Origin: a virus
Direction: 5' to 3' (one strand)
DNA length: 64,000 bases
IMG/VR virus record: IMGVR_UViG_3300027771_000011
Span: 1-64,000 of that record
In this document: piece by piece, positions 1-64,000 of the stretch
Layout: the number at the start of each line of letters is the position of its first letter
Numbering within the stretch: position 1 is the first letter of the stretch
Notes under the pieces: model-generated
The model's input: the letters and a program-made list of their open reading frames with translations, nothing else
What the model was told of the DNA's origin: nothing
Database searches by the model: none
Program-made: the position numbers and the translations under genes

Positions 1-1
1 G

Positions 2-17
2 GTTAGTGTTCACTAAC
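2..17. repeat. Perfect palindrome GTTAGTG-TT-CACTAAC
   Basis: Two 7-bp arms with a 2-bp centre form a perfect dyad of operator size. No gene start is adjacent inside the window, so its target may lie to the left of base 1 (or, if the genome is circular, beyond base 64000). Confidence 0.6.
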
Positions 18-28
18 ATAATCAAGAT

Positions 29-97
29 ATAGGGGGGCCAATCAGCGACCCCGTTCACCTGCCGACCCCCCCATGGTCACTCAGCGACCCCCCCTAT
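29..97. repeat. Inverted repeat ATAGGGGGG / CCCCCCTAT enclosing GACCCC repeats
   Basis: The 9-bp arms lie at 29-37 and 89-97. The 51-nt interval carries three copies of a CGACCCC motif (around 46, 64 and 85), two of them preceded by CAG. Regularly spaced C-rich motifs between G-tract and C-tract arms are unusual for this AT-leaning genome. Confidence 0.55.
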
Positions 98-279
98 TAC
101 AAAGATTGCCGATTACCTTGCTTTTAGTCCATGGTAAAAGACCCTCAATCTACCCACCAAAACCATCCTAATCACACCCATAAAACCACCCTAGTAATGG
201 ACGTAAACTGCAGTCATTTATGGCCGTAATTGTTTGGACTTACATTCTTCCGCGACTCTGCTTAATTACCTACGCTTAG

Positions 280-297
280 TAACGTTTGGATACGTTA
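280..297. repeat. Inverted repeat TAACGT-N6-ACGTTA
   Basis: Six-base arms with a six-base spacer form an 18-bp dyad of regulator-site size, eight bases before the larger inverted repeat at 305-345. Confidence 0.5.
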
Positions 298-304
298 GGT
301 GACA

Positions 305-345
305 GGGGTAACTAACTCCAAATATATGGCATGGTTAGTTACCCC
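305..345. repeat. Perfect 12-bp inverted repeat GGGGTAACTAAC / GTTAGTTACCCC
   Basis: Arms at 305-316 and 334-345 are exact reverse complements separated by 17 nt. As RNA this makes a stable hairpin, but no T-run follows, so it is not a standard intrinsic terminator. A protein-binding or packaging role is possible. Confidence 0.65.
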
Positions 346-380
346 CCCCATCCAGAGCTTTCCAAAAAGTATATAGAGGT

Positions 381-467
381 ATTACCAAAAAGTTTTGTGT
401 ATTCATCTATAACTTGTTGTTTTTTATACAGTAAAAAGGGTAACCATTACCAAGTAGTTTTGTGTAT
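381..467. repeat. Pair of 22-bp direct repeats with two mismatches
   Basis: The copies at 381-402 and 446-467 both read ATTACC, then a variable AAAAAG or AAGTAG, then TTTTGTGTAT. The second copy ends one base before the three tandem 22-bp repeats, so the two repeat families are packed together. Confidence 0.6.
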
Positions 468-468
468 G

Positions 469-534
469 ACCCAAACGGTACAGTTTCTGAACCCAAACGG
501 TACAGTTTCTGAACCCAAACGGTACAGTTTCTGA
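469..534. repeat. Three exact tandem 22-bp repeats (iteron-like)
   Basis: Three consecutive copies of a 22-bp unit (core ACCCAAACGGTACAGTTTCT) occupy 469-490, 491-512 and 513-534, and a partial ACGGTA follows. Tandem exact repeats of about 20 bp are typical of initiator, terminase or antiterminator binding arrays. There are no unique spacers between copies, so this is not a CRISPR array. A short open frame over them (331-534) merely encodes the repeats. Confidence 0.8.
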
Positions 535-596
535 ACGGTATCATAGGAATCGGTTGTCAAGTAACTGAATTAGTTGAAGTTTTTTTAAATAAGCAC

Positions 597-623
597 TTGA
601 CGGAGTGCGCACGAATCTATAAT
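597..623 (+). promoter_or_regulatory. Predicted strong late promoter (TTGACG-15-TATAAT)
   Basis: A -35 box TTGACG at 597-602 and a perfect -10 box TATAAT at 618-623 are separated by 15 bp, shorter than the optimal 17. It points toward the terminase gene about 180 nt downstream. In lambdoid phages a promoter here followed by a leader is where Q acts, and a Q-like gene lies at 61583-62029. The link is inferred from layout. Confidence 0.65.
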
Positions 624-744
624 AAAGGGGGTAGATTCAGATTGTAGTGACTGAGTCTCTGCTTGATGGGTGACCACAAATTTCGTGGGTGGTTACACTG
701 TCGCAGTATACCTACAGCGATTCCTCCTAGGTCGTAGTAGTTGT

Positions 745-771
745 CCTCACCGGATTCCTAGACCGGTGAGG
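745..771 (+). other. GC-rich 9-bp hairpin in the late leader
   Basis: CCTCACCGG at 745-753 pairs with CCGGTGAGG at 763-771 across a 9-nt loop. A C-tract, not a T-tract, follows, so it is not a normal terminator for the + strand. It lies 30 nt before terS. A related CACCGG/CCGGTG hairpin occurs at 53657-53676. Confidence 0.6.
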
Positions 772-801
772 ATCCCCCCCCAAATTTAAAAGTAAATCTT
801 T

Positions 802-1482
802 ATGGCTGACTCATATTCAGTTCAAAGTCGTGAAGGCGCTACTAAAAGAGAAGTGCCTTTAACCCCTGACGAAAAACAGGCTTGGTCTGAGAAACTCTCA
901 AAGCAAAAAGAAGAAGACGCCATCATCGCTAAACACAAGGCGAAAGAAGATGTGCGTAAAGATAAATTCAAACGCTGGTGTAGTCGTAACGGGCTAAAAA
1001 GTCAGCAGCAGCGTCATGGTGGTCAGGTCTTAGAAGAGACTGGAACACTTATCACGGTGCGACAAGAACACTTCCTTATGGAGTACATGATTGATTTTGA
1101 TTTGGCTAGAGCAATGGCGAAGGCACAGATCATTCATAAGAAGGTCGCTGTAAGGATATTGAATAAACATCACTCAAGGCTATTTATGCAAGAGCGAATG
1201 AACGAGCTTAAAGAAAAATCTTTAGTGGACGAAGAGATGGTTGTCCGAGGGCTTATCAAAGAAGCAAAGGATATGGAGTTCGGTTCGCCCGGATCTAGGG
1301 TAACAGCTTGGACTCAGTTGGGTCGTCACTTAGCCATGTTCACTGACAAGAGGACTGTTGATTCAAAGATTGCTATTGAATCTGTTATCGCTGATCTACC
1401 TGCATTGGACGATGACGCCATTGAGGGTGATTACATTGAGTCATCCACTGTCGTCAACATCGAAGACATTGATCGGATATGA
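802..1482 (+). CDS. Terminase small subunit
   Basis: This is probably the DNA-recognition subunit of the packaging motor, which binds the packaging site and hands DNA to the large subunit. The 226-residue protein starts with a charged, Lys/Glu-rich segment (1-60). A helix-turn-helix-like middle follows (about 90-125, beginning VRQEHFLMEYM), and the C-terminal part contains the WTQLGRHLAMFTDKR motif typical of Terminase_2-type small subunits. It overlaps the large-subunit gene by four bases, the usual coupling. It is the first gene after the promoter and leader, consistent with being the head of the late operon. The call rests on motif plus position; the protein alone is divergent. Confidence 0.8.
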   Translation: MADSYSVQSREGATKREVPLTPDEKQAWSEKLSKQKEEDAIIAKHKAKEDVRKDKFKRWCSRNGLKSQQQRHGGQVLEETGTLITVRQEHFLMEYMIDFDLARAMAKAQIIHKKVAVRILNKHHSRLFMQERMNELKEKSLVDEEMVVRGLIKEAKDMEFGSPGSRVTAWTQLGRHLAMFTDKRTVDSKIAIESVIADLPALDDDAIEGDYIESSTVVNIEDIDRI

Positions 1483-3071
1483 CCCCTGCTGAAAAACAAA
1501 AGCTTCAGGCGTTAAAAACTAACTTCCCTTATTTTGCGAAGTCGTGCCTCAACATCAGGACAAAGAAAGGTGATGAGAAGCGGTTTGTGCTCAACAAAGC
1601 CCAGCAGTTCATTCATGAGAAATTAGAGAAGCAGATTGTTGAGACTGGAAAGGTGAGGGCACTTGTTCTTAAAGGTAGGCAACAAGGCTGCTCAACTTAC
1701 ACTGAGGCTCGTTTCTATCATAAGGTGAGTCAGAACCGAGGCAAGCGTGCGTTCATCCTTACACACGAGCATGAAGCCACGGCCAACTTGTTTGATATGG
1801 TAAGACGTTATCACGAAGGCAATCCTTTCAAGCCATCCGTCTCTAGTTCAAACGCCAAAGAGTTGATGTTCGACAAGATAGACTCTGGTTACAAGGTGGG
1901 TACTGCAGGTAACAAAGCAGTAGGTCGATCTCAAACCCTACAATTATTTCATGGATCAGAAGTTGGTTTCTGGCCCAACGGTGAAGAGCATCTAGCTGGT
2001 GTATTGCAAGCCGTTCCATCGGAGGATGGTACTGAAGTTATTCTTGAATCAACTGCCAACGGTGTTGGTGGTGTGTTCTATGAAATGGTTCAGGCAGCAC
2101 AGCGAGGCGAAGGCACATACCAATTAATATTTGTGCCTTGGTACTGGCAACCTGAATACGTCATGTTATCTCCAGTAGATTTCGTTAGGACAAAACAAGA
2201 AGAGCAGATGGTAGAGAGCCTTGGCTTAACAAACGATCAGCTTTATTGGAGGCGCAATAAAATCATGGAGCTTCGCTCTGATGACTTGTTCCGTCAAGAG
2301 TACCCCATTTCAGCAAACGAAGCGTTCATCTCATCGGGTCGCAGTGTGTTTGTCTCTTCATGGCTTATGGCCGCAAGAGATGAGTGCTACTCCCCAATGA
2401 TGAGAGCTGACCTTCAGATTGAATCGCAGACACTGATTGAAAAAGATGATGGCTGTTTAAGGGTTTGGGATTTACCTCAATCGAATTCTCGTTACGTTAT
2501 AGGCGTTGACGTTGCAGAAGGCTTAGAGAAGGGTGACTTCTCGTGTGCAGATGTCTTAGACCAAAACGGTAATCAAGTAGCTCAGTGGCATGGAAAAATT
2601 GCTCCTGATCATTTTGGTGATTTGCTCTACGCCTTGGGCATGCTATATCGCAGAGCCTTTATGGGAGTTGAGCGAAACAACCACGGGCTTACTACCCTAA
2701 CCATATTAAAGAATAAAGGTTACCCCAACCTTTATATGCAAGAAGAATTAGAACGTGAGTATGACGGCAAACAATTTAAGAAAGTTGGCTGGCTTACAAC
2801 ATCTCGTTCCAAACCTTTAATCATCGACAACCTCGCATCCATTATCCGAGATTCTGATTCTGGCATTGTCTGCCAAGAAACAATTGATGAAATGGAAACT
2901 TACATCGTTCAGTCAAACGGTAGCACTAATTCAAGACATGGTTATTACGATGACCGCGTCATGTCTTATGCCATCGCTTGTGAAATGTATCGGAGGATGC
3001 CAAGAAATTATGGCCACTCCGTAGTAAGTATACGACAGTTTAAGGCCGCTCAAGCGGGTGTAGGGTATTAA
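1479..3071 (+). CDS. Terminase large subunit (packaging ATPase-nuclease)
   Basis: This is the motor that pumps DNA into the prohead and cuts it. The N-terminal ATPase has a Walker A-like LKGRQQGCST (residues 64-73), a Walker B around LFHGSEVGFW (156-165) with Glu161 as likely catalytic base, and the coupling motif ESTANG (190-195). The C-terminal RNase H-like nuclease shows three acidic clusters: GVDVAEG (Asp344), VERNNHG (Glu398) and YYDDRVM (Asp491/492). At 530 residues it is full length. It starts at ATG 1479, overlapping terS, and its stop abuts the portal gene. All key residues are present. This is a very secure call. Confidence 0.95.
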   Translation: MTPAEKQKLQALKTNFPYFAKSCLNIRTKKGDEKRFVLNKAQQFIHEKLEKQIVETGKVRALVLKGRQQGCSTYTEARFYHKVSQNRGKRAFILTHEHEATANLFDMVRRYHEGNPFKPSVSSSNAKELMFDKIDSGYKVGTAGNKAVGRSQTLQLFHGSEVGFWPNGEEHLAGVLQAVPSEDGTEVILESTANGVGGVFYEMVQAAQRGEGTYQLIFVPWYWQPEYVMLSPVDFVRTKQEEQMVESLGLTNDQLYWRRNKIMELRSDDLFRQEYPISANEAFISSGRSVFVSSWLMAARDECYSPMMRADLQIESQTLIEKDDGCLRVWDLPQSNSRYVIGVDVAEGLEKGDFSCADVLDQNGNQVAQWHGKIAPDHFGDLLYALGMLYRRAFMGVERNNHGLTTLTILKNKGYPNLYMQEELEREYDGKQFKKVGWLTTSRSKPLIIDNLASIIRDSDSGIVCQETIDEMETYIVQSNGSTNSRHGYYDDRVMSYAIACEMYRRMPRNYGHSVVSIRQFKAAQAGVGY

Positions 3072-5198
3072 ATGATAATTGATTACAAAGAAGGTGAAGA
3101 GCCTCAAAACGATGAATCAGAGAACAACGAAAGAGTTGCTGATTCATTAGGCGGAACGCTGCGTAATCGTTTTGAAGAATGGAGCGATGCCCGTAAAGAC
3201 ATTGAAGACGATTGGGTTAAAGATCTGCGTGCGTTCAATGCTCAGTATGACGAAGACACACAGGCTCGTTTGTCTGCTGACCCCAACCGATCACAGATCT
3301 ATGTTCGTCTAACTCGTGAAAAAACAATGGCGGCTTATAGTCGCATCATTGATTTATTGTTTCCCAGTGGAGACATGCCTTGGAGTATAGAACCCACCAG
3401 CGTCCCCGAGATGATGGATGAACCTTCTATTATTGAGCTTAACCAAAAGGCCATGTTTGAAGTAGAGGCCATCATGCAGCAGTTACAAGCTGAAGGTGGC
3501 GAGTTACAGATAGATCCGATGGAGTTAGCAAAGCAGCGCGTTGCAGAAGTGATGGAAGAGGCTGCAGCAGAATCTCGAAAAATTGCTAAAAAACGTGCTG
3601 AGCTGATGACTCTCGAAATGAAGGATCAGTTAGAAGAATTGAATTATGAAGGTGTGTACAAGAAAGCCATTATGGAATCTTGCATGCTGGGTACAGGTTG
3701 TGTGAAAGGATCCACTGTAAAAGTGGAAAATAAACAGAGATGGTCAGAAACTCCTGATGGCTGGACAATGTCCTCAGAAGAAATCGCTAAACCAAATATC
3801 GAGTATGTATCAATTTTCGATGTTTATCCTGATCCTTATGCAATTGACTTGAGTGATTTATCTGGTGTGTTTCACCGCCATGTAATGACGAAGCATCAGT
3901 TTCGTGCGCTAAAGAAAATGACTGGATTTAGTACAGAAAACATAGATGAAATCGTTTCCGATAATCCTGATGGAAACCATGTTGAAGAAACCCACGAACA
4001 GTCAAGACGCCACATTGCTGGTCAGTTAATGAAGACCACATCAAATCGCTATGAGGTCATTGAGTGGTGGGGTTTAGTCGATGGTCTTGAACTTCAAAAG
4101 GCTGGATTAGAAATAGAAGATGAAACTGAAGAGTATGAGGCTAACGTCTGGATCTGTGGATCTAAAGTTATTCGTGCTCGATTGAATCCACACCAAGGTG
4201 GGGAGCTTCCCTATCAGTTATTTCCTTACGAACGCACTCCCCATCAGTTGTGGGGCACAGGCGTTCCTAAGATGATGCGTGATTCGCAAGACACCATTAA
4301 CGCTGCAGTAAGAATCTTCATTGATAACCAAGCAATTTCTTCTGGCCCTCAAGTTGAGGTCAATACCAACATGCTTCCAGCTGGAGCGGATGTTACTGAC
4401 ATTCACCCATGGAAGATTTGGTTACGTGAGGGTGGTGATTCAGCCACACCGATGCTCAGGTTCTATCAGCCGCAGAATGTATCTCAGCATCTAACCACTG
4501 TGATCGAATTGTTCAGACGCTTCGCTGATGAAGAAACATCAATGCCATCTTATAGCCACGGACAGAATACTCCGGGCATGACTAAGACAGCATCAGGCAT
4601 ATCCATGATGATGGGTGCAGCTTCTATTGCAGTTAAATCAATAATTAAGAACATTGATGACTATTTGACGCGTCCTCTAATTGTCAGTTTGTACAACTGG
4701 AACATGAGATGGAACATTAAAGAAGAAATCAAAGGTGATATGAAAATTGTCGCCCGTGGTTCTACCGCATTATTGGCTAAGGAAGTCCAATCTCAGCGTC
4801 TTATTCAGTTTGCTCAGATGACAACCAACGAAGTTGATCTGCCGTTAACAGATAGACGCGTTGTGCTGGGCGAAGTAGCCAGATCTCTTGATCTAGACCC
4901 TGATAAGTTCATGCCAGTGCCTGATGACGAGTCGATGCAAGCTCAAGAAGCAAGGCAAACAGCAGATGATCAGATGCGAGAAGCTCATATGGAAGCTGAG
5001 ATGGCTGAACAAGCGGCCACAATCGCTAAACTTCAGGCTCAAGCTAAGAGAGAACAGTCACAAGCGATGCTCAATATGGTTGATGCTGAGACATTACCTG
5101 CAGAACGAGAGGCAGAAGCTGCTCGAGACAGGGCATATGCGGCTCAAACAGTTCAATCTGTACAACAAGGCAAGACCCCAGATGGGTTTAGTCAGTAA
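3072..5198 (+). CDS. Portal protein (head-tail connector)
   Basis: The portal forms the ring through which DNA enters and leaves the head. The 708-residue length, the position directly after terL and the short-tailed-phage style sequence all fit. That style includes an early KDLRAFNAQYD segment, central YPDPYAID and SYSHGQNTPGMTKTASG stretches, and a long Ala/Gln/Glu-rich helical C-terminus at about 620-700. The central SGIS-MMGAA region is typical of the large portals of podoviruses. It begins on the base after the terL stop. No frameshift or missing region is seen. An overlapping frame at 4924-5253 is a shadow of the Ala-rich tail. Confidence 0.88.
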   Translation: MIIDYKEGEEPQNDESENNERVADSLGGTLRNRFEEWSDARKDIEDDWVKDLRAFNAQYDEDTQARLSADPNRSQIYVRLTREKTMAAYSRIIDLLFPSGDMPWSIEPTSVPEMMDEPSIIELNQKAMFEVEAIMQQLQAEGGELQIDPMELAKQRVAEVMEEAAAESRKIAKKRAELMTLEMKDQLEELNYEGVYKKAIMESCMLGTGCVKGSTVKVENKQRWSETPDGWTMSSEEIAKPNIEYVSIFDVYPDPYAIDLSDLSGVFHRHVMTKHQFRALKKMTGFSTENIDEIVSDNPDGNHVEETHEQSRRHIAGQLMKTTSNRYEVIEWWGLVDGLELQKAGLEIEDETEEYEANVWICGSKVIRARLNPHQGGELPYQLFPYERTPHQLWGTGVPKMMRDSQDTINAAVRIFIDNQAISSGPQVEVNTNMLPAGADVTDIHPWKIWLREGGDSATPMLRFYQPQNVSQHLTTVIELFRRFADEETSMPSYSHGQNTPGMTKTASGISMMMGAASIAVKSIIKNIDDYLTRPLIVSLYNWNMRWNIKEEIKGDMKIVARGSTALLAKEVQSQRLIQFAQMTTNEVDLPLTDRRVVLGEVARSLDLDPDKFMPVPDDESMQAQEARQTADDQMREAHMEAEMAEQAATIAKLQAQAKREQSQAMLNMVDAETLPAEREAEAARDRAYAAQTVQSVQQGKTPDGFSQ

Positions 5199-5201
5199 TG
5201 T

Positions 5202-5531
5202 ATGGAATACCATACTGAAAGATACGAACCAGATCTTTGGTATCTCAGTATAGGTGGTGATCCTAAAAAGTTTTATACCTTATCCAAGGTGATTAGAGCT
5301 GAGCTAGCTGTTAAACACATTCGTAAAGGACTGCAACTCAGTCTCCCAGAAAATCGCCTAGCGTTTGCTGTCATTAAGCAAGCGGTGGCGGATTTAGCCC
5401 ACATCAAACCAAACATTCAGGACAGTGCATGGGATTACCTGCAGTGTCCCGATGCTCTATTCCTTGATGCCATCGAACTTGATGCAGGTTATGTCCGACT
5501 TGTGGCTAAGCAATATGGGCTAACCAAATGA
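5202..5531 (+). CDS. Conserved-type head-region protein, unknown function
   Basis: A 109-residue protein that I do not recognise. The first third is Tyr/Trp-rich (EPDLWYLSIGG), followed by helical segments rich in Ala and Leu. It has no signal peptide or membrane segment. It starts three bases after the portal stop and overlaps the next gene by four bases, so it is translated as part of the head operon. Small genes between portal and scaffold in podoviruses often encode head accessory or assembly factors. That is positional inference only. Confidence 0.6.
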   Translation: MEYHTERYEPDLWYLSIGGDPKKFYTLSKVIRAELAVKHIRKGLQLSLPENRLAFAVIKQAVADLAHIKPNIQDSAWDYLQCPDALFLDAIELDAGYVRLVAKQYGLTK

Positions 5532-5767
5532 ATCGAAAACAATTACAGCGATCAGAAGTTGAAGCTGTCATGTACCTCACATATAGCAACCCCGATCAAT
5601 GGGGTCGCTTCAAAGAATACCTCCAACGCATGTATGACATTGCGAAGGAAGACATGGAGACGAACCCTCACGACCTTGGTGCTTATCGCACGTTACAAGG
5701 TGAATGTGCGGTGCTTCGTAAGCTGCTGCAGATCGAAGAGACTGCGCAGAAACTCCTCAACACATAG
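5528..5767 (+). CDS. Small head-region protein, unknown function
   Basis: A 79-residue, mostly helical protein (WGRFKEYLQRMYDIAKED, LQGECAVLRKLLQ) with no recognised domain. It overlaps the preceding stop by four bases (ATGA), which supports translation. A 130-nt gap follows before the scaffold-like gene. The compact helical content and the position would suit a small head-assembly protein, but nothing in the sequence proves this. A competing frame at 5559-5810 is less likely because it lacks the coupled start. Confidence 0.55.
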   Translation: MNRKQLQRSEVEAVMYLTYSNPDQWGRFKEYLQRMYDIAKEDMETNPHDLGAYRTLQGECAVLRKLLQIEETAQKLLNT

Positions 5768-5842
5768 CTTTATTTTTTTCTGGCTGGATAAGCGATTTCG
5801 CCCCAGCTGAATTGGAGCGGGTGAAGGAATTCCCGAATAAGT

Positions 5843-5985
5843 GCCCCCGAACAGGACAAGGCGCGGATCGGCCTGATACCCATCATTGCGGAGAGAGCAA
5901 GTGACACCAGAGCAAATAGACCGTTTAGAAGCGGAAGCAGACGAGGCTTTAAGACAGGCTACATCAGCCCCCGAACAGGACAAGG
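5843..5985. repeat. 19-bp exact direct repeat spanning the scaffold gene start
   Basis: GCCCCCGAACAGGACAAGG occurs at 5843-5861, in the untranslated gap, and again at 5967-5985, inside the scaffold-like gene. The copies are 124 bp apart. The upstream copy looks like a remnant of a duplicated 5' coding segment. Confidence 0.7.
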
Positions 5986-6908
5986 TTGAAGTGACTGAGT
6001 TGGCAGAGGCGCAAGCTGAAGCTGATGGTATTGAATCCCAAGTGGTTGAACCAGAAGTAACAAACAAAGCAGAACCCAAAGCAGAAGAAGCGGCAGTGGC
6101 AACTGAAGCAGAACCTGAAGAGGACAACTCAGCTAACTTTGAAACTGATGGAGTGAGTATAAAGAATGCGCAAGAGCGTATTCATAACGCGCAAGCCTCT
6201 TACGAGAACGCACGCAAGAAGATGACGAAAGCTTCGATGGAAGCCTCAGAACTTCGCAAGCAGAATGAAGCCCTTCAAGCTCAGCTAGAAAGCGCCAAGA
6301 TGATGGCTACCATGCCAGCATTAGCTCCTAGTGGAGACGCTCCACCAAGGCCATTAGTGGCTGAGGCGGATGACCTAACATCCTTTGTGGATGAATACGG
6401 TGAAGACTTTAATCCTCTCGTAAATACCATGCGCACCCAAAAACAACTTATCGACAAGATGAGTGGGCAGCTATCCCAAATGGAGCAGTCACAGAAATCT
6501 ACGGACGCTAATAAAGCAGAAGTAGAACATCGTGAAGCCATCATTGAAGGACATGCAGACGCCTACGAAGTTGTTGATACGCCTGATTTTCAGGGATGGG
6601 CCTCACGCCAACCTAAAGAAGTTCAAGACATCCTCCGTTCTGGCAGCCCTCAATCGGTTATTTGGATGCTCTCCTCGTACAAAGAGGCTGTAGGTGCTAG
6701 TCCCGTGAACGCTAAAGCGGATAAGCAAAAGCAGCTTTTGGACGATGCAAAGAAGGCGGCTGATCCGGCTGTTTCATCTGTTCGTTCCAACAACACTGGC
6801 CAAAAGACTACTCAGTTTACTCGTGAACAAATTAAAAACATGAGTCTTTCTGAGTATGAAAAGCATGCCGATCAAATTGATCAGGCCATGTTATCCGGTC
6901 AGTTATGA
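5901..6908 (+). CDS. Scaffold-like head assembly protein
   Basis: The 335-residue protein is strongly acidic and Ala/Glu-rich at the start (about 1-90). It has a predicted coiled coil at about 90-145 (ARKKMTKASMEASELRKQ) and a Gln/Lys-rich C-terminus. Composition and position just before the major capsid gene match scaffolding proteins, which guide prohead assembly and are then removed. The start chosen is GTG 5901, eight bases after a GGAGAG ribosome site; an in-frame TTG at 5886 lies upstream of that site and is unlikely. No protease gene is visible nearby. Identification is by composition and order, not by a diagnostic motif. Confidence 0.75.
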   Translation: MTPEQIDRLEAEADEALRQATSAPEQDKVEVTELAEAQAEADGIESQVVEPEVTNKAEPKAEEAAVATEAEPEEDNSANFETDGVSIKNAQERIHNAQASYENARKKMTKASMEASELRKQNEALQAQLESAKMMATMPALAPSGDAPPRPLVAEADDLTSFVDEYGEDFNPLVNTMRTQKQLIDKMSGQLSQMEQSQKSTDANKAEVEHREAIIEGHADAYEVVDTPDFQGWASRQPKEVQDILRSGSPQSVIWMLSSYKEAVGASPVNAKADKQKQLLDDAKKAADPAVSSVRSNNTGQKTTQFTREQIKNMSLSEYEKHADQIDQAMLSGQL

Positions 6909-6939
6909 CGAGTTAGGATTGATTCCCTTTCCTGACTCG
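6909..6939 (+). other. 10-bp hairpin between scaffold and capsid genes
   Basis: CGAGTTAGGA at 6909-6918 pairs with TCCTGACTCG at 6930-6939 with one G-T pair. No T-run follows directly, so mRNA processing or stabilisation upstream of the capsid gene is more likely than termination. Confidence 0.5.
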
Positions 6940-6970
6940 AAAATTTATTTTCTAAATAAGGAGAAGGGCA

Positions 6971-7882
6971 ATGGCACTTCCATTTGCAGACGGCGCAGGC
7001 GGTCGATTTATACCTGAAGTATGGAGCAAGAAGTTACTTGCTAATTTTTATAAAACCACAGTGTTAGACGCAATTTGTAACACTGACTACCAAGGCGATA
7101 TTTCTGGCCATGGTAGCAAGGTTCATGTTCGTCACACACCAACTGTGGGCATCTCGGATTACGATCCAGCTCACGCAACACCAATCACTAGCTATGCGGA
7201 TCTTAACGATACCGAGCTAGAGTTGTTAATCGACAAAGCTAAAATGTTTGCTTTCAAGGTTGACGATGTGTTGATGGCTCAATCTGATATTCAGCTAGTT
7301 AACGAGGCAACTCGTGATGCTGGTGAGCGTATGAAGATTGCTGTTGATAGCGATGTATTAAATGGTATTTACAGTGGCGTTGCTGCTGGCAATATCATTG
7401 GTGGTGCATTGTATGCTAATGCCATACAGATCACTTCGGCTAATGTTATTGACCATATCATTGATATGGGTAACAAGTTGGACGAAGCTGATCAGGCTGA
7501 ATCTGGCCGTTGGTTGGTTCTACCACCTTGGATCTGTTCAATGATCAAGAAGTCTGATCTTCAGAACGCTAACCAGTCAGGTGATTCTACCTCGATTGCG
7601 CGTAATGGAAAGCTAGGCATCATTGATCGCTTTACGATCTATCAGTCTAACAACGTGCCGATTCGTGGTGACGATGCCGCAGCCGCAGCCGTAGCTGACG
7701 CTGATGCTCAGTATAAGATCTTGGGTGGTACTACCCAGTTCGCTACGTTTGCTAGCCAGTTTGTTAAGACTGAAACCCTACGTTTGGAAAGCCGTTTCGG
7801 TGATGCCATCCGTGGTTTAAAAGTATACGGCTACAAAGTCGTTCAACCTACCTCTGCTGTTTTGTTAAACGCTAAGAAGTAG
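6971..7882 (+). CDS. Major capsid protein
   Basis: This is the shell protein of the icosahedral head. The 303-residue sequence has the pattern of podovirus HK97-fold coat proteins: an N-terminal FIPEVWSKKLLANFYKTTV, then GDISGHGSKVHVRHTP, a LIDKAKMFAFKVDDVLMAQ helix, the RWLVLPPWICSMIKKSD strand-turn, and a C-terminal GLKVYGYKVVQP strand. It starts at ATG 6971 behind a strong AAGGAG. An intrinsic terminator directly follows, and a hairpin precedes it. That is common for the most highly expressed virion gene. Secure by motif and position. Confidence 0.92.
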   Translation: MALPFADGAGGRFIPEVWSKKLLANFYKTTVLDAICNTDYQGDISGHGSKVHVRHTPTVGISDYDPAHATPITSYADLNDTELELLIDKAKMFAFKVDDVLMAQSDIQLVNEATRDAGERMKIAVDSDVLNGIYSGVAAGNIIGGALYANAIQITSANVIDHIIDMGNKLDEADQAESGRWLVLPPWICSMIKKSDLQNANQSGDSTSIARNGKLGIIDRFTIYQSNNVPIRGDDAAAAAVADADAQYKILGGTTQFATFASQFVKTETLRLESRFGDAIRGLKVYGYKVVQPTSAVLLNAKK

Positions 7883-7889
7883 ATCATAG

Positions 7890-7926
7890 CCCTCATCTCG
7901 ATTCGCTCGAGGTGGGGGTTTTTTTT
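7890..7926 (+). terminator. Intrinsic terminator after the capsid gene
   Basis: CCCTCATCTCGA (7890-7901) pairs with TCGAGGTGGGGG (7907-7918), including two G-T pairs, around a TTCGC loop. Eight T residues follow. Since the late operon continues, it probably trims transcript levels after the capsid gene. Confidence 0.9.
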
Positions 7927-7937
7927 GAGGAGAAATC

Positions 7938-8291
7938 ATGTCTAAAGGTAAAGCCCTAAAAATGCAGACGGCAATATCTAAGGAAGACTTAGAATTTATT
8001 GAAACCATGTCTAAAGATGATCTTGAAAGCTATGTTAAGCAGCATTTCAGTATCGACATGGATAAGCGCAGCAAGGCCAGCACCCTAAGAGCCGATGCTA
8101 CGAAGATGATTAAAGACCATTTAGGTCTCACCGAACCAAAGGTTGAGAAGAAAGAAACCAATAAGGCAACTAAGGAACCCACTATTAAGTTTGTTCGTAA
8201 TCCTGTTGATGGCTTTCCTTATCCAACCATTCCATGGGGTGAGATGAACCCTGATTGGATGCCATGTGATTCAAGCGGTAAATTAATCTAG
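7938..8291 (+). CDS. Small head protein, unknown function
   Basis: A 117-residue protein with a helical N-terminal half resembling a short helix-extension-helix motif (KDDLESYVKQHFSI, then KASTLRADATKMIKDH). A Lys/Glu-rich linker follows, and the C-terminus is rich in Pro and Trp (FPYPTIPWGEMNPDWMP). It has its own ribosome site after the capsid terminator. Position between capsid and adaptor genes suits a head decoration or head-completion protein. No catalytic motif is seen and the function is unknown. Confidence 0.6.
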   Translation: MSKGKALKMQTAISKEDLEFIETMSKDDLESYVKQHFSIDMDKRSKASTLRADATKMIKDHLGLTEPKVEKKETNKATKEPTIKFVRNPVDGFPYPTIPWGEMNPDWMPCDSSGKLI

Positions 8292-8300
8292 GAGTAATCC

Positions 8301-9011
8301 ATGGCCGTCACGTTAGCCAAAGAAATTATCAGTAGAGCCAAGATTGTTTTGCAGGACACAAGCTCGTCTGGCACGCGGTGGCCAAACTCTGAACTTCAGT
8401 ACTGGTTGAATGATGCTCATAAAGAAGTAGTCCTGTATCGGCCTGATGCCAATACTATTAATGAGGAGTTTACGCCTGTCGCAGACTCTTCCAAACAGAC
8501 TCTTCCAGCTGATGGATTGAGGTTGATGGAAGTTATTCGTAACACAGCAGCAACTTCTACCTATAAGGCAACTCGATTGATTCAGAGATCCGTTCTCGAT
8601 GACCAAGTACCTGCATGGCATAACGCAACGGCTGGCGTGAACATAGATCATTTTGTCTATGACGAGCGGGATCCAAAGACATTCTACTTGTATCCCCGAC
8701 CTAATTCTTTAGCAAGATTAGAGATTATATATTCAAAATTGCCTACTGAGATTTCGATTGTAAATGCAGACGAAACATTAAATTCAGCAGCATCAACCAC
8801 GAAGATAGGCGTAGATGATATTTATGCCAATGCTCTGTTGGATTTTATTCTCTATCGTGCCTATAACAAAGACGCGGAGTTTGCAGGTAATGCGACTCGT
8901 GCTCAAGTTCACATGATGGGCTTTGCTTCTTCATTGGGTGTTAAGTCAAAGATTGATGCTTCTAGTGCACAGATGAGAGCAGTACAAGGCGCAGATGCAG
9001 TTAACTCTTAG
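8301..9011 (+). CDS. Head-tail adaptor protein (tail tubular A-like, DUF6682 type)
   Basis: A 236-residue protein with the features of the gatekeeper/adaptor ring under the portal of podoviruses: an N-terminal AKIVLQDTSSSGTRWPNSELQYWLNDA helix pair, a YDERDPKTFYLYPRP strand region, and a helical C-terminal YANALLDFILYRAYNKDAEF. This layout matches phage proteins annotated as DUF6682 or tail tubular protein A-like. A second related-looking gene follows at once. The start at ATG 8301 has a GGAG site. The family name is from memory of the pattern; the structural role is well supported by order. Confidence 0.72.
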   Translation: MAVTLAKEIISRAKIVLQDTSSSGTRWPNSELQYWLNDAHKEVVLYRPDANTINEEFTPVADSSKQTLPADGLRLMEVIRNTAATSTYKATRLIQRSVLDDQVPAWHNATAGVNIDHFVYDERDPKTFYLYPRPNSLARLEIIYSKLPTEISIVNADETLNSAASTTKIGVDDIYANALLDFILYRAYNKDAEFAGNATRAQVHMMGFASSLGVKSKIDASSAQMRAVQGADAVNS

Positions 9012-9020
9012 GAATAACCC

Positions 9021-9665
9021 ATGGCTGATATAAAGTTAGAGACCCTTGTTCCTGATGTAGTAGTTGAGATTCAAGGCGCACCATCATTTACGATTATACA
9101 TTCTCTACGCAGAGCGACTTCTGAACTGTGTGAGCGAACCCTCATTTGGGAACATACAGAAGACACTCTTGATACAGAGGCTGGAGAGATAGAGCATGAC
9201 TTGCCTATTCCAAGGAATGCAGAGCTGGTTCAGCTTATTTCTATTTCTAGAAAAGGCGTGGAGTTAATACCCATTTCAGTTCGTAAGATGTCTCAGCTGC
9301 AGGGTGACGTTGAAGATGAAACCCGATGGGCCACTCCACTTTATTACTCCACCGATGGAATATTAACCACTCGCATGGCACCCATACCTAAAGTATCTGA
9401 AGAGCTTGAGTGTCGTATGGCATTAAAGCCGAAACAAAATGCAACGAGCATTCCTTATGAGCTGGGTGTTCGATGGCGAACTGCCATTGAAACTGGAGCG
9501 AAACACTTCCTTTGCATGATGGCGAATACAGAATGGTATGACCCTAATCGTGCGGCCTATTACAGGCAACTATTTGATCGTGAACTTGCTAGGGCCAAGG
9601 TTGCTCAGATGCAAGGTTACGACAGTACAAATCTCCGCGTTAAGTCAGTTCGATTTGGAGCGTAG
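9021..9665 (+). CDS. Second head-tail adaptor-like protein
   Basis: A 214-residue protein with the same general plan as its neighbour: an N-terminal helical part (IIHSLRRATSELCERT), a central strand region (LIPISVRKMSQLQ, then YYSTDGILTTRMAPIP), and C-terminal helices (WRTAIETGAKHFLCMM, then YYRQLFDRELARAK). It probably forms another ring between portal and tail. It has an AGGA ribosome site and a 9-base gap from the previous gene. No enzymatic motif is seen. The pair may have arisen by ancient duplication, which I cannot test here. Confidence 0.65.
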   Translation: MADIKLETLVPDVVVEIQGAPSFTIIHSLRRATSELCERTLIWEHTEDTLDTEAGEIEHDLPIPRNAELVQLISISRKGVELIPISVRKMSQLQGDVEDETRWATPLYYSTDGILTTRMAPIPKVSEELECRMALKPKQNATSIPYELGVRWRTAIETGAKHFLCMMANTEWYDPNRAAYYRQLFDRELARAKVAQMQGYDSTNLRVKSVRFGA

Positions 9666-9682
9666 GGGCGCTGGCCCAATCC

Positions 9683-9698
9683 TGCACTATTTAGTGCA
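9683..9698. repeat. Perfect palindrome TGCACTA-TT-TAGTGCA
   Basis: Two 7-bp arms with a 2-bp centre lie in the short gap before the next late gene. It is a hairpin without a T-run or an operator-sized dyad; function is not clear. Confidence 0.55.
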
Positions 9699-9724
9699 AC
9701 TTAAAACCTTATTTGGAGTTAGCA

Positions 9725-10114
9725 ATGTCTAAGTTTTCTGATTATCTTGAGCAGCATATTCTCAATGCCACCTTAAAGGGTGGTGACTTTCCCGATATTT
9801 CTCAGGCCTATTTAGCTGTATTCATCGGTGATCCTACTGACGCGGCTTCTGGTGGCGCTGAAGGTGCATGGACTAACTATGCCCGTCAAGCAATGTCGTT
9901 TGGCACTATTTCTGGTGGAGCCGTTAACAGCTCAACCCAGATTCAGTTTCCTGCATTGGTAGGGTCTAACGTTACCATTAGTCACATCGGCATTTTCGAT
10001 GCGGCATCCAGTGGCAACATGCTTTATCACACCAATTTGGCAACGTCCAAGACACTAACCGCTGACGATGTACTGTCGTTTGCTGTCAGTGGTGTTACGG
10101 TGACACTAGACTAA
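9725..10114 (+). CDS. Virion structural protein, tail/baseplate type
   Basis: The 129-residue protein begins MSKFSDYLEQHILNAT and continues with a beta-rich body containing AYLAVFIGDP and ISHIGIFDAASSG, a pattern I associate with small tail or baseplate-hub proteins of marine podoviruses. The start is ATG 9725 behind GGAG at 9715-9718; an upstream in-frame TTG at 9713 is not needed. The next gene starts directly after its stop. It probably links the tail tube to the fibre proteins that follow. The exact role is not known. Confidence 0.6.
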   Translation: MSKFSDYLEQHILNATLKGGDFPDISQAYLAVFIGDPTDAASGGAEGAWTNYARQAMSFGTISGGAVNSSTQIQFPALVGSNVTISHIGIFDAASSGNMLYHTNLATSKTLTADDVLSFAVSGVTVTLD

Positions 10115-13100
10115 ATGAACTTTTCCGCACTCAATACACACGCGATTGGTGTTATCTCTGCTTCGGCAGAGGTGACAACAGTTGAGGGTGCGGCATCATT
10201 AAGTGCAGGGGCATCTGCTTCTGCTCAAGCAACTTTACACTCTCATGCTACCGCTGCTGTAATCAACTCAGTCGCATTAACAACAACGCAATCTGTTGTT
10301 CGTTTTGCCATGGCTACTGCCACACTAGGTTGTAACGCAGCTGCAAACGTAGAAGGGTATAGAGTTAAGTTTAGTAACGCTGAAATAGTTTGTGCAGCAA
10401 GCAGTGATGCTAATGCTGTGGTTCACAGGCAAGCAGTCGTGTACGTTACGGCTCAAGCAACGAATGTTGCTGTAGGATCGAGGGTGGCCTACGCGTCTGC
10501 TTCATTACAAGCAGAGTGTAACCTAACCGCTAACTCAGGTAAGGTCACTTTCTCCTCTGGAACATTGGTTGCTAATGCAGCTATGTCCTCTAGTGCAAAT
10601 GTTCATCGAGGCGTGCAGGCATCTATCAATGCGACTGCCGATTCTTCCTCATCTACCTTTATAGTCACTCCAGCAACAGCCAGTGTTATCAGCTCTTGCT
10701 CAGTTCTATCAGAAAGCTCAGCGCAAGCCTCAGCCCAATGTTCTGTAGCGGCACAAGCTAATCTAAGTTCATCTGCACACTGTATTCTTCAATCAAGTGC
10801 TGGTGTATCCGCATCAAGTGAAGTCGATTCATCAACTTATGTCGTATGGGATGCCTATGGTGTCTTTATTGGCTCAAGCTTAGCGATCTCAGTCGGTGAA
10901 AAGAAAGCGGTGGCACAGACCACTTTGGTTGCAAGCGCTGCATTAACTGCCGTTGCAACTTCAGGAGCGTTCTCTTATGCCACTGTTACTGCTCAATCTA
11001 ACATCATCGCAACCTCTAGTATTATTCATGGCTTAAATGCTAGCGTTACTGCAAGTAGCTCACTATCTAGATCTGACACCCAAACTTTTGTGGTTACTGC
11101 TTCTGGCGGTAACTATGTCATTGCTAGCCAATCTAATAGACCATTAGATTTCAAAGTCGGATCTACATATACATTCGACTTATCAAGCTCTAGCAATGGT
11201 TCTCATCCTTTACGGTTCAGCACCACTAACAATGGCACACATGGTGGTGGCAGCGAGTACACTACTGGCGTAACCATTACTGGTAATCAAGGTCAGGCTG
11301 GCTCTTCGATTTCCATTGTTGTCACTGAAGACACCCCATCTACTCTTTATTATTATTGTGCTTACCATTCCGGTATGGGTGGCACTGTATCTGTTTCAAG
11401 TGCTGACGATGTTTCAGCCAGTATAAATTCTTTTGCAAGCGCAGCCCTTAATGGCTCCGCCTTAATTACTGCATCATCAAATTCTGTTATTGAAGCCTCA
11501 GTTACGATTGCTTCTGTATCAGAGTTAACGGCTGCTGCTCATGCAGTTGTAGATGCTGGTGCAGCATTTGATTCAACGAGCAATGTAACTGCTGAAGCCA
11601 TAGCGATTTCTGGTGCTCAAGCAAGTGTTTCTGGCTCTAGCTCACTATCAAGTGTTAGCTATAATGTATCCTCGGCTAGTGCAACCTTTATTGGCTCCAG
11701 TATTGCCATCTCAGTTGGCCATAAGAAGTCAGTCGCTCATACAACCATCAATGCTAACGCAGCCGTTTCTAGCGCGGCTAACTCTGAGGTTTACAACGCA
11801 GCTTCAGTAGCAGCGTCAGCTGTTGTGAGTTCGATTGCAGTTAACTATTCATCTGCTCAAGCCAGTTGTGTCGCTCAGAGTTCTGTTTCAAGTTCAGCAT
11901 TTAATACTGCTAATCCAAATGCAGCTATTATCGCTCATGCAAATACATCGGCTACGACTGCTACTATACATTTTGCAACAGCTAATGTTGATGGCTCTTG
12001 CGTCATTGCTACTGCGCCATATCGTGTTATTGATGTATCCGCAGCGTTGTCTGCTTTTGCTGTTTCCATATCAGTTGGTAATAAGATTTCAGTTGGAAAT
12101 GCTCAGTTTATAGGCACTGCCAACCTAACAGCTGTAGCACAGGCTAGTAGTAATGGTCAGGCAACAGTTACTTGTAGCGCCTCGGTTTCAAGTTCGGCAA
12201 TCGCAGCGAGAATTATTCAAGCTGAAGCCTATGTGCTGGATAGTTTTGAGGTAACCCCCGCCTACACGATACCTGAATACGATACTTACACCTATACAAC
12301 AGCTACGTCAGTTTATGGGTATTACTCTCCTGTACCTTCGTTTCAATCTCGAACTAATCCGGGCGGAGTTACATACTATTATTCTGGTAGTTATTACTTT
12401 TATCATGGTATGTACCCTGCTGGGTCAGATTACACATGGACTTTTACCCCTCAGAATCAAAACTCTTCTCCACCTACAGAGTCTTCAACTTGGGGAAGCT
12501 TTGGGCCTGCTCCAGCTGCAAATACATCAGGCCGTTATAAAGGCGCTGTGATTGGAAGTATTAACCATCAAGACTCTGTGTATATTCCCGGTCTGAACCA
12601 AGTAACTGTAACTCACTACGCTACTCGTTACCAAATACTAGAAGACACTGTTACTACACACACGACCACTCATCCTGCTGTTTACGTTGAAGCAGTATCT
12701 GTACCAACAGGTTACACACCTAATGCTCAGGTTGTGGTTTCAGATGTAAGTGTCCTTAGTGGTAGCTTTGCATACTCAACAGCATCAGCTGAGGTTACTG
12801 CAACAGGTACTCGAGTTTGTATAGGCATAGCAGACGTAACCAGTGCAGCATCAGCTACGTCAACAGCGTTCACAGTAAGGTACATTGACGCATCAGCAAC
12901 AGTTAATGCTACGGCAGACTTATCGTTAAGTGTCACTGTTGACATATTAGGGTCAGCCCAAGTATTGGCAGATGCTGAAGCAACAGCTGAAAGCTTCAAC
13001 ACTTTACTTGCTACTGGATCGTTCAGTGGATCTAGTCTGGCGATTTCTGTAGGTAATAAGAAAGCTGTAGGCCAGACTGATATTGTGGCTACTGCTTCAG

Positions 13101-14242
13101 TCTCTGTCGCTTCATCAACCTATGTGATATTTGACGCTTCAGCAGCAATCAATCCATCTGTAACCATAAGTGCTGTTGGAGACCTTACAATTATTACTGC
13201 GGGGCTATCAACAGCTACCGCAACAGCCAGCATTGTTGCCTCTGGCTACCTATCAGAATCAGTTGCCAGTGCTTCAGTCAATGCCTCAGCCTCAGCCACA
13301 GCTGATGGCGACAACTTAATCGGTGCCGTAGCAAATGTTATTACCACACAGTTCTATACAGAATCTGTATTCCATCCTGCCGTAATAACTGCGGGGTATT
13401 GGGTTCCTGCTGTGTGGGAATGGGCAGTCGTAGGATCCACAGTATATGTGAATGGGTCTTATAGTTATGGCCCTGTCGGATCAGGATATAGATTCGTATA
13501 TCCCGGTACAACTTCTTATCAAGGAAGTGACACATACCTAACTTATGCTACGGAACAGTATACACAGACAGCAGCAACTTACTATGTAAACCCTGTAACC
13601 GTTAGCGAAGCCTATACCACTCCAGCGTTCTGGACAAATACAGGATATACCCCTTCTGCAAATGTTGCAGCTGAAGCCACCGTACTATTTAGCTTCAGCC
13701 TCACTGCGTCATCTGAACTGTCTGCCACAGCTGGAGCAATACAAACTGCTTCTGCTCAGATCTCAGCGTCAGCAGATACCACAGCCGCTTCTTACATTGA
13801 GAGTTCTGCAACCTGTACGTTAAATGGTACAGGTTCCATATCTCCAGTTAACACAAACTTCCTTAAATTCACCAGTGCTGCACTATCAGCTTCGTCTGAT
13901 GTTGTGTCATTAGCTGATAAGGAAATTTATGCCAAGGCGGATGTAGTTGGAACGGCTGACATAACTGTTTCAGGAACAGGAATAAACGCTGCGTTTGGTT
14001 ATTCAAATGCCGCAGCTTCAGTAGAAGCAACAGCCTTCCGAATGAGGGTTCCTTCTCCGATAAACGCCATAGCAACAGCTGAAGTAGTAAGCAGCTTTAC
14101 TTATGTTTCACAGACGGGTGAACGCAGTAACGGCATTCTCATATTGGTTGAGGCAGAAGTCCGATCTATAACGGTTGAAGCGATTGACCGAGTAATCATT
14201 GTAGATGCAGAAGATAGAACCATCTTTGCCGAAGCAGCTTAA
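10115..14242 (+). CDS. Giant Ser/Ala-rich repeat fibre protein with a cupredoxin-like domain
   Basis: A 1375-residue virion protein built mainly of Ala, Ser, Val and Thr, like an extended beta-solenoid or fibre shaft. Four copies of a module with the core GSSLAISVG(x)KKAV start near residues 250, 525, 645 and 970. A cupredoxin-like domain lies at about 325-430, with candidate copper ligands His364, Cys415, His418 and Met421 (motif CAYHSGMGG), the C-x2-H-x2-M spacing of amicyanin. Two Tyr-rich islands (about 712-868 and 1077-1182) interrupt the shaft. It has no signal peptide. It starts on the base after the previous stop. A tail fibre or tail-spike role is inferred from position; copper binding is a prediction. 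Confidence 0.75.
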   Translation: MNFSALNTHAIGVISASAEVTTVEGAASLSAGASASAQATLHSHATAAVINSVALTTTQSVVRFAMATATLGCNAAANVEGYRVKFSNAEIVCAASSDANAVVHRQAVVYVTAQATNVAVGSRVAYASASLQAECNLTANSGKVTFSSGTLVANAAMSSSANVHRGVQASINATADSSSSTFIVTPATASVISSCSVLSESSAQASAQCSVAAQANLSSSAHCILQSSAGVSASSEVDSSTYVVWDAYGVFIGSSLAISVGEKKAVAQTTLVASAALTAVATSGAFSYATVTAQSNIIATSSIIHGLNASVTASSSLSRSDTQTFVVTASGGNYVIASQSNRPLDFKVGSTYTFDLSSSSNGSHPLRFSTTNNGTHGGGSEYTTGVTITGNQGQAGSSISIVVTEDTPSTLYYYCAYHSGMGGTVSVSSADDVSASINSFASAALNGSALITASSNSVIEASVTIASVSELTAAAHAVVDAGAAFDSTSNVTAEAIAISGAQASVSGSSSLSSVSYNVSSASATFIGSSIAISVGHKKSVAHTTINANAAVSSAANSEVYNAASVAASAVVSSIAVNYSSAQASCVAQSSVSSSAFNTANPNAAIIAHANTSATTATIHFATANVDGSCVIATAPYRVIDVSAALSAFAVSISVGNKISVGNAQFIGTANLTAVAQASSNGQATVTCSASVSSSAIAARIIQAEAYVLDSFEVTPAYTIPEYDTYTYTTATSVYGYYSPVPSFQSRTNPGGVTYYYSGSYYFYHGMYPAGSDYTWTFTPQNQNSSPPTESSTWGSFGPAPAANTSGRYKGAVIGSINHQDSVYIPGLNQVTVTHYATRYQILEDTVTTHTTTHPAVYVEAVSVPTGYTPNAQVVVSDVSVLSGSFAYSTASAEVTATGTRVCIGIADVTSAASATSTAFTVRYIDASATVNATADLSLSVTVDILGSAQVLADAEATAESFNTLLATGSFSGSSLAISVGNKKAVGQTDIVATASVSVASSTYVIFDASAAINPSVTISAVGDLTIITAGLSTATATASIVASGYLSESVASASVNASASATADGDNLIGAVANVITTQFYTESVFHPAVITAGYWVPAVWEWAVVGSTVYVNGSYSYGPVGSGYRFVYPGTTSYQGSDTYLTYATEQYTQTAATYYVNPVTVSEAYTTPAFWTNTGYTPSANVAAEATVLFSFSLTASSELSATAGAIQTASAQISASADTTAASYIESSATCTLNGTGSISPVNTNFLKFTSAALSASSDVVSLADKEIYAKADVVGTADITVSGTGINAAFGYSNAAASVEATAFRMRVPSPINAIATAEVVSSFTYVSQTGERSNGILILVEAEVRSITVEAIDRVIIVDAEDRTIFAEAA

Positions 14243-14254
14243 AGAGAGATATTT

Positions 14255-14527
14255 ATGGAATCGTATACCAAACAGCCCACTGAAAGATTGGACTATGACA
14301 TTGATTTTACTGCATGGCTTCCAAGTGGGGACGCGATAATTTCCACTGTGACTGCTTCAGCTCCAGCGGGCTTAACGATTTATGTGACTGATGCAACGAC
14401 CATCATACCTAAAGTCTGGGTAGCTGCGGGTGTGGATAAAAAGAGCTACATCGTTTCTGTCACAGTTGAGACCAACCAAGGCCGAACTAAAGAAGTCAAC
14501 TTTAAAGTTAAAGTAAAGGATACATAA
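14255..14527 (+). CDS. Small Ig-like tail/fibre adaptor protein
   Basis: A 90-residue all-beta protein (LDYDIDFTAWLPSGDAI, then SYIVSVTVETNQGRTKEVNF) resembling the short immunoglobulin-like phage proteins described as fibre-tail adaptors. The pattern 'velocity of a linear polymer' of alternating hydrophobics ends with KVKVKDT. It lies between two fibre genes with one-base and twelve-base gaps. It may be an attachment module for the following fibres. Assigned by size, fold pattern and context; no ligand site is visible. Confidence 0.55.
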   Translation: MESYTKQPTERLDYDIDFTAWLPSGDAIISTVTASAPAGLTIYVTDATTIIPKVWVAAGVDKKSYIVSVTVETNQGRTKEVNFKVKVKDT

Positions 14528-14528
14528 A

Positions 14529-15794
14529 ATGGCTTTCGAGAATAACGTACAAGGTACGCTACAGGCAAACTTAGCTATCGGTGCAACTACTGTTGATGTG
14601 GTTAAAGCTGTTGCCCCAAATAAAGATGTTCCTACAAGTGGCCGTTTAACTCTATCTGCCACAGACAAGACTGAGATCATTACTTATACAGCGCGTACTA
14701 ATCCTACTAATAGCCAAACTTTTGCAGTTACTTCAGTTAGTACGGAGTCAGGTAATAAGTATTACATCAATGGTGTACGACAACAAACGCTAACTTTAAA
14801 AGTTGGATCTACTTATATATTCACTTATCCATCAGGCCATCCGTTTCGATTTTCTACTACTGCTGATGGTACACATGGAGGTGGGTCAGAATACACCACA
14901 GGTGTAACCCACAATAGCGCAACACAAACTACGGTTGTCGTATCTGATAGCACTCCAGCAGCTTTGTATTATTATTGTTCTTATCACGCAGGCATGGGTG
15001 GGAGTGCATCAGTTGTTAGTTATTGGACACTGACTGGAGTTGCTAAGAATGCTGAGTCTTCTTTTGGAGATCAAGCATGGTCAGCAGGTGATTCATTTTT
15101 CCAAGCACTAACTGCAGCTGATGTAGTTAATTTTACAACAATACAATCAGCTACAGCGCCTACTAATCCTTCTATTGGTACTAAATGGTTTAATACTACT
15201 ACAGGCGTTCTTCAAGAATATTTAAGTGACGGCACTGATTCAGCTTGGTTAGACATATCAGCAGGTGCTGTCTTGATGGCAGCATCAACTTCTGCAACAG
15301 TAATTGCCCCAATAGCACAAGGCCGTATTAGCACAGAAGCGTCAGGCACAGCAGCAGGCTGTAGTTATAGTGCCTACTCTAGTGGTAATACAACTGTAAC
15401 TTTTAACACAGCTATGGCAGATACTAATTACTCTGTCATTACAGATAAAGAAAATTTTGATGCACATCAAGTAATAGTAAGTAGTAAAACAACTACTTCT
15501 TTTGTCCTGCAATCAAAAGACACCGCAGGCACTGGAAATATGTCACCTTCTAGCTGGCCTTACGCATTTGTTGTCTATGCAAGTGACCCAGTACAAAATG
15601 TAATAGCAAATAAAGGCGACACAGGCGACACAGGGGGAACAGGCCCAGCTGGAGCAGCAGGCCCAGCAAGTCTTTCCTTTGGTGAATTCAGCATAGAACC
15701 AGTTACAGGAATGTTATCAGTAAACTACTACGGTGCAGCATACGAGGAAGATTTTTCAATAAACTCAAACGGTGAACTAGAGGTAACAACCTAA
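14529..15794 (+). CDS. Fibre protein with a second cupredoxin-like domain and collagen-like tail
   Basis: The 421-residue protein starts with a beta-rich anchor. At about 65-165 is a cupredoxin-like domain closely similar to that in the preceding giant gene: His104 in GHPFRFS, then Cys150, His153 and Met156 in YYYCSYHAGMGG. A phage-tail module (WFNTTTGVLQEYLSDGTD, about 218-238) follows, which recurs in the fibre gene at 17444. Near the C-terminus is a short collagen-like GDTGDTGGTGPAG run. It overlaps the next gene by one base. It is probably a fibre subunit; the copper site is predicted from ligand spacing only. Confidence 0.72.
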   Translation: MAFENNVQGTLQANLAIGATTVDVVKAVAPNKDVPTSGRLTLSATDKTEIITYTARTNPTNSQTFAVTSVSTESGNKYYINGVRQQTLTLKVGSTYIFTYPSGHPFRFSTTADGTHGGGSEYTTGVTHNSATQTTVVVSDSTPAALYYYCSYHAGMGGSASVVSYWTLTGVAKNAESSFGDQAWSAGDSFFQALTAADVVNFTTIQSATAPTNPSIGTKWFNTTTGVLQEYLSDGTDSAWLDISAGAVLMAASTSATVIAPIAQGRISTEASGTAAGCSYSAYSSGNTTVTFNTAMADTNYSVITDKENFDAHQVIVSSKTTTSFVLQSKDTAGTGNMSPSSWPYAFVVYASDPVQNVIANKGDTGDTGGTGPAGAAGPASLSFGEFSIEPVTGMLSVNYYGAAYEEDFSINSNGELEVTT

Positions 15795-16444
15795 TGCCAA
15801 CTTTAAATTTAGGCAAAGTACGCTTTGCTTTACAAGGCACATGGGATTCAGCAACTGCCTATGCAATTTTAGATGCTGTTCTTTACAACGGCAGTACATA
15901 TACTGCTATTGCAGCTTCTGCTGCAGGTACAGTTCCATCTAGCAATGCAGCTATCTGGCAGTTACTTGCTGAAAAAGGTACTAATGGCAATGATGGTACT
16001 GATGGCAATGATGGTACTAATGGCACTACTTTTACAGCAGGTACAGGGTTAACTCTTTCTGGTACAACACTTATTTGTGACATCAATACTCCGTCTGAAG
16101 TAGGTCTTAGCAACTTATCAAACAATGGTAATAACTTGTCAGGTAGTTTCACAGCTTCAGGCAACATTACAGCTTACTCAGATGAACGCCTTAAAAGCAA
16201 TGTAGAAAAAATTCCTAACGCACTAGATAAAGTTCTTAATGTTCGTGGTGTTACTTTTGATATGAATAGTGAGAGAGCAACTGGTGTTATCGCACAAGAG
16301 TTAGAAAAAGTGTTACCAGAAGCTGTGTTTGATAATAAAGATGGCATGAAATCTGTAGCTTACGGAAACATTGTAGGACTTCTTATTGAAGCAATTAAAG
16401 AACAGCAAGTTCAAATTAATAAGCTAATTGAGGAAAGTAAGTAA
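15794..16444 (+). CDS. Tail fibre with self-cleaving S74 intramolecular chaperone
   Basis: A 216-residue fibre. The N-terminus has strands and a Trp-rich attachment motif, then short collagen-like GTDGNDGTNG repeats (about 62-78). The C-terminal 90 residues are a Peptidase_S74 chaperone: YSDERLKSNVEKI, followed by FDMNSERATGVIAQELEKVLPEAV. In this family the domain trimerises the fibre and then cuts itself off using a Ser-Lys dyad; Ser129 and Lys134 in SDERLK fit. The mature fibre would be only about 128 residues long, a very short S74 substrate. It overlaps both neighbours by one base. Confidence 0.85.
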   Translation: MPTLNLGKVRFALQGTWDSATAYAILDAVLYNGSTYTAIAASAAGTVPSSNAAIWQLLAEKGTNGNDGTDGNDGTNGTTFTAGTGLTLSGTTLICDINTPSEVGLSNLSNNGNNLSGSFTASGNITAYSDERLKSNVEKIPNALDKVLNVRGVTFDMNSERATGVIAQELEKVLPEAVFDNKDGMKSVAYGNIVGLLIEAIKEQQVQINKLIEESK

Positions 16445-17403
16445 TGGCTCTTCCGTCTGCTGGTGCAATATCTTTTAGCCAAGTTAATATAGAACTTGGG
16501 CGTCCTTCTACACAGAATCTTAGTATGTCTGATTCAGCATTACGAACGCTATTTAACAAAACTAGTGGTTATATCAGCATGTCTTCAGGTTGGGGCCAAT
16601 CTAGTTTTTCTGCGTATCCTTATAGTATGCAGCATCTAGTTATTGCTGGAGGAGCTGGAGGATCTGGTTATGTGGGTTCAGGAGGAGGAGCTGGCGGTAT
16701 GCTTGAAGGTACTTACTCAATAGATGCATCACGTACTTACTCTATAACAGTTGGTGCAGGCGGTGGAAGCGGGTGGGGCAATGGAAATGAGAGTCGCCTT
16801 GAAGTAAATGGAATCATGATTTCCAATCCTACTGGTGGTGGTTTTGGAGTAAGCAATAACAGCATACAAAGTGCTATACAAACAGGTAATAGCGGTGGTT
16901 CTGGAGGCGGCTCTTTTTATGGAGGCTCAGTTGGTGGTTCAGGAATAGCTGGTCAAGGACATGCAGGCGGGAACGGAGCCAGTACTTCTTTGTATAAATC
17001 TGGCGGTGGAGGTGGTGCTGGTCAAGCTGGGGCCAATGGTGGCTACTCACCTGCTAACGGTGGCAATGGAAGAACGTCAACCATTACTGGTACTAGTGTA
17101 ACTTACGCAGGCGGTGGTGCAGGTGGCACTTTCTCTCCGGGCACTACTGTAGGTCAAGGAGGAACTGGAGGTGGTGGACACGGTGGTGGTTGGGGCGGAG
17201 GCGTACCATCGTTAGGCGGGCAGGTAAACACAGGTAGTGGTGGTGGCGGTGGTGGTGCCGGTAATGCAGGCGGCTCTGGTGTAGTTATTATTAGAATGCC
17301 AACTGTTTATTACTCTGGCTCATATTCAGGAACACCAAATGTATCTACTTCGGGCACAGACACAATATTAAAATTTACAAGTTCTGGTACGTACATTTCA
17401 TGA
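16444..17403 (+). CDS. Glycine-rich tail fibre/adhesin
   Basis: A 319-residue protein. The first 60 residues form a typical fibre-attachment head (SFSQVNIELGRP, then LFNKTSGYISMSSGWG). A long glycine-rich domain follows (about 65-285), with many GGxGG runs, closed by GGSGVVIIRMP and a beta C-terminus. Such Gly-rich domains in phage adhesins can pack as polyglycine-II lattices that present receptor-binding loops. Related Gly-rich modules occur at 20696 and in the C-terminus of 27884. Host receptor binding is the likely job. Confidence 0.75.
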   Translation: MALPSAGAISFSQVNIELGRPSTQNLSMSDSALRTLFNKTSGYISMSSGWGQSSFSAYPYSMQHLVIAGGAGGSGYVGSGGGAGGMLEGTYSIDASRTYSITVGAGGGSGWGNGNESRLEVNGIMISNPTGGGFGVSNNSIQSAIQTGNSGGSGGGSFYGGSVGGSGIAGQGHAGGNGASTSLYKSGGGGGAGQAGANGGYSPANGGNGRTSTITGTSVTYAGGGAGGTFSPGTTVGQGGTGGGGHGGGWGGGVPSLGGQVNTGSGGGGGGAGNAGGSGVVIIRMPTVYYSGSYSGTPNVSTSGTDTILKFTSSGTYIS

Positions 17404-17443
17404 GAGCAGTAAATAATACATTTATTAAAAGCGGGATTTTAAA

Positions 17444-19501
17444 ATGACAGCTTACGTTTATACATCAGGCGGTTTCCCATCATCACCCGTATCAGGTGAT
17501 ACGTTGGCTATTAATTCTGCTCAGTATCAATGGAATGGTACTACTTGGGTAGCTAATACTGCGCCTGCTGGCCCAACTGGGGCTACGGGAGCCGCAGGTG
17601 GAGCAGGTACAGATGGTACAGATGGTACGGATGGAACTAATGGAACCAATGGTACAGACGGTACGAATGGAACCAACGGTACCAACGGTGCAGATGGAGT
17701 AGGTGGTGTTAGAGATTTCGTAGCTAGCGGTACTTTGCCAAACGGAACTCCTGTTATTTTAAAAAGTGACGGAACTGTTGAAGCTGTAGAAATTCCAGTA
17801 ACAACTATTGCTACAAATATGCCAGCAGGTAGCGAATATGTATTTAACTCAAGTGCAACATTTGATTTCAATATAGATTTTGATCCAAATACCGCAAATA
17901 CTTTTGTAATAACTTATAGAGATGTTGGAAATGGACACGCTGGTACAGCAATCGTAGGAACTATTGCTAGTAACACTATTACTTTTGGCTCCCCAGTTGT
18001 GTTTAATTCAGGCGATTCTTATTGGAACTCAATATCCTTTGATCCTAACACTGCTGGTAAGTTCATATTAGCGTTTAGAGATGTTGACAATTCATACTAC
18101 GGCGTTGTGATGTTAGGCACAGTTTCAGGAACTTCGATTAGTTTTGGTTCTAAGTATGTATTTAGTTCTGCTACAACAAGCGAAATTCATGTATCTTTTG
18201 ATCCTCACAATTCAAATAAGTTTTTACTTGCTTACAACGATGGCAACGGCAAAGCGTTAATTGGCACAGTTTCAGGAGCCTCGGTTACTTTTGGAGCTGT
18301 GAATACATTTAATAGTGCCTCATCTTATGAAATAGACTTACGTTTCCATCCAAGTCAAACAGGTAAATTTGCAGTTGTTTATAAGACTGCAAGTGGCAAC
18401 AGCGGTTATGCAGCAATAGCGACAATTTCAGGTAATAATATTACTTTTGGTACTCCAGCTTATTTTACAAATGCTTCCTATAACTACTCAGTAGCGTTTG
18501 ACCCAAATTCATCAAATATTGTAGTGGCTTGGAGCGACAGCACTAACGGAATGTATGGCACAGCTATAGTTGGCGCAGTCTCAGGCACCACTATTACTTT
18601 TGGTACTAAGGTTGTACACGCAACAGCATATTCCGCCGGCATTAAAATAATCTTTGATCCGTATGGCACGACAGGTAAGTTTGTAATTTCTTATCATGAT
18701 GAAACTGGTGGATCGCCTTATACTGGCATGATGGTCACGGGTACAATTTCTGGTACTACTCTTGTCTTTGATGCTGCTAATGCGTACTCAGCAGCAGTAT
18801 GGACGCCTACCTTTGCTTTCAACCCTAATAACATTGGTGAGTTTGTAGCGGTTTTTCCACCAGCACACAATTCAAATGGTAAAGCAGTAGTAGGACAGTT
18901 GGGAGGAAATGTATTAGGGACAACAAACTTAACCGCAACTAACTTTATAGGTATGTCTTCAGCAGTTTATGTAGATGCAGACACAGCTTCTATAGTGCTA
19001 GCGGGAGGAGTGTCTTCTAACCAAACAGGTTTAACTACTAACTTAATATATTATGTTCAGACTAACGGTACTATTTCCACTACTGCTGGAACACCTAGCG
19101 TAGAGGCAGGCCGAGCTTTGTCTGCCACTACTTTACTTCTAACAAGTGAAGCAGGTACTAATGGCACTAACGGAACCGATGGAACCAACGGTACTAATGG
19201 TACTAACGGAACCAACGGTACTGACGGGTCTGATGGCACTGATGGTGCTGACTCAACTGTAGCTGGCCCAACAGGATCGACAGGAGCAGCTGGAACACCC
19301 GCCTTAGTCTTAATAAGCCAAGCATCAGCCCCAACTTCACCAGCCCAAGGACAGCAGTGGTTTGATACTTCTCAAGGTGTTCTTTATGAATACCTGTCGG
19401 ATGGTACAGACAATGCTTGGTTAGACAAAGGAGCAGCAAATAGTACTACATCCACAGCTGTTGCTGGGGCAACTATAGCCAGAATCTTAATGTATACATA
19501 G
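17444..19501 (+). CDS. Tail fibre with collagen-like arms and predicted seven-bladed propeller
   Basis: The 685-residue protein has an N-terminal anchor (YTSGGFPSSPVSGDTLAIN) shared with the gene at 20696, then a collagen-like DGTNGTNG run (about 45-85). Seven repeats of about 48 residues follow (about 145-490), each with F-D/N-P-N then GKF-x-(I/V)-x-Y-x-D and GT(I/V)SGxxITFG. That suggests a seven-bladed beta-propeller. A phage repeat module, a second collagen-like run (about 570-600) and the WFDTSQGVLYEYLSDGTD module come last. It is probably a sugar-binding adhesin. The propeller fold is my inference from repeat number. Confidence 0.72.
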   Translation: MTAYVYTSGGFPSSPVSGDTLAINSAQYQWNGTTWVANTAPAGPTGATGAAGGAGTDGTDGTDGTNGTNGTDGTNGTNGTNGADGVGGVRDFVASGTLPNGTPVILKSDGTVEAVEIPVTTIATNMPAGSEYVFNSSATFDFNIDFDPNTANTFVITYRDVGNGHAGTAIVGTIASNTITFGSPVVFNSGDSYWNSISFDPNTAGKFILAFRDVDNSYYGVVMLGTVSGTSISFGSKYVFSSATTSEIHVSFDPHNSNKFLLAYNDGNGKALIGTVSGASVTFGAVNTFNSASSYEIDLRFHPSQTGKFAVVYKTASGNSGYAAIATISGNNITFGTPAYFTNASYNYSVAFDPNSSNIVVAWSDSTNGMYGTAIVGAVSGTTITFGTKVVHATAYSAGIKIIFDPYGTTGKFVISYHDETGGSPYTGMMVTGTISGTTLVFDAANAYSAAVWTPTFAFNPNNIGEFVAVFPPAHNSNGKAVVGQLGGNVLGTTNLTATNFIGMSSAVYVDADTASIVLAGGVSSNQTGLTTNLIYYVQTNGTISTTAGTPSVEAGRALSATTLLLTSEAGTNGTNGTDGTNGTNGTNGTNGTDGSDGTDGADSTVAGPTGSTGAAGTPALVLISQASAPTSPAQGQQWFDTSQGVLYEYLSDGTDNAWLDKGAANSTTSTAVAGATIARILMYT

Positions 19502-19510
19502 GAGCCTCTC

Positions 19511-20692
19511 ATGGCCGAGCAAGTCAAAGTATTTAAAAACGTAGTAGATCAGGTAGTGCCAGTAACGGCTACAGAAGTAGTTCTGCACACAACATCATCT
19601 ACACAACGGGCAGTTCTAAAAGATCTAGATTGCATTAATTTAGGTGATGGAGTTACGCTAGATCTTGATGGAAGAACAATGAATACGGGTACTAGTGCGG
19701 GACAGTTGGAGCGAACTAAAAGTTTAATTATGGGGCCGTCTTCTACTTTAAAGTTAAAGTTTCCAGCGGAAGATCCTGTTGGTTTTAATGGTATGTTCTT
19801 TTTTAGTGGAACAGAGGGAATAAATTTAGTTAGTGATGCAACAGTTATTACTGCACCATCTATTACTAGCCTTAGTGGCTCAAGTATAGAAAGGACTGAT
19901 GGATTTGTTCACAAACCTTTAGCTGCTGACACTCCATTTTATTTTGCTATAGCAAGTGGAGTTATTTACAAACATGATGAGACAGGTGCAGTAGTTTCTA
20001 CTAGTAATCTTGGCCACACTGGTGTACATCAAATGTGTACTGACGGAACTTATATTTACACCGTTAAATCAGGCACTCTATTAGGAAGAAAAAATATTGC
20101 TACCTATGTTGATAATGACATTACAATGACTGGGGATACTATGGCACAACCCGGACTTAACCAAGGATCTTGGGCAATTTATCATAACGGTAAAGTGTAT
20201 TCTAAAACAAGTGGTGGCAGTACTACTGTAACTATTTGTACTATAGCTACAGGAGTTGTAACTAGTAAAAATTCCGGTGAGTTAAATGTAGGTGGTTATG
20301 ATGATGGAGGCTGTCTTGTTGTTAACAGGGCAGGCGTACCTTTTATTGTTGCTCAAGGCAGTTCCGCTATGATGTATTGGAATCTTAATACCGACATAGT
20401 AATTAAAATAGCAGGAGGCGGGGGTTCTACTGAATATGGCAACGGAGCGTGTGAAGTTGAAGCAGGAGTTGCGTTAATACTAGGTGAGGCAAGTGACCGA
20501 GTAACGATTATTGATACAAACTTAGCTGTTCCATCAGTAGTTAGGTACCTGTACCCCAACAATCCGTATCAACTTGTTGAGGGCTCCAATGGCAGCTTTG
20601 GAAATCGTATAGCAGCTGCTGGAGGTTTAGTGCCTGTACCGCAAAGAACATTTAGCGCGTATGTTGCTGGCATAGACATTACTGAGGATTAG
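19511..20692 (+). CDS. Fibre-associated beta-rich structural protein
   Basis: A 393-residue, all-beta protein with no recognised domain. The first 120 residues look like an attachment domain (VKVFKNVVDQVVPVTATEV, then KSLIMGPSSTLKLKFP). The remainder has irregular strands typical of kelch-like or propeller folds (MCTDGTYIYTVKSGTLLG, then WAIYHNGKVYSKTSGG). It has an AGGAG-type site and lies in the middle of the fibre array. It is likely an additional adhesin or fibre knob. No catalytic residues can be identified. Confidence 0.6.
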   Translation: MAEQVKVFKNVVDQVVPVTATEVVLHTTSSTQRAVLKDLDCINLGDGVTLDLDGRTMNTGTSAGQLERTKSLIMGPSSTLKLKFPAEDPVGFNGMFFFSGTEGINLVSDATVITAPSITSLSGSSIERTDGFVHKPLAADTPFYFAIASGVIYKHDETGAVVSTSNLGHTGVHQMCTDGTYIYTVKSGTLLGRKNIATYVDNDITMTGDTMAQPGLNQGSWAIYHNGKVYSKTSGGSTTVTICTIATGVVTSKNSGELNVGGYDDGGCLVVNRAGVPFIVAQGSSAMMYWNLNTDIVIKIAGGGGSTEYGNGACEVEAGVALILGEASDRVTIIDTNLAVPSVVRYLYPNNPYQLVEGSNGSFGNRIAAAGGLVPVPQRTFSAYVAGIDITED

Positions 20693-20695
20693 AAG

Positions 20696-22006
20696 ATGAC
20701 GGATTATTTGTACACATCAGGCGGATTTCCCGCTTCTCCTAGTTCTGGTGACTCGTTGGTTATCAATGGTCTGTTCTACGATTGGACAGGTACAGCTTGG
20801 AAAGTTAGGTCTGTAACATCTAAGCGAGTTGAATTTACAGCTACTGCAAACCAAGCGACTAAAACAGGGCTTACTTATTTTGTTGGCAGTATAGATTGTT
20901 ATATTAACGGGGCTAAGATGTTGTTGGGTTCAGACTTTACAGCAACCAATGGTACGTCAGTCACATTTACCCCAGCACTTGATTTAGATGATGAAGTGCA
21001 ATTAATCCTAGGTTCAAACGCATCGTTTTCAGGCACGACCACAGGTACCACATTGCCTGACCCTGTTACAGCTGCTGGATCATTGTTCTTCAAAACAGAT
21101 ACAACTGACCTATATGTCAGTAATGGCACTGCTTGGGAACAAGTAACTTCTACTGTACTAAGCTCAACAGGTGGAACAGTAACAACTACAGCTACTCATA
21201 AAATACATACATTTACTTCATCTGGTTCTATTAATGTTAGCGGCTCAGTAGTTGCTGATATTTTAATAGTTGCTGGCGGTGGTAGCGGAGGTGCAGCAGG
21301 TGGTGGTGGTGCAGGCGGCATGTTAGTAAGTACAGCTACACTTGCTAATAATAATTACACAATTACAGTAGGCGCAGGAGCAGCCGCTGCGGTGGGTACA
21401 AATGCTTCGGGTATTGATGGTGCTTCTAGTTCAATAGGATCTTTATCTACTGCTATAGGTGGTGGTGGAGGAGGAGCGTACTGGTCTACTTCAAACGCAC
21501 CAGCAACTATCGGCAGGTCTGGCGGTTCAGGTGGTGGTGGTGGTTGGCCTGCAGGTGTTGGCGGATCGGGTACTTCGGGCCAAGGTAATGCAGGAGGTAC
21601 TACTACTGATACAACTGCCAATCCATGGACTGCTGCTGGTGGCGGAGGTAAAGGTGGTCAAGGATTAGCAGATTCTGCGAACAGCGGAGGTAATGGGGGT
21701 ATTGGTCTAATAAATACTTGGCTAGGTTCTTCTTACTATTTTGCTGGAGGTGGCGGAGGTGGCGCTCAAAGTGGAACAAAAGGTGGTGATGGTGGGCTAG
21801 GTGGAGGTGGAGGCGGTGCATTTGCCAATAGTGGTGCTGCTAGTTCTGGTGGCGGAAGCGCATTGAACTCTGGTGGTGCAGGCACAGACCGCTTAGGAGG
21901 TTCTGGTGGAGCAAACACTGGAGGAGGTGGAGGCGGTATGGCTGTGACTCTTGATACAAGTGGTGCCGGTGGATCTGGCATTGTAATAATCAGATATGCA
22001 TTTTAA
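20696..22006 (+). CDS. Glycine-rich tail fibre/adhesin with shared anchor
   Basis: The 436-residue protein begins with the same anchor as the gene at 17444 (YLYTSGGFPASPSSGDSLV). A phage-type beta domain (about 45-110) and the DLYVSNGTAWEQV module come next. From about 180 to 430 it is a glycine-rich domain starting ILIVAGGGSGG and ending GSGIVIIRY, matching 16444 and the C-terminus of 27884. The shared anchor suggests both fibres plug into the same virion socket. The receptor-binding role is inferred. Confidence 0.72.
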   Translation: MTDYLYTSGGFPASPSSGDSLVINGLFYDWTGTAWKVRSVTSKRVEFTATANQATKTGLTYFVGSIDCYINGAKMLLGSDFTATNGTSVTFTPALDLDDEVQLILGSNASFSGTTTGTTLPDPVTAAGSLFFKTDTTDLYVSNGTAWEQVTSTVLSSTGGTVTTTATHKIHTFTSSGSINVSGSVVADILIVAGGGSGGAAGGGGAGGMLVSTATLANNNYTITVGAGAAAAVGTNASGIDGASSSIGSLSTAIGGGGGGAYWSTSNAPATIGRSGGSGGGGGWPAGVGGSGTSGQGNAGGTTTDTTANPWTAAGGGGKGGQGLADSANSGGNGGIGLINTWLGSSYYFAGGGGGGAQSGTKGGDGGLGGGGGGAFANSGAASSGGGSALNSGGAGTDRLGGSGGANTGGGGGGMAVTLDTSGAGGSGIVIIRYAF

Positions 22007-22018
22007 GAGGTAGTAAAG

Positions 22019-22369
22019 ATGGCACATTATGCAAAAGTAAATTCAGGTGTAGTTGAGCAAGTTATCGTAGCAGAGGCTGACTTCTTTGATACATTTGTGG
22101 ATACATCTCCGGGCCAGTGGATTCAAACATCTTACAACACCCACGGTGGTGTTCATGCTGATGGTGGAACTCCGCTGCGTATGAACTACGCTGGCATAGG
22201 ATTCGCATATGATTCTTCTAAAGATGCGTTTATTCCGCCTACGCCTTATCCATCATGGACTCTTGTGGATGCTACCTGTCTATGGGAAGCACCTACTGCT
22301 TACCCTTCAGATGGTGAAGAATATGTATGGGACGAGAGCACAACTGCATGGGTGGCTGTAGATGAGTAA
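22019..22369 (+). CDS. Small fibre-array protein, unknown function
   Basis: A 116-residue protein beginning MAHYAKVNSGVVEQVIVAE, a start seen in many small proteins beside tail fibres of marine phages. It contains GQWIQTSYNTHGG and ends in Trp/Pro-rich motifs (PYPSWTLVDATCLWEAPTAY). It overlaps the next fibre gene by eight bases. It could be a fibre-assembly chaperone or a minor virion protein. The pattern is recognisable but the function is not established. Confidence 0.55.
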   Translation: MAHYAKVNSGVVEQVIVAEADFFDTFVDTSPGQWIQTSYNTHGGVHADGGTPLRMNYAGIGFAYDSSKDAFIPPTPYPSWTLVDATCLWEAPTAYPSDGEEYVWDESTTAWVAVDE

Positions 22370-23927
22370 AGCAAGAAATTTAGCAACGTTACTAGGCTCA
22401 GACGGCTCAGTTAAAACAACGAAGGGCGGTAGCGGGCAATCTACTTTTGTGGCTTCAGGTGCTTTACCGAATGGAAAGCCTATCATTTTAAACTCGAATG
22501 GAACCGTGTCGGCAGTCGGGAATACTATTGTAGATCAAACTTTAACACTTGCTTGGCCTGCAGGGGGTTACACGACTACCTCCAATAAAGGGCCGGTAGG
22601 CTTAGATTCTGATTTTAATCCGAACGTTGCTAATCAATTTGTAATTGTTTACGGAGACAACAATAACAGTAATTACACTACGTGTGCAGTAGGAACTGTT
22701 AGCGGCACCACAATTACATTCGGTACTCCTGTAGTGGTAGTTTCTGCTCATAACGGTGGTGCAGAGATTAATTTTAATCCAAATAGAGCTAGTCAGTTTT
22801 TGTTATTTTATCAAGATAATGGTGACAGTTATAAACGCAAACTAAAAGTTGGAACAATATCTGGGACTACTCCTTCATTTGGTTCTGCAACCAATGTTAC
22901 TACGTCGTATGGTAATACTAGTTTCCGAGGTTGTATGGAGTTTGACCCCTTTACCACTGATAAATTTATTGTATTTTATCAAAATAATAATAACGGGCCA
23001 TTGGAAGTGCGGATTTCTACTGTTAACAGTGGAGGCACAATAACTCTTGGATCTGCAGTGCAAGCCGTTGCATCAGGCTCAGCTAATTATCCGAGTTTAA
23101 CTTTAGATAAAAATACTGCGAATAAGTTTTTAATTACTTGGCGTGACGCAAATAATGATGGGGCTGCGAGAGCTGGAACAATATCAGGAGTCACTTGTAG
23201 CTTTGGCACCTCAATGGTTTGGGATAGTGCTAATCCTTATTACATAGTCACAGCCAGTGAAAAAGGAAGAAGTGGAAAGTTTTTAGTTGCTTCTTATGAC
23301 CAACCTAATAGTGGAAGAACACAATTAAGAGTGCTAACAGTTTCAGGCACTACGGTAACTGCTGGCTCTCCAGTAAATATCTCTAACGGGCCTTTCTACA
23401 CATCTGGCATACAAAATGATCCTAACGCTGCAGGTAAGTTTGTATTGCATGGAGGAGATGGTAATGCTCCATACGGACATAAAGCATACGTTGTAACTGT
23501 TTCTGGCGATGTGTCATCAGTGTCATCAGTTTATGACATGACAAATACTAAGAGAGGTGGGACAGCTGAAGGTGTTATTTGTTTTGATCCTAATAACAAC
23601 GGCAAACTTATATTTGGTGCTGGATATAGTCCGTCACTAGGCCATGGAACTCAGTTTGCGGTTACACAACTGGGAGGCACATATCAAGGAGTTACAACTA
23701 ATTTGACAGCGACTAACTTTATCGGCATACCGAGCGCAGCTTTTGCAGACACAGCTTCTGCAACCGTACAATTGCAGGGAGGTATTGCATCTAATCTTTC
23801 TGGATTAACAGCTGGTGCCACATATTATGTGAAAACTGACGCGACTTTTTCTACTACCGCAGGCACACCGAGCGTTGTGGCAGGCAAAGCATTATCAGCA
23901 ACCTCAATTTTATTAAAAGGTATTTAG
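22362..23927 (+). CDS. Tail fibre with predicted seven-bladed propeller
   Basis: The 521-residue protein opens with a short fibre head (KARNLATLLGSDGSVKTTKG) and a module, FVASGALPNGKPIILNSNGT, shared with 17444. About seven repeats of roughly 48 residues follow, each with FNPN or FDPN, then a Phe-rich strand and GTxSGTTxTFG, again suggesting a seven-bladed propeller. The C-terminal module (NLTATNFIG, then STTAGTPSVVAGKALSATS) is also shared with 17444. The two genes are therefore mosaic relatives. A receptor-binding role is likely. Confidence 0.7.
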   Translation: MSKARNLATLLGSDGSVKTTKGGSGQSTFVASGALPNGKPIILNSNGTVSAVGNTIVDQTLTLAWPAGGYTTTSNKGPVGLDSDFNPNVANQFVIVYGDNNNSNYTTCAVGTVSGTTITFGTPVVVVSAHNGGAEINFNPNRASQFLLFYQDNGDSYKRKLKVGTISGTTPSFGSATNVTTSYGNTSFRGCMEFDPFTTDKFIVFYQNNNNGPLEVRISTVNSGGTITLGSAVQAVASGSANYPSLTLDKNTANKFLITWRDANNDGAARAGTISGVTCSFGTSMVWDSANPYYIVTASEKGRSGKFLVASYDQPNSGRTQLRVLTVSGTTVTAGSPVNISNGPFYTSGIQNDPNAAGKFVLHGGDGNAPYGHKAYVVTVSGDVSSVSSVYDMTNTKRGGTAEGVICFDPNNNGKLIFGAGYSPSLGHGTQFAVTQLGGTYQGVTTNLTATNFIGIPSAAFADTASATVQLQGGIASNLSGLTAGATYYVKTDATFSTTAGTPSVVAGKALSATSILLKGI

Positions 23928-23928
23928 C

Positions 23929-24183
23929 ATGAAGACAATCATCGAGAATGATACAAACATCAGCAAGTATATGTTTGCTAATTCAGTAGCTATTACTATG
24001 GGTGCAGACTTTATTACAACTCCTAATTTTATTATTGGAGATATGAATACAAGTAACTGTATCTTAGTCGAAGGTGTAACAGCTCCTGCTGGTTGGGTAG
24101 GATGTAAGCACACATTTGACGGCACAACATGGGCAGTAAACTCAGCCTACGTTGCTCCTGAAGAAGAATCAGATCCTGAGTAA
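23929..24183 (+). CDS. Small end-of-array protein, unknown function
   Basis: An 84-residue beta-rich protein with an acidic C-terminus (VAPEEESDPE). It begins two bases after the propeller fibre stop and is the last gene before an intrinsic terminator. Phrases such as GWVGCKHTFDGTTW resemble short fibre or chaperone proteins of marine phages. No domain is recognised. Position suggests a fibre accessory protein. Confidence 0.5.
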   Translation: MKTIIENDTNISKYMFANSVAITMGADFITTPNFIIGDMNTSNCILVEGVTAPAGWVGCKHTFDGTTWAVNSAYVAPEEESDPE

Positions 24184-24203
24184 CTCTGGCTGAGCCGGAC
24201 TAG

Positions 24204-24227
24204 AGCCTCGATTGTCGGGGCTTTTTT
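24204..24227 (+). terminator. Intrinsic terminator closing the fibre array
   Basis: AGCCTCGA (24204-24211) pairs with TCGGGGCT (24215-24222), with one G-T pair, across a TTG loop, and a run of T follows. It separates the fibre array from the lysis cassette. Confidence 0.88.
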
Positions 24228-24251
24228 ATGCCTGTAATAAAGAGAGCCAAC

Positions 24252-24479
24252 ATGTATCTAATCGTGATAGCCACTATGTTAGCAAGTGCAGAGCCTACGC
24301 TTCCTGTACTTATGGCAGGCTATCCAACACTAAGTAAGTGTCGATTAGAGTTAGTGGACATTGCCAAGATAAATGGTTTCGATCTTGTGATCAGCCCTCT
24401 TGTCGGCTACTCAGTTGTAAACATGAAGGACAATAAATCAGTCTTGGCTTTTTGTGTTAAGGATATTAGGAACATTTGA
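24252..24479 (+). CDS. Small secreted or membrane-anchored protein in the lysis cassette
   Basis: A 75-residue protein starting at ATG 24252 with a hydrophobic N-terminus (MYLIVIATMLASAEP) that looks like a signal peptide or membrane anchor, then a short body with two Cys. An in-frame ATG at 24228 lies inside the terminator and would bury the hydrophobic start, so it is less likely. It is the first gene after the terminator and overlaps the next by one base. It could be a lysis accessory protein. Nothing more specific can be seen. Confidence 0.5.
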   Translation: MYLIVIATMLASAEPTLPVLMAGYPTLSKCRLELVDIAKINGFDLVISPLVGYSVVNMKDNKSVLAFCVKDIRNI

Positions 24480-24664
24480 TGTGGTCTTCACCTGTGGAAC
24501 TTTATCCTATTAACCTAGCCCCTACTCAAGCACCGCAGGGGCAGGGTCATGTTATTGAACCACAGACTGAATATCGGCTACAGAACTACACCCCAGTTCA
24601 TCCGCCTACGGCTCCTTATGAGCTATCTGAACATTATTATTCTCGGAGGTTATGGATATGCTAG
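24479..24664 (+). CDS. Short Pro/Tyr-rich protein, unknown
   Basis: A 61-residue open frame starting at ATG 24479, overlapping the previous stop by one base and the next gene's start. Its sequence is rich in Pro, Tyr and Gln (PVELYPINLAPTQAPQGQG), with no membrane segment. Tight packing between two genes favours it being real. Composition is low-complexity, so confidence is moderate. No function is suggested. Confidence 0.4.
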   Translation: MWSSPVELYPINLAPTQAPQGQGHVIEPQTEYRLQNYTPVHPPTAPYELSEHYYSRRLWIC

Positions 24665-25101
24665 CAGAACTTGCTATAGCAAACGCTGCCTTCGCAGTGA
24701 TCAAAACCACTTTGGCCAACGGAAAGGAAATTGCTGACGCTGGTGTATCTCTAGGGAAATATTTTGGAGCGGAAAAGGCGATAGCTAAACAAGTAGCTAG
24801 TGGATCTGGCAATGTACTCGAGGCTTTTCAAGCAAAAGAGGCACTTGTTAGGCAGGAAGAAGAATTAAGATTCATGCTTAATAAACAGCGTTTGCATGGG
24901 TGGAAGGACTTTGTGGCATTTAAAGCTGCATACACTAGAGAATTAAAAGAAGCTCAGCAGGCCGAAGCTAAACGGAAATTATTGAAAGCTAAAAAACTTG
25001 AAGCCAATCTTACAATAGGAATTACTGTCGGATTAATAATGATTTTAATCATGGGTGCGTTATTCGGGGTTGCTATTTATATCAAACAGGGTCACTTATG
25101 A
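24658..25101 (+). CDS. Coiled-coil protein with C-terminal membrane segment (lysis cassette)
   Basis: A 147-residue protein. The N-terminus is Ala-rich and helical (about 1-45). A long charged helix (about 60-115, ALVRQEEELRFMLNKQ) is followed by one clear transmembrane segment near the C-terminus (IGITVGLIMILIMGALFGVAI). The start is ATG 24658, eight bases after GGAGG; ATG 24652 is too close to that site. It overlaps the next gene by four bases. A tail-anchored cytoplasmic coil suits a holin partner or inner-membrane lysis protein. Exact function is unknown. Confidence 0.6.
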   Translation: MLAELAIANAAFAVIKTTLANGKEIADAGVSLGKYFGAEKAIAKQVASGSGNVLEAFQAKEALVRQEEELRFMLNKQRLHGWKDFVAFKAAYTRELKEAQQAEAKRKLLKAKKLEANLTIGITVGLIMILIMGALFGVAIYIKQGHL

Positions 25102-25406
25102 GTGTTGTTAAAGCAAAGAAAAAGGAAGTGTTAATGGACACCGATAAAAGATTTGATCGGATAGAAGCTAAGTTAGACAAGCTTGTGGATGCTCTCTCTC
25201 AGTTAGTCGCAGTGGAGACAAAGATCGACCACCTCAATCTTCATCAAGCCACCCAAGATAAAAGGTTAGATGTACATAGCAACCGCTTAGATCAATTAAA
25301 CACGGCTGTAATAAAAGCTGGTGGCGTTGCCAGAGTGTTAGAACGGATAGGATTTATTATCGTAACCTGCGCTGTGGGTTATTTCTTTGCAAACTATAAC
25401 GGTTAA
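25098..25406 (+). CDS. Tail-anchored coiled-coil protein, possible holin/antiholin
   Basis: Up to 102 residues: a Lys-rich start, a heptad-like coiled coil (DRIEAKLDKLVDALSQLV) and one C-terminal transmembrane helix (IGFIIVTCAVGYFFANY). Two starts are possible. ATG 25098 overlaps the previous stop (ATGA coupling). ATG 25134 has its own AAGGA site and gives 90 residues lacking KAKKKEVL. Paired starts that differ by a few basic residues recall the holin/antiholin arrangement of lambda S. That is an analogy only. Confidence 0.6.
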   Translation: MSVVKAKKKEVLMDTDKRFDRIEAKLDKLVDALSQLVAVETKIDHLNLHQATQDKRLDVHSNRLDQLNTAVIKAGGVARVLERIGFIIVTCAVGYFFANYNG

Positions 25407-25411
25407 CTAAT

Positions 25412-25777
25412 ATGAATTACTTTTCTGAAGACGAACTCAAGTGCTCCCACTCAGGTGAATGTGAAATGGATGAAGCCTTTATGGAAAAGGTGAATGCCAT
25501 CCGTGAAGTATGTGACTTTCCTTTCACAGTGACTTCTGCTTACCGCCATCCCACTCATCCTATCGAAGCAAGAAAGAAGAAGCCCGGAGCACACGCTTCA
25601 GGTCATGCTATTGATATAGCGGTTAGGGGTGACAAGGCTCACCGTCTGATTGAGATCGCTCTCAAGTACGGTATGACTGGTATCGGTGTTGCTCAGAAAG
25701 GCGGTTCAAGATTTATTCACTTGGACGATTTAACAGCGGAAGATGGCTTCCCTCGTCCTACCGTTTGGAGTTATTAG
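25412..25777 (+). CDS. Endolysin, M15-family L,D/D,D-peptidase
   Basis: This enzyme probably cleaves the peptide part of peptidoglycan to release progeny. The 121-residue protein is a complete small Peptidase_M15 domain. Arg45 in TSAYRHP fits the family; the zinc motif H-x2-G-x-A-x-D is present as HASGHAID (His61 and Asp68), and the third ligand is His103 in FIHLD. It has no signal peptide, so it needs a holin to reach the wall. It sits between two membrane-protein genes, the expected lysis-cassette setting. A second wall hydrolase is encoded at 52834-53262. Confidence 0.88.
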   Translation: MNYFSEDELKCSHSGECEMDEAFMEKVNAIREVCDFPFTVTSAYRHPTHPIEARKKKPGAHASGHAIDIAVRGDKAHRLIEIALKYGMTGIGVAQKGGSRFIHLDDLTAEDGFPRPTVWSY

Positions 25778-25785
25778 GAGGTTCT

Positions 25786-26220
25786 ATGTGGGGTTCAATC
25801 ATTGGTGCGCTATCAAGCAGCGTAGGTGGCTACTTCAAAGGTAAACAAGAACTAGCAGGGGCCAAGTTGAAAGGCCAGCTGATCGCCATTGAAGCAGAAG
25901 CTGAAACTACCTTGGCGATTGCTAAAGGTAAGGTTCGCATGGCTGCAGAAGGCCAGTCTCAGAACTTCAACCTTGACATGGTTGCTATGCAAAACATGGA
26001 GAAGTCCTATAAGGACGAGATAATTCTTATAGTGTTTATGACCCCCATGGTACTAGCCTTTATACCGACCATGGATGTATACGCTCTGCGTGGATTTGAG
26101 GTCATCAGCAAGATGCCTCAGTGGTATCAGTACACTCTGGTTGGAATGGTCGTGGTGATCTACGGTATGAGAGGCATGCTTGAGAAAGTTATCTCTTCAA
26201 AAGTCCCTAAGTTTAAATAG
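25786..26220 (+). CDS. Holin-like membrane protein (3TM holin type)
   Basis: A 144-residue protein: an N-terminal Gly/Ser-rich amphipathic segment, a charged helix (about 25-70), and two clear transmembrane helices (IILIVFMTPMVLAFIPTM, then QYTLVGMVVVIYGMRGM) separated by a RGFEVISKMPQWYQY loop. That loop and the second helix match phage holins of the three-TM type. The start is ATG 25786 behind AGGAGG; a TTG at 25765 is not needed. It lies directly after the endolysin. It probably makes the inner-membrane hole. Confidence 0.72.
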   Translation: MWGSIIGALSSSVGGYFKGKQELAGAKLKGQLIAIEAEAETTLAIAKGKVRMAAEGQSQNFNLDMVAMQNMEKSYKDEIILIVFMTPMVLAFIPTMDVYALRGFEVISKMPQWYQYTLVGMVVVIYGMRGMLEKVISSKVPKFK

Positions 26221-26237
26221 TTAACAGAGATAAGATC

Positions 26238-27884
26238 ATGGCCCTTATAAAAATAGATGTATTTAAGGGCATAGCCCCTAAGTTATCAGCCCGTTTGTTG
26301 CCTAGCGGTTCTGCAAAAACTGCTGTCAACTGCCGTCTAGACTCAGGGGACTTGGCCCCCATACGAGGACTTAGTGACATTGCCAGTACTGCGGAAACTG
26401 CTGGAACCGAAAACAGTCTTTATAAGTACGATACAGTTGGTGGTGTAGACCAGTGGTTTAGGTGGGATGAGGACGTAGATGTAGTTAGGTCTCCAATCGC
26501 TGCAAACACTTACAACCGTGTTTACTATACAGGTGATTCATTAGATGGTAAGCGGCCTAGAGTGACATACAATTCTATAGCTGTAGGAGGTGGCACTGTA
26601 TATCCTTCTGCCTCATTCAGATTGGGACTACCTGCACCAACTACAGCCCCCACTATGACAGTTGTCGGTTCAGTTCCTGCCGATACAGAAAACGCGATAA
26701 AAGAATCCAGATCTTACGTCTATACTTTTGTATCAGTTAATGGTGAAGAAGGGCCACCCTCTGCACCTAGCGCGGTACTTGATCTATATCCTTCAGCTCA
26801 GACAGTCAGTATTTCAACAATGGACAATGGTATACCTGCTTCCTCTGACGTCACACACAAAAACATTTACCGAACTGTCACTTCAGCGGCAGGAACTTTT
26901 TACATGTACGTTGATGTAGTTTTACTTTCTCAACAAGTATATCCAGATAGTAAAACCGCATTGGAAGTAGGTGGAGTTCTACCGTCTACTGATTGGGTCG
27001 CACCTCCTGCTGAAATGATTGGGCTGACGTCATTATCAAATGGCATATTGGCCGGATTTAAGGACAACGAAGTCATGTTTTGTGAGCCATTTATGCCTCA
27101 TGCGTGGCCTACAAAATATAGATTGTCTACAGACTTTTCCATCGTGGCTATTAAGGCAGTAGGAAGTAGCTTAATTGTTACCACTAAAGCTTATCCTTAT
27201 GTAGTTCAGGGTTCGCATCCAAGCAATATGACGATTGTAAGGATGAGAGAAAATCAAGCCTGCGTATCTAAGCGGTCTATTGTCAACATGGGTAGCCATG
27301 TTATGTATGCCTCACCAGATGGTCTTGTGTCAGCTTCTGGAACAGCGGCTACTCTGGCTACAGATAAGGTCTTTAGTCGCTCTCAGTGGCAAGCCTTGAA
27401 GCCTGAGACTATACATTCGTACATGTACGAAGGTAATTACGTTGGATTGTATACGGTTAGTGGTGTTCAAAAAGGATTTATATTTAATCCACAGACTCTT
27501 CTATTGTCTGACCTTACCCAAGTGACGACTTTGACTGGAGGTTATTCTGATCCAGAAGCTGATGCCCTTTACTTTATAGATTCTTCTAGCCAGATAAAAC
27601 AATTCGACTCTGGATCAGAGGCTACTTATGAGTGGCATTCCAAACAGTACAAAATAGAAAGGCCCATCAACATGGCTGTGGCTAAGGTTGAAGCAGAGTC
27701 ATATTCAAACATAACTATATCAGTTTACGCTGAAAGTGGTTTAGTGCACTCACAAGCCGTATTAAATGAACGTGCTTTTAGGCTCCCTTCTGGGTACAGA
27801 TCTAACCAGTATGAAGTAAAGGTTGTGGGTACTGATATTATTAATAGTGTAGTAGTCGCTACTAGCATGAGCGAGATTGTCTAA
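26238..27884 (+). CDS. Tail tube/nozzle protein (tail tubular B-like)
   Basis: The 548-residue protein begins KIDVFKGIAPKLSARLLP and AKTAVNCRLDSGDLAPIRG, the signature start of the large tail tubular or nozzle proteins of short-tailed phages. The body is beta-rich with repeated strands (GFKDNEVMFCEPFMPHAWP, then VNMGSHVMYASPDGL). It probably forms the DNA exit nozzle below the adaptor rings. It is separated from the head genes by the fibre array and lysis cassette, an unusual order. It overlaps the next gene by one base. Confidence 0.75.
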   Translation: MALIKIDVFKGIAPKLSARLLPSGSAKTAVNCRLDSGDLAPIRGLSDIASTAETAGTENSLYKYDTVGGVDQWFRWDEDVDVVRSPIAANTYNRVYYTGDSLDGKRPRVTYNSIAVGGGTVYPSASFRLGLPAPTTAPTMTVVGSVPADTENAIKESRSYVYTFVSVNGEEGPPSAPSAVLDLYPSAQTVSISTMDNGIPASSDVTHKNIYRTVTSAAGTFYMYVDVVLLSQQVYPDSKTALEVGGVLPSTDWVAPPAEMIGLTSLSNGILAGFKDNEVMFCEPFMPHAWPTKYRLSTDFSIVAIKAVGSSLIVTTKAYPYVVQGSHPSNMTIVRMRENQACVSKRSIVNMGSHVMYASPDGLVSASGTAATLATDKVFSRSQWQALKPETIHSYMYEGNYVGLYTVSGVQKGFIFNPQTLLLSDLTQVTTLTGGYSDPEADALYFIDSSSQIKQFDSGSEATYEWHSKQYKIERPINMAVAKVEAESYSNITISVYAESGLVHSQAVLNERAFRLPSGYRSNQYEVKVVGTDIINSVVVATSMSEIV

Positions 27885-29875
27885 TGAGCAAAAAACCAGA
27901 CACACCCAATATTTCTGCAGACTTAATTGACGAAGGATCTCAACGCCTATTCAATGAATCTGTAAAAGAATGCCTTGAAGTTCTTGAAGGTAAGAGAGGT
28001 GATGGTTTAGATAGAGCACTCACTGCTAGAGACCTATCCCAAGCTGGGGTAATTAAAGTAACAACCTCATCAAGTGCTGTAGCTGGTGAGATAGGTATCG
28101 CACCTTCACCAGTGGTCACTGAAGTAGTAGAATTCCCGACAACACCAACTGGTCTAACTGTCTCAGGAGCGTTTACAAACATACTCCTTGTGTGGGATTC
28201 CCCTACTTTTAAGGGGTTCACAAGCACTGAGGTCTGGAGGTATGAGACTAATCTTCTGGCTTCATCAGTTCTTGTGGCCACAGTTGAGCACCATATGTAC
28301 AGTGAGCCAGTCAACCCAGCATCTACTTACTACTACTGGATTAGGCATGTCAATAAACTCAATCAAAAGGGTAGCTTCAATGCTAGCTCTGGAACCCTTG
28401 GACAAACTAATCAGACAGTAGCATCTATTCTAACTGACCTAAATGAATCCATTGGATTAAGTTCCTTAGATACTGCTTTGTCAGCAGAAATTGCCACCAT
28501 TGGTACCATTGGTACATCAGTTACCGCACATACGTCTACACTGGGAGATCTGGTTGGTGAGCAATACGTTAGGATTAATGGCGCAGGAGAAGTCGCAGGA
28601 TACGGTATTTCTGCTGGCCCAACCTCAAGTGAATTTGCGGTCAACGCTGGTTTGTTTAAGGTAGGTAATGGGGTTGGCTCAACGGCACCCTTCTTTATTG
28701 TCACAGGCGATGGCATGGCGATTGGTCAAGATGGGACAAGGTACACCAACCAAACTAAAGCGTGGCAAGAAAGTGGGGGTGCAACCACTCCACTAGATAC
28801 AAATATATCTTTTGGAAAGTGGTTTGCTGCTGGCACATACATGGAATCGGCAATGATTGCTGACGCGTCTATAGATGTAGCAAAGATTAACAATCTTACG
28901 GTTGATTTTGCAAATGTTACTGGAGTCTTGACGGCAAACCAAATAGAAGCAATTCAGCTGGACGCATCGAATATAGACATAAACCATTATTTGGATTTTA
29001 CTTCAACAACTTCTGGGGTGAGATTTCAAAAAACTACTCTTGCTGATAAACAGGCAGGTGCTTTTTATGGACGAGAGGGCAATGTTGCTGGATTCCGTGT
29101 GGGTGGAACAACTGGTGGAATTTATGCGGATTCAACGGGTTTAGTCGAGTTAAATAATGTTCGACTATATTCTGGTGGCCCCGGAACTCCAGTTGAGTTT
29201 TTCCAAGTAGGAACAGTTCTTACGCAAGGTATTAGTAGCACAGGGACAGTGACCATATTGATAGTTGGTGGTGGAGCAGGTGCTCCGAATAGTGGTCTTC
29301 CCCAAGTTAATGGTTATATATATCCACAAAACCCAACTGCGGGTGGTGCTGGAACGGCCTCATGGTTAGAGTTTCGCAATAGCTCTGGAACAAGAGTAGG
29401 TTCAAGATACACAGCCGCTGGAGGTGCGTCATCAGCCATAACTCACCGATCTAATAGTCAATACTACAATGGCGTTTCAGGACAGGCTTCATCACAACCC
29501 AACTCAGCAGGTGCTGGGGGAACTCCAGCACCCGGAGATGGTTACAGAGGTGGTGGTGGTGGCAGTCCGGGTGGTGGTTATCAAACCTATTCTTCTACGG
29601 CGGCTGTAACAACAGTAGCTAATGCAGGAGCAACCATATCTCAAGAGGTCACAGTGCCTGCTGGTGCGACTCAGATTGCAGTTTACTTAGGTGCAGGAGG
29701 AGCGGGTGGTCATTTCTATTATGGCGGAAGTCCTAATGGAAACCAAGGTGTCGTTAGTAGTACAGATGGTGGTGATGGTGGTGATGGTTATGTGACTTAT
29801 GCTGACCCTGAATCAGGGGGAATAGAAATTGATTTAACATCAATACTAACCCGCCTAAATGCGCTAGAAGCATAG
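27884..29875 (+). CDS. Lambda-J-like central fibre with glycine-rich receptor-binding domain
   Basis: A 663-residue fibre. A fibronectin type III-like domain lies at about 85-170 (PTGLTVSGAFTNILLVWD). A segment resembling the central-tip fibre domain of lambda J follows (VRINGAGEVAGYGIS, then SEFAVNAGLFKVGN, about 225-265). A further beta region contains FANVTGVLTANQIEA. The C-terminal 200 residues are Gly-rich and end in a short helix (LTSILTRLNALEA) likely to trimerise. It is probably the primary host-recognition fibre. It is the last gene of this cluster before a short gap. Confidence 0.75.
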   Translation: MSKKPDTPNISADLIDEGSQRLFNESVKECLEVLEGKRGDGLDRALTARDLSQAGVIKVTTSSSAVAGEIGIAPSPVVTEVVEFPTTPTGLTVSGAFTNILLVWDSPTFKGFTSTEVWRYETNLLASSVLVATVEHHMYSEPVNPASTYYYWIRHVNKLNQKGSFNASSGTLGQTNQTVASILTDLNESIGLSSLDTALSAEIATIGTIGTSVTAHTSTLGDLVGEQYVRINGAGEVAGYGISAGPTSSEFAVNAGLFKVGNGVGSTAPFFIVTGDGMAIGQDGTRYTNQTKAWQESGGATTPLDTNISFGKWFAAGTYMESAMIADASIDVAKINNLTVDFANVTGVLTANQIEAIQLDASNIDINHYLDFTSTTSGVRFQKTTLADKQAGAFYGREGNVAGFRVGGTTGGIYADSTGLVELNNVRLYSGGPGTPVEFFQVGTVLTQGISSTGTVTILIVGGGAGAPNSGLPQVNGYIYPQNPTAGGAGTASWLEFRNSSGTRVGSRYTAAGGASSAITHRSNSQYYNGVSGQASSQPNSAGAGGTPAPGDGYRGGGGGSPGGGYQTYSSTAAVTTVANAGATISQEVTVPAGATQIAVYLGAGGAGGHFYYGGSPNGNQGVVSSTDGGDGGDGYVTYADPESGGIEIDLTSILTRLNALEA

Positions 29876-29925
29876 TAGTTTAGAGGCAAAATAACACTGA
29901 TATATTTGTAAAACATAGGTACGTT

Positions 29926-29945
29926 TAGGGTAGTGATAAACCCTA
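29926..29945. repeat. Hairpin TAGGGT-N8-ACCCTA
   Basis: Perfect 6-bp arms with an 8-nt loop lie in the 89-nt gap before the ejection-protein genes. No T-run follows. It could be a weak pause or RNA-processing site. Confidence 0.4.
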
Positions 29946-29964
29946 TTATCTATGAGTTTAAACA

Positions 29965-30402
29965 TTGGATTACGAAGTCCTATTAGCACCTACTGAGATA
30001 GTTGAAGACCTGTGGCCACAAGTAGTGCATCACATTGATTCAGCACTCAAACATTCCAATGGAGAGTATCTCTCCAGTGACATTTTAGACCTCATTATTA
30101 ATCGCCAGATACATCTCTGGTGCGTAGTCGATGGCAAAGACATTGTTGCTGCCTACACAACTCAGTTGAGGATTTACCCTCAGTTAAAAACCCTACTCGT
30201 TCTTACCATTGGAGGCTCCGGTCTATTCAAGTGGGGAAGGCTGGTAGAAAACTCATTATACCAGTTTGCTAAATTGCAAAACTGTTCCAGCCTAGAGGTT
30301 TACGGACGAAAAGGATGGGGTAGATTGTTAGCTAGGCAGGCTAATTTTAAACAACAGTACATCGTTCTCACTAAGGAGATACCGCGTGAAGATCCACACT
30401 AG
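29965..30402 (+). CDS. GNAT-like internal virion protein
   Basis: A 145-residue protein with the strand-helix pattern of an acetyltransferase fold (IHLWCVVDGKDIVAAYTTQ, then WGRLVENSLYQFAKLQNC). T7 gp13 is a GNAT-like internal virion protein in the same genomic position, just before the ejection proteins; the analogy is by fold and place. The clear acetyl-CoA loop is not obvious. The only in-frame start is TTG 29965, with no strong ribosome site, as a stop codon lies just upstream. It overlaps the next gene by 17 bases. Confidence 0.55.
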   Translation: MDYEVLLAPTEIVEDLWPQVVHHIDSALKHSNGEYLSSDILDLIINRQIHLWCVVDGKDIVAAYTTQLRIYPQLKTLLVLTIGGSGLFKWGRLVENSLYQFAKLQNCSSLEVYGRKGWGRLLARQANFKQQYIVLTKEIPREDPH

Positions 30403-31045
30403 AGTCGTAACCTGCATGGCCACAGGCGAAGTGCTTGAAGATGAATATTATGAGCATGATGGCCCAGTCGATCTTTGCAAAGGAGGCGGCTATGAAATTG
30501 AAGAAACCGCTGAAGAAAAAGAGCTAGCTAATATCTCCATGGAGAAATGGGAAAGGTACAAGACAAAGTTCCGTCCTCTCGAAGATCAGTACATGGCAAA
30601 GGTGGACGGCATGCGTTCTGATTCCAGCTATGACCGCGTTGGAGGCTTAACTGGTAATGCAATTAATGCTGACGCTGGTAATCAACTCGCCACAGCAAAC
30701 CAAGCTTTGTTTCAGGGTGGAGTTAATCCCAACTCTGGGAAGTTTATGGGAGCTAACTCCACTTTATTGTCCAAGGGATCCAAGGTTCTATCTGCTGCAG
30801 TTAACTCAGCGAACATGGGCTTAGGCAATGAGCAGATCTCTCGGATGGAAGGCATCGTTAACATTGGACAAGGGCAGGCTGCTGGTGCTGTAAAGAGTCT
30901 CTCTGACATTGCAGCAAATAGTGTTGATCAAGCCACTTCATCTGCAGAGAATCGTTATAACAACTACGCAGGAAACCTTGAAGCGATAGGTACTGCTGGT
31001 GGAATGGGACTAAGAACATATATGAATCCAAGAGGTACGCCCTAA
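30386..31045 (+). CDS. Internal virion/ejection protein
   Basis: The 219-residue protein starts at GTG 30386 behind AAGGAG. A short charged N-terminal part is followed by MEKWERYKTKFRPLEDQYM (about 53-71). The rest is Ala/Gly/Asn-rich and helical with few bulky residues. This composition matches proteins stored inside podovirus heads and ejected with DNA. The next gene has the same WExYKxxFxPxEDxxxA motif, so the two are paralogs. The stop overlaps the next start by one base. Confidence 0.65.
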   Translation: MKIHTRVVTCMATGEVLEDEYYEHDGPVDLCKGGGYEIEETAEEKELANISMEKWERYKTKFRPLEDQYMAKVDGMRSDSSYDRVGGLTGNAINADAGNQLATANQALFQGGVNPNSGKFMGANSTLLSKGSKVLSAAVNSANMGLGNEQISRMEGIVNIGQGQAAGAVKSLSDIAANSVDQATSSAENRYNNYAGNLEAIGTAGGMGLRTYMNPRGTP

Positions 31046-31563
31046 TGCTAAATAGAGACAAGGATGAAGGTGGAACAGGTAATCCTGTTCATGATGCGTA
31101 CACAAAAGGTATTACCTACGGAAGTGACCGTAACGTAGCTTCGGCTTCCCCTACCACTACAACGAACTCTTTTGGTATTGACTCAGGTGATAAAGAGTAC
31201 GCATCAAAGACTCGAGCTGCGATTACTAGAGAGCAGTGGGAAGACTATAAGGCACGTTTCCAACCTTACGAGGATCGCCTTGCTGCCATCTACAAAAATG
31301 GTGGATTGCTAGAAGGTGAGGCTGAAAAAATCCCAGAAACCGTTAATCAATCGTTTAGCACAATGCGTGGTATTGCAGATAGAAATCTTTCTCGTTATGG
31401 AATTACCCCTACTGCAGATCAAGCAGCCAGTCGTGACCGATCATCTAGCTTAGATCAGGTGTTAGCTCAGGTAGATGCTCAAAATAATTTAATGGCAACA
31501 GCTGATCAAAGGAAAGACAAGATCATGACTGGCGGCATAGACACTATGAATAAGGGAGGCTAA
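31045..31563 (+). CDS. Internal virion/ejection protein, paralog of the preceding gene
   Basis: A 172-residue protein containing EQWEDYKARFQPYEDRLAA (about 61-79), the same motif as its upstream neighbour. A helical, polar remainder follows (GIADRNLSRYGITPTADQAAS, split by short linkers). It lacks membrane segments. Tandem duplication followed by divergence is likely. It is probably co-ejected with its partner into the host at infection. Function within the ejectosome is unknown. Confidence 0.6.
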   Translation: MLNRDKDEGGTGNPVHDAYTKGITYGSDRNVASASPTTTTNSFGIDSGDKEYASKTRAAITREQWEDYKARFQPYEDRLAAIYKNGGLLEGEAEKIPETVNQSFSTMRGIADRNLSRYGITPTADQAASRDRSSSLDQVLAQVDAQNNLMATADQRKDKIMTGGIDTMNKGG

Positions 31564-31567
31564 GCAC

Positions 31568-31912
31568 ATGGCTTATGGATTAATTGGAACAGGTCGTTCT
31601 TTATCAGGTAGTGCTCAAGCTGGATTGGGTCAGGCTGCTAAGTTAGAGGCTTCAAGAAATATGGCAGGGGATCAGCTAGCACAAGCTGCCTCTGGTCAGA
31701 GAAAAGCGTTGATGGGAACTGGTGCGGGTCTTGGTGCTCAGTATGGCTTAACAGCAGCAGCAGCGGCACAGACAGCAGCAGCGGCAGGTGCAACTGGTGC
31801 AGCAGCAGGCGGATTAACAGCTGGTGGTCTAGCGGCAACAGGCGCAGCAGCTGGGCCATGGGGCGCACTTATCGGTGCAGGTATTGGTTTGTTACTTGGC
31901 GAATTATTATAA
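31568..31912 (+). CDS. Ala/Gly-rich hydrophobic protein, possible ejection-channel subunit
   Basis: A 114-residue protein made mostly of Ala and Gly. Its C-terminal half is hydrophobic (AAAAGATGAAAGGLTAGGL) and ends in a glycine-zipper-like stretch (LIGAGIGLLLGELL). Such sequences insert in membranes. Placed between two ejection proteins, it is a good candidate for the part that lines the channel across the host envelope, as T7 gp14 does. The assignment is inferred from composition and position. Confidence 0.5.
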   Translation: MAYGLIGTGRSLSGSAQAGLGQAAKLEASRNMAGDQLAQAASGQRKALMGTGAGLGAQYGLTAAAAAQTAAAAGATGAAAGGLTAGGLAATGAAAGPWGALIGAGIGLLLGELL

Positions 31913-31924
31913 GAGGCAGTACTC

Positions 31925-34216
31925 ATGGCTATATCTGGACAAGGCTTAGCAAGCGGTTTTTCTGGCGGCTTCAAGATGATGGACGATTACTATAATCGCC
32001 AAGAGACACAGCAACTCAATCGGGAAACCGCAGACCGAACAAAGACTGTTTATGATCAGGGTCAGAAAAAGATCAGGATTGAAGCAGCCATAAAGGGCGC
32101 AGCTATGGATATACAAGCAGGCAGGATGCCCTCTCAACAATGGGTAGATACATTACAGAACGATCTAGCTTATGACCTGTATCAAAACTTAGATCCTGAG
32201 TATCGACAGTCTGTAGATAACATTTTAAACCAGACGAATCCTGTGTCTTCTCCTGAGTTTGTTGCAGATGCCAACATTGCCTTTAAAGATTACCTTAATC
32301 AGAACAATACTCAGACAGAATTTACTACTTTCGGAAGAGAGATTGAGACTGAAAGTATGGGTGGCAGTTTTCAAAGTGAGGCTGCTCAGAAATTAGTAGA
32401 TGTTGGATCGTACAGGGGTAAACCTCAAACAATAAAAGGTAAGCGAATTCTTAACAAAGAGTTAGTTGGAAGTATGTATGCCATGGGTGGTGAAACAATA
32501 GGTGGTGATATTGAAGTCACCTATGAGGATATGGATGGAAAGATAAAGACCTATATCGCCCCAATGACTGGTGGGCAAGGAACGTCTGGTGATGGGGACA
32601 ATGGCGTAGGTCAGGATGTCGGCAAATTAATGCAAAACCTCAAGGGTCGAATGATGCTTGCAGATGGCCTGAGTCCATTAATGAAATCTCTCAGTGGCCT
32701 AATGGTAAGTCAAGGCATTGACATTCCAATTAATTCTATAGACAAGGAAAGGCTTAGTAGCTATCAAAATCAAGCTACGAGCTTCATGACCATGGCTAGG
32801 GAAAATGCAAAAGACATGTTCCCCAAGGCTTCAGAATCTGACCAGATGTTCATAGCGATGGCTGCAGGAAAAGGTCAAGACCTCTCTATGCTTAACCTGC
32901 CTGATGGTTCAAAGCCTAATGCACAAGCAGTTGCTGCTTATAAATCTAATATGGCTAAGGCCCAAGGCTTATTCGCTAAGATAGATGTCATTCATAAAAA
33001 ATACAGCTTGGGTGATTTCCAGAACTCAGCTGTTGAACGTGGTGTTCAAGCTAAAATTGGTGAACCTTTTGTACCTTTGAATGAAAGAGTAAAACAGGCG
33101 GCTCAAGGTAACAACGGGGGACAAACTAATGACACTCCAAGTGGGGGTATTCAGCCAGAAAGACTTGATGTAACTGACGATGATACAACTGGCGTTGCGC
33201 CACAAAAGGCTGCATTAAACGCAGCTGTCTCCACAGTAGCCTCTGGTAAAGGCATCAATCCTGCGGCAACTAGAAGAGAGGATGGGTTAGGGATTGATCC
33301 TAATCGGTATCCTTCAGGCAAGGTTGAGCTGCCAATGCTTAACTCAGAGACAGGTAAGCCCTTGTTAGCGGGTTCTGCCAACGACACCAGACGTACTGTT
33401 AGGGACATGAATCAAATCATTGATATATCAGAAAGTGGAAACCTAGGCACATGGCTGGGTGAAAGCTTTGAAAATCAAAAGCAAGCCCAAAATATCTTGG
33501 ACACTGCTAACAAGGATGAATACCTAAGTAAGGAGAATGCGGCAGACATTACCGCGTTTAACCAGCTGTTATCTGACAGTCAAATCCCTATGGATAATCC
33601 TAAGTCTATAAATTATGCAGGCTATGTGCAGGGACTACAGAGTGATCGCCAGAAGAAGGTAGATGGCGCTATCAATTACACCAAGGAGGCTGTCGAAGAT
33701 TCAAGAATTGACCGAGAGATGGTTGACATGAGAGCAGCGCTTAATGATCCCAACATGATGGCGATGATTAGAAAAGAAGTCTCTCGTGATCCGAATGCAC
33801 ATCTTGATCAGGTTGAAAATCTTCTCTCTAGCATACAAGCATTGCCTAAAACCAATAAGACCTATGAGCAATATGAGGCTGTGTACAACTACTGGGAAGC
33901 AATTGGTGGCGCACAACGAATGGCTCCAGCTGTTGCACCATCTGGTGACGGGTTGTTTGATAAATGGGTACAAGGCGTTAAATCCATGATGGGTCAAGCT
34001 CCACCGTCTGTATATGACACGATGATAGCTGATGGATTAATGGATCAAATCAATATGGTTATTGGGCTGGGTGAAATGGGTAAGTTGAAAAAATATGTTA
34101 AGGAGAATGGTGATGAGGCAGTCAAACAAATTTATTCAGCTGCAATATCAAGAGGCTTGATGAAGCCCGAGCTTAAAAGACTTGAATCCGCACTTAAAAC
34201 AATGACGCAACAGTAA
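31925..34216 (+). CDS. Large internal virion/ejection protein
   Basis: A 763-residue, mainly helical, polar protein. It starts with GLASGFSGGFKMMDDYYNRQE, has a Gln/Asn-rich middle (about 60-250), a Pro/Gly-rich linker (about 385-430), and helical repeats to the end (QIYSAAISRGLMKPELKRLE). Length, composition and position before the giant protein match the second-largest ejection proteins of podoviruses, the T7 gp15 type. No catalytic motif is seen. Probably part of the trans-envelope conduit. Confidence 0.68.
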   Translation: MAISGQGLASGFSGGFKMMDDYYNRQETQQLNRETADRTKTVYDQGQKKIRIEAAIKGAAMDIQAGRMPSQQWVDTLQNDLAYDLYQNLDPEYRQSVDNILNQTNPVSSPEFVADANIAFKDYLNQNNTQTEFTTFGREIETESMGGSFQSEAAQKLVDVGSYRGKPQTIKGKRILNKELVGSMYAMGGETIGGDIEVTYEDMDGKIKTYIAPMTGGQGTSGDGDNGVGQDVGKLMQNLKGRMMLADGLSPLMKSLSGLMVSQGIDIPINSIDKERLSSYQNQATSFMTMARENAKDMFPKASESDQMFIAMAAGKGQDLSMLNLPDGSKPNAQAVAAYKSNMAKAQGLFAKIDVIHKKYSLGDFQNSAVERGVQAKIGEPFVPLNERVKQAAQGNNGGQTNDTPSGGIQPERLDVTDDDTTGVAPQKAALNAAVSTVASGKGINPAATRREDGLGIDPNRYPSGKVELPMLNSETGKPLLAGSANDTRRTVRDMNQIIDISESGNLGTWLGESFENQKQAQNILDTANKDEYLSKENAADITAFNQLLSDSQIPMDNPKSINYAGYVQGLQSDRQKKVDGAINYTKEAVEDSRIDREMVDMRAALNDPNMMAMIRKEVSRDPNAHLDQVENLLSSIQALPKTNKTYEQYEAVYNYWEAIGGAQRMAPAVAPSGDGLFDKWVQGVKSMMGQAPPSVYDTMIADGLMDQINMVIGLGEMGKLKKYVKENGDEAVKQIYSAAISRGLMKPELKRLESALKTMTQQ

Positions 34217-34229
34217 GGTAGAAATAAAT

Positions 34230-37200
34230 ATGTCTTCATTATACTTATCCCAGATGCGCCAGAATCCACAGTATCAGAATATTCCTGTTGACCAGTTAGC
34301 CCGTATGGTTTACGACCAAGATGCAGAGCTTCAGGACATATCGTTTGAACAATTCATGCCTATATTTAATGACACAGGTGAAGTGGCTCAGGCCGCACCA
34401 GCTGCACAGCAGATGAACCCAGCTCCTGCTGAAGAGATGGGATATGGCCAGATTGGTTTAGATAGCATTGACGCTGCACAAAGTGGATTCCTTAACGCTT
34501 CTGCTGGTTTAGCTGAAGGTGTGGGTGGTATTTACAAGTGGGCTACTGGCGAAGAGTCAGAGACGGCAGGTGATATTGCGGGGTACTTGAGAGACGCAGG
34601 TGAAGATCAGATACAACAGATGTCTGAGTCAGGTCGAAACCAGATGCAGAACTTTGGTGTTGAATACAGTAGTGAAGACGGCCCTAGTATGAGAGAGGGT
34701 TCCACACTTGTTGGCGGATTGTTGAATATCGCTAGTGGTGTTGGCTCATCTATACCTTACTTAGTTCCGGGTGGATTAGGGGCCAAGGTTCTAAGCCAGA
34801 GTGGTCGAGCGGTAGGTGGAACAATCATTCCAAGTTTAGCTAGAAAGCAAGCAATGAACCTTCCAGCTGGCAGGATTCCTCAATCTCTGTCTATGGCTGC
34901 TGTTGGCGGTACTGGTCTAGGTGGTGAGACAAAGAATCAAGCGTATCAAAAAGCATACAACTCTCCCGCTGAAGAGTTAAATAAAACACCAGCTTATCAA
35001 GCAGCTTACTGGGAAATTGCAGATACCTACAAAGCGCAAGGTACTAAGGTATCTCATGCTCAGATAGAAGAGATGGCTCGTACTGCTGTGGCTGAGGCGG
35101 CTGGTGATGACGCATTCAAAGATGGCTTCCAGCTCGGTGCAGTGAGCATGGGTGCGCTTGGCCCCATGTTCTTGAACAATGTCTTAGGACGCGTTAAAGG
35201 CGGCTTCATAAAGAGAGCTGCCTCTGGTGCTTCTATTGAGGGTACTCAAGAGTTAGTAGAGTCTGGTGGTCAGGCTTATCTTTCTAACTTAGCAGTGAAT
35301 GAGAATGCAAACAGTTCGATACAGCCAATGGATAACGTGGTCAGTGAAGGTCTTACTGGCGCTTTGATCGGTGCAGGAACTGGTGGCTCAATGTCCCTAG
35401 CTGGTGGTTTTGGATCTAAGGCGGTTGGCATCACTAAAGAAAAAGACATGCCCGGATATTTTAGGGAGCAAGAGAGGCTTCGTAAAGAGGGAATCGTTGC
35501 AGAGAAAGAACAAGCTGCCATGGATGCAGAGTCAGTTGAACCTGCAGTAGAGGAAGGTGTTGAGCTTGTTGAAGATACAGAGACTCCTACTGGTGCAGCA
35601 GAGACTCCTACTGAAACTCTGGGTGAAGCACTAGCCGATGCTGAAGAGCAGGCAGCTTTACCTGCAGAAGAGTCAGCTGATTCTCCAGATAGGCCAGAGT
35701 CTTCTGAAGTCGATCCTGTTGAGGAGACCACTGTTGAAGAATCTCCTGAAAAGGCTAACTACAGAGCTGATTTGCAGATAGCTTTAGACATAGCATTAGC
35801 TCAGTCAAAGAATCGCAAGCTTACTCCTGAAGCGCGTCAGGCTGCTTCTGATCGTATTGCTGGTATTCAAGATGAGATAAATAAATTAGATGAGACGCTA
35901 GCATCAACAGAACTTGATCTTGAAATAGAGACTCCTACGCCAGTAACTCCTGCATCAAACCCAGCTTTAACAAAGCGGATACTTGAGTGGTCTAAAGTCC
36001 AGCCAGATAAAGCCAGTGACAGATATGATGAGCAGCGTGTGTACAAAGACGCAATCATTCGTGAGCTAAAGTCTTTAATGAAAATGGAAGTAGGTTCTGA
36101 TCAAGCTTTCCGTAAAGAAGAAAGCATTAGGATGATGGAAGAGAAGTTCGATGCTCTAGCACCAACCCCATTGAATGAAGTACCTCGTTGGCAGCAAGCG
36201 TTAGAAGAAGAGGACGCTGTGACTGAAGCTCAGTTGCAAGAGTATGGACAGATGGAAGCTGGGACTGTTGATTCATCGACTGAGGTTCAAGATGACGTCA
36301 CTGGTGACAACCTATACGGTGTGTTTGCTAATCAAGAGACTAACCCTTTTGCATCTATAGATTTGTTCGGCAGATTGCAGCCTATAAAAGAGGATGGCAT
36401 TGCTATTGATCTTAAGGGTGTTGTGCGCGACAACATGAATAGTCTGCGTGCCAATGGTACTCCTGATAATAAGAATCTAGATCGTAAAACTGTCAACAAC
36501 ATTTTGACTAAAGACGCTGAGCGCATTGAGGCTTTGACTAAAACCTCTGCCATTAATATGGTAGTCAGAAGCCAATACAAAAAGATAAATAAGGAACTAG
36601 GTAAGGCTTCAGCTGACTATTACATTGAATCGTTAGGCCGAGGCATGGGTTTGTTTTCAAATCCAACGCCTACTAAGTTAGCGATGTACGATGAGTACGT
36701 TGAAGGACTTAACGATAACGTAGTGCCTTTGACCTACGAGGTATGGGAGTCAACGATACTTCAAAAGGGAAAGGCTCCGAGCTTAACGGCAAAAAAGCCT
36801 AGTCCTCAACCGGTTGAAGAGCCAGTTGAGGCATCCGAATCGGTATCTGCTGAAGTAGCGCCAATACAGAAAACAGCAGATGACTTTCAGGATGATGGAA
36901 CCTATTACAGAGTTGTTGTTGGAGACACATCTTTCCAAGACATAGTTGATAGTGGAGAAGTTAGGACTAATGCGTCTTCAAAGAAGCCAAGAAAGGCAGA
37001 TGGAAAAATTGACCTCTCATCTCGTCCAACGAAATGGCCTTCGTTCAGCAAAGATTCTGCGTCAATGGATTACGCTGGTAAGAATGAAGACCATTACATT
37101 GTGGTTACAAACGACCCATCTATACAGCCATCTAAGCAGGGTAGGCATGGCAAGGGAACCACACAGTTCCCTACTGATGCCAATGGCAATCCAATGGAAT

Positions 37201-40200
37201 CTCTTTCTGGTGATGCTATCTCTGTATACAAGCACACGGGTAATGGTAATTACGAGTTGGTGTATAACCGTGGTCAGGTTGTGTCTAAGCCAGACAGCGA
37301 TCCTACTCCTACTAAGAAAGCCATCCCTGCGTCACAGGTAAAAACTGAGGCTAAAGGAACCACTGTTGCTGATAAAAAATCCAGTGGGAATCAAGCTGTA
37401 CTAGAAGAGAATGAAGAATCGGTCATTGATGAACTACCCGTAGATGTTCCTGTGTTAGGTAAGCAGGTAGTTGAAGTGCTAATATCTGACCTTACTCTCA
37501 GTGAAGATGTGCCTCAATTTAAAGATGGGGCAGACAGCGAAGGAGTTGTTGACCCTCTTGGTGGCACGTTTGATCGGACAGGTGTTGCACCTATTCAGAT
37601 CTGGTTGCGTGAAGATGGCCGCAAGGAAGTTATCAGTGGAAGGCATCGTCTTGACCTAGCCAAACGCAGCGGCGAGACAACCATACCTGCACAGTATCAC
37701 CTAGAGTCAGAAGGGTTTGGTGCAGCCGAAGCCAGTATACTAGATGCTTTATTAAACATACGCGAAGGACAGGGGAAGGTAAAAGATTATGTCGGATTCA
37801 TCCAAGCAAGAAACCTCACCGAAGAAGAAGCTGACGCAGAAGGAATTCTGGCAAGACCAACGGGAAAAAGGGCATACACGATTGCAAGTCAAGGAAGTCC
37901 TGCGCTTGTTGCCGCCCATCGTGCCGACCAAATAGGAGACAACGCTGCATCCCTGATTTCCCAAGCCGCACCTAATAACGAACCACTTCAAGCTGTTGGA
38001 CTCAAAGCCTTACAAGAAGGCAAGTCTATTACTGTGTCTGTCAATATTGTAAAAGCAGTCAACAGTATGACCAGAGATACTGCTCAAGAGAGTGGGGATC
38101 TGTTTGGGTTTGATGACTCAGCTATGAAAGAGGCTGAGAATCTAGCGCGTAAAGCTGGACAGAAGCAAGCTGAAATACAACGCACGTTGACAGCAGTTAC
38201 AGGTGCAGCAAAGAATCCAGAGTTAGCTGCGGCTGAAGGGGTTGACGTACAAGATCCTGAAGCTGTTCAAGCTAGGGTTGCCGAACTAAAAGACCAGAAG
38301 CGTGAATGGCAAAACTGGCACACCAACCCTGCACTCGTTGCAGAACTCACAGGTAATGAGGTAGCTGCGCCAGTAGTAGAAGTTACAGCTGATGAAGTAT
38401 CTGCGCCCGCAGTAGAAGCTACAGACAGTGAAGTAACTGAACCAATAGTAGCAGAAGCTACAGATGATGAAGTAGCTGCGCCAGCCCTTGAACTATCTAA
38501 TCAAACCGAAGAAGAACTTGCTACCAAAGCAGGGCGAGACCTTGATGCGGGTGAAACTAAAGAACAGGTTGACCGAGAGGTTGACGGTTTCAGTCTTGAT
38601 GGTGGCGTAAGTTTAACCACTCAGGCAGACCCAGCACAGAACCCACAATCTAATGATTTATTTGAAGGTAATCCAGATGTTAACGAAGTTGAAGTTGAAG
38701 TTGAAAGTACTCCTAGTACAGATGAAGTTGTCAATCCAAGTGTGGCTGATCCGGTTGCAGATACAACTGAAGTTGTTGCTGAAGAAAATACGGACGTAGA
38801 AAATGATGTACTGAATGATGTTGTACCAGCAGATAGAGGTGCAGTACCAGAAGGTGAACAGGAGTCGATTACTCTCTACGGATTAGAGGCGGATGGATCA
38901 ACTTCAAATAATGATCCAACAGATCTTATCAATGACGTCAGAGTTCTACAGTTTGTAACAAGAGACGATGGTTTAAAGCTTGCCCTCTATGTGGGTGATA
39001 AAGACACAAGTGATACTGACGCTGTTGTTTATAAGTCAATGGATAAAGCAGAGGCTGCATCTAAAGATTTAGAGAGTAAAGGGTTAGGACTATACCGTCC
39101 GACTATGTATAAGAAACGCTTTGCCCTCAACGCATTGATTGTGGCTAAGAATCAGTCAACCGATGTGCCCATGGTTTACAGCAACAAAGATTCATCTGAT
39201 CAAGCAAAGAATCGCATGAAGTCTAAAGAAGCTTATGACATTCAAGAGTCAGGAGCAGGTAAGTTCTACATTGTTACAACCCGAGACTCTATGGATAAGG
39301 AGGGTAAGAAGGATAATGAAGCCTCTAATTATGATTCAATAACCGAAGTTAGAAATAACCTTCAAGAAGACATCGAAGAGAATGTCCCGTCATATGTCCT
39401 ATCTCAAACGACTAATGAAAAATTCCCTAACCAGCCTCAGCTATTCATGCTCGAAGGTAAAACTGACAACTTATTAAAGTATGTCCAAGGCAATCAGATT
39501 GATGACTTGAGTAATGTTGCAGAAGAATTGCTGGATGTTAAGTCTAAAGAAAAATCAAAGACATTAATTGCTGCTGTTGAATTTGCAACTGGCCGTATTG
39601 ATACTATCAATGCTTCACTTAAAAAGAAGGAGCAGCAGAACAAGATAGTTCTTGAAGACGGTAAGAGCGAACTAAAAGCTGTGTCTATTATGTTTAGGTC
39701 AGTGAATAAGTTTGAATCTAAAGTTAATGAGGATGGATCTTTAACCTTGTTTGGAAACAATAAGGACTTAGAGCGGTTCTTGTCAAAAAATAAACTTACT
39801 GAAGGTCAGCAACCTGTGTATGGCACCCTTAATGAGGGAGAATTTTCTGTAAGCGAAGAGCAATCAGGGACAGTCATTGGCATTAAAGTTCCCAAGACAA
39901 CTGCAACAAAGTTAAAAGGCAAGCTGGAAAACAAAGCGCTTTATTTTGTTGATGGTGAAGTGGAAGGTGCAGCCTACGTTGTCAATCCAAGTAAACCTCT
40001 GCTTCAGAAAAAAGATCTTACTGTTAATTTAGAGGAAGGCCGAGTAGTTATTCCTGAAAAGGAGGGAAGGAGTGAGGACGAAATTCAAGAGGACATTGAG
40101 ATTGGAAGAGCTAATGCAATGGAGAGCAAGGCTAGTGACCCAGTAGTTGATCGTCAATCTTATGAATCTGTGAGGGATGAATTAGCAGGGATGCGAGATG

Positions 40201-43200
40201 CCGAAACTCAAGAGATTTCAAATTTCTTAGATGGAACTGCGACTTCAGACGTTGGAGGTGCAAGCACTAAAAACGCCACAGAATTCTTCGATAGCATTGG
40301 TGATGGAGACTATGGTTTTGTCTCTCAAGATGAAGTCACTAACTCAGCTGAAAAGTCTGCACAAAAAGACAGTGATGAGAAAGTAGAAGCAGATCCTGCT
40401 GATGCTGATCTGATAGAAGAATTACTAGGAGACTTAAGAGAGGCTACGGGAATTATTGACGACCCTAAAACAACTGCGGCTGACCGAAAGACAACTGAAG
40501 GTCTTGCCAGAAAGATTGAAGAAGACTTAGTGGCATTAAACGCTGGCGATCAATTCATTAAAATCTCAGCAAAAGGATCAGTAACCGAGGCGAAGAATCA
40601 ACCGGTAGAAAAGCCAAAGAAGAAAAAGGTAGCCAATCCAAAGAAGAAAACAACTGAGGACAATAGTGAATCTCCTTTTGATATGTTTAATACCCTTCTC
40701 AATGACTACCCCCCACTCTATGTATCTAGGCGTCAGCTAAAAGGCATGACGGGTATGTCCGTTGAGGATGTCCAAGCAGTCATTGATAAGTTTGAAGCTA
40801 AGTACAACGGTATACCTGACATTAAGTATATGGTCGCTGATATTCCTCTTGATGGAGGACAGGCTTCTTTAAGTGGTATGGCTGGTGGTGTTCCTACAGG
40901 AAGCTTTGATGCCAAGAATAAGCTAGTCACTCTTAATTCTGCTGGTCTTAATAACGTTGCTGAGGTTGAGTCTGTTCTTCGTCATGAGATTCTTGCTCAC
41001 TATGGATTATCTGTGTTCCCTACTCTTGAAGAGAGGATGGACATCTTAACTAAGGTCTCTAAAGCTGAAGGACAGAATGAAGAGCTAACTAAAATATTCA
41101 AAGAGGTTCGCAAAAGCTACAGCGCCAGAACAGATGCTTGGAAGGAGCGAGGGGCAACTGACGAAAGCATTGAGGCTATGGTGGCAGAAGAAGTCTTTGC
41201 TCGAGTCGCTGAAGAAAGAGACCAGTCTGTTTTCGGAGAGGCTTGGGATGCGATTGTTTCATACGTTATGAAAGCACTGCGCAAGGTAGGCTTCTATGAT
41301 CACTACACTAAGTCAGATGTTCGTAGGACGTTGCAGAGTTTTGGTAAACAGTTTACTCAGGCTGATGTAGAGACTTCGCTTCAAGTAAATGCGCAAGTTC
41401 AAGAGGTTAAGTTCAGCATTCCACCTGAAGACGGTGTGGCTGGAGTAAATAGTTCTTTAGACAAGCTGTTGGCTAAGGTTAATGCCCGAAAAGAGAAAGA
41501 CGATAAAGCTAAAGAAGCGAAGTCAGCCAAGATTGGTGCTCAACAAATATTTGATCAAAGAGCGAGTCTTGAAACTGAGGCTAAACCATCAGCAAGGCCC
41601 ACTGAAAGATTGGAAAAGGATCTTAATCTTGCTGAAGGTAGGGCACCAGCAGTAGAAGTTATGCCTGATCTTATCCCAGATCGGGCGAAGGTCAGTGATC
41701 ATTCATCAGTTTATTCTGACTCATTGGATGCAGGTCAGAGGATGGGTGTTGATCTTGCGATGACGACCATGATGGAGAAAGGATCTCGTGGGTTCTTGTT
41801 GGCAGATGGTACTGGCTTTGGTAAGACTCGACAGATCTTAGCTATGGCTGATCAGTTTAAAAAGGCTACTGGACAGAAGGTTCTGATACTTACAGAGAAT
41901 GAGCCGACCCTCAAGAAGAACTTTGCTGATGATGCTGCATCGATGGGCATAGATATGAAGCAGTTCAAGACTGGAACATACAATAGCTTTAAGGATGGTG
42001 GTCAACGTAACGGAATAAAGCCTGAGTTTGATCAGGAGTGGGGCATGGTTATATTTGATGAGGCTCATAACCTAAAGAACTACAACACGCTTCAAGCTAA
42101 AGCAGCTCGTAGGCTGTCAAAATCCAAGGTAGTTTACGCTACAGCTACGCCGATGGATCGCCCGTCAGCTGGTGCTTACATGTGGGCTGATGTCATGGGT
42201 CAGAGTTATAAAGAAGCTCTTGATAACCTAGGAATGAAGCTAGTCAATGGCCCAAAAGTAAAGGTCGATGGTAAGTATGTAGAGGGCAATAAGGTTGTAG
42301 AACTTAAGAAGGGCATCTCTCCGAAGATGGCTATTGAGAGAGTAGCTATAATGAGAAACTCAGCCATCAAGTCAGGTCGAATGATCAAGCGTTACTACCC
42401 ATTCTTTGGCACGACCAGTGAAATAAAAGTTGAGATGGAACAGCAATCACGGCTCGATCAAGATGACATAGATAACTACTGGCAGGGAGAAATTAATAGT
42501 GGGTCAGGTAGCCCTAAAAACTTAAGAGGTCAGCGCATACTTGAGCTGGTCAAGTGGGAAGAACATCTTAAGATTGATGCGGTAATGGACAAGTTAAAAG
42601 AGGATTTGTCTAAAGGCATGCAAGTGGTTGTTGCAGCTGAGACAGTCTCTGAAGATCTAATAGTTAAAGGTCTTGAAGGCGGCAGAGTGTCAGGATTTAT
42701 TAGCTTAATTGAAGGTCGATTGGATGCAGAGAATATTGATTACGTTTCAATTAAAGGTAAGACCACCCCTGCTCAGAGAGCAAAGTCTGTAGAAGAATTC
42801 CAAAGCGGTAATATTCCTTTGATGGTTATGACTACTCAAGCTGGAGGCACAGGAATTAACCTAGATGATACTGTCGGTGATAAGCCTCGTTCATTAATCA
42901 TGGTGACTAAGAACTGGTCTGGTTCAAAAGTGATGCAGTTGATTGGCCGAGTATCTAGAAAAACCACACAGTCTCCGTCAGTAGTGAATGTGGTTTCATT
43001 GGAGGGTGGTTTAGCTGATGCACACAAGTCAGCTGTAGTTTCCCGTAAGCTAAAAACATTACTCAGCTCTAGTGGTGAGCCATCTATACTGGAAGATCTA
43101 GACGCCACTGAGTGGAATGATGTCCGTGATTCAAATAAGAACTACGTTGGATCTAAAGATGGAAGTCTGATTGATGACGTTGATTCATCAGAGTCTGAAG

Positions 43201-46200
43201 CAACATCTTCCATTCCCCCTGCTGATGCTCAGCCAGAAGTGGATTCATCTATGGGTGATAACTTCATGGCAGTGCTAAGAAAGCATGGCACTAGACCTAC
43301 TCCAGACGAGACGGCAAGTGGTAAGAAGTTTATAAACCTCAAGAGTAGTGTGGCCAATAAGGAAACGATCCAAGCTACGCTGGCAAGAATTCTTCCTAAG
43401 CAAAAAAATGGTGATGATAGTAAATTCTCTAAGCCAATGAAGGTTAAGGGTACGAAGAATGAGTGGTTCTTCTATGTATGGAATACAGATCAAGCTAAAC
43501 AGATAGCTGCTGACTTAGAGAAACGAGGAGTGAACTACTCTCGACAGTCAGTAAATGAAGTGGCTCGTGGCTTATCAGGAAAAAGTGTTAAGGACATTGA
43601 AGGTTGGGTAGGTAAGTCGATCTTGGATAAGATGAATAGTCTTGGTCATAAGGTTGAAGTCGTTCAGTCAGTCGCTGACATTCCACCCATGCCATTAGCC
43701 TATGATCCAATGGTTAAGATGACGGTTATAGATCAAGTTAATGCTGTGTTTGATGAGGTGCGTGAGGTTAAAGATCTAGTATCTGGTAAGGATGCCGTGG
43801 AGGTTGCTGAAGCTGTTGCAGCATCCGCTCCTAACGCCTTACATAGGGACATTGCTGCAAAGGTAGCTGTTCAGCTTAGACAGTTAAGGGACTTAGGTTC
43901 AGACGTTGGGTTCCAAGTCCTTCAAGTAGGGGACTCAGCCCCATCTAATGTTAAGTCTACGATCCAAAGTGGTGCTAAAGGATTAACTGTGTCTGCTGAC
44001 CCTCGGCTAGTGGCTGCGGGTAATCTATCTGGAAAGGTTTACATTGTAGGGGACACTGTCAGTAGCAGTAAAAATGGATTGGATTTTGAAACGATCACTC
44101 ACGAGTTGGTTCATCTTTCCACAGCGGCTTCGCATGTGGCTGGCCGAGTTCCGGCAAATAAAGACACTCCTTATGCCAAGTTATTTGATGATATGGAAAG
44201 CCTAATGAAGGTGGTTAGTGCTCATGGTAAGCGTCAGAAAAATAACATAGAGAACCTACCCAAGTTCCAGCAGGATTTACTGAATGGATATAATAATTCT
44301 GCTGAAAGTGGCAGGGAGATCATGGCGTGGGGTCTAACTAATGGGGACTTCCAGACGTATCTAGAATCTATTCCTCTTAATGATAACAAGACAGCGTGGG
44401 ATTCTTTTGTTCAGAGTGTTCGTGAGTTCTTAGGGATTAATCCTAATGATGGCACAGCACTTTCAGAAATGCTAAGGATCTCTAATGAAACATTGTCATT
44501 AGATCTCAATCAGGTATCTGAACTTCTTAACAGTAACATCTCCCCTGATGACGTTTCGGTTAATAAGCCAATGGCTATTGATCCTAATGCGAAAGGAATG
44601 TTCATACCTTCTAGAGGCATATCATATCTTGTTGCTGACAACCTACACTCCAAAGCGGAGACCCGCAGTACATTCAGTCATGAAGTTGTAGGCCACTACG
44701 GTATGCAGCAGATGATGGGTAATGAGTTTGGTTCATTACTTGATACAGTTCAGGACATGAAGGCTAAGGGTGACCCAGAAGTTGTGGCTGCTGCTAAAGT
44801 AGTTGAGACAAGAAGCGGTAACCTAGGGCGTGAGGAAGAAGCTGAAGAAATAATTGCGGTACTGGCTGAAGACTTAGCCTCTAGATCTTTCATGACTAAA
44901 GTGTATGACGCAATTCGTATGTGGATCAAGCGTACATTCTCCAGCAACTATGTAGTGTCCAACAGTAATCTTAGAGACCTGTTGCTTGATGCGCAACGTC
45001 ATGTGTCTAAAGATGTTAGTAATGAATCTGTAGCACCTCAGACTGCGAGTGAGATCCTTTACTCGAAGGTATCCAAGATGGATTTGCCTAAGCAGTTAGA
45101 GGTATACACTGACGCTCTAGAGAATGTTCACGAATCTCTGGGTGGACTAGCTAAGCAGGACTTTATTAACTCAACAAAGGACGGAGCTAGTGCAATACTT
45201 AATCAGAACAAGACTCGTAATTTCCTACAGTACTGGTTAACAAATACTCAGATACACCGCACTTATAAGTCAGCGTTTGATTGGAAAGGTGGTAACCCAC
45301 TTAAACGAATCAATGATTTACTCGGTGAGTTCCGAGTTGATAAGGAGAGGGCGCTTCATGGTTTCGAGAAAGAAGAAAAGATTTGGGACAAGCTCAGTGC
45401 CAAAGAATCTAACTCACTAGCCAGCTTAATGAGGGACTCTACTATTGCTGGCATTCATCCTAATGTTAGTGTTGAAAACAAAGTACATGACTACGTCCGA
45501 GAAGATAAGAAGAAACTTGACAGAAAGAAGCTAAAGGATAAGCCAACAACAACTGACTTGGATGATATTGTTCGTCTGGAAGAGAGCATTAAGTTCATGA
45601 AGGAGGAGCACGCTCGTCTGTCTCGAGAGTGGAATAAGCTTTCGGTTAACGCAAAGACGGTGTACGAAGACACTCGTATCATGTTGAAGAGTCAGTTTGA
45701 GCAAGAGCGAGAAGAGTTACTTAATCGTATAGATAGACAGATTGAAAGTCCTGTTCATCGTGAGTCAGCCAAGAAAGCATTGGAAACCCGAATGGGTGAT
45801 TTGATTACTCGCGGCCCATACTTTCCTTTATCCAGATTTGGAGATCATGTTGTGATTGCTTTTGCTGACATCAATGGTAAGCGAGAGTTTGTTCGAGAGC
45901 AGTTCGAGAGTCGGAGTGAAGCTGAGCGTGCGCTTAAATGGCACAAGAGCAAGTGGGGTGAGAATAATGCTCGTATGACTTATATGGCTGATATGTCTAA
46001 GACCTCTAAGTCTGACGACTTGTTTGCATTCAGAGACAACCTTTTCACTGCACTCGATGACAACCGTGATGAAACTTTAAGTGATGATCGTATGGATGAT
46101 GATGCCAAGGCAGCTATACGAAAATCAACAGAGCTGCTGAAGAATGAGATCAATGATCTTATGCTCAACACGTTACCGTCTAGTTCAATCATGCAGAGGA

Positions 46201-48155
46201 GACGCCATCGTCATGGCACTAAGGGTGCGTCATCTGATATGCGTAGAAGCGTACAGAATGTCATGCTTCAATCAGCTCAGCAGATTTCTAAAATCAAATA
46301 CGCTGATCGTATACGCTCTGAATTGAATGACATCGGTATTGAGAATCGGAAGTTCGCAACCGGTGATCAGTCTGAAGTTAAACAACAGTACGCTGACGTT
46401 GTCAGTGCCACTCATGCTGAAATGTCTAAGCGTTTCGAGTTGACTATGAATCCAACTGGAGCAGCGTGGGCATCTAACGCAGGTCGCTTAGCTTTCTTCC
46501 AGTACTTAGGTTGGTCTCCAGCCGCAGCGATAGTAAACCTCACTCAGGTTCCAGCAATATCAATACCTGTTATCGGTGCGAGATACGGCATGGCTAAAAC
46601 TACGGGTGTGTTCTTGAAAGTCATGACTGATTGGCACATGGGTAAGAGCGAACTATCGACACGAGAAGCGTACAAGTCTTTTGCTAGAGACGGCAACAAG
46701 AATGTCACGAAAGATGAGCAGAACTTTATCAAGGTTCTAATAGACCGAGGGGATATAGACATCACTCGCGTTGGTTCGATTACTGAAGAAGCTCACTCTG
46801 ATCAAAGAACTCCCAGTGTATTTGGCACGAAGATGCAGAAGCTGATGCGCACAGGTGCGTACATGTTCCATGGTGCAGAAATGTCTAACAGAGAGGTGAC
46901 TGGATTAGCTACATATAGACTGATCAAAGATAAGCACCCTGAGCTTTTTGTTGGATCGACCTTTAATAGTAGTGAGAGCATGTCAGAGAATGAGCTGAAA
47001 GTTTATGAAGAAGTTCGTGAACTTATCGGCACGACTCAGTTCCTGTACGAGTCTGAGAACCGCCCTAGAGCTATGCGTGAGAACAACATTATTCGCACCA
47101 TGACTACGTTTAAGATCTATGGACAGCACATCATATACATGTATGCACAGCTGGGCAGAGAAGCTTTGGGAAGAGATAAGTCTCTCTCACCCGAGAAGCG
47201 TAGAGAAGCACAGAAGGCGCTGGCTGGTCTTGTTGCATTCCAGATGCTGGCAGCAGGTGCAACTGGTGTACTACCTATAGCTGTAGCTATATCTATGATG
47301 AGTGCGGCTTACAACATGTTCGCTGATGATGAAGAAGAGATCGTAAGCCCCGAAGCTTCATTCACCCAGTGGATAGATGACATGGTGAAGGGAGCTTTCG
47401 ATGACGATGAAGCAAAGTTTATGAGTGCTTTACTAAGTAAGGGGATAGGTAATGCCTTGGGTGTAGACGTAAGTAGTCGAGTATCTCAAGACACCAATCT
47501 ATTACTTATGATGCCTGACCGCCCGATGTCTAGCGGCAAAGAGTTGTACAAAGAAGCGTTATTAAGTTTAGCTGGCCCCGTCTTTGGTGGGATCGGTGTC
47601 AACGTAGCTAACTTTGCTCAAGATGTTTACGAGGGGAACCCAACTGAGAATCTAAAGTCGGTACTACCTAAAGCCCTCCGTGATATATATAAGTCGGTTG
47701 ATTACTCGCAGAACGGAGTGAAGACGCGCAATGATCTTGATGTAATTGAATCTCTGGACACGAGTGACATTGTCATTCAAGCGATGGGATTTACACCAGA
47801 AGTTGTTTCCTCTACGTACACCCGAGCATTCGCTAGGCTGAACAAGTCGCAGCATATCGCTGGTGTTAGAAGGGATATTTTAGGGGACGTCTATACGGCA
47901 TTGTCCGATGGAGATAAGGGTTCAGTGGAAGAGTCTCTTGCGCAAGTCACGAAGTGGAATGAGTTTGTCATGGAGAAGCTGAAGTCTATTAAAAGTCCTG
48001 CAATGAAAGCTCTGTTCCTGAAAGAGTTGATCACAAGCAAGACTATATCCTCAAGCCTCAAGACAAAGATGATCAGAAAACTTACGGCTACAGAAGGAGT
48101 TGTTCTTCCGAAGAAGCACATGTATTTAATTGATGATTATACATTCGGGACTTAA
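34230..48155 (+). CDS. Giant 4641-residue polyvalent ejection protein (PLxRFG type) with helicase, ParB-like and zincin-like domains
   Basis: One uninterrupted frame of 13.9 kb. About 1-60: N-terminal cap; 60-405: Gly/Ala-rich, partly hydrophobic; 430-520: acidic linker; about 890-1020: possible ADP-ribosyltransferase-like domain (Arg894, then PSFSKD at 937-942); about 1100-1300: ParB-like domain with ISGRHR (1135-1140); 1370-1420: acidic EV-P-VE repeats; about 2200-2300: zincin-like HEILAHYG (His2252, Glu2253, His2257); about 2500-2960: superfamily-2 helicase with GTGFGKT (2527-2533), DEAH (2610-2613), TATP (2638-2641) and QLIGRVSR (2903-2910); HELVH (3291-3295); HEVVGHYG (3484-3491); PYFPLSRFG (3863-3871); hydrophobic patch near 4330-4360. 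Related giant phage proteins are called polyvalent or PLxRFG proteins and are thought to be injected to counter host defences. Position after ejection genes supports that here. Confidence 0.85.
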   Translation: MSSLYLSQMRQNPQYQNIPVDQLARMVYDQDAELQDISFEQFMPIFNDTGEVAQAAPAAQQMNPAPAEEMGYGQIGLDSIDAAQSGFLNASAGLAEGVGGIYKWATGEESETAGDIAGYLRDAGEDQIQQMSESGRNQMQNFGVEYSSEDGPSMREGSTLVGGLLNIASGVGSSIPYLVPGGLGAKVLSQSGRAVGGTIIPSLARKQAMNLPAGRIPQSLSMAAVGGTGLGGETKNQAYQKAYNSPAEELNKTPAYQAAYWEIADTYKAQGTKVSHAQIEEMARTAVAEAAGDDAFKDGFQLGAVSMGALGPMFLNNVLGRVKGGFIKRAASGASIEGTQELVESGGQAYLSNLAVNENANSSIQPMDNVVSEGLTGALIGAGTGGSMSLAGGFGSKAVGITKEKDMPGYFREQERLRKEGIVAEKEQAAMDAESVEPAVEEGVELVEDTETPTGAAETPTETLGEALADAEEQAALPAEESADSPDRPESSEVDPVEETTVEESPEKANYRADLQIALDIALAQSKNRKLTPEARQAASDRIAGIQDEINKLDETLASTELDLEIETPTPVTPASNPALTKRILEWSKVQPDKASDRYDEQRVYKDAIIRELKSLMKMEVGSDQAFRKEESIRMMEEKFDALAPTPLNEVPRWQQALEEEDAVTEAQLQEYGQMEAGTVDSSTEVQDDVTGDNLYGVFANQETNPFASIDLFGRLQPIKEDGIAIDLKGVVRDNMNSLRANGTPDNKNLDRKTVNNILTKDAERIEALTKTSAINMVVRSQYKKINKELGKASADYYIESLGRGMGLFSNPTPTKLAMYDEYVEGLNDNVVPLTYEVWESTILQKGKAPSLTAKKPSPQPVEEPVEASESVSAEVAPIQKTADDFQDDGTYYRVVVGDTSFQDIVDSGEVRTNASSKKPRKADGKIDLSSRPTKWPSFSKDSASMDYAGKNEDHYIVVTNDPSIQPSKQGRHGKGTTQFPTDANGNPMESLSGDAISVYKHTGNGNYELVYNRGQVVSKPDSDPTPTKKAIPASQVKTEAKGTTVADKKSSGNQAVLEENEESVIDELPVDVPVLGKQVVEVLISDLTLSEDVPQFKDGADSEGVVDPLGGTFDRTGVAPIQIWLREDGRKEVISGRHRLDLAKRSGETTIPAQYHLESEGFGAAEASILDALLNIREGQGKVKDYVGFIQARNLTEEEADAEGILARPTGKRAYTIASQGSPALVAAHRADQIGDNAASLISQAAPNNEPLQAVGLKALQEGKSITVSVNIVKAVNSMTRDTAQESGDLFGFDDSAMKEAENLARKAGQKQAEIQRTLTAVTGAAKNPELAAAEGVDVQDPEAVQARVAELKDQKREWQNWHTNPALVAELTGNEVAAPVVEVTADEVSAPAVEATDSEVTEPIVAEATDDEVAAPALELSNQTEEELATKAGRDLDAGETKEQVDREVDGFSLDGGVSLTTQADPAQNPQSNDLFEGNPDVNEVEVEVESTPSTDEVVNPSVADPVADTTEVVAEENTDVENDVLNDVVPADRGAVPEGEQESITLYGLEADGSTSNNDPTDLINDVRVLQFVTRDDGLKLALYVGDKDTSDTDAVVYKSMDKAEAASKDLESKGLGLYRPTMYKKRFALNALIVAKNQSTDVPMVYSNKDSSDQAKNRMKSKEAYDIQESGAGKFYIVTTRDSMDKEGKKDNEASNYDSITEVRNNLQEDIEENVPSYVLSQTTNEKFPNQPQLFMLEGKTDNLLKYVQGNQIDDLSNVAEELLDVKSKEKSKTLIAAVEFATGRIDTINASLKKKEQQNKIVLEDGKSELKAVSIMFRSVNKFESKVNEDGSLTLFGNNKDLERFLSKNKLTEGQQPVYGTLNEGEFSVSEEQSGTVIGIKVPKTTATKLKGKLENKALYFVDGEVEGAAYVVNPSKPLLQKKDLTVNLEEGRVVIPEKEGRSEDEIQEDIEIGRANAMESKASDPVVDRQSYESVRDELAGMRDAETQEISNFLDGTATSDVGGASTKNATEFFDSIGDGDYGFVSQDEVTNSAEKSAQKDSDEKVEADPADADLIEELLGDLREATGIIDDPKTTAADRKTTEGLARKIEEDLVALNAGDQFIKISAKGSVTEAKNQPVEKPKKKKVANPKKKTTEDNSESPFDMFNTLLNDYPPLYVSRRQLKGMTGMSVEDVQAVIDKFEAKYNGIPDIKYMVADIPLDGGQASLSGMAGGVPTGSFDAKNKLVTLNSAGLNNVAEVESVLRHEILAHYGLSVFPTLEERMDILTKVSKAEGQNEELTKIFKEVRKSYSARTDAWKERGATDESIEAMVAEEVFARVAEERDQSVFGEAWDAIVSYVMKALRKVGFYDHYTKSDVRRTLQSFGKQFTQADVETSLQVNAQVQEVKFSIPPEDGVAGVNSSLDKLLAKVNARKEKDDKAKEAKSAKIGAQQIFDQRASLETEAKPSARPTERLEKDLNLAEGRAPAVEVMPDLIPDRAKVSDHSSVYSDSLDAGQRMGVDLAMTTMMEKGSRGFLLADGTGFGKTRQILAMADQFKKATGQKVLILTENEPTLKKNFADDAASMGIDMKQFKTGTYNSFKDGGQRNGIKPEFDQEWGMVIFDEAHNLKNYNTLQAKAARRLSKSKVVYATATPMDRPSAGAYMWADVMGQSYKEALDNLGMKLVNGPKVKVDGKYVEGNKVVELKKGISPKMAIERVAIMRNSAIKSGRMIKRYYPFFGTTSEIKVEMEQQSRLDQDDIDNYWQGEINSGSGSPKNLRGQRILELVKWEEHLKIDAVMDKLKEDLSKGMQVVVAAETVSEDLIVKGLEGGRVSGFISLIEGRLDAENIDYVSIKGKTTPAQRAKSVEEFQSGNIPLMVMTTQAGGTGINLDDTVGDKPRSLIMVTKNWSGSKVMQLIGRVSRKTTQSPSVVNVVSLEGGLADAHKSAVVSRKLKTLLSSSGEPSILEDLDATEWNDVRDSNKNYVGSKDGSLIDDVDSSESEATSSIPPADAQPEVDSSMGDNFMAVLRKHGTRPTPDETASGKKFINLKSSVANKETIQATLARILPKQKNGDDSKFSKPMKVKGTKNEWFFYVWNTDQAKQIAADLEKRGVNYSRQSVNEVARGLSGKSVKDIEGWVGKSILDKMNSLGHKVEVVQSVADIPPMPLAYDPMVKMTVIDQVNAVFDEVREVKDLVSGKDAVEVAEAVAASAPNALHRDIAAKVAVQLRQLRDLGSDVGFQVLQVGDSAPSNVKSTIQSGAKGLTVSADPRLVAAGNLSGKVYIVGDTVSSSKNGLDFETITHELVHLSTAASHVAGRVPANKDTPYAKLFDDMESLMKVVSAHGKRQKNNIENLPKFQQDLLNGYNNSAESGREIMAWGLTNGDFQTYLESIPLNDNKTAWDSFVQSVREFLGINPNDGTALSEMLRISNETLSLDLNQVSELLNSNISPDDVSVNKPMAIDPNAKGMFIPSRGISYLVADNLHSKAETRSTFSHEVVGHYGMQQMMGNEFGSLLDTVQDMKAKGDPEVVAAAKVVETRSGNLGREEEAEEIIAVLAEDLASRSFMTKVYDAIRMWIKRTFSSNYVVSNSNLRDLLLDAQRHVSKDVSNESVAPQTASEILYSKVSKMDLPKQLEVYTDALENVHESLGGLAKQDFINSTKDGASAILNQNKTRNFLQYWLTNTQIHRTYKSAFDWKGGNPLKRINDLLGEFRVDKERALHGFEKEEKIWDKLSAKESNSLASLMRDSTIAGIHPNVSVENKVHDYVREDKKKLDRKKLKDKPTTTDLDDIVRLEESIKFMKEEHARLSREWNKLSVNAKTVYEDTRIMLKSQFEQEREELLNRIDRQIESPVHRESAKKALETRMGDLITRGPYFPLSRFGDHVVIAFADINGKREFVREQFESRSEAERALKWHKSKWGENNARMTYMADMSKTSKSDDLFAFRDNLFTALDDNRDETLSDDRMDDDAKAAIRKSTELLKNEINDLMLNTLPSSSIMQRRRHRHGTKGASSDMRRSVQNVMLQSAQQISKIKYADRIRSELNDIGIENRKFATGDQSEVKQQYADVVSATHAEMSKRFELTMNPTGAAWASNAGRLAFFQYLGWSPAAAIVNLTQVPAISIPVIGARYGMAKTTGVFLKVMTDWHMGKSELSTREAYKSFARDGNKNVTKDEQNFIKVLIDRGDIDITRVGSITEEAHSDQRTPSVFGTKMQKLMRTGAYMFHGAEMSNREVTGLATYRLIKDKHPELFVGSTFNSSESMSENELKVYEEVRELIGTTQFLYESENRPRAMRENNIIRTMTTFKIYGQHIIYMYAQLGREALGRDKSLSPEKRREAQKALAGLVAFQMLAAGATGVLPIAVAISMMSAAYNMFADDEEEIVSPEASFTQWIDDMVKGAFDDDEAKFMSALLSKGIGNALGVDVSSRVSQDTNLLLMMPDRPMSSGKELYKEALLSLAGPVFGGIGVNVANFAQDVYEGNPTENLKSVLPKALRDIYKSVDYSQNGVKTRNDLDVIESLDTSDIVIQAMGFTPEVVSSTYTRAFARLNKSQHIAGVRRDILGDVYTALSDGDKGSVEESLAQVTKWNEFVMEKLKSIKSPAMKALFLKELITSKTISSSLKTKMIRKLTATEGVVLPKKHMYLIDDYTFGT

Positions 48156-48178
48156 CAAGAAATATTTAAGGAGATTCA

Positions 48179-48457
48179 ATGAGCATTGAATACAGAGGTG
48201 AGAGATTCGAGGGGTATAACAAACCCAAGCGAACACCTAGTCACCCAACAAAATCACATGTGGTTCTGGCCAAAGAAGGATCTGAAATTAAAATGATCAG
48301 GTTCGGTGAGCAGGGTGCGAGTACAGCAGGTAAGCCCAAAGCAGGTGAGAGTGACAAGATGAAAGCCAAGAGAAAAAGTTTCAAAGCAAGGCATGCCAAG
48401 GGTATCCAATCGGGGAAAATGTCAGGGAGTTATTGGTCTAATTTGGTCAAGTGGTGA
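48179..48457 (+). CDS. Small basic conserved-type phage protein
   Basis: A 92-residue, strongly basic protein. Its C-terminal half, beginning KMKAKRKSFKARHAKGI and ending MSGSYWSNLVKW, is a pattern I recognise from small phage proteins of unknown function. It has an AAGGAG site 22 nt after the giant gene stop. Positive charge suggests nucleic-acid binding or head packaging with DNA. It is the first of a series of tiny Lys-rich genes. Function is unproven. Confidence 0.65.
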   Translation: MSIEYRGERFEGYNKPKRTPSHPTKSHVVLAKEGSEIKMIRFGEQGASTAGKPKAGESDKMKAKRKSFKARHAKGIQSGKMSGSYWSNLVKW

Positions 48458-48464
48458 GATAGTA

Positions 48465-48644
48465 ATGAAAGCCAAATCAAAAGTAAATGAAGCGGGTAAC
48501 TACACTAAACCTGCTTTGCGTAAGAGATTGTTTAATAAAATCAAAGCAGGAACTAAGGGTGGTAACGCTGGGCAGTGGTCAGCACGTAAAGCACAACTCT
48601 TAGCCTCTGAGTACAAGAAAGCTGGTGGAGGTTATCGTGATTAA
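48465..48644 (+). CDS. Small basic protein (59 residues)
   Basis: A Lys/Arg-rich 59-residue protein with the pattern KPALRKRLFNKIKAG, then GNAGQWSARKAQLLASEYKKAGGGY, seen in small proteins of many marine phages. The start is ATG 48465, just after the previous gene; an earlier in-frame ATG lies inside that gene. It overlaps the next gene by eight bases. It is probably nucleic-acid associated. No catalytic residues are evident. Confidence 0.65.
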   Translation: MKAKSKVNEAGNYTKPALRKRLFNKIKAGTKGGNAGQWSARKAQLLASEYKKAGGGYRD

Positions 48645-48876
48645 GAAGCCACAGAAGTCTCTTAAGAAATGGACTAAGCAGGAGTGGGGGACTAAGAGTG
48701 GTAAGCCCAGTGCTAAGACAGGTGAGCGTTACTTGCCTAAAGCTGCTATCGCTGGTCTAACTAAAGCAGAGTATGCAGCTACCACAGCAGCAAAAAGAGC
48801 AGGTACAAAAGCAGGTAAGCAGGTTGTAAAGCAGCCTAAGAAGATTGCAAATAAAACAGCTAAGTTTAGAAAGTAA
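48637..48876 (+). CDS. Small basic protein (79 residues)
   Basis: A 79-residue protein starting at GTG 48637, five bases after GGAGG (an upstream GTG at 48625 precedes that site). It has the motif SLKKWTKQEWGTKSGKPS followed by GERYLPKAAIAGLTKAEYAA and a Lys-rich tail. This layout recurs in phages and some large viruses; the Pfam label DUF5872 comes to mind but is unverified. It is highly basic, suggesting DNA or RNA binding. Role unknown. Confidence 0.62.
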   Translation: MIKKPQKSLKKWTKQEWGTKSGKPSAKTGERYLPKAAIAGLTKAEYAATTAAKRAGTKAGKQVVKQPKKIANKTAKFRK

Positions 48877-48888
48877 GAGGAAGTTATT

Positions 48889-49068
48889 ATGCCAAATGTA
48901 GGTGGAAAGTTTTTTCCGTATAGCAAAGAAGGGATAGCTGCAGCGAAGAAAGCAGAGGCTAAATTAAAAGCTGATGCAATGATCAAGGCAAAAGCAAAGC
49001 CCAAAGATAAAAATAAGAAAATGGTAAAGCCAAAAGCTAAGGCTAAAGCAATGAAGAAGGGGTATTAG
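48889..49068 (+). CDS. Very small Lys/Ala-rich protein (59 residues)
   Basis: The 59-residue protein begins MPNVGGKFFPYSKEGIAAAK, a start typical of tiny phage proteins, and continues as a Lys-Ala-rich helix (KAEAKLKADAMIKAKAKPK), ending KKGY. It has a GAGGAAG ribosome site. Its composition resembles histone-tail or DNA-compaction peptides. Its last codons lie inside the 31-bp direct repeat described at 49050-49398. Confidence 0.62.
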   Translation: MPNVGGKFFPYSKEGIAAAKKAEAKLKADAMIKAKAKPKDKNKKMVKPKAKAKAMKKGY

Positions 49069-49398
49069 AATGGCAGCAAATATGAAGCACTTCTTGAAGA
49101 ACGGAAAATTCTAGAGGTAGGGTAATGACAACATCACTGAGAAAGAAACTTGAGAAGGACGCTGCTCGTTATCGCTATTTGAGGGACACTCAAAACAACG
49201 GCTGTAGAGATGTTGATTGGGATAATAGTGATGAGCCGAATAGGGTTGGTGTTATTGATCACATATTTATTTATTTGGGGGATGGTGTGTGGGACAGTGA
49301 TGCTGACATGATGGATGAATCCATCGATAACGCAATGCTTTTATTTCCAAAAGAAGCGGAAGAAAAAAATGAAGAAGGGGTATTAGAATGGCAGCAAA
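49050..49398. repeat. 31-bp exact direct repeat flanking an inserted gene
   Basis: Copies at 49050-49080 and 49368-49398 are identical over 31 bp (start AATGAAGAAGGGG) and stay similar, with four mismatches, for about 24 more bases. Each copy carries the end of one gene and the start of the next (TATTAGAATGGCAGCAAA). The interval carries one gene, so this looks like insertion of a single-gene cassette by recombination at duplicated ends. Confidence 0.85.
49070..49114 (+). pseudogene. Truncated copy of the gene at 49388
   Basis: A 14-residue frame (MAANMKHFLKNGKF) matches the first residues of the full gene at 49388 (MAAKMRHFLKNG) and then stops at TAG. It is the fragment left on the left side of the inserted cassette. 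Whether the tiny peptide is made is unknown. Confidence 0.7.
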
Positions 49399-49403
49399 GA
49401 TGA
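49125..49403 (+). CDS. Inserted small acidic protein of moron type
   Basis: A 92-residue acidic protein in a cluster of basic ones. It begins MTTSLRKKLEKDAARYRYLRD, a start seen in many phage and bacterial small proteins of unknown function, and carries a DSDADMMDESIDNAML acidic segment. Its last codons (NEEGVLEWQQR) are read from the right copy of the flanking repeat, so the insertion captured that DNA as its 3' end. A GGTAGGG region precedes the start. It may be an accessory gene gained recently. Confidence 0.65.
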   Translation: MTTSLRKKLEKDAARYRYLRDTQNNGCRDVDWDNSDEPNRVGVIDHIFIYLGDGVWDSDADMMDESIDNAMLLFPKEAEEKNEEGVLEWQQR

Positions 49404-49558
49404 GGCACTTCCTAAAGAACGGCACTGAATGGAAAGGTGACATTCACAAGACCGGTACGATGGCTATGACGGGCGCGAAGCATACGTCTTCTAGCAAGAA
49501 TCTTTTTCACATGAAAGATCTTTCAGCTTCAGCAATGGCTCGTGCAAAAAAGAAATAA
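49388..49558 (+). CDS. Small basic protein (56 residues), intact copy
   Basis: A 56-residue Lys/Ser/Thr-rich protein (MAAKMRHFLKNGTEWKGD, then MTGAKHTSSSKNLFHMKDL). It overlaps the inserted gene's end by 16 bases. A truncated duplicate of its start lies at 49070-49114. Before the insertion it would have followed the gene ending at 49068 directly. It resembles small virion-associated peptides of marine phages. Function unknown. Confidence 0.65.
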   Translation: MAAKMRHFLKNGTEWKGDIHKTGTMAMTGAKHTSSSKNLFHMKDLSASAMARAKKK

Positions 49559-50030
49559 CTTGAGACCTGAGAGCAACGAAGATAAGAAGGCGTGGTGCGA
49601 ATACGGAGACCGAACTGAGTTAGAGTTTGTGTCAAAAATGTTGGCATCGAAGTGCAGCGTCTTCATGAATCCCGCAAAGGAAGAGAACAAGTTCACACAT
49701 GATTTTTTCATTGTGATGCCGTCTGATCTCAAGACAATACGAACTAGATTCAGGACAGCAGATCGCTATGGAATTCCTAGTCACTCAGCTATCACTCTGA
49801 ACAAGAAAGATGTGGATAGGTACGATGATAAATACCCACACATCATCATCATCTTTGATGTGAAGTACGAAGATTTTTCTCGGGTGTGTTACGCCCCGAT
49901 AAGAGACATAAAGAAAGCGATTCGCAGGGGTGCCGCAAAGCTGCACACCTACACAAACAGAGTGAATGACACGCAGGGTAATGCAAAAGAATCGTGGGTG
50001 TTAGACTCCATGTGGTTTAAAGAAATATAA
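49542..50030 (+). CDS. Putative PD-(D/E)XK nuclease
   Basis: The 162-residue protein has an arrangement like PD-(D/E)XK nucleases: Glu26/Glu28 in RTELEFV, then Asp54 in FTHDFFIV, and Asp62-x-Lys64 in SDLKTIRTRF. Beta strands and a HTYTNRVN segment follow. It may cut DNA, for example during takeover or packaging, but only the active-site pattern supports that. GTG 49542 overlaps the previous gene; TTG 49560 is an alternative. It is the last rightward late gene before attP. Confidence 0.55.
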   Translation: MQKRNNLRPESNEDKKAWCEYGDRTELEFVSKMLASKCSVFMNPAKEENKFTHDFFIVMPSDLKTIRTRFRTADRYGIPSHSAITLNKKDVDRYDDKYPHIIIIFDVKYEDFSRVCYAPIRDIKKAIRRGAAKLHTYTNRVNDTQGNAKESWVLDSMWFKEI

Positions 50031-50096
50031 GTTCTGCTTGACGCGCAGAATGCCAGTGAGTATCATGCGCTTGCTTTACAAGAAGACCAGAAAGTT

Positions 50097-50106
50097 TTGG
50101 ACTTAC
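50097..50106. promoter_or_regulatory. Candidate integrase arm-type site TTGGACTTAC (left of attP core)
   Basis: Same decamer as the tandem copies on the other side of the attP core at 50324-50344. Arm-type sites flanking the core on both sides are expected for a lambda-type integrase. A further copy occurs far away near 234-243. Confidence 0.45.
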
Positions 50107-50235
50107 TGTAACGTAAGTTACTGTAGTATAACGTGACACAACGTACTGATTGACACGCAGAAATGCAGGTAATATCTATACGATTGTTATATAAATCAAT
50201 GACTTAGCTAAATGGGCTACCCTTTTTTACACGCA

Positions 50236-50270
50236 GAGGGTCGGCGGTTCAAACCCGTCATCACCCACCA
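50236..50270 (+). other. Phage attachment site attP core (3' half of tRNA-Val-like gene)
   Basis: The stretch contains a complete tRNA T-arm (GGCGG-TTCAAAC-CCGTC), then an acceptor strand ATCACCC, a discriminator A and CCA. No matching 5' acceptor GGGTGAT exists upstream, so this is only a 3' fragment. From memory it matches E. coli tRNA-Val(UAC) apart from two T-loop bases. Integration here would restore an intact host tRNA. The adjacent leftward integrase supports the call. Confidence 0.85.
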
Positions 50271-50286
50271 ATTACTTATTAAAATC

Positions 50287-50310
50287 AGACACTTAGCGGT
50301 GTCTTTTTTT
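50287..50310 (+). terminator. Intrinsic terminator after the tRNA fragment
   Basis: AGACAC (50287-50292) pairs with GTGTCT (50299-50304), and a T-run follows. It would end transcription of the restored host tRNA gene after integration, and also stop late transcription from running into int antisense. Confidence 0.8.
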
Positions 50311-50323
50311 TGGCCTAAATTTC

Positions 50324-50355
50324 TTGGACTTACTTTGGACTTACTTTGGACTTGC
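50324..50355. repeat. Three tandem arm-type sites TTGGACTTAC
   Basis: Copies at 50324-50333, 50335-50344 and 50346-50355 (the last TTGGACTTGC) repeat with an 11-bp period, close to one DNA turn. Next to attP and int, they are good candidates for integrase arm-binding sites. Confidence 0.6.
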
Positions 50356-50365
50356 GTGCCACGCA
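50353..50365. promoter_or_regulatory. Palindrome TGCGT-GCC-ACGCA near int
   Basis: A 13-bp dyad just beyond the int stop codon side of attP. Two near-identical dyads (TGCGT-GCT-ACGCA) lie in the immunity region at 57115-57127 and 57135-57147, suggesting one shared regulator. Confidence 0.5.
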
Positions 50366-50374
50366 GATAATACA

Positions 50375-51568
50375 TCAGGCAGACTTCTTGCTAGGGTTAA
50401 GCGCTTCGATTGATGCACGATTTAATACGTCTAGTGTGGGCGTTGCCTCCTGCCAAACAATATCTTCGTGACCTCTTCCGTAGTTCTCCGTCATCTCTAG
50501 ATTAGCATGACCAGCCAACTGCTGAGGGTACTCTTTAGTTTGCTTCTGAATAAGATATATCCCTAGCGCTCTACCTTGGTGAAATGCTGGCTGTTCATTC
50601 ATTGATAGATCAGGATAAGGGTTAGCTAAGTCTCGTATCCGCTTGAACTCGTCAGACAAATACTTCGGGTACACCTTTGTGTAGTGAACATCATCTTCTC
50701 GTCCTGCGTTGCGGAGCCTCGGCTTCCGGTGAATTAGAAATGGGCTTGCTATGTTATCTCTGCACTGGTTTACAATAGCTCGAAGCTCTGGCGTTATCTC
50801 AATCTTGAGATAGCCCATGTCAGAATATTTCTCGGTCTTCTGCTGAATCACTTCAATAGAAGTGTCAGTCGATTTAGGCATCCGTATATTTAATATGTCA
50901 GCTCTTCGCTGAAGTGTCGTCAGTGCCAAGTTCATCGCACATCGCAACCATAGAGGGCATTCAGGATGGTCATAGATGGCCATCCAACCCTCGAAAGTAT
51001 GACGCTTCATGACACGTTTAGTTTTAACTGGCTTGGTCATATCAACAGGATTAGAATTACCGGTGATGTAACCTTTGGTGAGAGCGTACTGCATCATCAT
51101 CTTTAGGTTTTTACGCGTTGCGTTTCTTGCGTGAGGTGTACCAGAATCCTCATCATCTTCTTCGGGGTCATAGACTAAATCAAACAGCTCGTTTATCTTC
51201 AGGAGTGTAAACTGTTCCAAGGGAAGGTCAGGCATGTATTTAATTACCTTGTTCATCATCGTCTTCCGTTCAGCGATCAACGAGTCAGAGAAGTTGTCTA
51301 TATTTTTCTCGACAACATTAAGATACTTGGCGCACAGATCTCTCAGCTTCATACGAGTGCCGATGATCGACTCTGTTAAGTCAGTGCGTACAATGAGGAT
51401 AGAATTTGCTTGGTTAGCTGCACGAATTGCTTCGCCTCTGTTGGTGCCGAGTGACACATCTTTGCCAGCTGGTGCGTTGACGTAACGATAATAATCTGTC
51501 CCGTTGGAAGAGTTTATTTTCAGATACATTGGAAGTCCCTTAGTCTTACTTGATTGACGTTTCCTCAT
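50375..51568 (-). CDS. int: Tyrosine-recombinase integrase
   Basis: It catalyses site-specific integration and excision at attP. The 397-residue protein has an N-terminal DNA-binding part (1-70), a core-binding helical domain (about 70-185) and a catalytic domain with Arg221 in LQRRADI, Lys244 in QQKTEKY, the box His330-x2-Arg333 in FHQGRALG, His354 in LAGHAN and nucleophile Tyr363 in ENYGRG. All six catalytic positions are present. It starts at ATG 51568 behind AGGAG and overlaps the excisionase gene by 23 bases. It is the last gene of the long leftward operon, as in lambda. Confidence 0.93.
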   Translation of the reverse strand: MRKRQSSKTKGLPMYLKINSSNGTDYYRYVNAPAGKDVSLGTNRGEAIRAANQANSILIVRTDLTESIIGTRMKLRDLCAKYLNVVEKNIDNFSDSLIAERKTMMNKVIKYMPDLPLEQFTLLKINELFDLVYDPEEDDEDSGTPHARNATRKNLKMMMQYALTKGYITGNSNPVDMTKPVKTKRVMKRHTFEGWMAIYDHPECPLWLRCAMNLALTTLQRRADILNIRMPKSTDTSIEVIQQKTEKYSDMGYLKIEITPELRAIVNQCRDNIASPFLIHRKPRLRNAGREDDVHYTKVYPKYLSDEFKRIRDLANPYPDLSMNEQPAFHQGRALGIYLIQKQTKEYPQQLAGHANLEMTENYGRGHEDIVWQEATPTLDVLNRASIEALNPSKKSA

Positions 51569-51773
51569 TTCTATCTCCTAGAATAATTTTACTAAGTAAA
51601 GGATCAGCGAGTAGTGGGTCGCCAATTTTAAGATCTATGTAATATTTCCTGCCTATTTTTTGAGCAACAAGATCACCCTTTGCAATCCATTCTAACATCA
51701 CTCGTTTAGATGGAGCAGATGATGGTGTGAACCTCACTTCTCTGTACTCATCAAGCGTCATCAACTTTCTCAT
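51546..51773 (-). CDS. xis: Excisionase / recombination directionality factor
   Basis: A small winged-helix protein that would bind the att region and steer the integrase toward excision. The 75 residues contain a helix-turn-helix followed by the AlpA/Xis-like WIAKGDLVAQKIGRKYYID wing. It lies directly upstream of int in the same operon and overlaps it by 23 bases, the classic xis-int coupling. The C-terminal tail is short and acidic. The family call rests on the wing motif plus position. Confidence 0.82.
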   Translation of the reverse strand: MRKLMTLDEYREVRFTPSSAPSKRVMLEWIAKGDLVAQKIGRKYYIDLKIGDPLLADPLLSKIILGDRNEETSIK

Positions 51774-51924
51774 CTGAAATTTCCTCCGAACTTATTTCTG
51801 TAATTATTGTTGACGGGCTTAGACCCAGATCAACGCTGTCTTTTTTTCTCTGACCGCGATAGAACGCCTTGTCATTCTGCTCTCTGTTGATCTGATCAGC
51901 TGTTAACTTTATGATTTTTGCCAT
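51751..51924 (-). CDS. Small protein upstream of xis, unknown
   Basis: A 57-residue charged protein starting MAKIIKLTADQINREQND, with an acidic C-terminus (EISSEEISDEKVDDA). The start ATG 51924 lies within the end of the preceding gene; an upstream start at 51960 would deepen the overlap. It overlaps xis by 23 bases. Tight coupling suggests co-translation with the lysogeny genes. No domain is recognised. Confidence 0.5.
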   Translation of the reverse strand: MAKIIKLTADQINREQNDKAFYRGQRKKDSVDLGLSPSTIITEISSEEISDEKVDDA

Positions 51925-52123
51925 GTTTTTTATCCATTGCTTGTTCAAAAGATCTAGCATTCAATTGAGACGGAGTCAGCCGTTGCGCAAGACTAACCTC
52001 ACCCATCGCCACTTGCTTAATTTCTCCCCCGTCATTAAGAAACTTCTCAACATCATCTGCAATTTTGTTTCTCAAAGTTTTCTTCTTATCTGGTGATTGG
52101 TACAAAGTGTTATCGTCTCTCAT
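51896..52123 (-). CDS. Small protein, weakly SutA-like
   Basis: A 75-residue protein starting at ATG 52123 (a TTG at 52135 is possible). It has a basic start, then ADDVEKFLNDGGEIKQV, a short motif that recalls the RNA polymerase-binding region of SutA-like proteins, and a C-terminal Arg/Lys-rich tail. The similarity is weak and from memory. It lies in a set of overlapping small early genes. A transcription-related role is possible. Confidence 0.5.
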   Translation of the reverse strand: MRDDNTLYQSPDKKKTLRNKIADDVEKFLNDGGEIKQVAMGEVSLAQRLTPSQLNARSFEQAMDKKHGKNHKVNS

Positions 52124-52127
52124 GTGT

Positions 52128-52280
52128 CTACTCAATAAGTGTTAACAATATTTCCAAGGCTTCGATGTCTTCCTTCGACATTTGTTTGAAGCTGGTACTC
52201 GATAATATTTCTGATAGCAAATCAGATTTTTGATCTAGCAATACGATCCTTTGCTCTATCTTTTTCTTTAAATCTTTCAT
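52128..52280 (-). CDS. 50-residue helical protein, unknown
   Basis: A 50-residue, fully helical protein (MKDLKKKIEQRIVLLDQKSD, ending IEALEILLTLIE) with heptad-like leucines. Its start overlaps the upstream gene's stop (ATGA coupling), supporting translation. No domain or membrane segment is seen. It may be a small oligomerising regulator. Confidence 0.5.
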   Translation of the reverse strand: MKDLKKKIEQRIVLLDQKSDLLSEILSSTSFKQMSKEDIEALEILLTLIE

Positions 52281-52591
52281 GCTAATCTCTCGTTCTCATT
52301 CAGTATGTCAATACGTGATCTAAACCACGCTCTCTTAGCACTCACACTGCGAGGGTTTCTGTTGAACATCTCTGCAAGTTTCTGATTGGAGAGTTGAATG
52401 TTTGATAGAAACTTTACACACTCTTCGTGCGTCCACTCTTTGCGTTTCTGTTTGCGAAGTCCCAGTGTGATCGCTCGTTCTCTGACACTGCGAGGATCTC
52501 TTCCTATTGACATTGCAACGTCAAAATAAGTATTCGTTTTATAATGTTCACGAATGAACAAGTCTTCATCAGCGGTGTAATGCCTAGCCAT
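52277..52591 (-). CDS. Myb/SANT-like helix-turn-helix protein
   Basis: A 104-residue protein with two helix-turn-helix-like repeats: YTADEDLFIREHYKT followed by SVRERAITLGLRK, then WTHEECVKFLSN followed by SVSAKRAWFRSR. Trp/Tyr spacing and the repeated R-S-V resemble Myb/SANT or homing-type DNA-binding domains found in phages. The start is ATG 52591. Its upstream neighbour has the same style of domain. Probably a DNA-binding regulator of early genes. Confidence 0.6.
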   Translation of the reverse strand: MARHYTADEDLFIREHYKTNTYFDVAMSIGRDPRSVRERAITLGLRKQKRKEWTHEECVKFLSNIQLSNQKLAEMFNRNPRSVSAKRAWFRSRIDILNENERLA

Positions 52592-52832
52592 AAGGTGTCC
52601 ACCCAATCTTTCCAGTGATGAACGGGTTGTAGTTGCAAGGATTGATTTTTAATTCCTCTTGAGCAAGTCTCCTCTGCGTGCCACCAGTAGGATCTGTTAC
52701 CCCCAATCGTGACGCCAACATCTTCACTGAGGATTCGGGTCTTTGAATCTCATCAGCAATAGATCTCACGGTCATGATGTTGTAATTCGTAGCAACAAAA
52801 GAAATTTCTGCGTCTGTCCAAAACCTACCCAT
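52584..52832 (-). CDS. Myb/SANT-like helix-turn-helix protein, second copy
   Basis: An 82-residue protein beginning MGRFWTDAEISFVATNYN and MTVRSIADEIQRPESSVKML, a single Myb/SANT-like helix-turn-helix with a short C-terminal tail. It has GGAG before its start, which is formed by the last codons of the SleB gene. It overlaps the downstream gene by eight bases. The pair looks like an in-tandem set of related DNA-binding proteins. Confidence 0.6.
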   Translation of the reverse strand: MGRFWTDAEISFVATNYNIMTVRSIADEIQRPESSVKMLASRLGVTDPTGGTQRRLAQEELKINPCNYNPFITGKIGWTPYG

Positions 52833-52833
52833 G

Positions 52834-53262
52834 TTATTTCTCCAACCGATAAAAAATATGAGTGCCCACTTTGACTATTCTCTGAGTTGATTCAGACCTA
52901 GCCCACTTGGGTGAAACGTAATCCGTATGATAGTGAGTCGCCCCCTCCATAAAGTTTCTGTGATCACCTTCCATTACGTTAGACGCAAGAACTTGTGCGC
53001 TTACCCACGCGTCCATGTCTTTTGGTGAGTCATCTAATCCGTCACAAAAAAAGCTGAACTGGCACGCATGCCTGATCATTATTTTTGGATTCCATTTTTG
53101 GGTTCGGCCTTGCGTCACCACGCCACAAACTGAGTCTGGATAACGCTCATCATCGACTCGGTTCAGAATGACGAAGGCGACCCCTAGCTGCCCGACCAAT
53201 GGTTCTGATCGAGCTTCCCAGTAAATGGCAGCAGCAAGGCAAAGAACGGGGATCTCAAACAT
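52834..53262 (-). CDS. SleB-like cell wall hydrolase
   Basis: The 142-residue protein matches the Hydrolase_2 (SleB) family: AAAIYWEARSEPLVGQLGVA with the key Glu, VILNRV, QFSFFCDG and the family end ATHYHTDYVSPKWA. SleB-type enzymes cleave glycan strands of peptidoglycan. It has no obvious signal peptide, though the first ten residues are hydrophobic. It lies in the leftward early operon, far from the M15 endolysin, so it may serve superinfection or lysis in another setting. The enzyme call is secure; the role is not. Confidence 0.85.
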   Translation of the reverse strand: MFEIPVLCLAAAIYWEARSEPLVGQLGVAFVILNRVDDERYPDSVCGVVTQGRTQKWNPKIMIRHACQFSFFCDGLDDSPKDMDAWVSAQVLASNVMEGDHRNFMEGATHYHTDYVSPKWARSESTQRIVKVGTHIFYRLEK

Positions 53263-53267
53263 ATTTT

Positions 53268-53639
53268 TTATCCAAAAATGCGGCTGAAAATTCGGGATAA
53301 GAGGGAGTCTTCTTGTCTGTCCGGAGCGACATGCACCACCGGATTGTAAGGAGCATTCTTTCGCAATGGTTTTGGCGCATGAGGATTTGATCCGAGATCT
53401 GATCCGTCAATAAACGCTTGGCTGTGCCGCCTTAGCTCAGCAAGAGTAGGTGACACTCTGCGTCTTTCAAGACTCGAGTAAAGTTTAGGACAGCGCATCT
53501 CACACTCAGAGTGCAGCGCATATCTGACTCGGCCTGTTGACAATCCGACACGAGACGCTGTTGCATTAATGGACACACCCTCGAGGGTGAGGGTAAATGC
53601 TTCAATGTTGAGGCTTGTACTTTTATATTTTCGTAGCAT
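53268..53639 (-). CDS. Small helix-turn-helix protein, unknown role
   Basis: A 123-residue protein whose first 55 residues hold a helix-turn-helix pattern (LEGVSINATASRVGLSTGRVRYAL), as in small DNA-binding regulators. A polar, Pro/Asn-rich linker follows, and it ends in an amphipathic SLLSRIFSRIFG helix. It starts at ATG 53639 behind CTAGGAG. The hairpin at 53657-53676 lies just upstream. Possibly a regulator of the lower operon. Confidence 0.55.
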   Translation of the reverse strand: MLRKYKSTSLNIEAFTLTLEGVSINATASRVGLSTGRVRYALHSECEMRCPKLYSSLERRRVSPTLAELRRHSQAFIDGSDLGSNPHAPKPLRKNAPYNPVVHVAPDRQEDSLLSRIFSRIFG

Positions 53640-53656
53640 GTTAACTCCTAGGCTTT

Positions 53657-53676
53657 CACCGGCCTTATGACCGGTG
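53657..53676 (-). other. CACCGG / CCGGTG hairpin between SSB and next gene
   Basis: Six-base GC-rich arms with an 8-nt loop lie in the 59-nt gap. The same arms occur in the late leader hairpin (748-753 and 763-768). No T-run follows. It might be an antitermination or processing element. Confidence 0.45.
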
Positions 53677-53698
53677 GTGTGTTAGTTGAGGCGACTTT

Positions 53699-54172
53699 TT
53701 AAAAAGGGATGTCATCATCAAAGTCATCATCGGCAGGTGGCTGTTGCTGCTGCTGTTGCTTTTGAGGAGCACGCTGTTGCTGAGGAGCACGCTGTTGCTG
53801 AGGAGCACGCTGTTGCTGACCACCACCACCTTCTTTGCTACCAAGCATCTGAATCTTTCCATCAAATCCATCGACAACGATGTCAGTTGAATAGCGATCT
53901 TCACCTGAGTTTTTGTCTTGGTATTTGCTTGTGACGACCTTACCCCTCACGAACAACTTGTCGCCTGAGTTAATGTATTGAGATAAATTTTCTGCTGTCT
54001 TTCCAAAAACTGTGACGCGATGCCATTCAGTTTTTTCCTGACGCTCACCTGACGCTTTATCTTTCCACTTCTCAGATGTGGCTAAGCTAAGCTTCATAAT
54101 TTTACTGCCGTTTTTTGTATCTCGAACATCGGGCTGCTGACCCACGTTACCTATCAGATTGACTTCATTCAT
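53699..54172 (-). CDS. ssb: Single-stranded DNA-binding protein
   Basis: It coats ssDNA in replication and recombination. The 157-residue protein has an OB-fold core (MNEVNLIGNVGQQPDVRDT to about 110; WHRVTVFGKTAENL is typical) and a Gln-rich linker with three QQQRAP repeats. The acidic DDDIPF tip is the part of SSB that recruits partners. The start ATG 54172 has GGAG at a good distance; ATG 54187 is closer to no site. It lies between recombination genes, as expected for an Exo/Erf system. Confidence 0.92.
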   Translation of the reverse strand: MNEVNLIGNVGQQPDVRDTKNGSKIMKLSLATSEKWKDKASGERQEKTEWHRVTVFGKTAENLSQYINSGDKLFVRGKVVTSKYQDKNSGEDRYSTDIVVDGFDGKIQMLGSKEGGGGQQQRAPQQQRAPQQQRAPQKQQQQQQPPADDDFDDDIPF

Positions 54173-54187
54173 TTGGTACTTCTCCAT

Positions 54188-54364
54188 AATTAAATTAAAG
54201 CTGGTAAGGCCAGCAAATCCTCAAGATCATGCAAGCGGAAACAGTCGCATGTTAGCTACTGAAAGACTCACACTCTTGATGCAGAGGTTTTTCAATGCGA
54301 GGCACTCACTGCTTATCCTCATGCTGCACCTATCCCCGAGGGGCCGTGTGCAGAACGGACACAT
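54188..54364 (-). other. Gap upstream of ssb, possible structured leader
   Basis: No convincing gene. A GCTGG-TAAGG-CCAGC hairpin lies near 54200-54214 just before ssb, and a CCCCTCGGGG element occurs near 54341. A 31-residue frame on the minus strand has no clear support. Confidence 0.4.
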
Positions 54365-55258
54365 CTACTTTGTCGCTGCAACTCTAAAATAGCTGCTGCT
54401 CTTTCCGCGATACTGTTCAAGATCGACACCATCTAGTGATGGCACTTTCTTGTAATTTATATTTCCTTTGCGCTCAGCTTGAGTGACGCGAACACCACCA
54501 CCCTCACAGTCTCTGTCTCCAGAGAGATCAATGAGACGCCCACGCGCTTCGTCTACGCGCTCTTTGGCTTCAGCCAGTAATGCGTTGGCTTCAGTCCATT
54601 CGTTTGCGACAGACGTAAACTCAGCGTCCTTGCGTTGCAGAACCCCATCACCTTTCATCTCATCACTCTTAAGCAATGCCCAGAATTCAGCCCACTTTTC
54701 CATTAGACGATTGATGTCTTCTTGGTTTCGATCAATGGTGATCTGAAGGTGCGACTTGTCACGCGCATCGTAGATAAACAACTTGGCTTCTTTGGCATCA
54801 GCGACAAACATCTGCTGCTGAATCTGCCAATAATATTGAGGAGGGCACTCACCCTTCTCAACAAGTAGCCAAGTCTTGCTTTGCTTACCTTGGTAGGGGC
54901 ACTTGATTTCAGAGACATGACCTGTACTGCCATCAAACTCCACAGATTTGCCGTCAAGAGACGCTGATAAAGGGAGGCCATTATGCTCACGGGTAACAAC
55001 AACAGGGGCGTAGAACTCATCGTTGACTTTCTCTGCCGCTATACGCGCCTCGTCCTCGTGGGTGTGACCCCATTCGGTAGCGACATTGCCAACAAAAGGA
55101 ATACCATTGCCTCGATACCAGTTGAGGAGGCTGTCCCAAGTATTTGGAGTGAACGTCTGAACACCCATGATTAAACCAGCAGAACTGGCATTACAGTGAA
55201 CGCGTCTGTGATCCATCCATGCGTCAGTGTTCTGCTCCAGCTGGGCTAAAGAGTTCAT
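54365..55258 (-). CDS. YqaJ-family recombination exonuclease
   Basis: A lambda-exonuclease-like enzyme that resects double-stranded DNA for annealing recombination. The 297-residue protein shows the YqaJ pattern: WMDHRRVHCNASSAGLIMG, then WGHTHEDEARIAA with Glu68/Glu70, the metal site Asp102 in SASLDG, Glu117-x-Lys119 in SEIKCP, and YYWQIQQQM. A coiled C-terminal part follows. Its start overlaps the erf stop by four bases, so the two are co-translated. Secure call. Confidence 0.9.
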   Translation of the reverse strand: MNSLAQLEQNTDAWMDHRRVHCNASSAGLIMGVQTFTPNTWDSLLNWYRGNGIPFVGNVATEWGHTHEDEARIAAEKVNDEFYAPVVVTREHNGLPLSASLDGKSVEFDGSTGHVSEIKCPYQGKQSKTWLLVEKGECPPQYYWQIQQQMFVADAKEAKLFIYDARDKSHLQITIDRNQEDINRLMEKWAEFWALLKSDEMKGDGVLQRKDAEFTSVANEWTEANALLAEAKERVDEARGRLIDLSGDRDCEGGGVRVTQAERKGNINYKKVPSLDGVDLEQYRGKSSSYFRVAATK

Positions 55259-55905
55259 GACGCCACCGCCAGCTCATCTCCGTCAGTAGGTGCAACCTTC
55301 TCAGCTACGAGTAAGGTTTTGTGCAACTTTCTAATTGCACGTTCAGCTTGCTCTGAAGTCATGTCGCTGATTGCTTTTAGCTTCAGACCTTTGGTTACGT
55401 TTGCGATGTCTACACCAGCCTCCGCTGCCATATCTTTCACAGATTTGATCTCCAACTTGGACGCCATGCGGATCAGTTCTATAGGCTGAGCTTGTTCGCC
55501 CTCTGGATCATCGTCTGTTCTTATAGAGGCATCGTTGTCAGTCTGTGTTAGTCCCGCAATTGCACTACAGGAGTACCTGCGCAAATAAGTTATCGAGCTA
55601 CCAAGACACTGTATTGCTGAGTTGCCCTTGGCCATTTCGATCTGACAAGAGACTGAATCTTTTATCCATTCTCCAGAGCTGTGTGAGAGCATGGTCGTGA
55701 CACAAGCATTCGCTCCATCGTTACTGGGCGTTTGAATGAGAGCGATCTCATATTTAGGTAGCGTCTGGCGTAGCATGTCCAGAATCACACCGAGATCAGC
55801 GTAGTTATAATTGTAAGCAGCGGTGCCTTTGTATACGTTGATCATTTCGGCTTGTGCTTGAGAAAGGGCGAGGCTTATAGCCCCAATGTTTTCGGAAGTT
55901 TCCAT
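55255..55905 (-). CDS. erf: Erf-family single-strand annealing protein
   Basis: It pairs complementary ssDNA and works with the adjoining exonuclease and SSB, as in P22. The 216-residue protein contains the ERF hallmarks: YNYNYADLGVILDMLRQTL, LSHSSGEWI, and CLGSSITYLRRYSCSAIAGL followed by an acidic DNDASIRTDDD. The C-terminal third is helical. It starts at ATG 55905 behind CTAGGAG and is the first gene of the leftward operon, directly under the promoter at 55952-55980. Confidence 0.9.
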   Translation of the reverse strand: METSENIGAISLALSQAQAEMINVYKGTAAYNYNYADLGVILDMLRQTLPKYEIALIQTPSNDGANACVTTMLSHSSGEWIKDSVSCQIEMAKGNSAIQCLGSSITYLRRYSCSAIAGLTQTDNDASIRTDDDPEGEQAQPIELIRMASKLEIKSVKDMAAEAGVDIANVTKGLKLKAISDMTSEQAERAIRKLHKTLLVAEKVAPTDGDELAVAS

Positions 55906-55925
55906 TGTAATACTCCTAGTTAATA

Positions 55926-55941
55926 TTTCGTAAATACGAAA
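55926..55941. promoter_or_regulatory. Operator palindrome TTTCGTA-AA-TACGAAA (left operator)
   Basis: Perfect 7-bp arms, downstream of the leftward early promoter start region. Related 16-bp sites sit at the rightward promoter (57225-57240 and 57279-57294). Confidence 0.7.
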
Positions 55942-55951
55942 CGCTTAGTCA

Positions 55952-55980
55952 AGAATACCATCCGAAATTAATTCCGTCAA
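55952..55980 (-). promoter_or_regulatory. Leftward early promoter (TTGACG-17-TATTCT)
   Basis: On the minus strand, TTGACG (55975-55980) and TATTCT (55952-55957) are exactly 17 bp apart, a strong sigma-70 layout. It would drive erf through int. A CGAAATTAAT half-site overlaps the spacer and a palindrome lies below the start, so it is probably repressor-controlled like lambda PL. Confidence 0.78.
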
Positions 55981-56019
55981 TGGTAGGGTAACTTAGGCTT
56001 GTATTTCTTATAGGCGAAA

Positions 56020-56044
56020 AAAAACACCACGAAGGTGTCTTTTT
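56020..56044. terminator. Bidirectional intrinsic terminator
   Basis: ACACC (56024-56028) pairs with GGTGT (56034-56038), with an A-run on the left and a T-run on the right, so it can stop transcripts on both strands. It separates the immunity genes from the erf operon promoter. Confidence 0.7.
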
Positions 56045-56063
56045 ATTTTGAATTAAAACCTAC

Positions 56064-56228
56064 TTAATTCTGGGGTTCATTTAGTATACGTTCAATATAT
56101 CTAAGTACAGATAATTTTTGATCTACTTTTAGTCTATCGAATTTTAAAAGAATTCTTATTATTTCTTTTCTTCTTTCGTCATTCTCTGACAAATCATCAG
56201 TGGTTAATCCATTACCATCCTGAATCAT
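56064..56228 (-). CDS. 54-residue helical protein after the repressor gene
   Basis: A 54-residue protein: an acidic start (MIQDGNGLTTDDLSENDERR), then a helix-rich end (DRLKVDQKLSVLRYIERIL). It lies 67 nt downstream of the repressor gene, on the same strand, and ends just before the bidirectional terminator. It may be a repressor partner or anti-repressor. No domain is recognised. Confidence 0.45.
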   Translation of the reverse strand: MIQDGNGLTTDDLSENDERRKEIIRILLKFDRLKVDQKLSVLRYIERILNEPQN

Positions 56229-56295
56229 ATCACTATCCTTGGAACCATCTCTTGGCTCGTCATCTATTACTCAAATCATTCAGAATCCCTTAGAG

Positions 56296-56613
56296 TTATT
56301 GTTCATTTGTATCAGTATTTAATGCTGATATAAACTGCTTAACCATTGCTAATTGATTGTCATTCATTCCAGACATTAACAACGAGAGTTCCTGTATCTC
56401 ACTAGGCTGAGAGTTAAAAGTTAATAACTCTTCTGGCGTAGTGCCTAATTTTTTACTCAGTTTTTCTAGTAGCTGAAGACTAAGACCTTGTTGCCCATTC
56501 TCGAACCGACAAAGATTCCCGCTGGAAGTTCCTATTTCTTTCGCTACTTCTTTTTGCTTAAGACCTTTTTCTACTCTTAGCTTTTTTGCTGTTGGCCCTA
56601 TGAGTAATTTCAT
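56296..56613 (-). CDS. Cro/CI-type repressor (short form)
   Basis: The 105-residue protein has a clear HTH_3 domain: AKKLRVEKGLKQKEVAKEIG, SSGNLCRFENGQQG and LLEKLSKKLGTTPEELL. A short helical tail follows. It lacks the C-terminal LexA-type peptidase half seen in lambda CI, so RecA-driven self-cleavage is not expected. On the minus strand opposite the rightward Cro-like gene, it is the best candidate for the lysogeny repressor acting on the TTTCG operators. Confidence 0.82.
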   Translation of the reverse strand: MKLLIGPTAKKLRVEKGLKQKEVAKEIGTSSGNLCRFENGQQGLSLQLLEKLSKKLGTTPEELLTFNSQPSEIQELSLLMSGMNDNQLAMVKQFISALNTDTNEQ

Positions 56614-56836
56614 AACGTTCTCCTAAACATTCTCGATCAAGGGTAGACGAGGATGCCCAGTTTGTACCAAAGTTAATTTTAATAGCGGTCATAGCATCTC
56701 TTGCTGTCATTATTCTTTTATTTAAACGGCAAAGTCTAAGAAGAGATATATAGCTATTAGATGTAATGTAATTCCATTTGGAGATACATGTTTGTTCACG
56801 ACAAACCCTAAACAAGTGTGTATTAAGTAAGCTCAT
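56558..56836 (-). CDS. Uncertain small protein in the immunity region
   Basis: A 92-residue open frame starting at ATG 56836, coupled to the previous stop. It overlaps the repressor gene start by 56 bases, which is more than usual. Sequence: basic end (HRANSKKAKSRKRS), several Cys, no recognised domain. The overlap and composition leave real doubt. If real, it is a small basic immunity-region protein. Confidence 0.35.
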   Translation of the reverse strand: MSLLNTHLFRVCREQTCISKWNYITSNSYISLLRLCRLNKRIMTARDAMTAIKINFGTNWASSSTLDRECLGERYEITHRANSKKAKSRKRS

Positions 56837-57086
56837 AGAACACTCCATCATACCCTGTGGGTTTTACCTGCAACTGTATTTTTTTAAATTCTTTGCCAAG
56901 GATTTTCATTTGTGTCTCACCCTTAAACGTATCCTTAACTGCAAGATACTTAGGACTAACATCACCCCAGTTATCCCAGTGTGTAATATGCCAAGGCCAG
57001 TTTGATCCAGATTCCATCATCCAGCCCTTATTTTTTACTGGAAATTGACCCGTATTGTGAATGACGCGAAATGATTTATCGATCAT
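56823..57086 (-). CDS. Immunity-region protein, unknown function
   Basis: An 87-residue protein starting at ATG 57086 behind GGAGG (an earlier in-frame start at 57128 lies inside the operator repeats and is unlikely). It is Trp-rich (WMMESGSNWPWHITHWDNWG) with a C-terminal GYDGVFYELT. It is the first leftward gene from the operator region, so it is probably expressed in lysogens with the repressor. No family is recognised; an immunity or superinfection-exclusion role is only positional. Confidence 0.6.
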   Translation of the reverse strand: MIDKSFRVIHNTGQFPVKNKGWMMESGSNWPWHITHWDNWGDVSPKYLAVKDTFKGETQMKILGKEFKKIQLQVKPTGYDGVFYELT

Positions 57087-57110
57087 CTTTATTCCTCCTA
57101 TAATTAAATA

Positions 57111-57150
57111 TATCTGCGTGCTACGCATAATATCTGCGTGCTACGCATAA
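57111..57150. repeat. Two exact 20-bp direct repeats holding TGCGT-GCT-ACGCA dyads
   Basis: Adjacent copies at 57111-57130 and 57131-57150 each contain a 13-bp palindrome. The same dyad type occurs at 50353-50365 beside attP. Confidence 0.75.
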
Positions 57151-57159
57151 CCTACATCA

Positions 57160-57175
57160 GAACGTGATTACGTTC
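57160..57175. promoter_or_regulatory. Operator palindrome GAACGT-GATT-ACGTTC
   Basis: A perfect 6-bp-armed, 16-bp dyad in the divergent immunity control region, of the same length and CGT-N4-ACG core as the left operator at 55926. It lies between the repressor-side gene and the rightward promoter. Confidence 0.6.
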
Positions 57176-57224
57176 AATCTTATTACGAAATTAATTCTGC
57201 TTTACTTTTTTCCTCCCTAGGTAG

Positions 57225-57240
57225 TTTCGTGTAATCGAAA
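57225..57240. promoter_or_regulatory. Operator TTTCGTGTAATCGAAA just upstream of the rightward promoter
   Basis: A 16-bp site with TTTCG and CGAAA arms, ending eight bases before the -35 box. It matches the site at 55926 in arms and length. Confidence 0.65.
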
Positions 57241-57247
57241 TTAATAC

Positions 57248-57276
57248 TTGACATAACTCTGCGTGACTCTCAGAAT
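57248..57276 (+). promoter_or_regulatory. Rightward early promoter (TTGACA-17-CAGAAT)
   Basis: TTGACA at 57248-57253 is perfect; the -10 CAGAAT at 57271-57276 matches four of six. It would drive the Cro-like gene and the replication operon. Operators bracket it on both sides, as at lambda PR. Confidence 0.65.
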
Positions 57277-57278
57277 AC

Positions 57279-57294
57279 TTTCGCGCACACGAAC
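57279..57294. promoter_or_regulatory. Operator TTTCGCGCACACGAAC over the start site
   Basis: A third TTTCG-N6-CGAA site, directly after the -10 box, where a bound protein would block transcription. Confidence 0.6.
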
Positions 57295-57314
57295 TTTAAT
57301 CTAGGAGTTACACT

Positions 57315-57536
57315 ATGAATAAAAATACACCCTTACGGAACATACGAACACTGAAAGGCTACAGCCTTCAGCATGTGTGCTCACATGTACATATGGATAA
57401 CGGGCATTTATCACGCATTGAGCGTGGAGAAAAAACTTCCACTGAAGTAGCTGAGAAACTTAGTGTCTTTTTTAAGAATGAAATATCTGAGATCGAGATT
57501 CTTTATCCAGAACGCTACATTACTAATGAAGAGTAG
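57315..57536 (+). CDS. Cro-like helix-turn-helix regulator
   Basis: A 73-residue protein almost entirely made of an HTH_3-type domain (LRNIRTLKGYSLQHVCSH, then DNGHLSRIERGEKTSTEVAE). It is the first gene of the rightward operon, with CTAGGAG before its ATG, opposite the leftward repressor. This is the place of Cro in lambdoid phages. It probably competes for the TTTCG operators. The next gene starts eight bases downstream. Confidence 0.78.
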   Translation: MNKNTPLRNIRTLKGYSLQHVCSHVHMDNGHLSRIERGEKTSTEVAEKLSVFFKNEISEIEILYPERYITNEE

Positions 57537-57543
57537 GGGATCC

Positions 57544-58260
57544 ATGATGATGACATTAAAACAATGGCGTCATGGGATTGTTAATTCAGATCTCCAAGCC
57601 AGCACTCGTCTTGTACTTCACACCCTATCGCATTACATGGACTCAGCAACTTGCGTTTGTAATATTTCCCGTTCCAAGTTAATAGAATCCACATCACTGT
57701 CTCGCACTAGCGTACTGGCACATCTTAATCTTGCAGAAAAAACAGGTTGGATAATTAGAACTAAACCAATAGTAGGATCATGGGGTGGAAACAATTACTC
57801 CGCAAAGATTCCTGACGAAACTTACGATGAGCCTGTTAAGGCAGTGGTTAAAGCAGAACCTGTACAAGTAGTTGAACATGTAATTGATCCTCCACATGGA
57901 TCTGTTATCTCAAAGCGTGTGTCTAACACTTGGAAGTGGGGGACGGCAGCTGATCTTAAAGTGGCTGAGTACATATACGGATGTCTCAAGAGGATCGACA
58001 ACCGAGCAAAGCAACCTAACATGGTCATGTGGGCTAACGATGTACGACTCATGCGAGTCCATGATGAACGAACCCCTCGTGAAATTTGTGAAGTATTTAA
58101 GTGGGCCAACGAAGATTCATTCTGGCAATCAAATATTTTAAGTCCATCAAAACTAAGAGAAAAATATACTGCTTTGCACACAAAAATGAATGCAGAAGCA
58201 CCGATTGCATCAGGTAGATTGCGCAAAACAAAAGGGAATATAACAGGAGTTGTTCTATGA
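57544..58260 (+). CDS. O-like replication initiation protein
   Basis: The 238-residue protein has an N-terminal winged helix-turn-helix (LVLHTLSHYMDS, then SRSKLIESTSLSRTSVLAHL, about 20-75), a linker with Glu/Val/Pro, and a C-terminal helical domain ending FWQSNILSPSKLREKYTAL, the signature of lambda-O-like and helicase-loader proteins. ATG 57544 follows an AGGGG site; earlier in-frame starts lie in the Cro-like gene. It overlaps the primase-helicase gene by four bases. It likely opens the origin and loads that helicase. Confidence 0.75.
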   Translation: MMMTLKQWRHGIVNSDLQASTRLVLHTLSHYMDSATCVCNISRSKLIESTSLSRTSVLAHLNLAEKTGWIIRTKPIVGSWGGNNYSAKIPDETYDEPVKAVVKAEPVQVVEHVIDPPHGSVISKRVSNTWKWGTAADLKVAEYIYGCLKRIDNRAKQPNMVMWANDVRLMRVHDERTPREICEVFKWANEDSFWQSNILSPSKLREKYTALHTKMNAEAPIASGRLRKTKGNITGVVL

Positions 58261-60008
58261 GCACATATGCAGATCATGGAATTGACGTTCCAAATAATCA
58301 ATCGGGTGAAGTGAAAGCATTCTGCCCTAGCTGCCGCCACCTGCGAAGCAATAAGAATAAGCATCATAAACCTTTGAACGTGAACTTAGATAAGCAAACG
58401 TGGTACTGCCACAACTGTGGTGAAGCAGGTGGCCTAGGTGGTGATCAGAAGCCTGACTACATTGATCGTCCTAAAGTTTATGTGCCGCCTGTGCCGATAC
58501 CTAGATCTGATTTGCCAGATAAGGTTGTTGCATGGTTCAAGGAAGATCGAGGTATATCGGAAGCTGTACTCATAAGAAATAAGATAGCGTATGAAAATTC
58601 ATGGATGCCTCAGCTTAGTGCAGAGACAGGGACGATTCAGTTCCCATATTTCCGTGACGGTAAGCTGGTCAATATTAAATATCGTGACGGACGCAAGAAC
58701 TTCAAAATGAATAAAGGCTCTGAGCGAATACTGTACGGGCTTGATGATCTAGATAAATCCATCACGATTATAGTTGAAGGTGAGATGGACAAGCTATCCC
58801 TTGAGGAGGCTGGCTATCCAAACTGTATCTCTGTACCTGATGGGGCACCTTCTATTGAATCCAAATCATATTCATCTAAGTTTGATTTCTTGGGCGACCC
58901 TAGGTTAGACGATGTAAAGAGATTCGTCATTGCCGTTGACACTGATGCACCGGGAAAGAGGCTTGAAGATGAACTCAGTAGGCGTCTGGGTGTAGAGCGG
59001 TGTGCCCGAGTGATCTGGCCCGAGGACTGTAAGGATGCCAATGAAACTTTAAAGATGTACGGGGCACAGGAGATTACAAGATCTATAAAAGCGGCTCTTG
59101 ACTACCCTGTTGCGGGTATCTTTGAGGTATCAGATGTTGTTGACCAGCTCGATTATATATATGAGTCAGGTTATGAGTTAGGTATTAGCACAGGTTGGAA
59201 AGATGTTGATCAGTTTTACACAGTTCGTCAAGGCGAGTGGACTCTAGTGACAGGCATACCGTCACACGGAAAGTCTAATTTCCTAGACGCCATGTTAGTG
59301 AGGCTAGCCAAGCAGCATCAATGGAGATTTTGTATCTGCTCACCTGAAAATCAGCCTGTCGCTAGACATATGGCTGGCTTGCTCGAAAAGAAATCAGGCA
59401 AGTCTATTGTTAATGGGCATCCTTTACGCATGAGCAAGCAAGAATACACTGATGCAAAGTCTTGGGTTGATGATCATTTTTCCTTCGTAATGCCTGAACA
59501 TCCAACGCTAGCTGAGGTTCTTAGGCTAATGAGAGTTCAAGTGAAGAGGCGTGGCGTACAAGGCATTGTAATAGACCCGTGGAACGAGATCGAACACTCA
59601 AGGACTGAAGGCATGAGTGAGACTGAGTACATCTCACACGCGCTTACAGAGCTTCGTACATTCGCCAGAAACAATCGGGTTCACCTTTGGATTGTTGCTC
59701 ACCCAACCAAGCTCCAGAAGGATAAGAATGGTGAGTACCCGATACCAACACCATACGATGTTGCAGGTGCAGCTCATTGGCGAAACAAAGCAGACAACTC
59801 AATCACTGTATGGCGAGATATAGCTGACTCGAGTACGCGTGTAACTCAGGTTCATGTACAGAAGGTTCGCTTCAAAGAGATCGGTAAGGTCGGCATGGCA
59901 GAGCTTGCGTACAACCACATCACTGGAGATTACTCTCAGTTGGATGACGCCAACATTGAGATTCCCTCAGTGTATTCAAGTAACTCACCTGTACCAGCAA
60001 CATTTTAA
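58257..60008 (+). CDS. T7-type bifunctional primase-helicase
   Basis: A 583-residue replication enzyme. An N-terminal zinc ribbon has Cys23, Cys26, Cys51 and Cys54 (FCPSCRH, then WYCHNCGE). The Toprim primase core has Glu174 in VEGEMD and the DTDAPGK metal motif (about 225). The C-terminal hexameric helicase has Walker A GIPSHGKS (333-340), a Walker B-like IVIDPWNEIEH and a VAGAAHWRNKADN motif. It is the usual size for phage gp4-like proteins and lacks no key residues. It overlaps both neighbours. Confidence 0.93.
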   Translation: MSTYADHGIDVPNNQSGEVKAFCPSCRHLRSNKNKHHKPLNVNLDKQTWYCHNCGEAGGLGGDQKPDYIDRPKVYVPPVPIPRSDLPDKVVAWFKEDRGISEAVLIRNKIAYENSWMPQLSAETGTIQFPYFRDGKLVNIKYRDGRKNFKMNKGSERILYGLDDLDKSITIIVEGEMDKLSLEEAGYPNCISVPDGAPSIESKSYSSKFDFLGDPRLDDVKRFVIAVDTDAPGKRLEDELSRRLGVERCARVIWPEDCKDANETLKMYGAQEITRSIKAALDYPVAGIFEVSDVVDQLDYIYESGYELGISTGWKDVDQFYTVRQGEWTLVTGIPSHGKSNFLDAMLVRLAKQHQWRFCICSPENQPVARHMAGLLEKKSGKSIVNGHPLRMSKQEYTDAKSWVDDHFSFVMPEHPTLAEVLRLMRVQVKRRGVQGIVIDPWNEIEHSRTEGMSETEYISHALTELRTFARNNRVHLWIVAHPTKLQKDKNGEYPIPTPYDVAGAAHWRNKADNSITVWRDIADSSTRVTQVHVQKVRFKEIGKVGMAELAYNHITGDYSQLDDANIEIPSVYSSNSPVPATF

Positions 60009-60025
60009 TGATGGAGATTTTCCGA

Positions 60026-60256
60026 ATGAATAAAAAAGTTTATCTAGCAGAAGAAGTCCGTTCTGATAACAGGGAGTTGATGCCCGAGTTTACTAAGGCT
60101 TATGACTCGCTCACTGAAGCGTTTGGTCAGATCAAAGTTATCTATGCTCAAGAGAATGATCGAGTGGTTGGGGTTGAGCCAGATGAGTCTGAGTACGTTA
60201 GCATTTTTGTTGAACCTAAACCCATAGGTGATTCATGGGGGCGCATAAAAAGATGA
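60026..60256 (+). CDS. Small replication-operon protein, unknown
   Basis: A 76-residue acidic protein starting at ATG 60026 with GGAG ten bases upstream (ATG 60008 is also in frame). It has YLAEEVRSDNRELMPEFTKA and a beta-rich end (YVSIFVEPKP). No domain is recognised. Position between helicase and nuclease genes suggests a DNA-metabolism accessory. Function unknown. Confidence 0.55.
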   Translation: MNKKVYLAEEVRSDNRELMPEFTKAYDSLTEAFGQIKVIYAQENDRVVGVEPDESEYVSIFVEPKPIGDSWGRIKR

Positions 60257-60302
60257 GACCTAAAGCTAACAAACATCCCCATACAATTATCAAGAGGACA
60301 GT

Positions 60303-60476
60303 ATGAATAATCATTACACAAAGTGGGGGAAGAACTGGGAAGAACGTAACAAAGAATCCCGTAAAGCCTACCGAGCTAAGTGGTACAAGGATAACCAGAC
60401 ACGAATCCGTGAGCAGCAAAAAGAATACCGATTCAAAAGAGACCTTTCCGAAGTGATGGGAGAATCAGATGAGTAA
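60303..60476 (+). CDS. 57-residue basic protein
   Basis: A very small Arg/Lys/Tyr-rich helical protein (MNNHYTKWGKNWEERNKESR, then WYKDNQTRIREQQKEYRF). Its start has GAGGA just before it, and its end overlaps the next start by eight bases. It resembles small DNA-binding adaptor peptides. Function unknown. Confidence 0.55.
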   Translation: MNNHYTKWGKNWEERNKESRKAYRAKWYKDNQTRIREQQKEYRFKRDLSEVMGESDE

Positions 60477-60876
60477 AATGTCCAGAGAGAAAGGTAAACG
60501 TGGTGAACGCGAAGTGGTTACCTTACTAAGGGATCTACTAGGAGATGGTTATGTGTTCAAACGAAACCTTCTCGATCAATGCCATGACGGGGGGATGGAC
60601 ATATTGGGCCTCCCTGATTGGGCGATTGAGGTAAAGAATTATAAAGAAGCTACACCATCTCTGATCCGAGGTTGGTGGGATCAGACTGTTGACGAAGCGA
60701 TCAAAGCATCACGCCACCCAGTGCTTTTTTGGAAGCAAGCTAGGCGACCTTGGATGGTTGTCGTGGCAGGTAGCCACCTGATCGGCCAACAGCAGACGAC
60801 ATGGGAGAACACATACGAATACACCATCACCATGAGTCCAGAAATGTTTTGCACGTTAGTCAGGGAAAAAATGTAA
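60469..60876 (+). CDS. Holliday junction resolvase-like PD-(D/E)XK nuclease
   Basis: The 135-residue protein has the archaeal-Hjc-like phage resolvase pattern: GKRGEREVVTLL (Glu14), GGMDILGLPDW (Asp44), and AIEVKNYKE (Glu54-x-Lys56). It probably cuts branched DNA during replication or before packaging. Placement between primase-helicase and NinB fits. It overlaps the following start by one base. No domain is missing. A general-purpose endonuclease is the alternative. Confidence 0.78.
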   Translation: MSKMSREKGKRGEREVVTLLRDLLGDGYVFKRNLLDQCHDGGMDILGLPDWAIEVKNYKEATPSLIRGWWDQTVDEAIKASRHPVLFWKQARRPWMVVVAGSHLIGQQQTTWENTYEYTITMSPEMFCTLVREKM

Positions 60877-61289
60877 TGAAGCGTGACTTTATCCTGCGTA
60901 CTAAATCAGTTGTCTCATCTGCCCTAGACTATATCAATGGGCTTGAACTCAATGAGGACAAACCTTTGTGGCAAATAACCATTCAACCTTTTAAGAAAGC
61001 TAGATCAAACAAACAGAACCGACTCTACTGGGATTGGATGACGCTTGTGGCTGCTGAAACAGGGTACACAAAACTTGAATCGCATGAAGCGTTCAGAGAT
61101 AAGTTCAAGGACGCATACGGATTGGAGACTACAGGATCTATAGGTGGACACGAATTCACCATTAGAGTTAGCACCAAAACATTAGAGCCAGCAGTGTTTG
61201 CTCAGTACATGTTGGACGTTGAGCGGTTCTGCATAGACACCCTTAATTTATATTTACCTCACCCAGAGGATCAACGACATGAGCGTTAA
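60876..61289 (+). CDS. ninB: NinB-like recombination mediator
   Basis: A 137-residue protein matching NinB/Orf: LWQITIQPFKKARSNKQNRL followed by YWDWMTLVAAETG, and a C-terminal helical part. In lambda, Orf (NinB) assists recombination by loading proteins on SSB-coated DNA. The start is ATG 60876, overlapping the previous stop. Position in the nin-like region before Q also fits. Secure by motif and context. Confidence 0.85.
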   Translation: MKRDFILRTKSVVSSALDYINGLELNEDKPLWQITIQPFKKARSNKQNRLYWDWMTLVAAETGYTKLESHEAFRDKFKDAYGLETTGSIGGHEFTIRVSTKTLEPAVFAQYMLDVERFCIDTLNLYLPHPEDQRHER

Positions 61290-61593
61290 ATCTAATGCAC
61301 TACGCCAATCAGCTAGAGATCAAGCCTGTACATTTCAGATCCCTAAGATCTGCAACCACAACAAAGAGACTACTGTACTGGCTCACATACAAACAGAGGG
61401 TGGAATAATGGGAGGCAAGGCTGATGATTTCTCTGCTGCATTCGCATGCTTCGCTTGTCATGTTCACTTAGACCAACACAGGATGACCTATGAAGATGAG
61501 TTGTTCTTTACTCGCAGGGCATTGGTAAGAACTATTTCTTATTGGGTTAATAATGGTTTGATCAAAGTTAAGGGGAACACGAATGACCGATAA
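61279..61593 (+). CDS. YbcO-like HNH-type nuclease (DUF1364)
   Basis: The 104-residue protein has the DUF1364/YbcO pattern: LRQSARDQACTFQIPKICN, NKETTVLAHIQTEGG, and ACFACHVHLDQH with the two Cys and the His. E. coli YbcO, from a defective prophage, is a predicted HNH-like nuclease. It lies in the nin-like region between ninB and the Q-like gene and overlaps both by about ten bases. Catalytic residues appear present. Confidence 0.8.
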   Translation: MSVKSNALRQSARDQACTFQIPKICNHNKETTVLAHIQTEGGIMGGKADDFSAAFACFACHVHLDQHRMTYEDELFFTRRALVRTISYWVNNGLIKVKGNTNDR

Positions 61594-62029
61594 AGAAGTC
61601 GATGCACTCTTGCATCATTGGGCTGAGTGGGTAGCTAGAGATAAGGATGCTGGTCTTGGCTTCCCCTCAAAAACTATACTGGGTCGATTATCTGATGGAG
61701 ATATTAGCTCAGCCAGTAGCTTTAAATCATCGACACCACCTCTAAAGAAGAGAGACTTTAGGGCAGAAGCTGTTAACAAATCTGTCATTAAGTTATCTAA
61801 GATTGATGACACCTTGAGTGAGGCTATCACGCTACATTACTGCCAGCAGGGTAGTGCTGAAAAGAAATGCAAGGTGCTTGGAGTCAGCAGAAGAAATTAC
61901 TTCACGATGCTTGACCGAGCAAGGACATGGCTGTCTGGATTCCTCACCGCCATTGCTGAAAAAACAATCAATCCAAGTATCAAGTACAGACTTGATGAAG
62001 ATCGTGGGGTAGGGCGTCCTATCACTTAG
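61583..62029 (+). CDS. Q-like late antiterminator
   Basis: The 148-residue protein has the layout of lambdoid Q-type or sigma-region-4-like late regulators: a start LLHHWAEWVARDKDAGLGFP, a central variable linker, and a C-terminal helix-turn-helix (LSEAITLHYCQQGSAEKKC, then LGVSRRNYFTMLDRARTWL). It is the last gene of the rightward early operon, the expected place of Q. Its target would be the promoter and leader at 597-801. The family was named from the motif and position. Confidence 0.72.
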   Translation: MTDKEVDALLHHWAEWVARDKDAGLGFPSKTILGRLSDGDISSASSFKSSTPPLKKRDFRAEAVNKSVIKLSKIDDTLSEAITLHYCQQGSAEKKCKVLGVSRRNYFTMLDRARTWLSGFLTAIAEKTINPSIKYRLDEDRGVGRPIT

Positions 62030-62030
62030 G

Positions 62031-62252
62031 CTACGCAATCTCTACGAACTCTGAGTCTGTCTCTATCCAGACCTTAGCGCCACAGCTGAGAGGCTTATCA
62101 GGGCTATACACTAGACGGGATGGCCCATTGATAATAACCTCATGGGCATACCGGTTTTCCTTATACGTTTTAACAGTAATGACTGGATCATTATCACCTG
62201 TCTTCCCATTGGATTTAATGATGTGTTGATTGATATGTATCTTAGTCTTCAT
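62031..62252 (-). CDS. Small conserved-type protein, unknown
   Basis: A 73-residue beta-rich protein (KIHINQHIIKSNGKTGDN, then PDKPLSCGAKVWIETDSEF) that resembles small phage proteins of unknown function. It lies convergent with the Q-like gene, one base beyond its stop. It overlaps the upstream gene by four bases. The leftward block 62031-64000 is therefore a separate operon. Confidence 0.55.
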   Translation of the reverse strand: MKTKIHINQHIIKSNGKTGDNDPVITVKTYKENRYAHEVIINGPSRLVYSPDKPLSCGAKVWIETDSEFVEIA

Positions 62253-62512
62253 GGATTTACCTCTACTAATTTAAAAAATTTATCCGTACTTAAATCTACA
62301 TCAGCGAATGCAATCCTATAGCTTTCATGTCTATAATCTAAACCATCAGCCAGAAAGTAATCGTTATAACCTTTGGCGTAGGCATCTATACGATCTACTG
62401 CGTTTATGTCGTCACTATAAACAACTAGCATTGGTTCGCCATCCTGTAAATACATGTATGACTCCTTAGCAAGAGACCATACTAAGTGTTCATGAAATGT
62501 CATTACTTTCAT
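62249..62512 (-). CDS. Small protein, unknown
   Basis: An 87-residue protein (MKVMTFHEHLVWSLAKESYM, YAKGYNDYFLADGLDYRHES) with acidic character and no recognised domain or membrane segment. It is coupled by four-base overlaps to both neighbours. It is probably part of the same functional unit as the large unknown gene and the VWA gene upstream. Confidence 0.5.
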   Translation of the reverse strand: MKVMTFHEHLVWSLAKESYMYLQDGEPMLVVYSDDINAVDRIDAYAKGYNDYFLADGLDYRHESYRIAFADVDLSTDKFFKLVEVNP

Positions 62513-63498
62513 GCTGCTTCCTCCACGTTAAGTTCGTTAGCCATGAGAACCTGAAATCTAAAGTCGGTTATGGCATCCATTACGCTACCGCTATGATTAC
62601 TTATATAGTCTGTTATCTTCCTGTAAAGGTAATAAGGTATTGGCTTTCCTGCTATCTCATTAATGCGTGTCATTGCAGTAGTCATATAGCGTTCCTGAAG
62701 CTTGTCATTAACTGCTGTTGAGATCCTTAACTCAGATGACGCATTCTTTTTATAAGCAAGGGCTATGTCTTCAAACAGAAATATAAATCCTGACTCATTG
62801 TTATAGTAGGGGAAGTCGTTAGAGGGTTTGATCCACTTAGCTTTGAATACTTTTAAGCCATGTTGGTTGGTGCTTAATAGTTCTGCATACAAGATAATTT
62901 TAGTTTCGATCCTTATAATATTCGAGATGTCTTCTAGCTTTAGGAGTCCATCCATATGGATTAGCTGGCCGTTGAACCCTCCACATTCCAGCTCGAACTT
63001 AGACGAACCAACATTACTGCTAAGATCTTTCCATGCGTCCTTATGATCGTTCCTGCTACCAAAAGACATAGACCATTGTTCTTTTCTTATAGCTAACAAC
63101 TTTTGTCTTGGCGTAATAGAACCATCATATCTATCTTTGTTATAAGAAATTTTGTCGGCCCTTGATTTACGTTCTCTATGTATTCTAGAGCAATGATTTA
63201 CATGGGTGCTTAGAAAATCATGAAGTCCATTCTCGTCAAGGAAACTAAACATATTATGCTGAGCCGCTTGTTCAATGATTTCTTTAGACCAGCTACGCCC
63301 ACCCCGATAACTGAACTTTTCTTCAGATTTACGTTTAGTTATTAAGTTAGCTATACGTTTTAGTTCAGGGGTGAACAACTTGAAACCAGCACTCCTATTT
63401 ATAATGTATTCATTTATTCCAAGAGACAGGTCATTAATAATTTCCCGTCTTCTTGAGATCAATACACGATCTCTTTCTTCTCTTAGGTTCTTATCCAT
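62509..63498 (-). CDS. Large accessory protein, unknown
   Basis: A 329-residue, mostly helical protein that I do not recognise. It begins MDKNLREERDRVLISRRREI, has a Lys/Arg-rich middle (HCSRIHRERKSRADKISYN) and polar helices at the end. It has AGGAGG before its start. It lies between a small gene and the VWA gene with a nine-base gap, so they are probably co-transcribed. A substrate or partner of the VWA protein is one possibility. No catalytic motif is seen. Confidence 0.5.
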   Translation of the reverse strand: MDKNLREERDRVLISRRREIINDLSLGINEYIINRSAGFKLFTPELKRIANLITKRKSEEKFSYRGGRSWSKEIIEQAAQHNMFSFLDENGLHDFLSTHVNHCSRIHRERKSRADKISYNKDRYDGSITPRQKLLAIRKEQWSMSFGSRNDHKDAWKDLSSNVGSSKFELECGGFNGQLIHMDGLLKLEDISNIIRIETKIILYAELLSTNQHGLKVFKAKWIKPSNDFPYYNNESGFIFLFEDIALAYKKNASSELRISTAVNDKLQERYMTTAMTRINEIAGKPIPYYLYRKITDYISNHSGSVMDAITDFRFQVLMANELNVEEAA

Positions 63499-63507
63499 TA
63501 CATCCTC

Positions 63508-64000
63508 CTAGATGTTTATGTTAATCGTCTCACCCCAAGGGGCAACCTTCTCGTTGGTACACGCCCACAAGACAGGATAGTTAGGCTGTCTAGGCATATT
63601 GCAATAAAGATCAGTCAGATAAATTAAACAGGCTGGCTCAACACCTTCCTTCTGTACATGATCAGCTACCCAATCAAACGCTGGCTGGAAGTCTGTGCCA
63701 CCACCTCGAGGGAACTCCCACTTGAATGGAAGATCATCAGGTGTCTTAATGGACTGAACCTTTTGAACTTCCGTGTCACAGAACAAGATGTGAACACTGG
63801 TATTGAAGTTACTTAAGATGCTGTTGACCTCAGAACCAAGTCGAGTAGTCTCTTCAGGCGTAATTGATCCAGAGGTATCATTAACAATAATGATCTCACC
63901 TATCGTCTCGTTATGCAGGGAAGGGCAGTAGATGTCATCATGAATGAACCTACGATCAGGACGCCTCCAAGAGTATTCATCCTTAGCCCACTGAGTAACG
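63508..64000 (-). CDS. VWA metallopeptidase-like protein (DUF2201 type), cut by window edge
   Basis: The visible C-terminal 163 residues are read leftward to a stop at 63508; the start lies beyond base 64000. They carry WRRPDRRFI, then the MIDAS metal motif IVNDTSGSIT, VHILFCDTEV, FPRGGGTDFQPAFDWV and LIYLTDLYC, which together match the DUF2201 VWA-like domain. In bacteria such proteins pair with MoxR-type AAA ATPases and an N-terminal metallopeptidase-like half; that partner would lie past the window end. A phage copy suggests modulation of host proteins. Partial only. Confidence 0.78.
   Translation of the reverse strand, partial: VTQWAKDEYSWRRPDRRFIHDDIYCPSLHNETIGEIIIVNDTSGSITPEETTRLGSEVNSILSNFNTSVHILFCDTEVQKVQSIKTPDDLPFKWEFPRGGGTDFQPAFDWVADHVQKEGVEPACLIYLTDLYCNMPRQPNYPVLWACTNEKVAPWGETININI

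Follow-up and report, generated by a model that had tools for sequence, protein, structure and literature searches.

A predicted cupredoxin module, probably copper-binding, in fibre and baseplate connector proteins of marine phages

Two domains of cupredoxin type, each with a C-x2-H-x2-M loop, are encoded in neighbouring fibre-like genes of a 64,000-nucleotide DNA stretch from a marine bacterial virus (positions 1 to 64,000 of IMG/VR record IMGVR_UViG_3300027771_000011; hereafter the window), an assignment supported by their predicted fold, by ligand conservation and by three relatives that pass the threshold of the Pfam family Copper-bind. Known cupredoxins serve as carriers of electrons or form domains of enzymes. 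From the sequences and models of the family, the two domains are best read as a mobile cupredoxin module on virion surfaces that probably binds copper, with adhesion its likeliest job and redox chemistry a less likely one.

Table 1. Positions in the window of the two cupredoxin-like domains, their ligands and the genes around them.
Feature	Position	Strand	Basis
Upstream cluster protein, fibre-like by Pfam	9713..10114	+	PF23140 Gp80
Large tail-fibre-like protein, 1375 aa, Ala/Ser-rich	10115..14242	+	ORF; PHROG 30742
Cupredoxin-like domain 1	11081..11401	+	tblastn with domain 2; AF2; Foldseek; VIA
His364 codon, first ligand of domain 1	11204..11206	+	
Domain 1 ligand loop CAYHSGM, Cys415-x2-His418-x2-Met421	11357..11377	+	
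Fibre-tail adaptor-like protein, 90 aa, between both fibre genes	14255..14527	+	Pfam PF23148
421-aa protein with domain 2	14529..15794	+	ORF; PHROGs 27200, 677, 30742
Cupredoxin-like domain 2	14706..15023	+	AF2; Foldseek; VIA
His104 codon, first ligand of domain 2	14838..14840	+	
Domain 2 ligand loop CSYHAGM, Cys150-x2-His153-x2-Met156	14976..14996	+	
Downstream fibre protein, endosialidase-type chaperone	15794..16444	+	PF13884 Peptidase_S74, E 1e-16

Domain 1 spans residues ~322-428 of its protein, with limits taken from the identical protein in loci L358-L360. In the 421-aa protein about 65 residues precede domain 2, and a collagen-like Gly-rich segment lies close to the C-terminus. The two domains are 50% identical over 113 alignment columns. 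A first-pass annotation of this DNA had reported four type-1 copper ligands in each domain with His-to-Cys distances of 51 and 46 residues, and both statements were confirmed: the ligands are His364, Cys415, His418 and Met421 in domain 1 and His104, Cys150, His153 and Met156 in domain 2, with 51 residues separating His364 from Cys415 and 46 separating His104 from Cys150. Among the 72 stop-to-stop frames of at least 100 aa (22,030 residues), C-x2-H-x2-M occurs exactly twice, each time with a His 39-57 residues upstream. A chance origin of the motif was rejected, as 20,000 shuffles of both proteins yielded at least one such motif in 2 cases and both in 0.

The structure prediction that the same annotation had proposed as a check was carried out for both domains, and comparison of the models by Foldseek and VIA returned cupredoxin-type folds. 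The AlphaFold2 models were confident, with pLDDT values of 87.4 for domain 2 and 88.7 for domain 1. For domain 2, 40 of the 46 Foldseek rows with E<=0.001 were cupredoxins, copper nitrite reductases or multicopper oxidases, headed by rusticyanin (E 2.8e-5); the remaining six comprised five SO1698 'aspartic peptidase' entries and one type II secretion entry. All ten rows for domain 1 at this threshold were rusticyanin or nitrite reductase, with amicyanins also among its structure matches and protein-arginine deiminase 2 appearing from rank 13 on. The best VIA match of domain 2 was 2dv6_A (Z 10.2, rmsd 2.5, 94 aligned), while domain 1 reached a best Z of only 8.7 (rmsd 2.7, 96 aligned). Taken together, the best PDB matches of the two domains include rusticyanin, the cupredoxin domain of nitrite reductase, plastocyanin, amicyanin and laccases. 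The ligand order His...Cys-x2-His-x2-Met is that of known type-1 sites, with the Cys at a strand end and the His and Met in the following loop; in the DSSP assignment of domain 2 (model numbering), strand 97-102 closes at Cys102 and the next strand starts from 110. These results support the prediction of a Greek-key beta-sandwich of cupredoxin type for both domains. No direct homology of the domain to a solved phage structure was seen: the single match of the 421-aa protein among solved structures was an antibody chain (E 0.042), and the E 0.72 match of domain 1 to 9l9p, a 'putative tail fiber protein', left the motif region unaligned.

The small cupredoxins (plastocyanin, pseudoazurin, amicyanin and rusticyanin; PF00127) share this predicted fold and ligand order with the window family. 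However, they are free electron carriers, whereas the module sits inside fibre and surface-type proteins, and the sequences differ around the ligands. In classic cupredoxins, the first His is followed by Asn (or Ser) and the second is preceded by Pro. In 362 of the 374 related domains Pro takes the place of this Asn, and in front of the second His the commonest residues are Leu (112), Ser (78), Asn (50), Ile (42) and Tyr (36), with Pro rare or absent and not among the eight commonest residues at this position. The window domains score under the Pfam Copper-bind cut-off of 21.2 bits, and the window proteins gave no match to PF00127 at E<=1. Eight of 46 relatives matched Copper-bind weakly (best E 0.016). 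The three relatives above its cut-off, all members of the 374-domain set, are a Woeseiaceae protein (L169; 25.4 bits) with 50% domain identity to the query, a Flavobacteriaceae surface-type protein (L168; 24.1 bits) and the P-SSM2 proximal tail fibre (23.6 bits). A profile comparison with six marine cupredoxins was weak (probability 10.7%, E 0.0029) and aligned the first His, the Cys and the second His; four of the 46 members also weakly matched the plant At5g54830-like domain of Pfam (best E 1.2e-4). The description of the motifs as amicyanin-type is supported for loop spacing only. The window domains have the same 7-residue loop spacing as CTPHPFM, which is quoted in the title of PDB 2vmj and which we take to be the loop, and presumably the spacing, of amicyanin. 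The matches that phmmer listed for the window domains include plastocyanins at E 0.18-0.95 and no amicyanin, and Pro prevails after the first His.

Across the family, His-Cys-His-Met is present in 361 of 374 domains and His-Cys-His-His in four. These rows are not independent, because some contigs recur between the pattern search and the search with an N-terminal-half query, and redundancy was handled by clustering at 70% identity. Among the resulting 82 representatives, the ligands are the four top-conserved columns (His 80, Cys 79, His 79, Met 78; 368 of the 374 rows covered), above Gly and aromatic core positions. Under stricter clustering they tie with a Gly and a Phe (50%, 28 representatives) or with a Pro (40%, 16 representatives). 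A single Cys is found in 365 of the 374 domains, and thus no disulfide is expected within the domain. Relatives were recruited partly by patterns that contain the Cys-His loop, so that conservation of the Cys and second His is inflated in those searches. The N-terminal-half query, which lacks the Cys motif, recovered 80 sequences (61 distinct; near the query, at 65-100% in the matched part), and none of the 80 has lost Cys, His or Met. The listing excludes domains interrupted by a stop codon, and L061 is absent from it. The HMM scan omitted nine of 352 loci, namely L081 and L082 (the window itself) and L163-L167, L170 and L171, which came from the Copper-bind search and were taken as true cupredoxins. 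Alignments A1 (46 rows) and A4 (49 rows) are hand-picked subsets.

The module is carried by pelagiphage fibres, by gp9 baseplate connectors of cyanophages and by surface-type proteins of marine bacteria and archaea, and some carriers also bear cadherin- or Ig-like matches. In T4-like cyanophages, the C-terminal domain of the wedge tail-fibre connector gp9 (PHROG 677) belongs to the same family and has all four ligands (hhalign probability 99.3%, E 4.6e-20, in an alignment that also included the Flavobacteriaceae domain L168). As a carrier gp9 differs, having a T4_gp9_10_N N-terminus and belonging to a different phage group from the window phage. In the comparison with solved structures, the T4-type rows (gp9/gp10) covered no more of P-SSM4 gp9 than 3-64, towards its N-terminus. 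The domain of P-SSM4 gp9 was matched in 335 of 50,697 phage records, mostly from marine hosts as judged by name. Cultured carriers of the module include P-SSM4, Syn19 and HTVC028P. Among the literature matches listed, which were covered by the openings of abstracts and lay outside subscription papers and preprints, none described copper sites or cupredoxins in the fibres or baseplates of phages.

Phage records recruited by tblastn only carry His-Cys-His-Met in 29 of 38 rows. The other nine are a partial Syn1 match (Y---), two ACG-2014j pieces (H--- and -CHM), apparently a single domain split in two, and six domains of a cyanophage protein downstream of gp9 that read NATA, QATH, HSDH, QYH-, N--- and NSN-, the last of these (S-RIM8) being located further down its protein than the rest. 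Since these family domains exist without a copper-type site, the fold can do without one. The first-pass annotation had raised a metal-free beta-sandwich as an alternative, and the six site-less sisters, which match the family profile, would suit an adhesion domain whose ligand-like residues are a structural relic; Ig-like sandwich modules are, moreover, frequent in phages. For both window domains we nevertheless regard this reading as improbable, as the ligands outrank the core positions at 70% clustering, Cys, His and Met are retained in all 80 sequences recruited with the N-terminal half, and ligand loss is concerted, with at least three of the four missing together in all six sisters. Somewhat easier to accept, but still unlikely, is a genuine site that serves as a structural staple for Cu(I), Zn or another soft metal and lacks type-1 optical and redox behaviour. 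Such a staple would be compatible with the four domains that have His in place of Met, with the missing Asn after the first His and with the fact that, to our knowledge, phage fibres have no redox partner. It sits less well with Cys, two His and Met on a cupredoxin fold, which is the classic type-1 copper set. Metal staples do have a precedent in phage tails, as T4 gp37 is cited in PMC11705849 as binding iron through HxH motifs.

The model we favour is one in which both domains are accessory modules of the virion surface, one inside a long fibre and the other towards the N-terminal end of a separate fibre-like protein. The module would bind copper, probably once the virion has been released into seawater, since cells hold copper at scarce levels in the cytoplasm, the site of virion assembly. 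The metal would then lock the Cys-His-Met loop and so stabilise or shape the surface that touches the host or host matrix. We prefer adhesion to electron transfer since, of the carriers examined, most that allow a guess at their role are fibres, baseplate connectors or multidomain surface-type proteins. A redox or copper-sensing module, also raised in the first-pass annotation, would trigger or gate infection when its copper accepts an electron at the surface of the host. This reading could draw on the intact type-1-like ligand set and on the location of the cyanophage domain on gp9, between baseplate and fibres. It is very unlikely in our estimate, as a Pfam scan of 13 proteins, a part of the window, turned up no redox partner, the module also occurs in proteins with cadherin- or Ig-like matches, and a related fibre does without domain 1. 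Least probable of all is Trojan-horse attachment, in which a host copper-uptake receptor would recognise copper-loaded fibres, the copper counterpart of what has been hypothesised for iron on phage tails. The iron precedent reported in PMC11705849 and the presence of the module on fibres of phages with different marine hosts would fit such a route, but the module is also found on baseplate proteins and in cell-surface-type proteins.

Histidine-bound iron, known from the HxH sites of T4 gp37, has also been proposed for Alteromonas phage R22Y (PMC11705849). Those tails resemble the window proteins in having metal ligands built into tail-fibre proteins (as predicted here). The HxH site is an octahedral iron site, whereas the ligand set of each window domain, on its predicted beta-sandwich, is a Cys, a Met and two His; no HxH motif is present within either domain. 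Cyanophages likewise encode a cupredoxin in petE, a plastocyanin homologous to the photosynthetic electron carrier of the host, but unlike the window domains it is not described as a virion part in the available portion of PMC2984593. Cyanophages and pelagiphages in culture bear this mobile module, with its conserved cupredoxin ligands, on their baseplate connectors and fibres, which suggests that the tails of these ocean viruses may carry copper and opens a concrete and cheap test of whether marine virions do so. If they do, a second metal would join the idea of iron on phage tails, with a bearing on copper speciation and phage attachment. A bolder version, which we hold to be rather doubtful, is that many of the tailed phages common in the ocean (T4-like cyanophages, pelagiphages and the podophage-like window virus) bear several copper-loaded cupredoxin sites on the fibres and baseplates of their virions, and that this copper takes part in attachment or in the triggering of infection. 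Phage particles would then act as a pool that binds copper, and copper would be one of the variables of infection in the sea.

By their Pfam matches, the fibre genes of the window phage resemble those of podophages. The two domain-bearing proteins had been described as adjacent fibre proteins. They are neighbours but not contiguous, as a 90-aa ORF intervenes that matches the fibre-tail adaptor gp77 of podophage GP4 (Pfam PF23148 Gp77, E 6.1e-20). The fibre label suits the domain-1 protein, which matches PHROG 30742 (tail fiber) at E 2.5e-13. It fits the domain-2 protein in part: tail PHROGs 677 (E 4.8e-10) and 30742 (E 2e-08) match it, but its best PHROG, 27200 (E 2e-10), is of unknown function. 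Because the PHROG matches largely overlap the domain itself, the label rests also on neighbouring genes. The protein immediately upstream matches PF23140 Gp80, the podophage GP4 fiber I protein (E 1.2e-34), and PHROG 240 labels its family 'head protein'; the downstream chaperone-type protein has an N-terminal CBM_5_12-like match (PF02839, E 6.8e-5) under the family cut-off. Within the long fibre, global alignments with L361 gave 65% identity for domain 1, 50% and 42% for its flanks and 82% for the first 100 residues, so that conservation of domain 1 exceeds that of the flanks and falls short of that of the fibre N-terminus. In line with a mobile module, a related fibre in L362 lacks domain 1 while having the N- and C-terminal parts in common with the window fibre.

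Both copper motifs reported by the first-pass annotation were located in the translated genes of domain 1 and domain 2, two cupredoxin-like domains that are 50% identical, and His is separated from Cys by 51 and 46 residues, respectively, as claimed. The pattern C-x2-H-x2-M occurs only twice among 72 open frames of the window (22,030 residues), and both occurrences have a His upstream at a fitting distance. When the two proteins were shuffled 20,000 times, at least one protein contained a match on two occasions and both proteins on none. The small ORF between the two fibre genes resembles the fibre-tail adaptor gp77 of podophage GP4, and the domain 1 gene is directly preceded by a gp80-like gene, whose product is called 'fiber I protein' by Pfam and 'head protein' by PHROG; the genes surrounding both domains thus most likely form a fibre cluster.

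Predicted ligand residues of the window domains, and related domains lacking the site
Feature	Protein or loci	Residues
Domain 1 ligands	1375-aa product of 10115-14242 (+)	His364, Cys415, His418, Met421
Domain 2 ligands	421-aa product of 14529-15794 (+)	His104, Cys150, His153, Met156
Further domains without the site	L178, L181, L182, L189, L190, L192 (protein downstream of gp9, T4-like cyanophages)	

The four ligand residues are conserved among relatives. An HMM begun with 54 seed domains and searched against 343 fetched loci and the two window proteins yielded 374 domains, of which 361 contain His-Cys-His-Met, four carry His at the Met position, and nine lack the set partly or wholly. Following clustering at 70% identity (82 representatives), the ligand columns take the top four ranks (His 80, His 79, Cys 79, Met 78). 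At 50% (28 representatives) the counts are 27, 26, 26 and 26, tied with one Gly and one Phe, and at 40% each ligand is kept in 15 of 16 representatives, tied with one Pro. Because the bait of three recruiting searches included the Cys-His loop, recruitment was repeated using only positions 38-92 of the modelled sequence; Cys, His and Met were kept downstream in all 80 loci recovered (61 distinct). Exactly one Cys is present in 365 of the 374 domains, which rules out an intradomain disulfide as the reason for its conservation. The change of Met to His (C-x2-H-x2-H), with the rest of the motif kept, was seen in four viral contigs (L041, L056, L059 and L074). In L185 (ACG-2014j) the ligands are spread over two pieces of its frame (residues 599-660 and 717-756), and the domain appears to be split by an insertion. 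Tandem copies within one protein were found in L042, L044, L047, L079 and L145, the last with three.

Twenty phage records were recruited by tblastn alone, and the ligand set is complete in 29 of their 38 rows. Six of the nine incomplete rows are further domains of the protein adjoining gp9, the baseplate wedge tail-fibre connector of T4-like cyanophages; in each, three or all four ligands are gone, while the same proteins hold another copy with the ligands intact (farther along the L181 protein there is also a YHYH Pfam match). These six domains are a natural control, and such joint loss is what a metal site would predict. They also show that a cupredoxin-like fold is able to serve without the site, so structural rival readings stay alive.

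The structure prediction proposed by the first-pass annotation was carried out with AlphaFold2 (input alignments of 46 and 49 sequences), giving a mean pLDDT of 87.4 for domain 2 and 88.7 for domain 1. In the predicted topology Cys lies at a strand end, with the second His and Met in the loop preceding the last strand. The top solved Foldseek match of domain 2 is rusticyanin (E 2.8e-5), and its top VIA match is the cupredoxin domain of Hyphomicrobium nitrite reductase (Z 10.2, rmsd 2.5, 94 aligned). Copper proteins account for 40 of its 46 Foldseek rows at E<=0.001; the remainder comprises five SO1698 peptidase entries plus one from a secretion system. For domain 1 (best VIA Z 8.7), all ten rows at this threshold are rusticyanin or Hyphomicrobium nitrite reductase; amicyanins and pseudoazurins rank below them, with protein-arginine deiminase 2 among the matches from rank 13 onward. 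Domain 1 also matched Pithovirus proteins annotated 'Beta-sandwich protein' in BFVD (E about 2e-6).

A Pfam scan of the window proteins gave no Copper-bind match for either domain, and weak matches were found in 8 of 46 relatives. The cut-off (21.2 bits) was passed by a Woeseiaceae protein (25.4 bits), a Flavobacteriaceae surface-type protein (24.1 bits) and the proximal tail fibre of Prochlorococcus phage P-SSM2 (23.6 bits), all within the set of 374. Profile comparison against six marine cupredoxins was weak (probability 10.7%, E 0.0029), yet it aligned the first His, the Cys and the second His with their counterparts. Classic type-1 sites have Asn after the first His and Pro before the second; in contrast, 362 of 374 domains of the module have Pro at the former position, and at the latter Pro is not among the eight commonest residues.

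Relatives of domain 2 were found in 251 of 50,697 phage records (tblastn, E 1e-3), 246 of them named Synechococcus, Prochlorococcus, Pelagibacter or Methylophilales phage or Cyanophage. The gp9 of T4-like cyanophages carries the domain as its C-terminus (the P-SSM4 gp9 domain is matched by 335 of the 50,697 records), and six of the sampled cyanophages encode a second copy with all four ligands in the gene after gp9. In pelagiphages HTVC028P and Baldr it lies near the tail fibre end. IMG/VR holds at least 595 confirmed relatives, and in a one-genome-per-species collection 118 stretches encode one (80 retained). Pfam scans of ten carrier proteins from the latter identified a T7-type tail fibre, cadherin or bacterial Ig matches in three (two above cut-offs, one just below), and collagen repeats, DUF4214, a weak baseplate-wedge match and a weak At5g54830-like match alone in one each; two had no Pfam match. 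By these matches, carriers of recognisable role are virion or surface-type proteins. Two Pelagibacteraceae contigs of this collection, L083 and L084, share the same domain sequence, in L083 within a protein whose N-terminus is that of a T7-type tail fibre; they probably derive from a pelagiphage that was either integrated or co-sorted.

Most simply, these data would be explained by a mobile cupredoxin module that sits on virion surfaces and has a working metal site. Judged from the ligand set and predicted fold, the metal would most likely be copper. We infer the role of the module from the company it keeps: it may act as a metal-locked adhesion or recognition unit. We prefer this reading over electron transfer, given that surface and fibre proteins carry the module and that we know of no redox partner. 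Among the open-literature matches listed, none reports phage fibres or baseplates with a cupredoxin or a copper site. The closest published idea found is that of HxH motifs holding iron in tail fibres, with the Trojan-horse hypothesis (PMC11705849). The plastocyanin encoded by cyanophage petE is metabolic and separate from the fibre/baseplate module (PMC2984593).

The adaptor gene is common to six IMG/VR contigs. Three encode a 1375-aa fibre that includes the window's domain 1; one of them has domain 2 complete, whereas in the other two the contig ends within it. Both domains are present in L361, and L362 has domain 2 and an 817-aa fibre without domain 1, which agrees with the window fibre at 73% over residues 1-100, 68% over residues 101-200 and 58% in the C-terminal part. 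L363 has neither domain and says little, because its neighbouring genes resemble neither fibre. Between L361 and the window, domain 1 shows 65% identity, more than its flanks (50% and 42%) but less than the first 100 residues of the fibre (82%); for domain 2 the identity is 99%, compared to 88-89% in its surroundings. By this fibre comparison across contigs, domain 1 is a unit open to gain or loss. Elsewhere, the window encodes a 4641-aa protein (34230-48155) with SNF2/helicase parts and the large-polyvalent-protein domain LPD39, and an integrase with a lambda-type arm-binding domain (50375-51568), so the phage may be temperate.

Follow-up and report, generated by a model that had tools for sequence, protein, structure and literature searches.

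The DNA analysed here, a window of 64,000 nucleotides that forms part of a 73,555-base virus record, carries a run of late genes in the order terminase, portal, capsid, tail, a 548-aa protein and then genes for proteins of 219, 172, 114 and 763 aa. Behind these lies a giant gene, the last and largest of what we take for an ejection operon, much as gp16 closes the T7-type order gp14-gp15-gp16 (PMC8954989). The features that matter for the argument are the following.

26238-27884, + strand: 548-aa virion protein, related to 8jov_A and to JC1 gp61 ("head closure")
30386-31045, + strand: 219-aa protein, phrog_611/8003, the same families as JC1 gp64 (a virion protein by mass spectrometry)
31045-31563, + strand: 172-aa protein, phrog_596, weak match to a "DNA ejection" family
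31568-31912, + strand: 114-aa protein, phrog_594 (a family of unknown function), in the same order in Vibrio phage 1F273_PE002
31925-34216, + strand: 763-aa protein directly 5' of the giant gene, gp15-like by position only
34230-48155, + strand: giant gene, 4641 aa, uninterrupted open reading frame with an ATG start and no internal stop
34230-34409, + strand: N-terminal segment NPQY...QL...F, aa 1-60; similar start in giants L010-L014
34611-35408, + strand: N-terminal Gly/Ala-rich segment, aa 128-393, near the N-terminus in 39 of 87 giants
36840-37286, + strand: module X, aa 871-1019, absent from the sister protein L001
37428-38423, + strand: ParB/Noc-like module, aa 1067-1398, with conserved SGRHR and NIR motifs and a modelled fold
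40752-41345, + strand: zincin 1, aa 2175-2372, H2252 E2253 H2257 ... E2321; profile and conserved ligands
41745-42986, + strand: SNF2-like superfamily-2 helicase/translocase, aa 2506-2919, by Pfam and PHROGs
43782-44498, + strand: zincin 2, aa 3185-3423, H3291 E3292 H3295 ... E3363; homologous to phiKMV gp37 and PDB 9sfn_G
44577-45008, + strand: zincin 3, aa 3450-3593, H3484 E3485 H3489 ... E3540; profile and conserved ligands
45384-47984, + strand: LPD39/PLxRFG C-terminal domain, aa 3719-4585, helical; by Pfam, model and homology to Zobellviridae internal virion protein D
47202-47306, + strand: hydrophobic segment within the C-terminal domain, aa 4325-4359, hydrophobic in 64 of 64 relatives

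The giant gene starts 13 bases beyond the stop of its predecessor, with AAGGT 5' of the ATG. The initial annotation of this DNA had taken it to encode one single polypeptide, and the unbroken frame bears this out. The motifs that had been claimed for it are likewise all present and in the order given, so that along the chain one meets NPQY (residue 12), ISGRHR (1135), HEILAH (2252), GTGFGKT (2527), DEAH (2610), TATP (2638), QLIGRVSR (2903), HELVH (3291), HEVVGH (3484) and PLSRFG (3866), and each of the proposed helicase, ParB-like and zincin-like modules is now backed by profiles, structure or conserved residues. Linkers of acidic, low-complexity sequence run between the modules. Several biochemically unrelated domains (a helicase, a ParB fold, zincins and LPD39) share this one chain, among them three copies of the zincin-like MPTase hub with conserved ligands, and the gene sits among late virion genes; we class the giant among the large polyvalent proteins of phage type, with LPD39/PLxRFG at its end. 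Its number of modules, which had looked elaborate, is nothing exceptional, since polyvalent proteins with one to five zincins had already been described (PMC5512222).

Within the helicase, the Pfam families Helicase_C, SNF2, AAA_34 and ResIII all score above cut-off over residues 2513-2910, the PHROGs "DNA helicase" match covers 2506-2919, and Walker A, DEAH and motif VI are intact. The giant's ParB-like module has no direct Pfam match of its own; 5 of its 12 aligned relatives match Pfam's ParB_N, the model is mostly at pLDDT 72-95 from the SGRHR region onward, and Foldseek aligns that model with solved ParB, Noc and KorB structures over about 210 residues at probability 1.00. The module, then, models as a ParB/Noc-type fold, with its SGRHR and NIR sitting at what we take to be the places of the GERR and ENIQR of ParB.

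The three zincins fall into two families. Zincins 1 and 3 belong to one, marked by HExxxH plus a downstream Glu, in which (among about 70 domains) the His, Glu and His are 97-100% conserved and the last Glu 87-88%. Zincin 2 (HELVH...E3363) belongs to another, whose ligands are 100% conserved in 8 members, phiKMV gp37 included. A phmmer search with zincin 2 finds PDB 9sfn_G, a 1337-aa "internal virion protein" (E about 1e-17), and the same region matches phiKMV gp37, which has the length of 9sfn_G and is the gp16 counterpart of phiKMV (PMC8954989). Relatives of zincin 2 were recovered by tblastn and profiles; a pattern search of the viral contigs gave none. All three domains would presumably act as metallopeptidases.

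Two other stretches of the middle are harder to place. Module X has no relatives in the viral contigs or phages, its PDB matches to a flavivirus protease were weak (E 0.04) and judged to be chance, and its candidacy as an ART was set aside, the pattern being seen by eye only and the confidence of the model being too low. Residues 1545-1940 (window 38862-40049) hold about 400 conserved residues that are common to L001 only and match no family, and a likeness of residues 1781-1909 to factor H-binding protein (PDB match, E 0.012) is probably chance.

The C-terminal domain is where the giant touches the known machinery of DNA ejection. Pfam's LPD39 (PF18858) covers residues 3719-3845 at 37.9 bits against a cut-off of 27 and is found in 64 of the 64 sequences of alignment A2, and PHROGs phrog_10089, "DarB-like antirestriction," matches residues 3725-4595. 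The model of the domain, which is about 830 aa long, is helical (pLDDT 82, pTM 0.74) and has no fold match among the solved structures of the PDB. Among predicted viral proteins (Foldseek against BFVD), it finds other giants and the "internal virion protein D" of Roseobacter phage CRP-4 (E 1.9e-5). That protein, CRP-4 gp39, scores 31.4 bits in hmmsearch, with shuffled, reversed and unrelated giant segments at 4.4 bits or less, and hhalign against a profile built from three internal virion proteins of the Zobellviridae (CRP-4 gp39, CW02 gp40 and P12053L_42) pairs columns 37-827 with 504-1421 (Prob 97.3, E 1.8e-11; reversed control, E 0.2). By these sequence comparisons, the PLxRFG domain is homologous nearly throughout to the stand-alone internal virion protein D of the Zobellviridae. 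The name of the latter appears to come from position and annotation: CRP-4 gp39 hits a PHROG labelled "internal virion protein," and the annotation of one Zobellviridae genome lists internal virion proteins A, B, D and C (PMC9960094). As a relative of the gp16 counterparts of T7, P22 or phiKMV, the domain was rejected, with no PDB fold and scores at control level (no signal above controls for T7, P-SSP7, P22 and phiKMV alike). Because the domain shows neither detectable gp16/gp37 homology nor a match to a solved fold, it is the Zobellviridae protein that by itself carries the case for a role in the ejectosome. In the literature that our search covered, that of journals open without subscription, we found no paper stating a link between LPD39/PLxRFG and internal virion protein D.

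Beside the hydrophobic segment conserved in all 64 relatives, the domain has a second (aa 4085-4119), hydrophobic in 50 of 64, and gp16-like proteins have been reported to have putative membrane helices at their C-termini (PMC8954989). A collinear hhalign alignment of the LPD38 and LPD39 ends (E 4e-4, probability 35; reversed, 0.28) is no more than suggestive of one family, perhaps one ancient domain. Two observations may be recorded here for their own sake. Giants L010-L024, L028 and L029, which carry the ParB module or stand at the equivalent point of the operon, end in LPD38. In the podovirus CW02, gp40 (L116:3130-7371, - strand) is annotated as a "putative tail sheath"; by profile (22.6 bits) and a weak fold match, it belongs with the relatives of internal virion protein D.

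How constant is this architecture? A profile-guided scan of viral contigs gave at least 500 stretches related to the C-terminal domain, and our set of giants holds 87 non-redundant proteins, 72 with the C-terminal domain and 50 of these with a complete start. Those 50 run from 1,841 to 5,041 aa, and 32 of them have the N-terminal Gly/Ala-rich segment. The commonest module is a zincin of the 1/3 family: 61 of the 72 have one, usually 110-340 residues ahead of the C-terminal domain, and ten giants carry it twice. From the N-terminal segment to the C-terminal domain, the span varies between 890 and 3,362 residues across the giants, and among the cargo that Pfam recognises in the twelve giants scanned are helicases (about six), an Eco57I-type methylase (four), pyrophosphatase, cell-wall hydrolases and ddrB-ParB.

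The sister protein L001, 4183 aa long and from an independent contig, is co-linear with the giant and 56-85% identical by segment. It lacks residues 871-1019 (module X) and about 3153-3449 (zincin 2), and the breaks fall at linkers. The ParB module is 45-85% identical to the modules of other giants; the figure is 66-69% for podophages (Vibrio phage 1.183.O and Shewanella phage X14, for example) and 47-68% for additional contigs. The module keeps its invariant motifs across giants that are otherwise different. The remainder of these ParB-sharing giants has no BLAST similarity to ours, apart from one weak zincin-2 match, and those tested mostly end in LPD38, not LPD39. Because the module is similar, the rest of the giants unalignable and the ending mostly LPD38, these sequences are best explained by recombination of a ParB cassette between two types of chassis, LPD38 and LPD39. 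The ends are conserved, the middle is variable, and modules are gained and lost as units.

The company that the giant keeps points in the same direction as its C-terminus, with some corrections to what had been thought of it. Of four internal virion proteins said to lie upstream, the 219-aa product (30386-31045) is upheld by its virion-structural families and the 172-aa product (31045-31563) weakly so by its "DNA ejection" match; the claim fails to find support at 31568-31912, in a family of unknown function, and at 31925-34216, the 763-aa protein with no match in PHROGs, the PDB or 50,697 phage records. The product of 26238-27884, also called an internal virion protein, is more likely a part of the tail or portal vertex, because the related 8jov_A chain is present six times in its entry. 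The late genes of Vibrio phages 1F273_PE002, douglas and D60 and of Burkholderia phage JC1 are arranged in the same way, with a giant at the end. Pseudomonas phage H66 gp60, which stands at the corresponding place and has the common C-terminal domain, bears the annotation "verified by mass spectrometry as part" of the virion. JC1 gp69 (4515 aa, the same operon place, matched by the N-terminal and zincin profiles, with an LPD38 ending) was the second-best virion protein by mass spectrometry score, with 51 unique peptides, and JC1 gp61, gp64, gp67 and gp68 were likewise found in virions (PMC9144972). What these verified relatives share with our giant is the ends and not the whole cargo. The early reading of the giant as an ejection-type protein is supported by the gene order, by the mass spectrometry of H66 gp60 and JC1 gp69, by the zincin in common with phiKMV gp37 and by the C-terminal homology to Zobellviridae internal virion protein D, and we infer that the giant is packed in the virion and injected into the bacterium.

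As for the rest of the phage, the stretches 50375-51568 (- strand), 54365-55905 (- strand) and 57463-60008 (+ strand) encode an integrase, a RecE-like exonuclease, an Erf-like annealing protein, an O-like replication initiator and a primase/helicase. The phage has its own recombination and replication genes and, because the first of these stretches (50375-51568) is the integrase gene, it is temperate. A host search for a relative of the major capsid protein in genome contigs found none. At 10115-14242 lies a 1,375-aa tail protein in which a tail fiber PHROG covers no more than a stretch of 190 residues, the rest being uncharacterised.

Computation gives us directly the architecture, the homologies, the conserved catalytic residues, the gain and loss of modules and the order of the genes. 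What would such a protein be for? With a probability of about 0.78, in our estimate, the giant is a virion-packaged, ejected polyvalent protein, in which an internal-virion-protein chassis carries exchangeable cargo enzymes into the host. It takes the last place in the ejection-protein operon, that of gp16 in T7-type phages. The delivery chassis would be the two ends, that is, the Gly/Ala-rich N-terminal region and the helical LPD39/PLxRFG domain of about 830 aa with its membrane-like segment; the cargo between them would be a ParB/Noc-like DNA-binding module, an SNF2-type DNA translocase and the zincin metallopeptidases. Residues 1-60 are a possible capsid-targeting signal, by analogy with P1 DarB, a head protein whose N-terminal targeting signal lies within 30 residues (PMC9024508). 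After adsorption, the chain would be threaded out via the tail, before or with the DNA, and the C-terminal domain would stay at the inner membrane with the entry channel. The zincins may then cut the chain (self-cleavage by zincins has been proposed for polyvalent proteins; PMC5512222), leaving the ParB module and the helicase free to act on incoming DNA, which they would most plausibly protect or organise against host restriction, as P1 DarB does. The pair might also serve another early function.

Could the giant instead be chiefly an ejection-channel protein, an internal virion protein D whose middle serves as a scaffold or fills space in the head and does little as an enzyme in the host? 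The C-terminal homology, the membership of zincin 2 in a plain ejection protein (phiKMV gp37) and the predominance of zincins among the modules would all suit it, but Walker A, DEAH, motif VI and every zincin metal ligand are intact, the ParB module has held to its invariant motifs in otherwise different giants, and gain and loss as units fits cargo; we consider this account unlikely. More improbable still is that the giant acts in the producing cell in late infection (for assembly, packaging or lysogeny), and that its presence in virions is a matter of trapping, not of delivery: a temperate phage could use a ParB/helicase pair in replication, but the relatives are strong virion components by mass spectrometry, several phages have the gene at the end of the ejection operon, and the homology is to internal virion proteins. 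The idea of chance motif strings in coiled-coil, or of a mis-assembled fusion, has nothing in its favour beyond the character of the linkers and, as far as the helicase, the ParB module, the zincins and the C-terminal domain go, has been refuted, because the motifs come with Pfam and PHROGs matches, conserved zincin residues, a ParB fold and clean controls (reversed giants gave 0 matches for every module profile), with no sign of unrelated coiled-coil, and because the co-linear L001 on its own contig makes an assembly error unlikely.

Beyond the delivery of cargo by this one giant, we would give even odds to a broader proposition, that LPD39/PLxRFG giants in general are versions of internal virion protein D fitted with a cargo bay: an ejection-channel protein, itself conserved, that has turned into a delivery vehicle, with ParB, helicase, methyltransferase, zincin and other cassettes swapped between phages and even between LPD39 and LPD38 chassis. 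This bears on how proteins of 300-500 kDa get into phage heads, are threaded out of them and are used, and if the ends are chassis and the middle cargo, the N- and C-terminal parts become directly testable as packaging and delivery signals. The natural pair of the giant and L001 tells which modules are dispensable, and the link to internal virion proteins would offer a first concrete role for an uncharacterised domain present in those 500 or more phage contig stretches.

Where does the giant stand among known systems? Closest are the LPD39/PLxRFG polyvalent proteins (Iyer et al. 2017; PMC5512222), such as H66 gp60, the PLxRFG protein of Klebsiella phage LASTA and Vibrio phage 1F273_PE002 gp63, which have the same C-terminal domain, a zincin before it in most, a late operon place, giant size and variable enzymes. 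Our giant differs from them in combining a ParB/Noc-like module, an SNF2 helicase, two zincin families and the unmatched module X, whereas several of them carry a methyltransferase or a cell-wall hydrolase as cargo. The DarB-like giants of Bcep22-type phages (JC1 gp69) resemble it in size, operon position, N-terminal segment and zincin but have an LPD38 end without clear sequence homology to its LPD39/PLxRFG end. P1 DarB, a head protein, is also of giant size with an SNF2-type helicase, and PHROGs calls our giant's C-terminus DarB-like; however, DarB has a methyltransferase-helicase pair, and Pfam searches of the giant, run to E 1 on the entire chain and to E 10 on slices of it, found no methyltransferase family, so that the parallel is incomplete and the DarB mechanism not simply transferable. 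phiKMV gp37, a T7-gp16-type ejection protein, is homologous to zincin 2, with the metal residues conserved, whereas for the rest of gp37, for T7 gp16 and for P22 gp16 no homology to the giant could be detected. Zobellviridae internal virion protein D is collinear with the PLxRFG domain over its C-terminal 920 or so residues but, at 1413-1487 aa and without a zincin motif, is far too short for a helicase/ParB cargo. The N4 virion RNA polymerase is likewise a giant ejected multidomain protein, with a zincin-type domain and then a large helical C-terminal region (PMC12633501), and differs in its RNA polymerase domain, of which Pfam and PHROGs scans found none in our giant. Earlier work had already made known polyvalent proteins with zincins, helicases and ParB domains, as well as the presence of giants in virions. 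What is new is this combination of modules, a zincin that the giant has in common with phiKMV gp37, the two modules by which it naturally differs from L001, a ParB cassette that occurs in LPD38 and LPD39 giants alike and the link between LPD39/PLxRFG and internal virion protein D.
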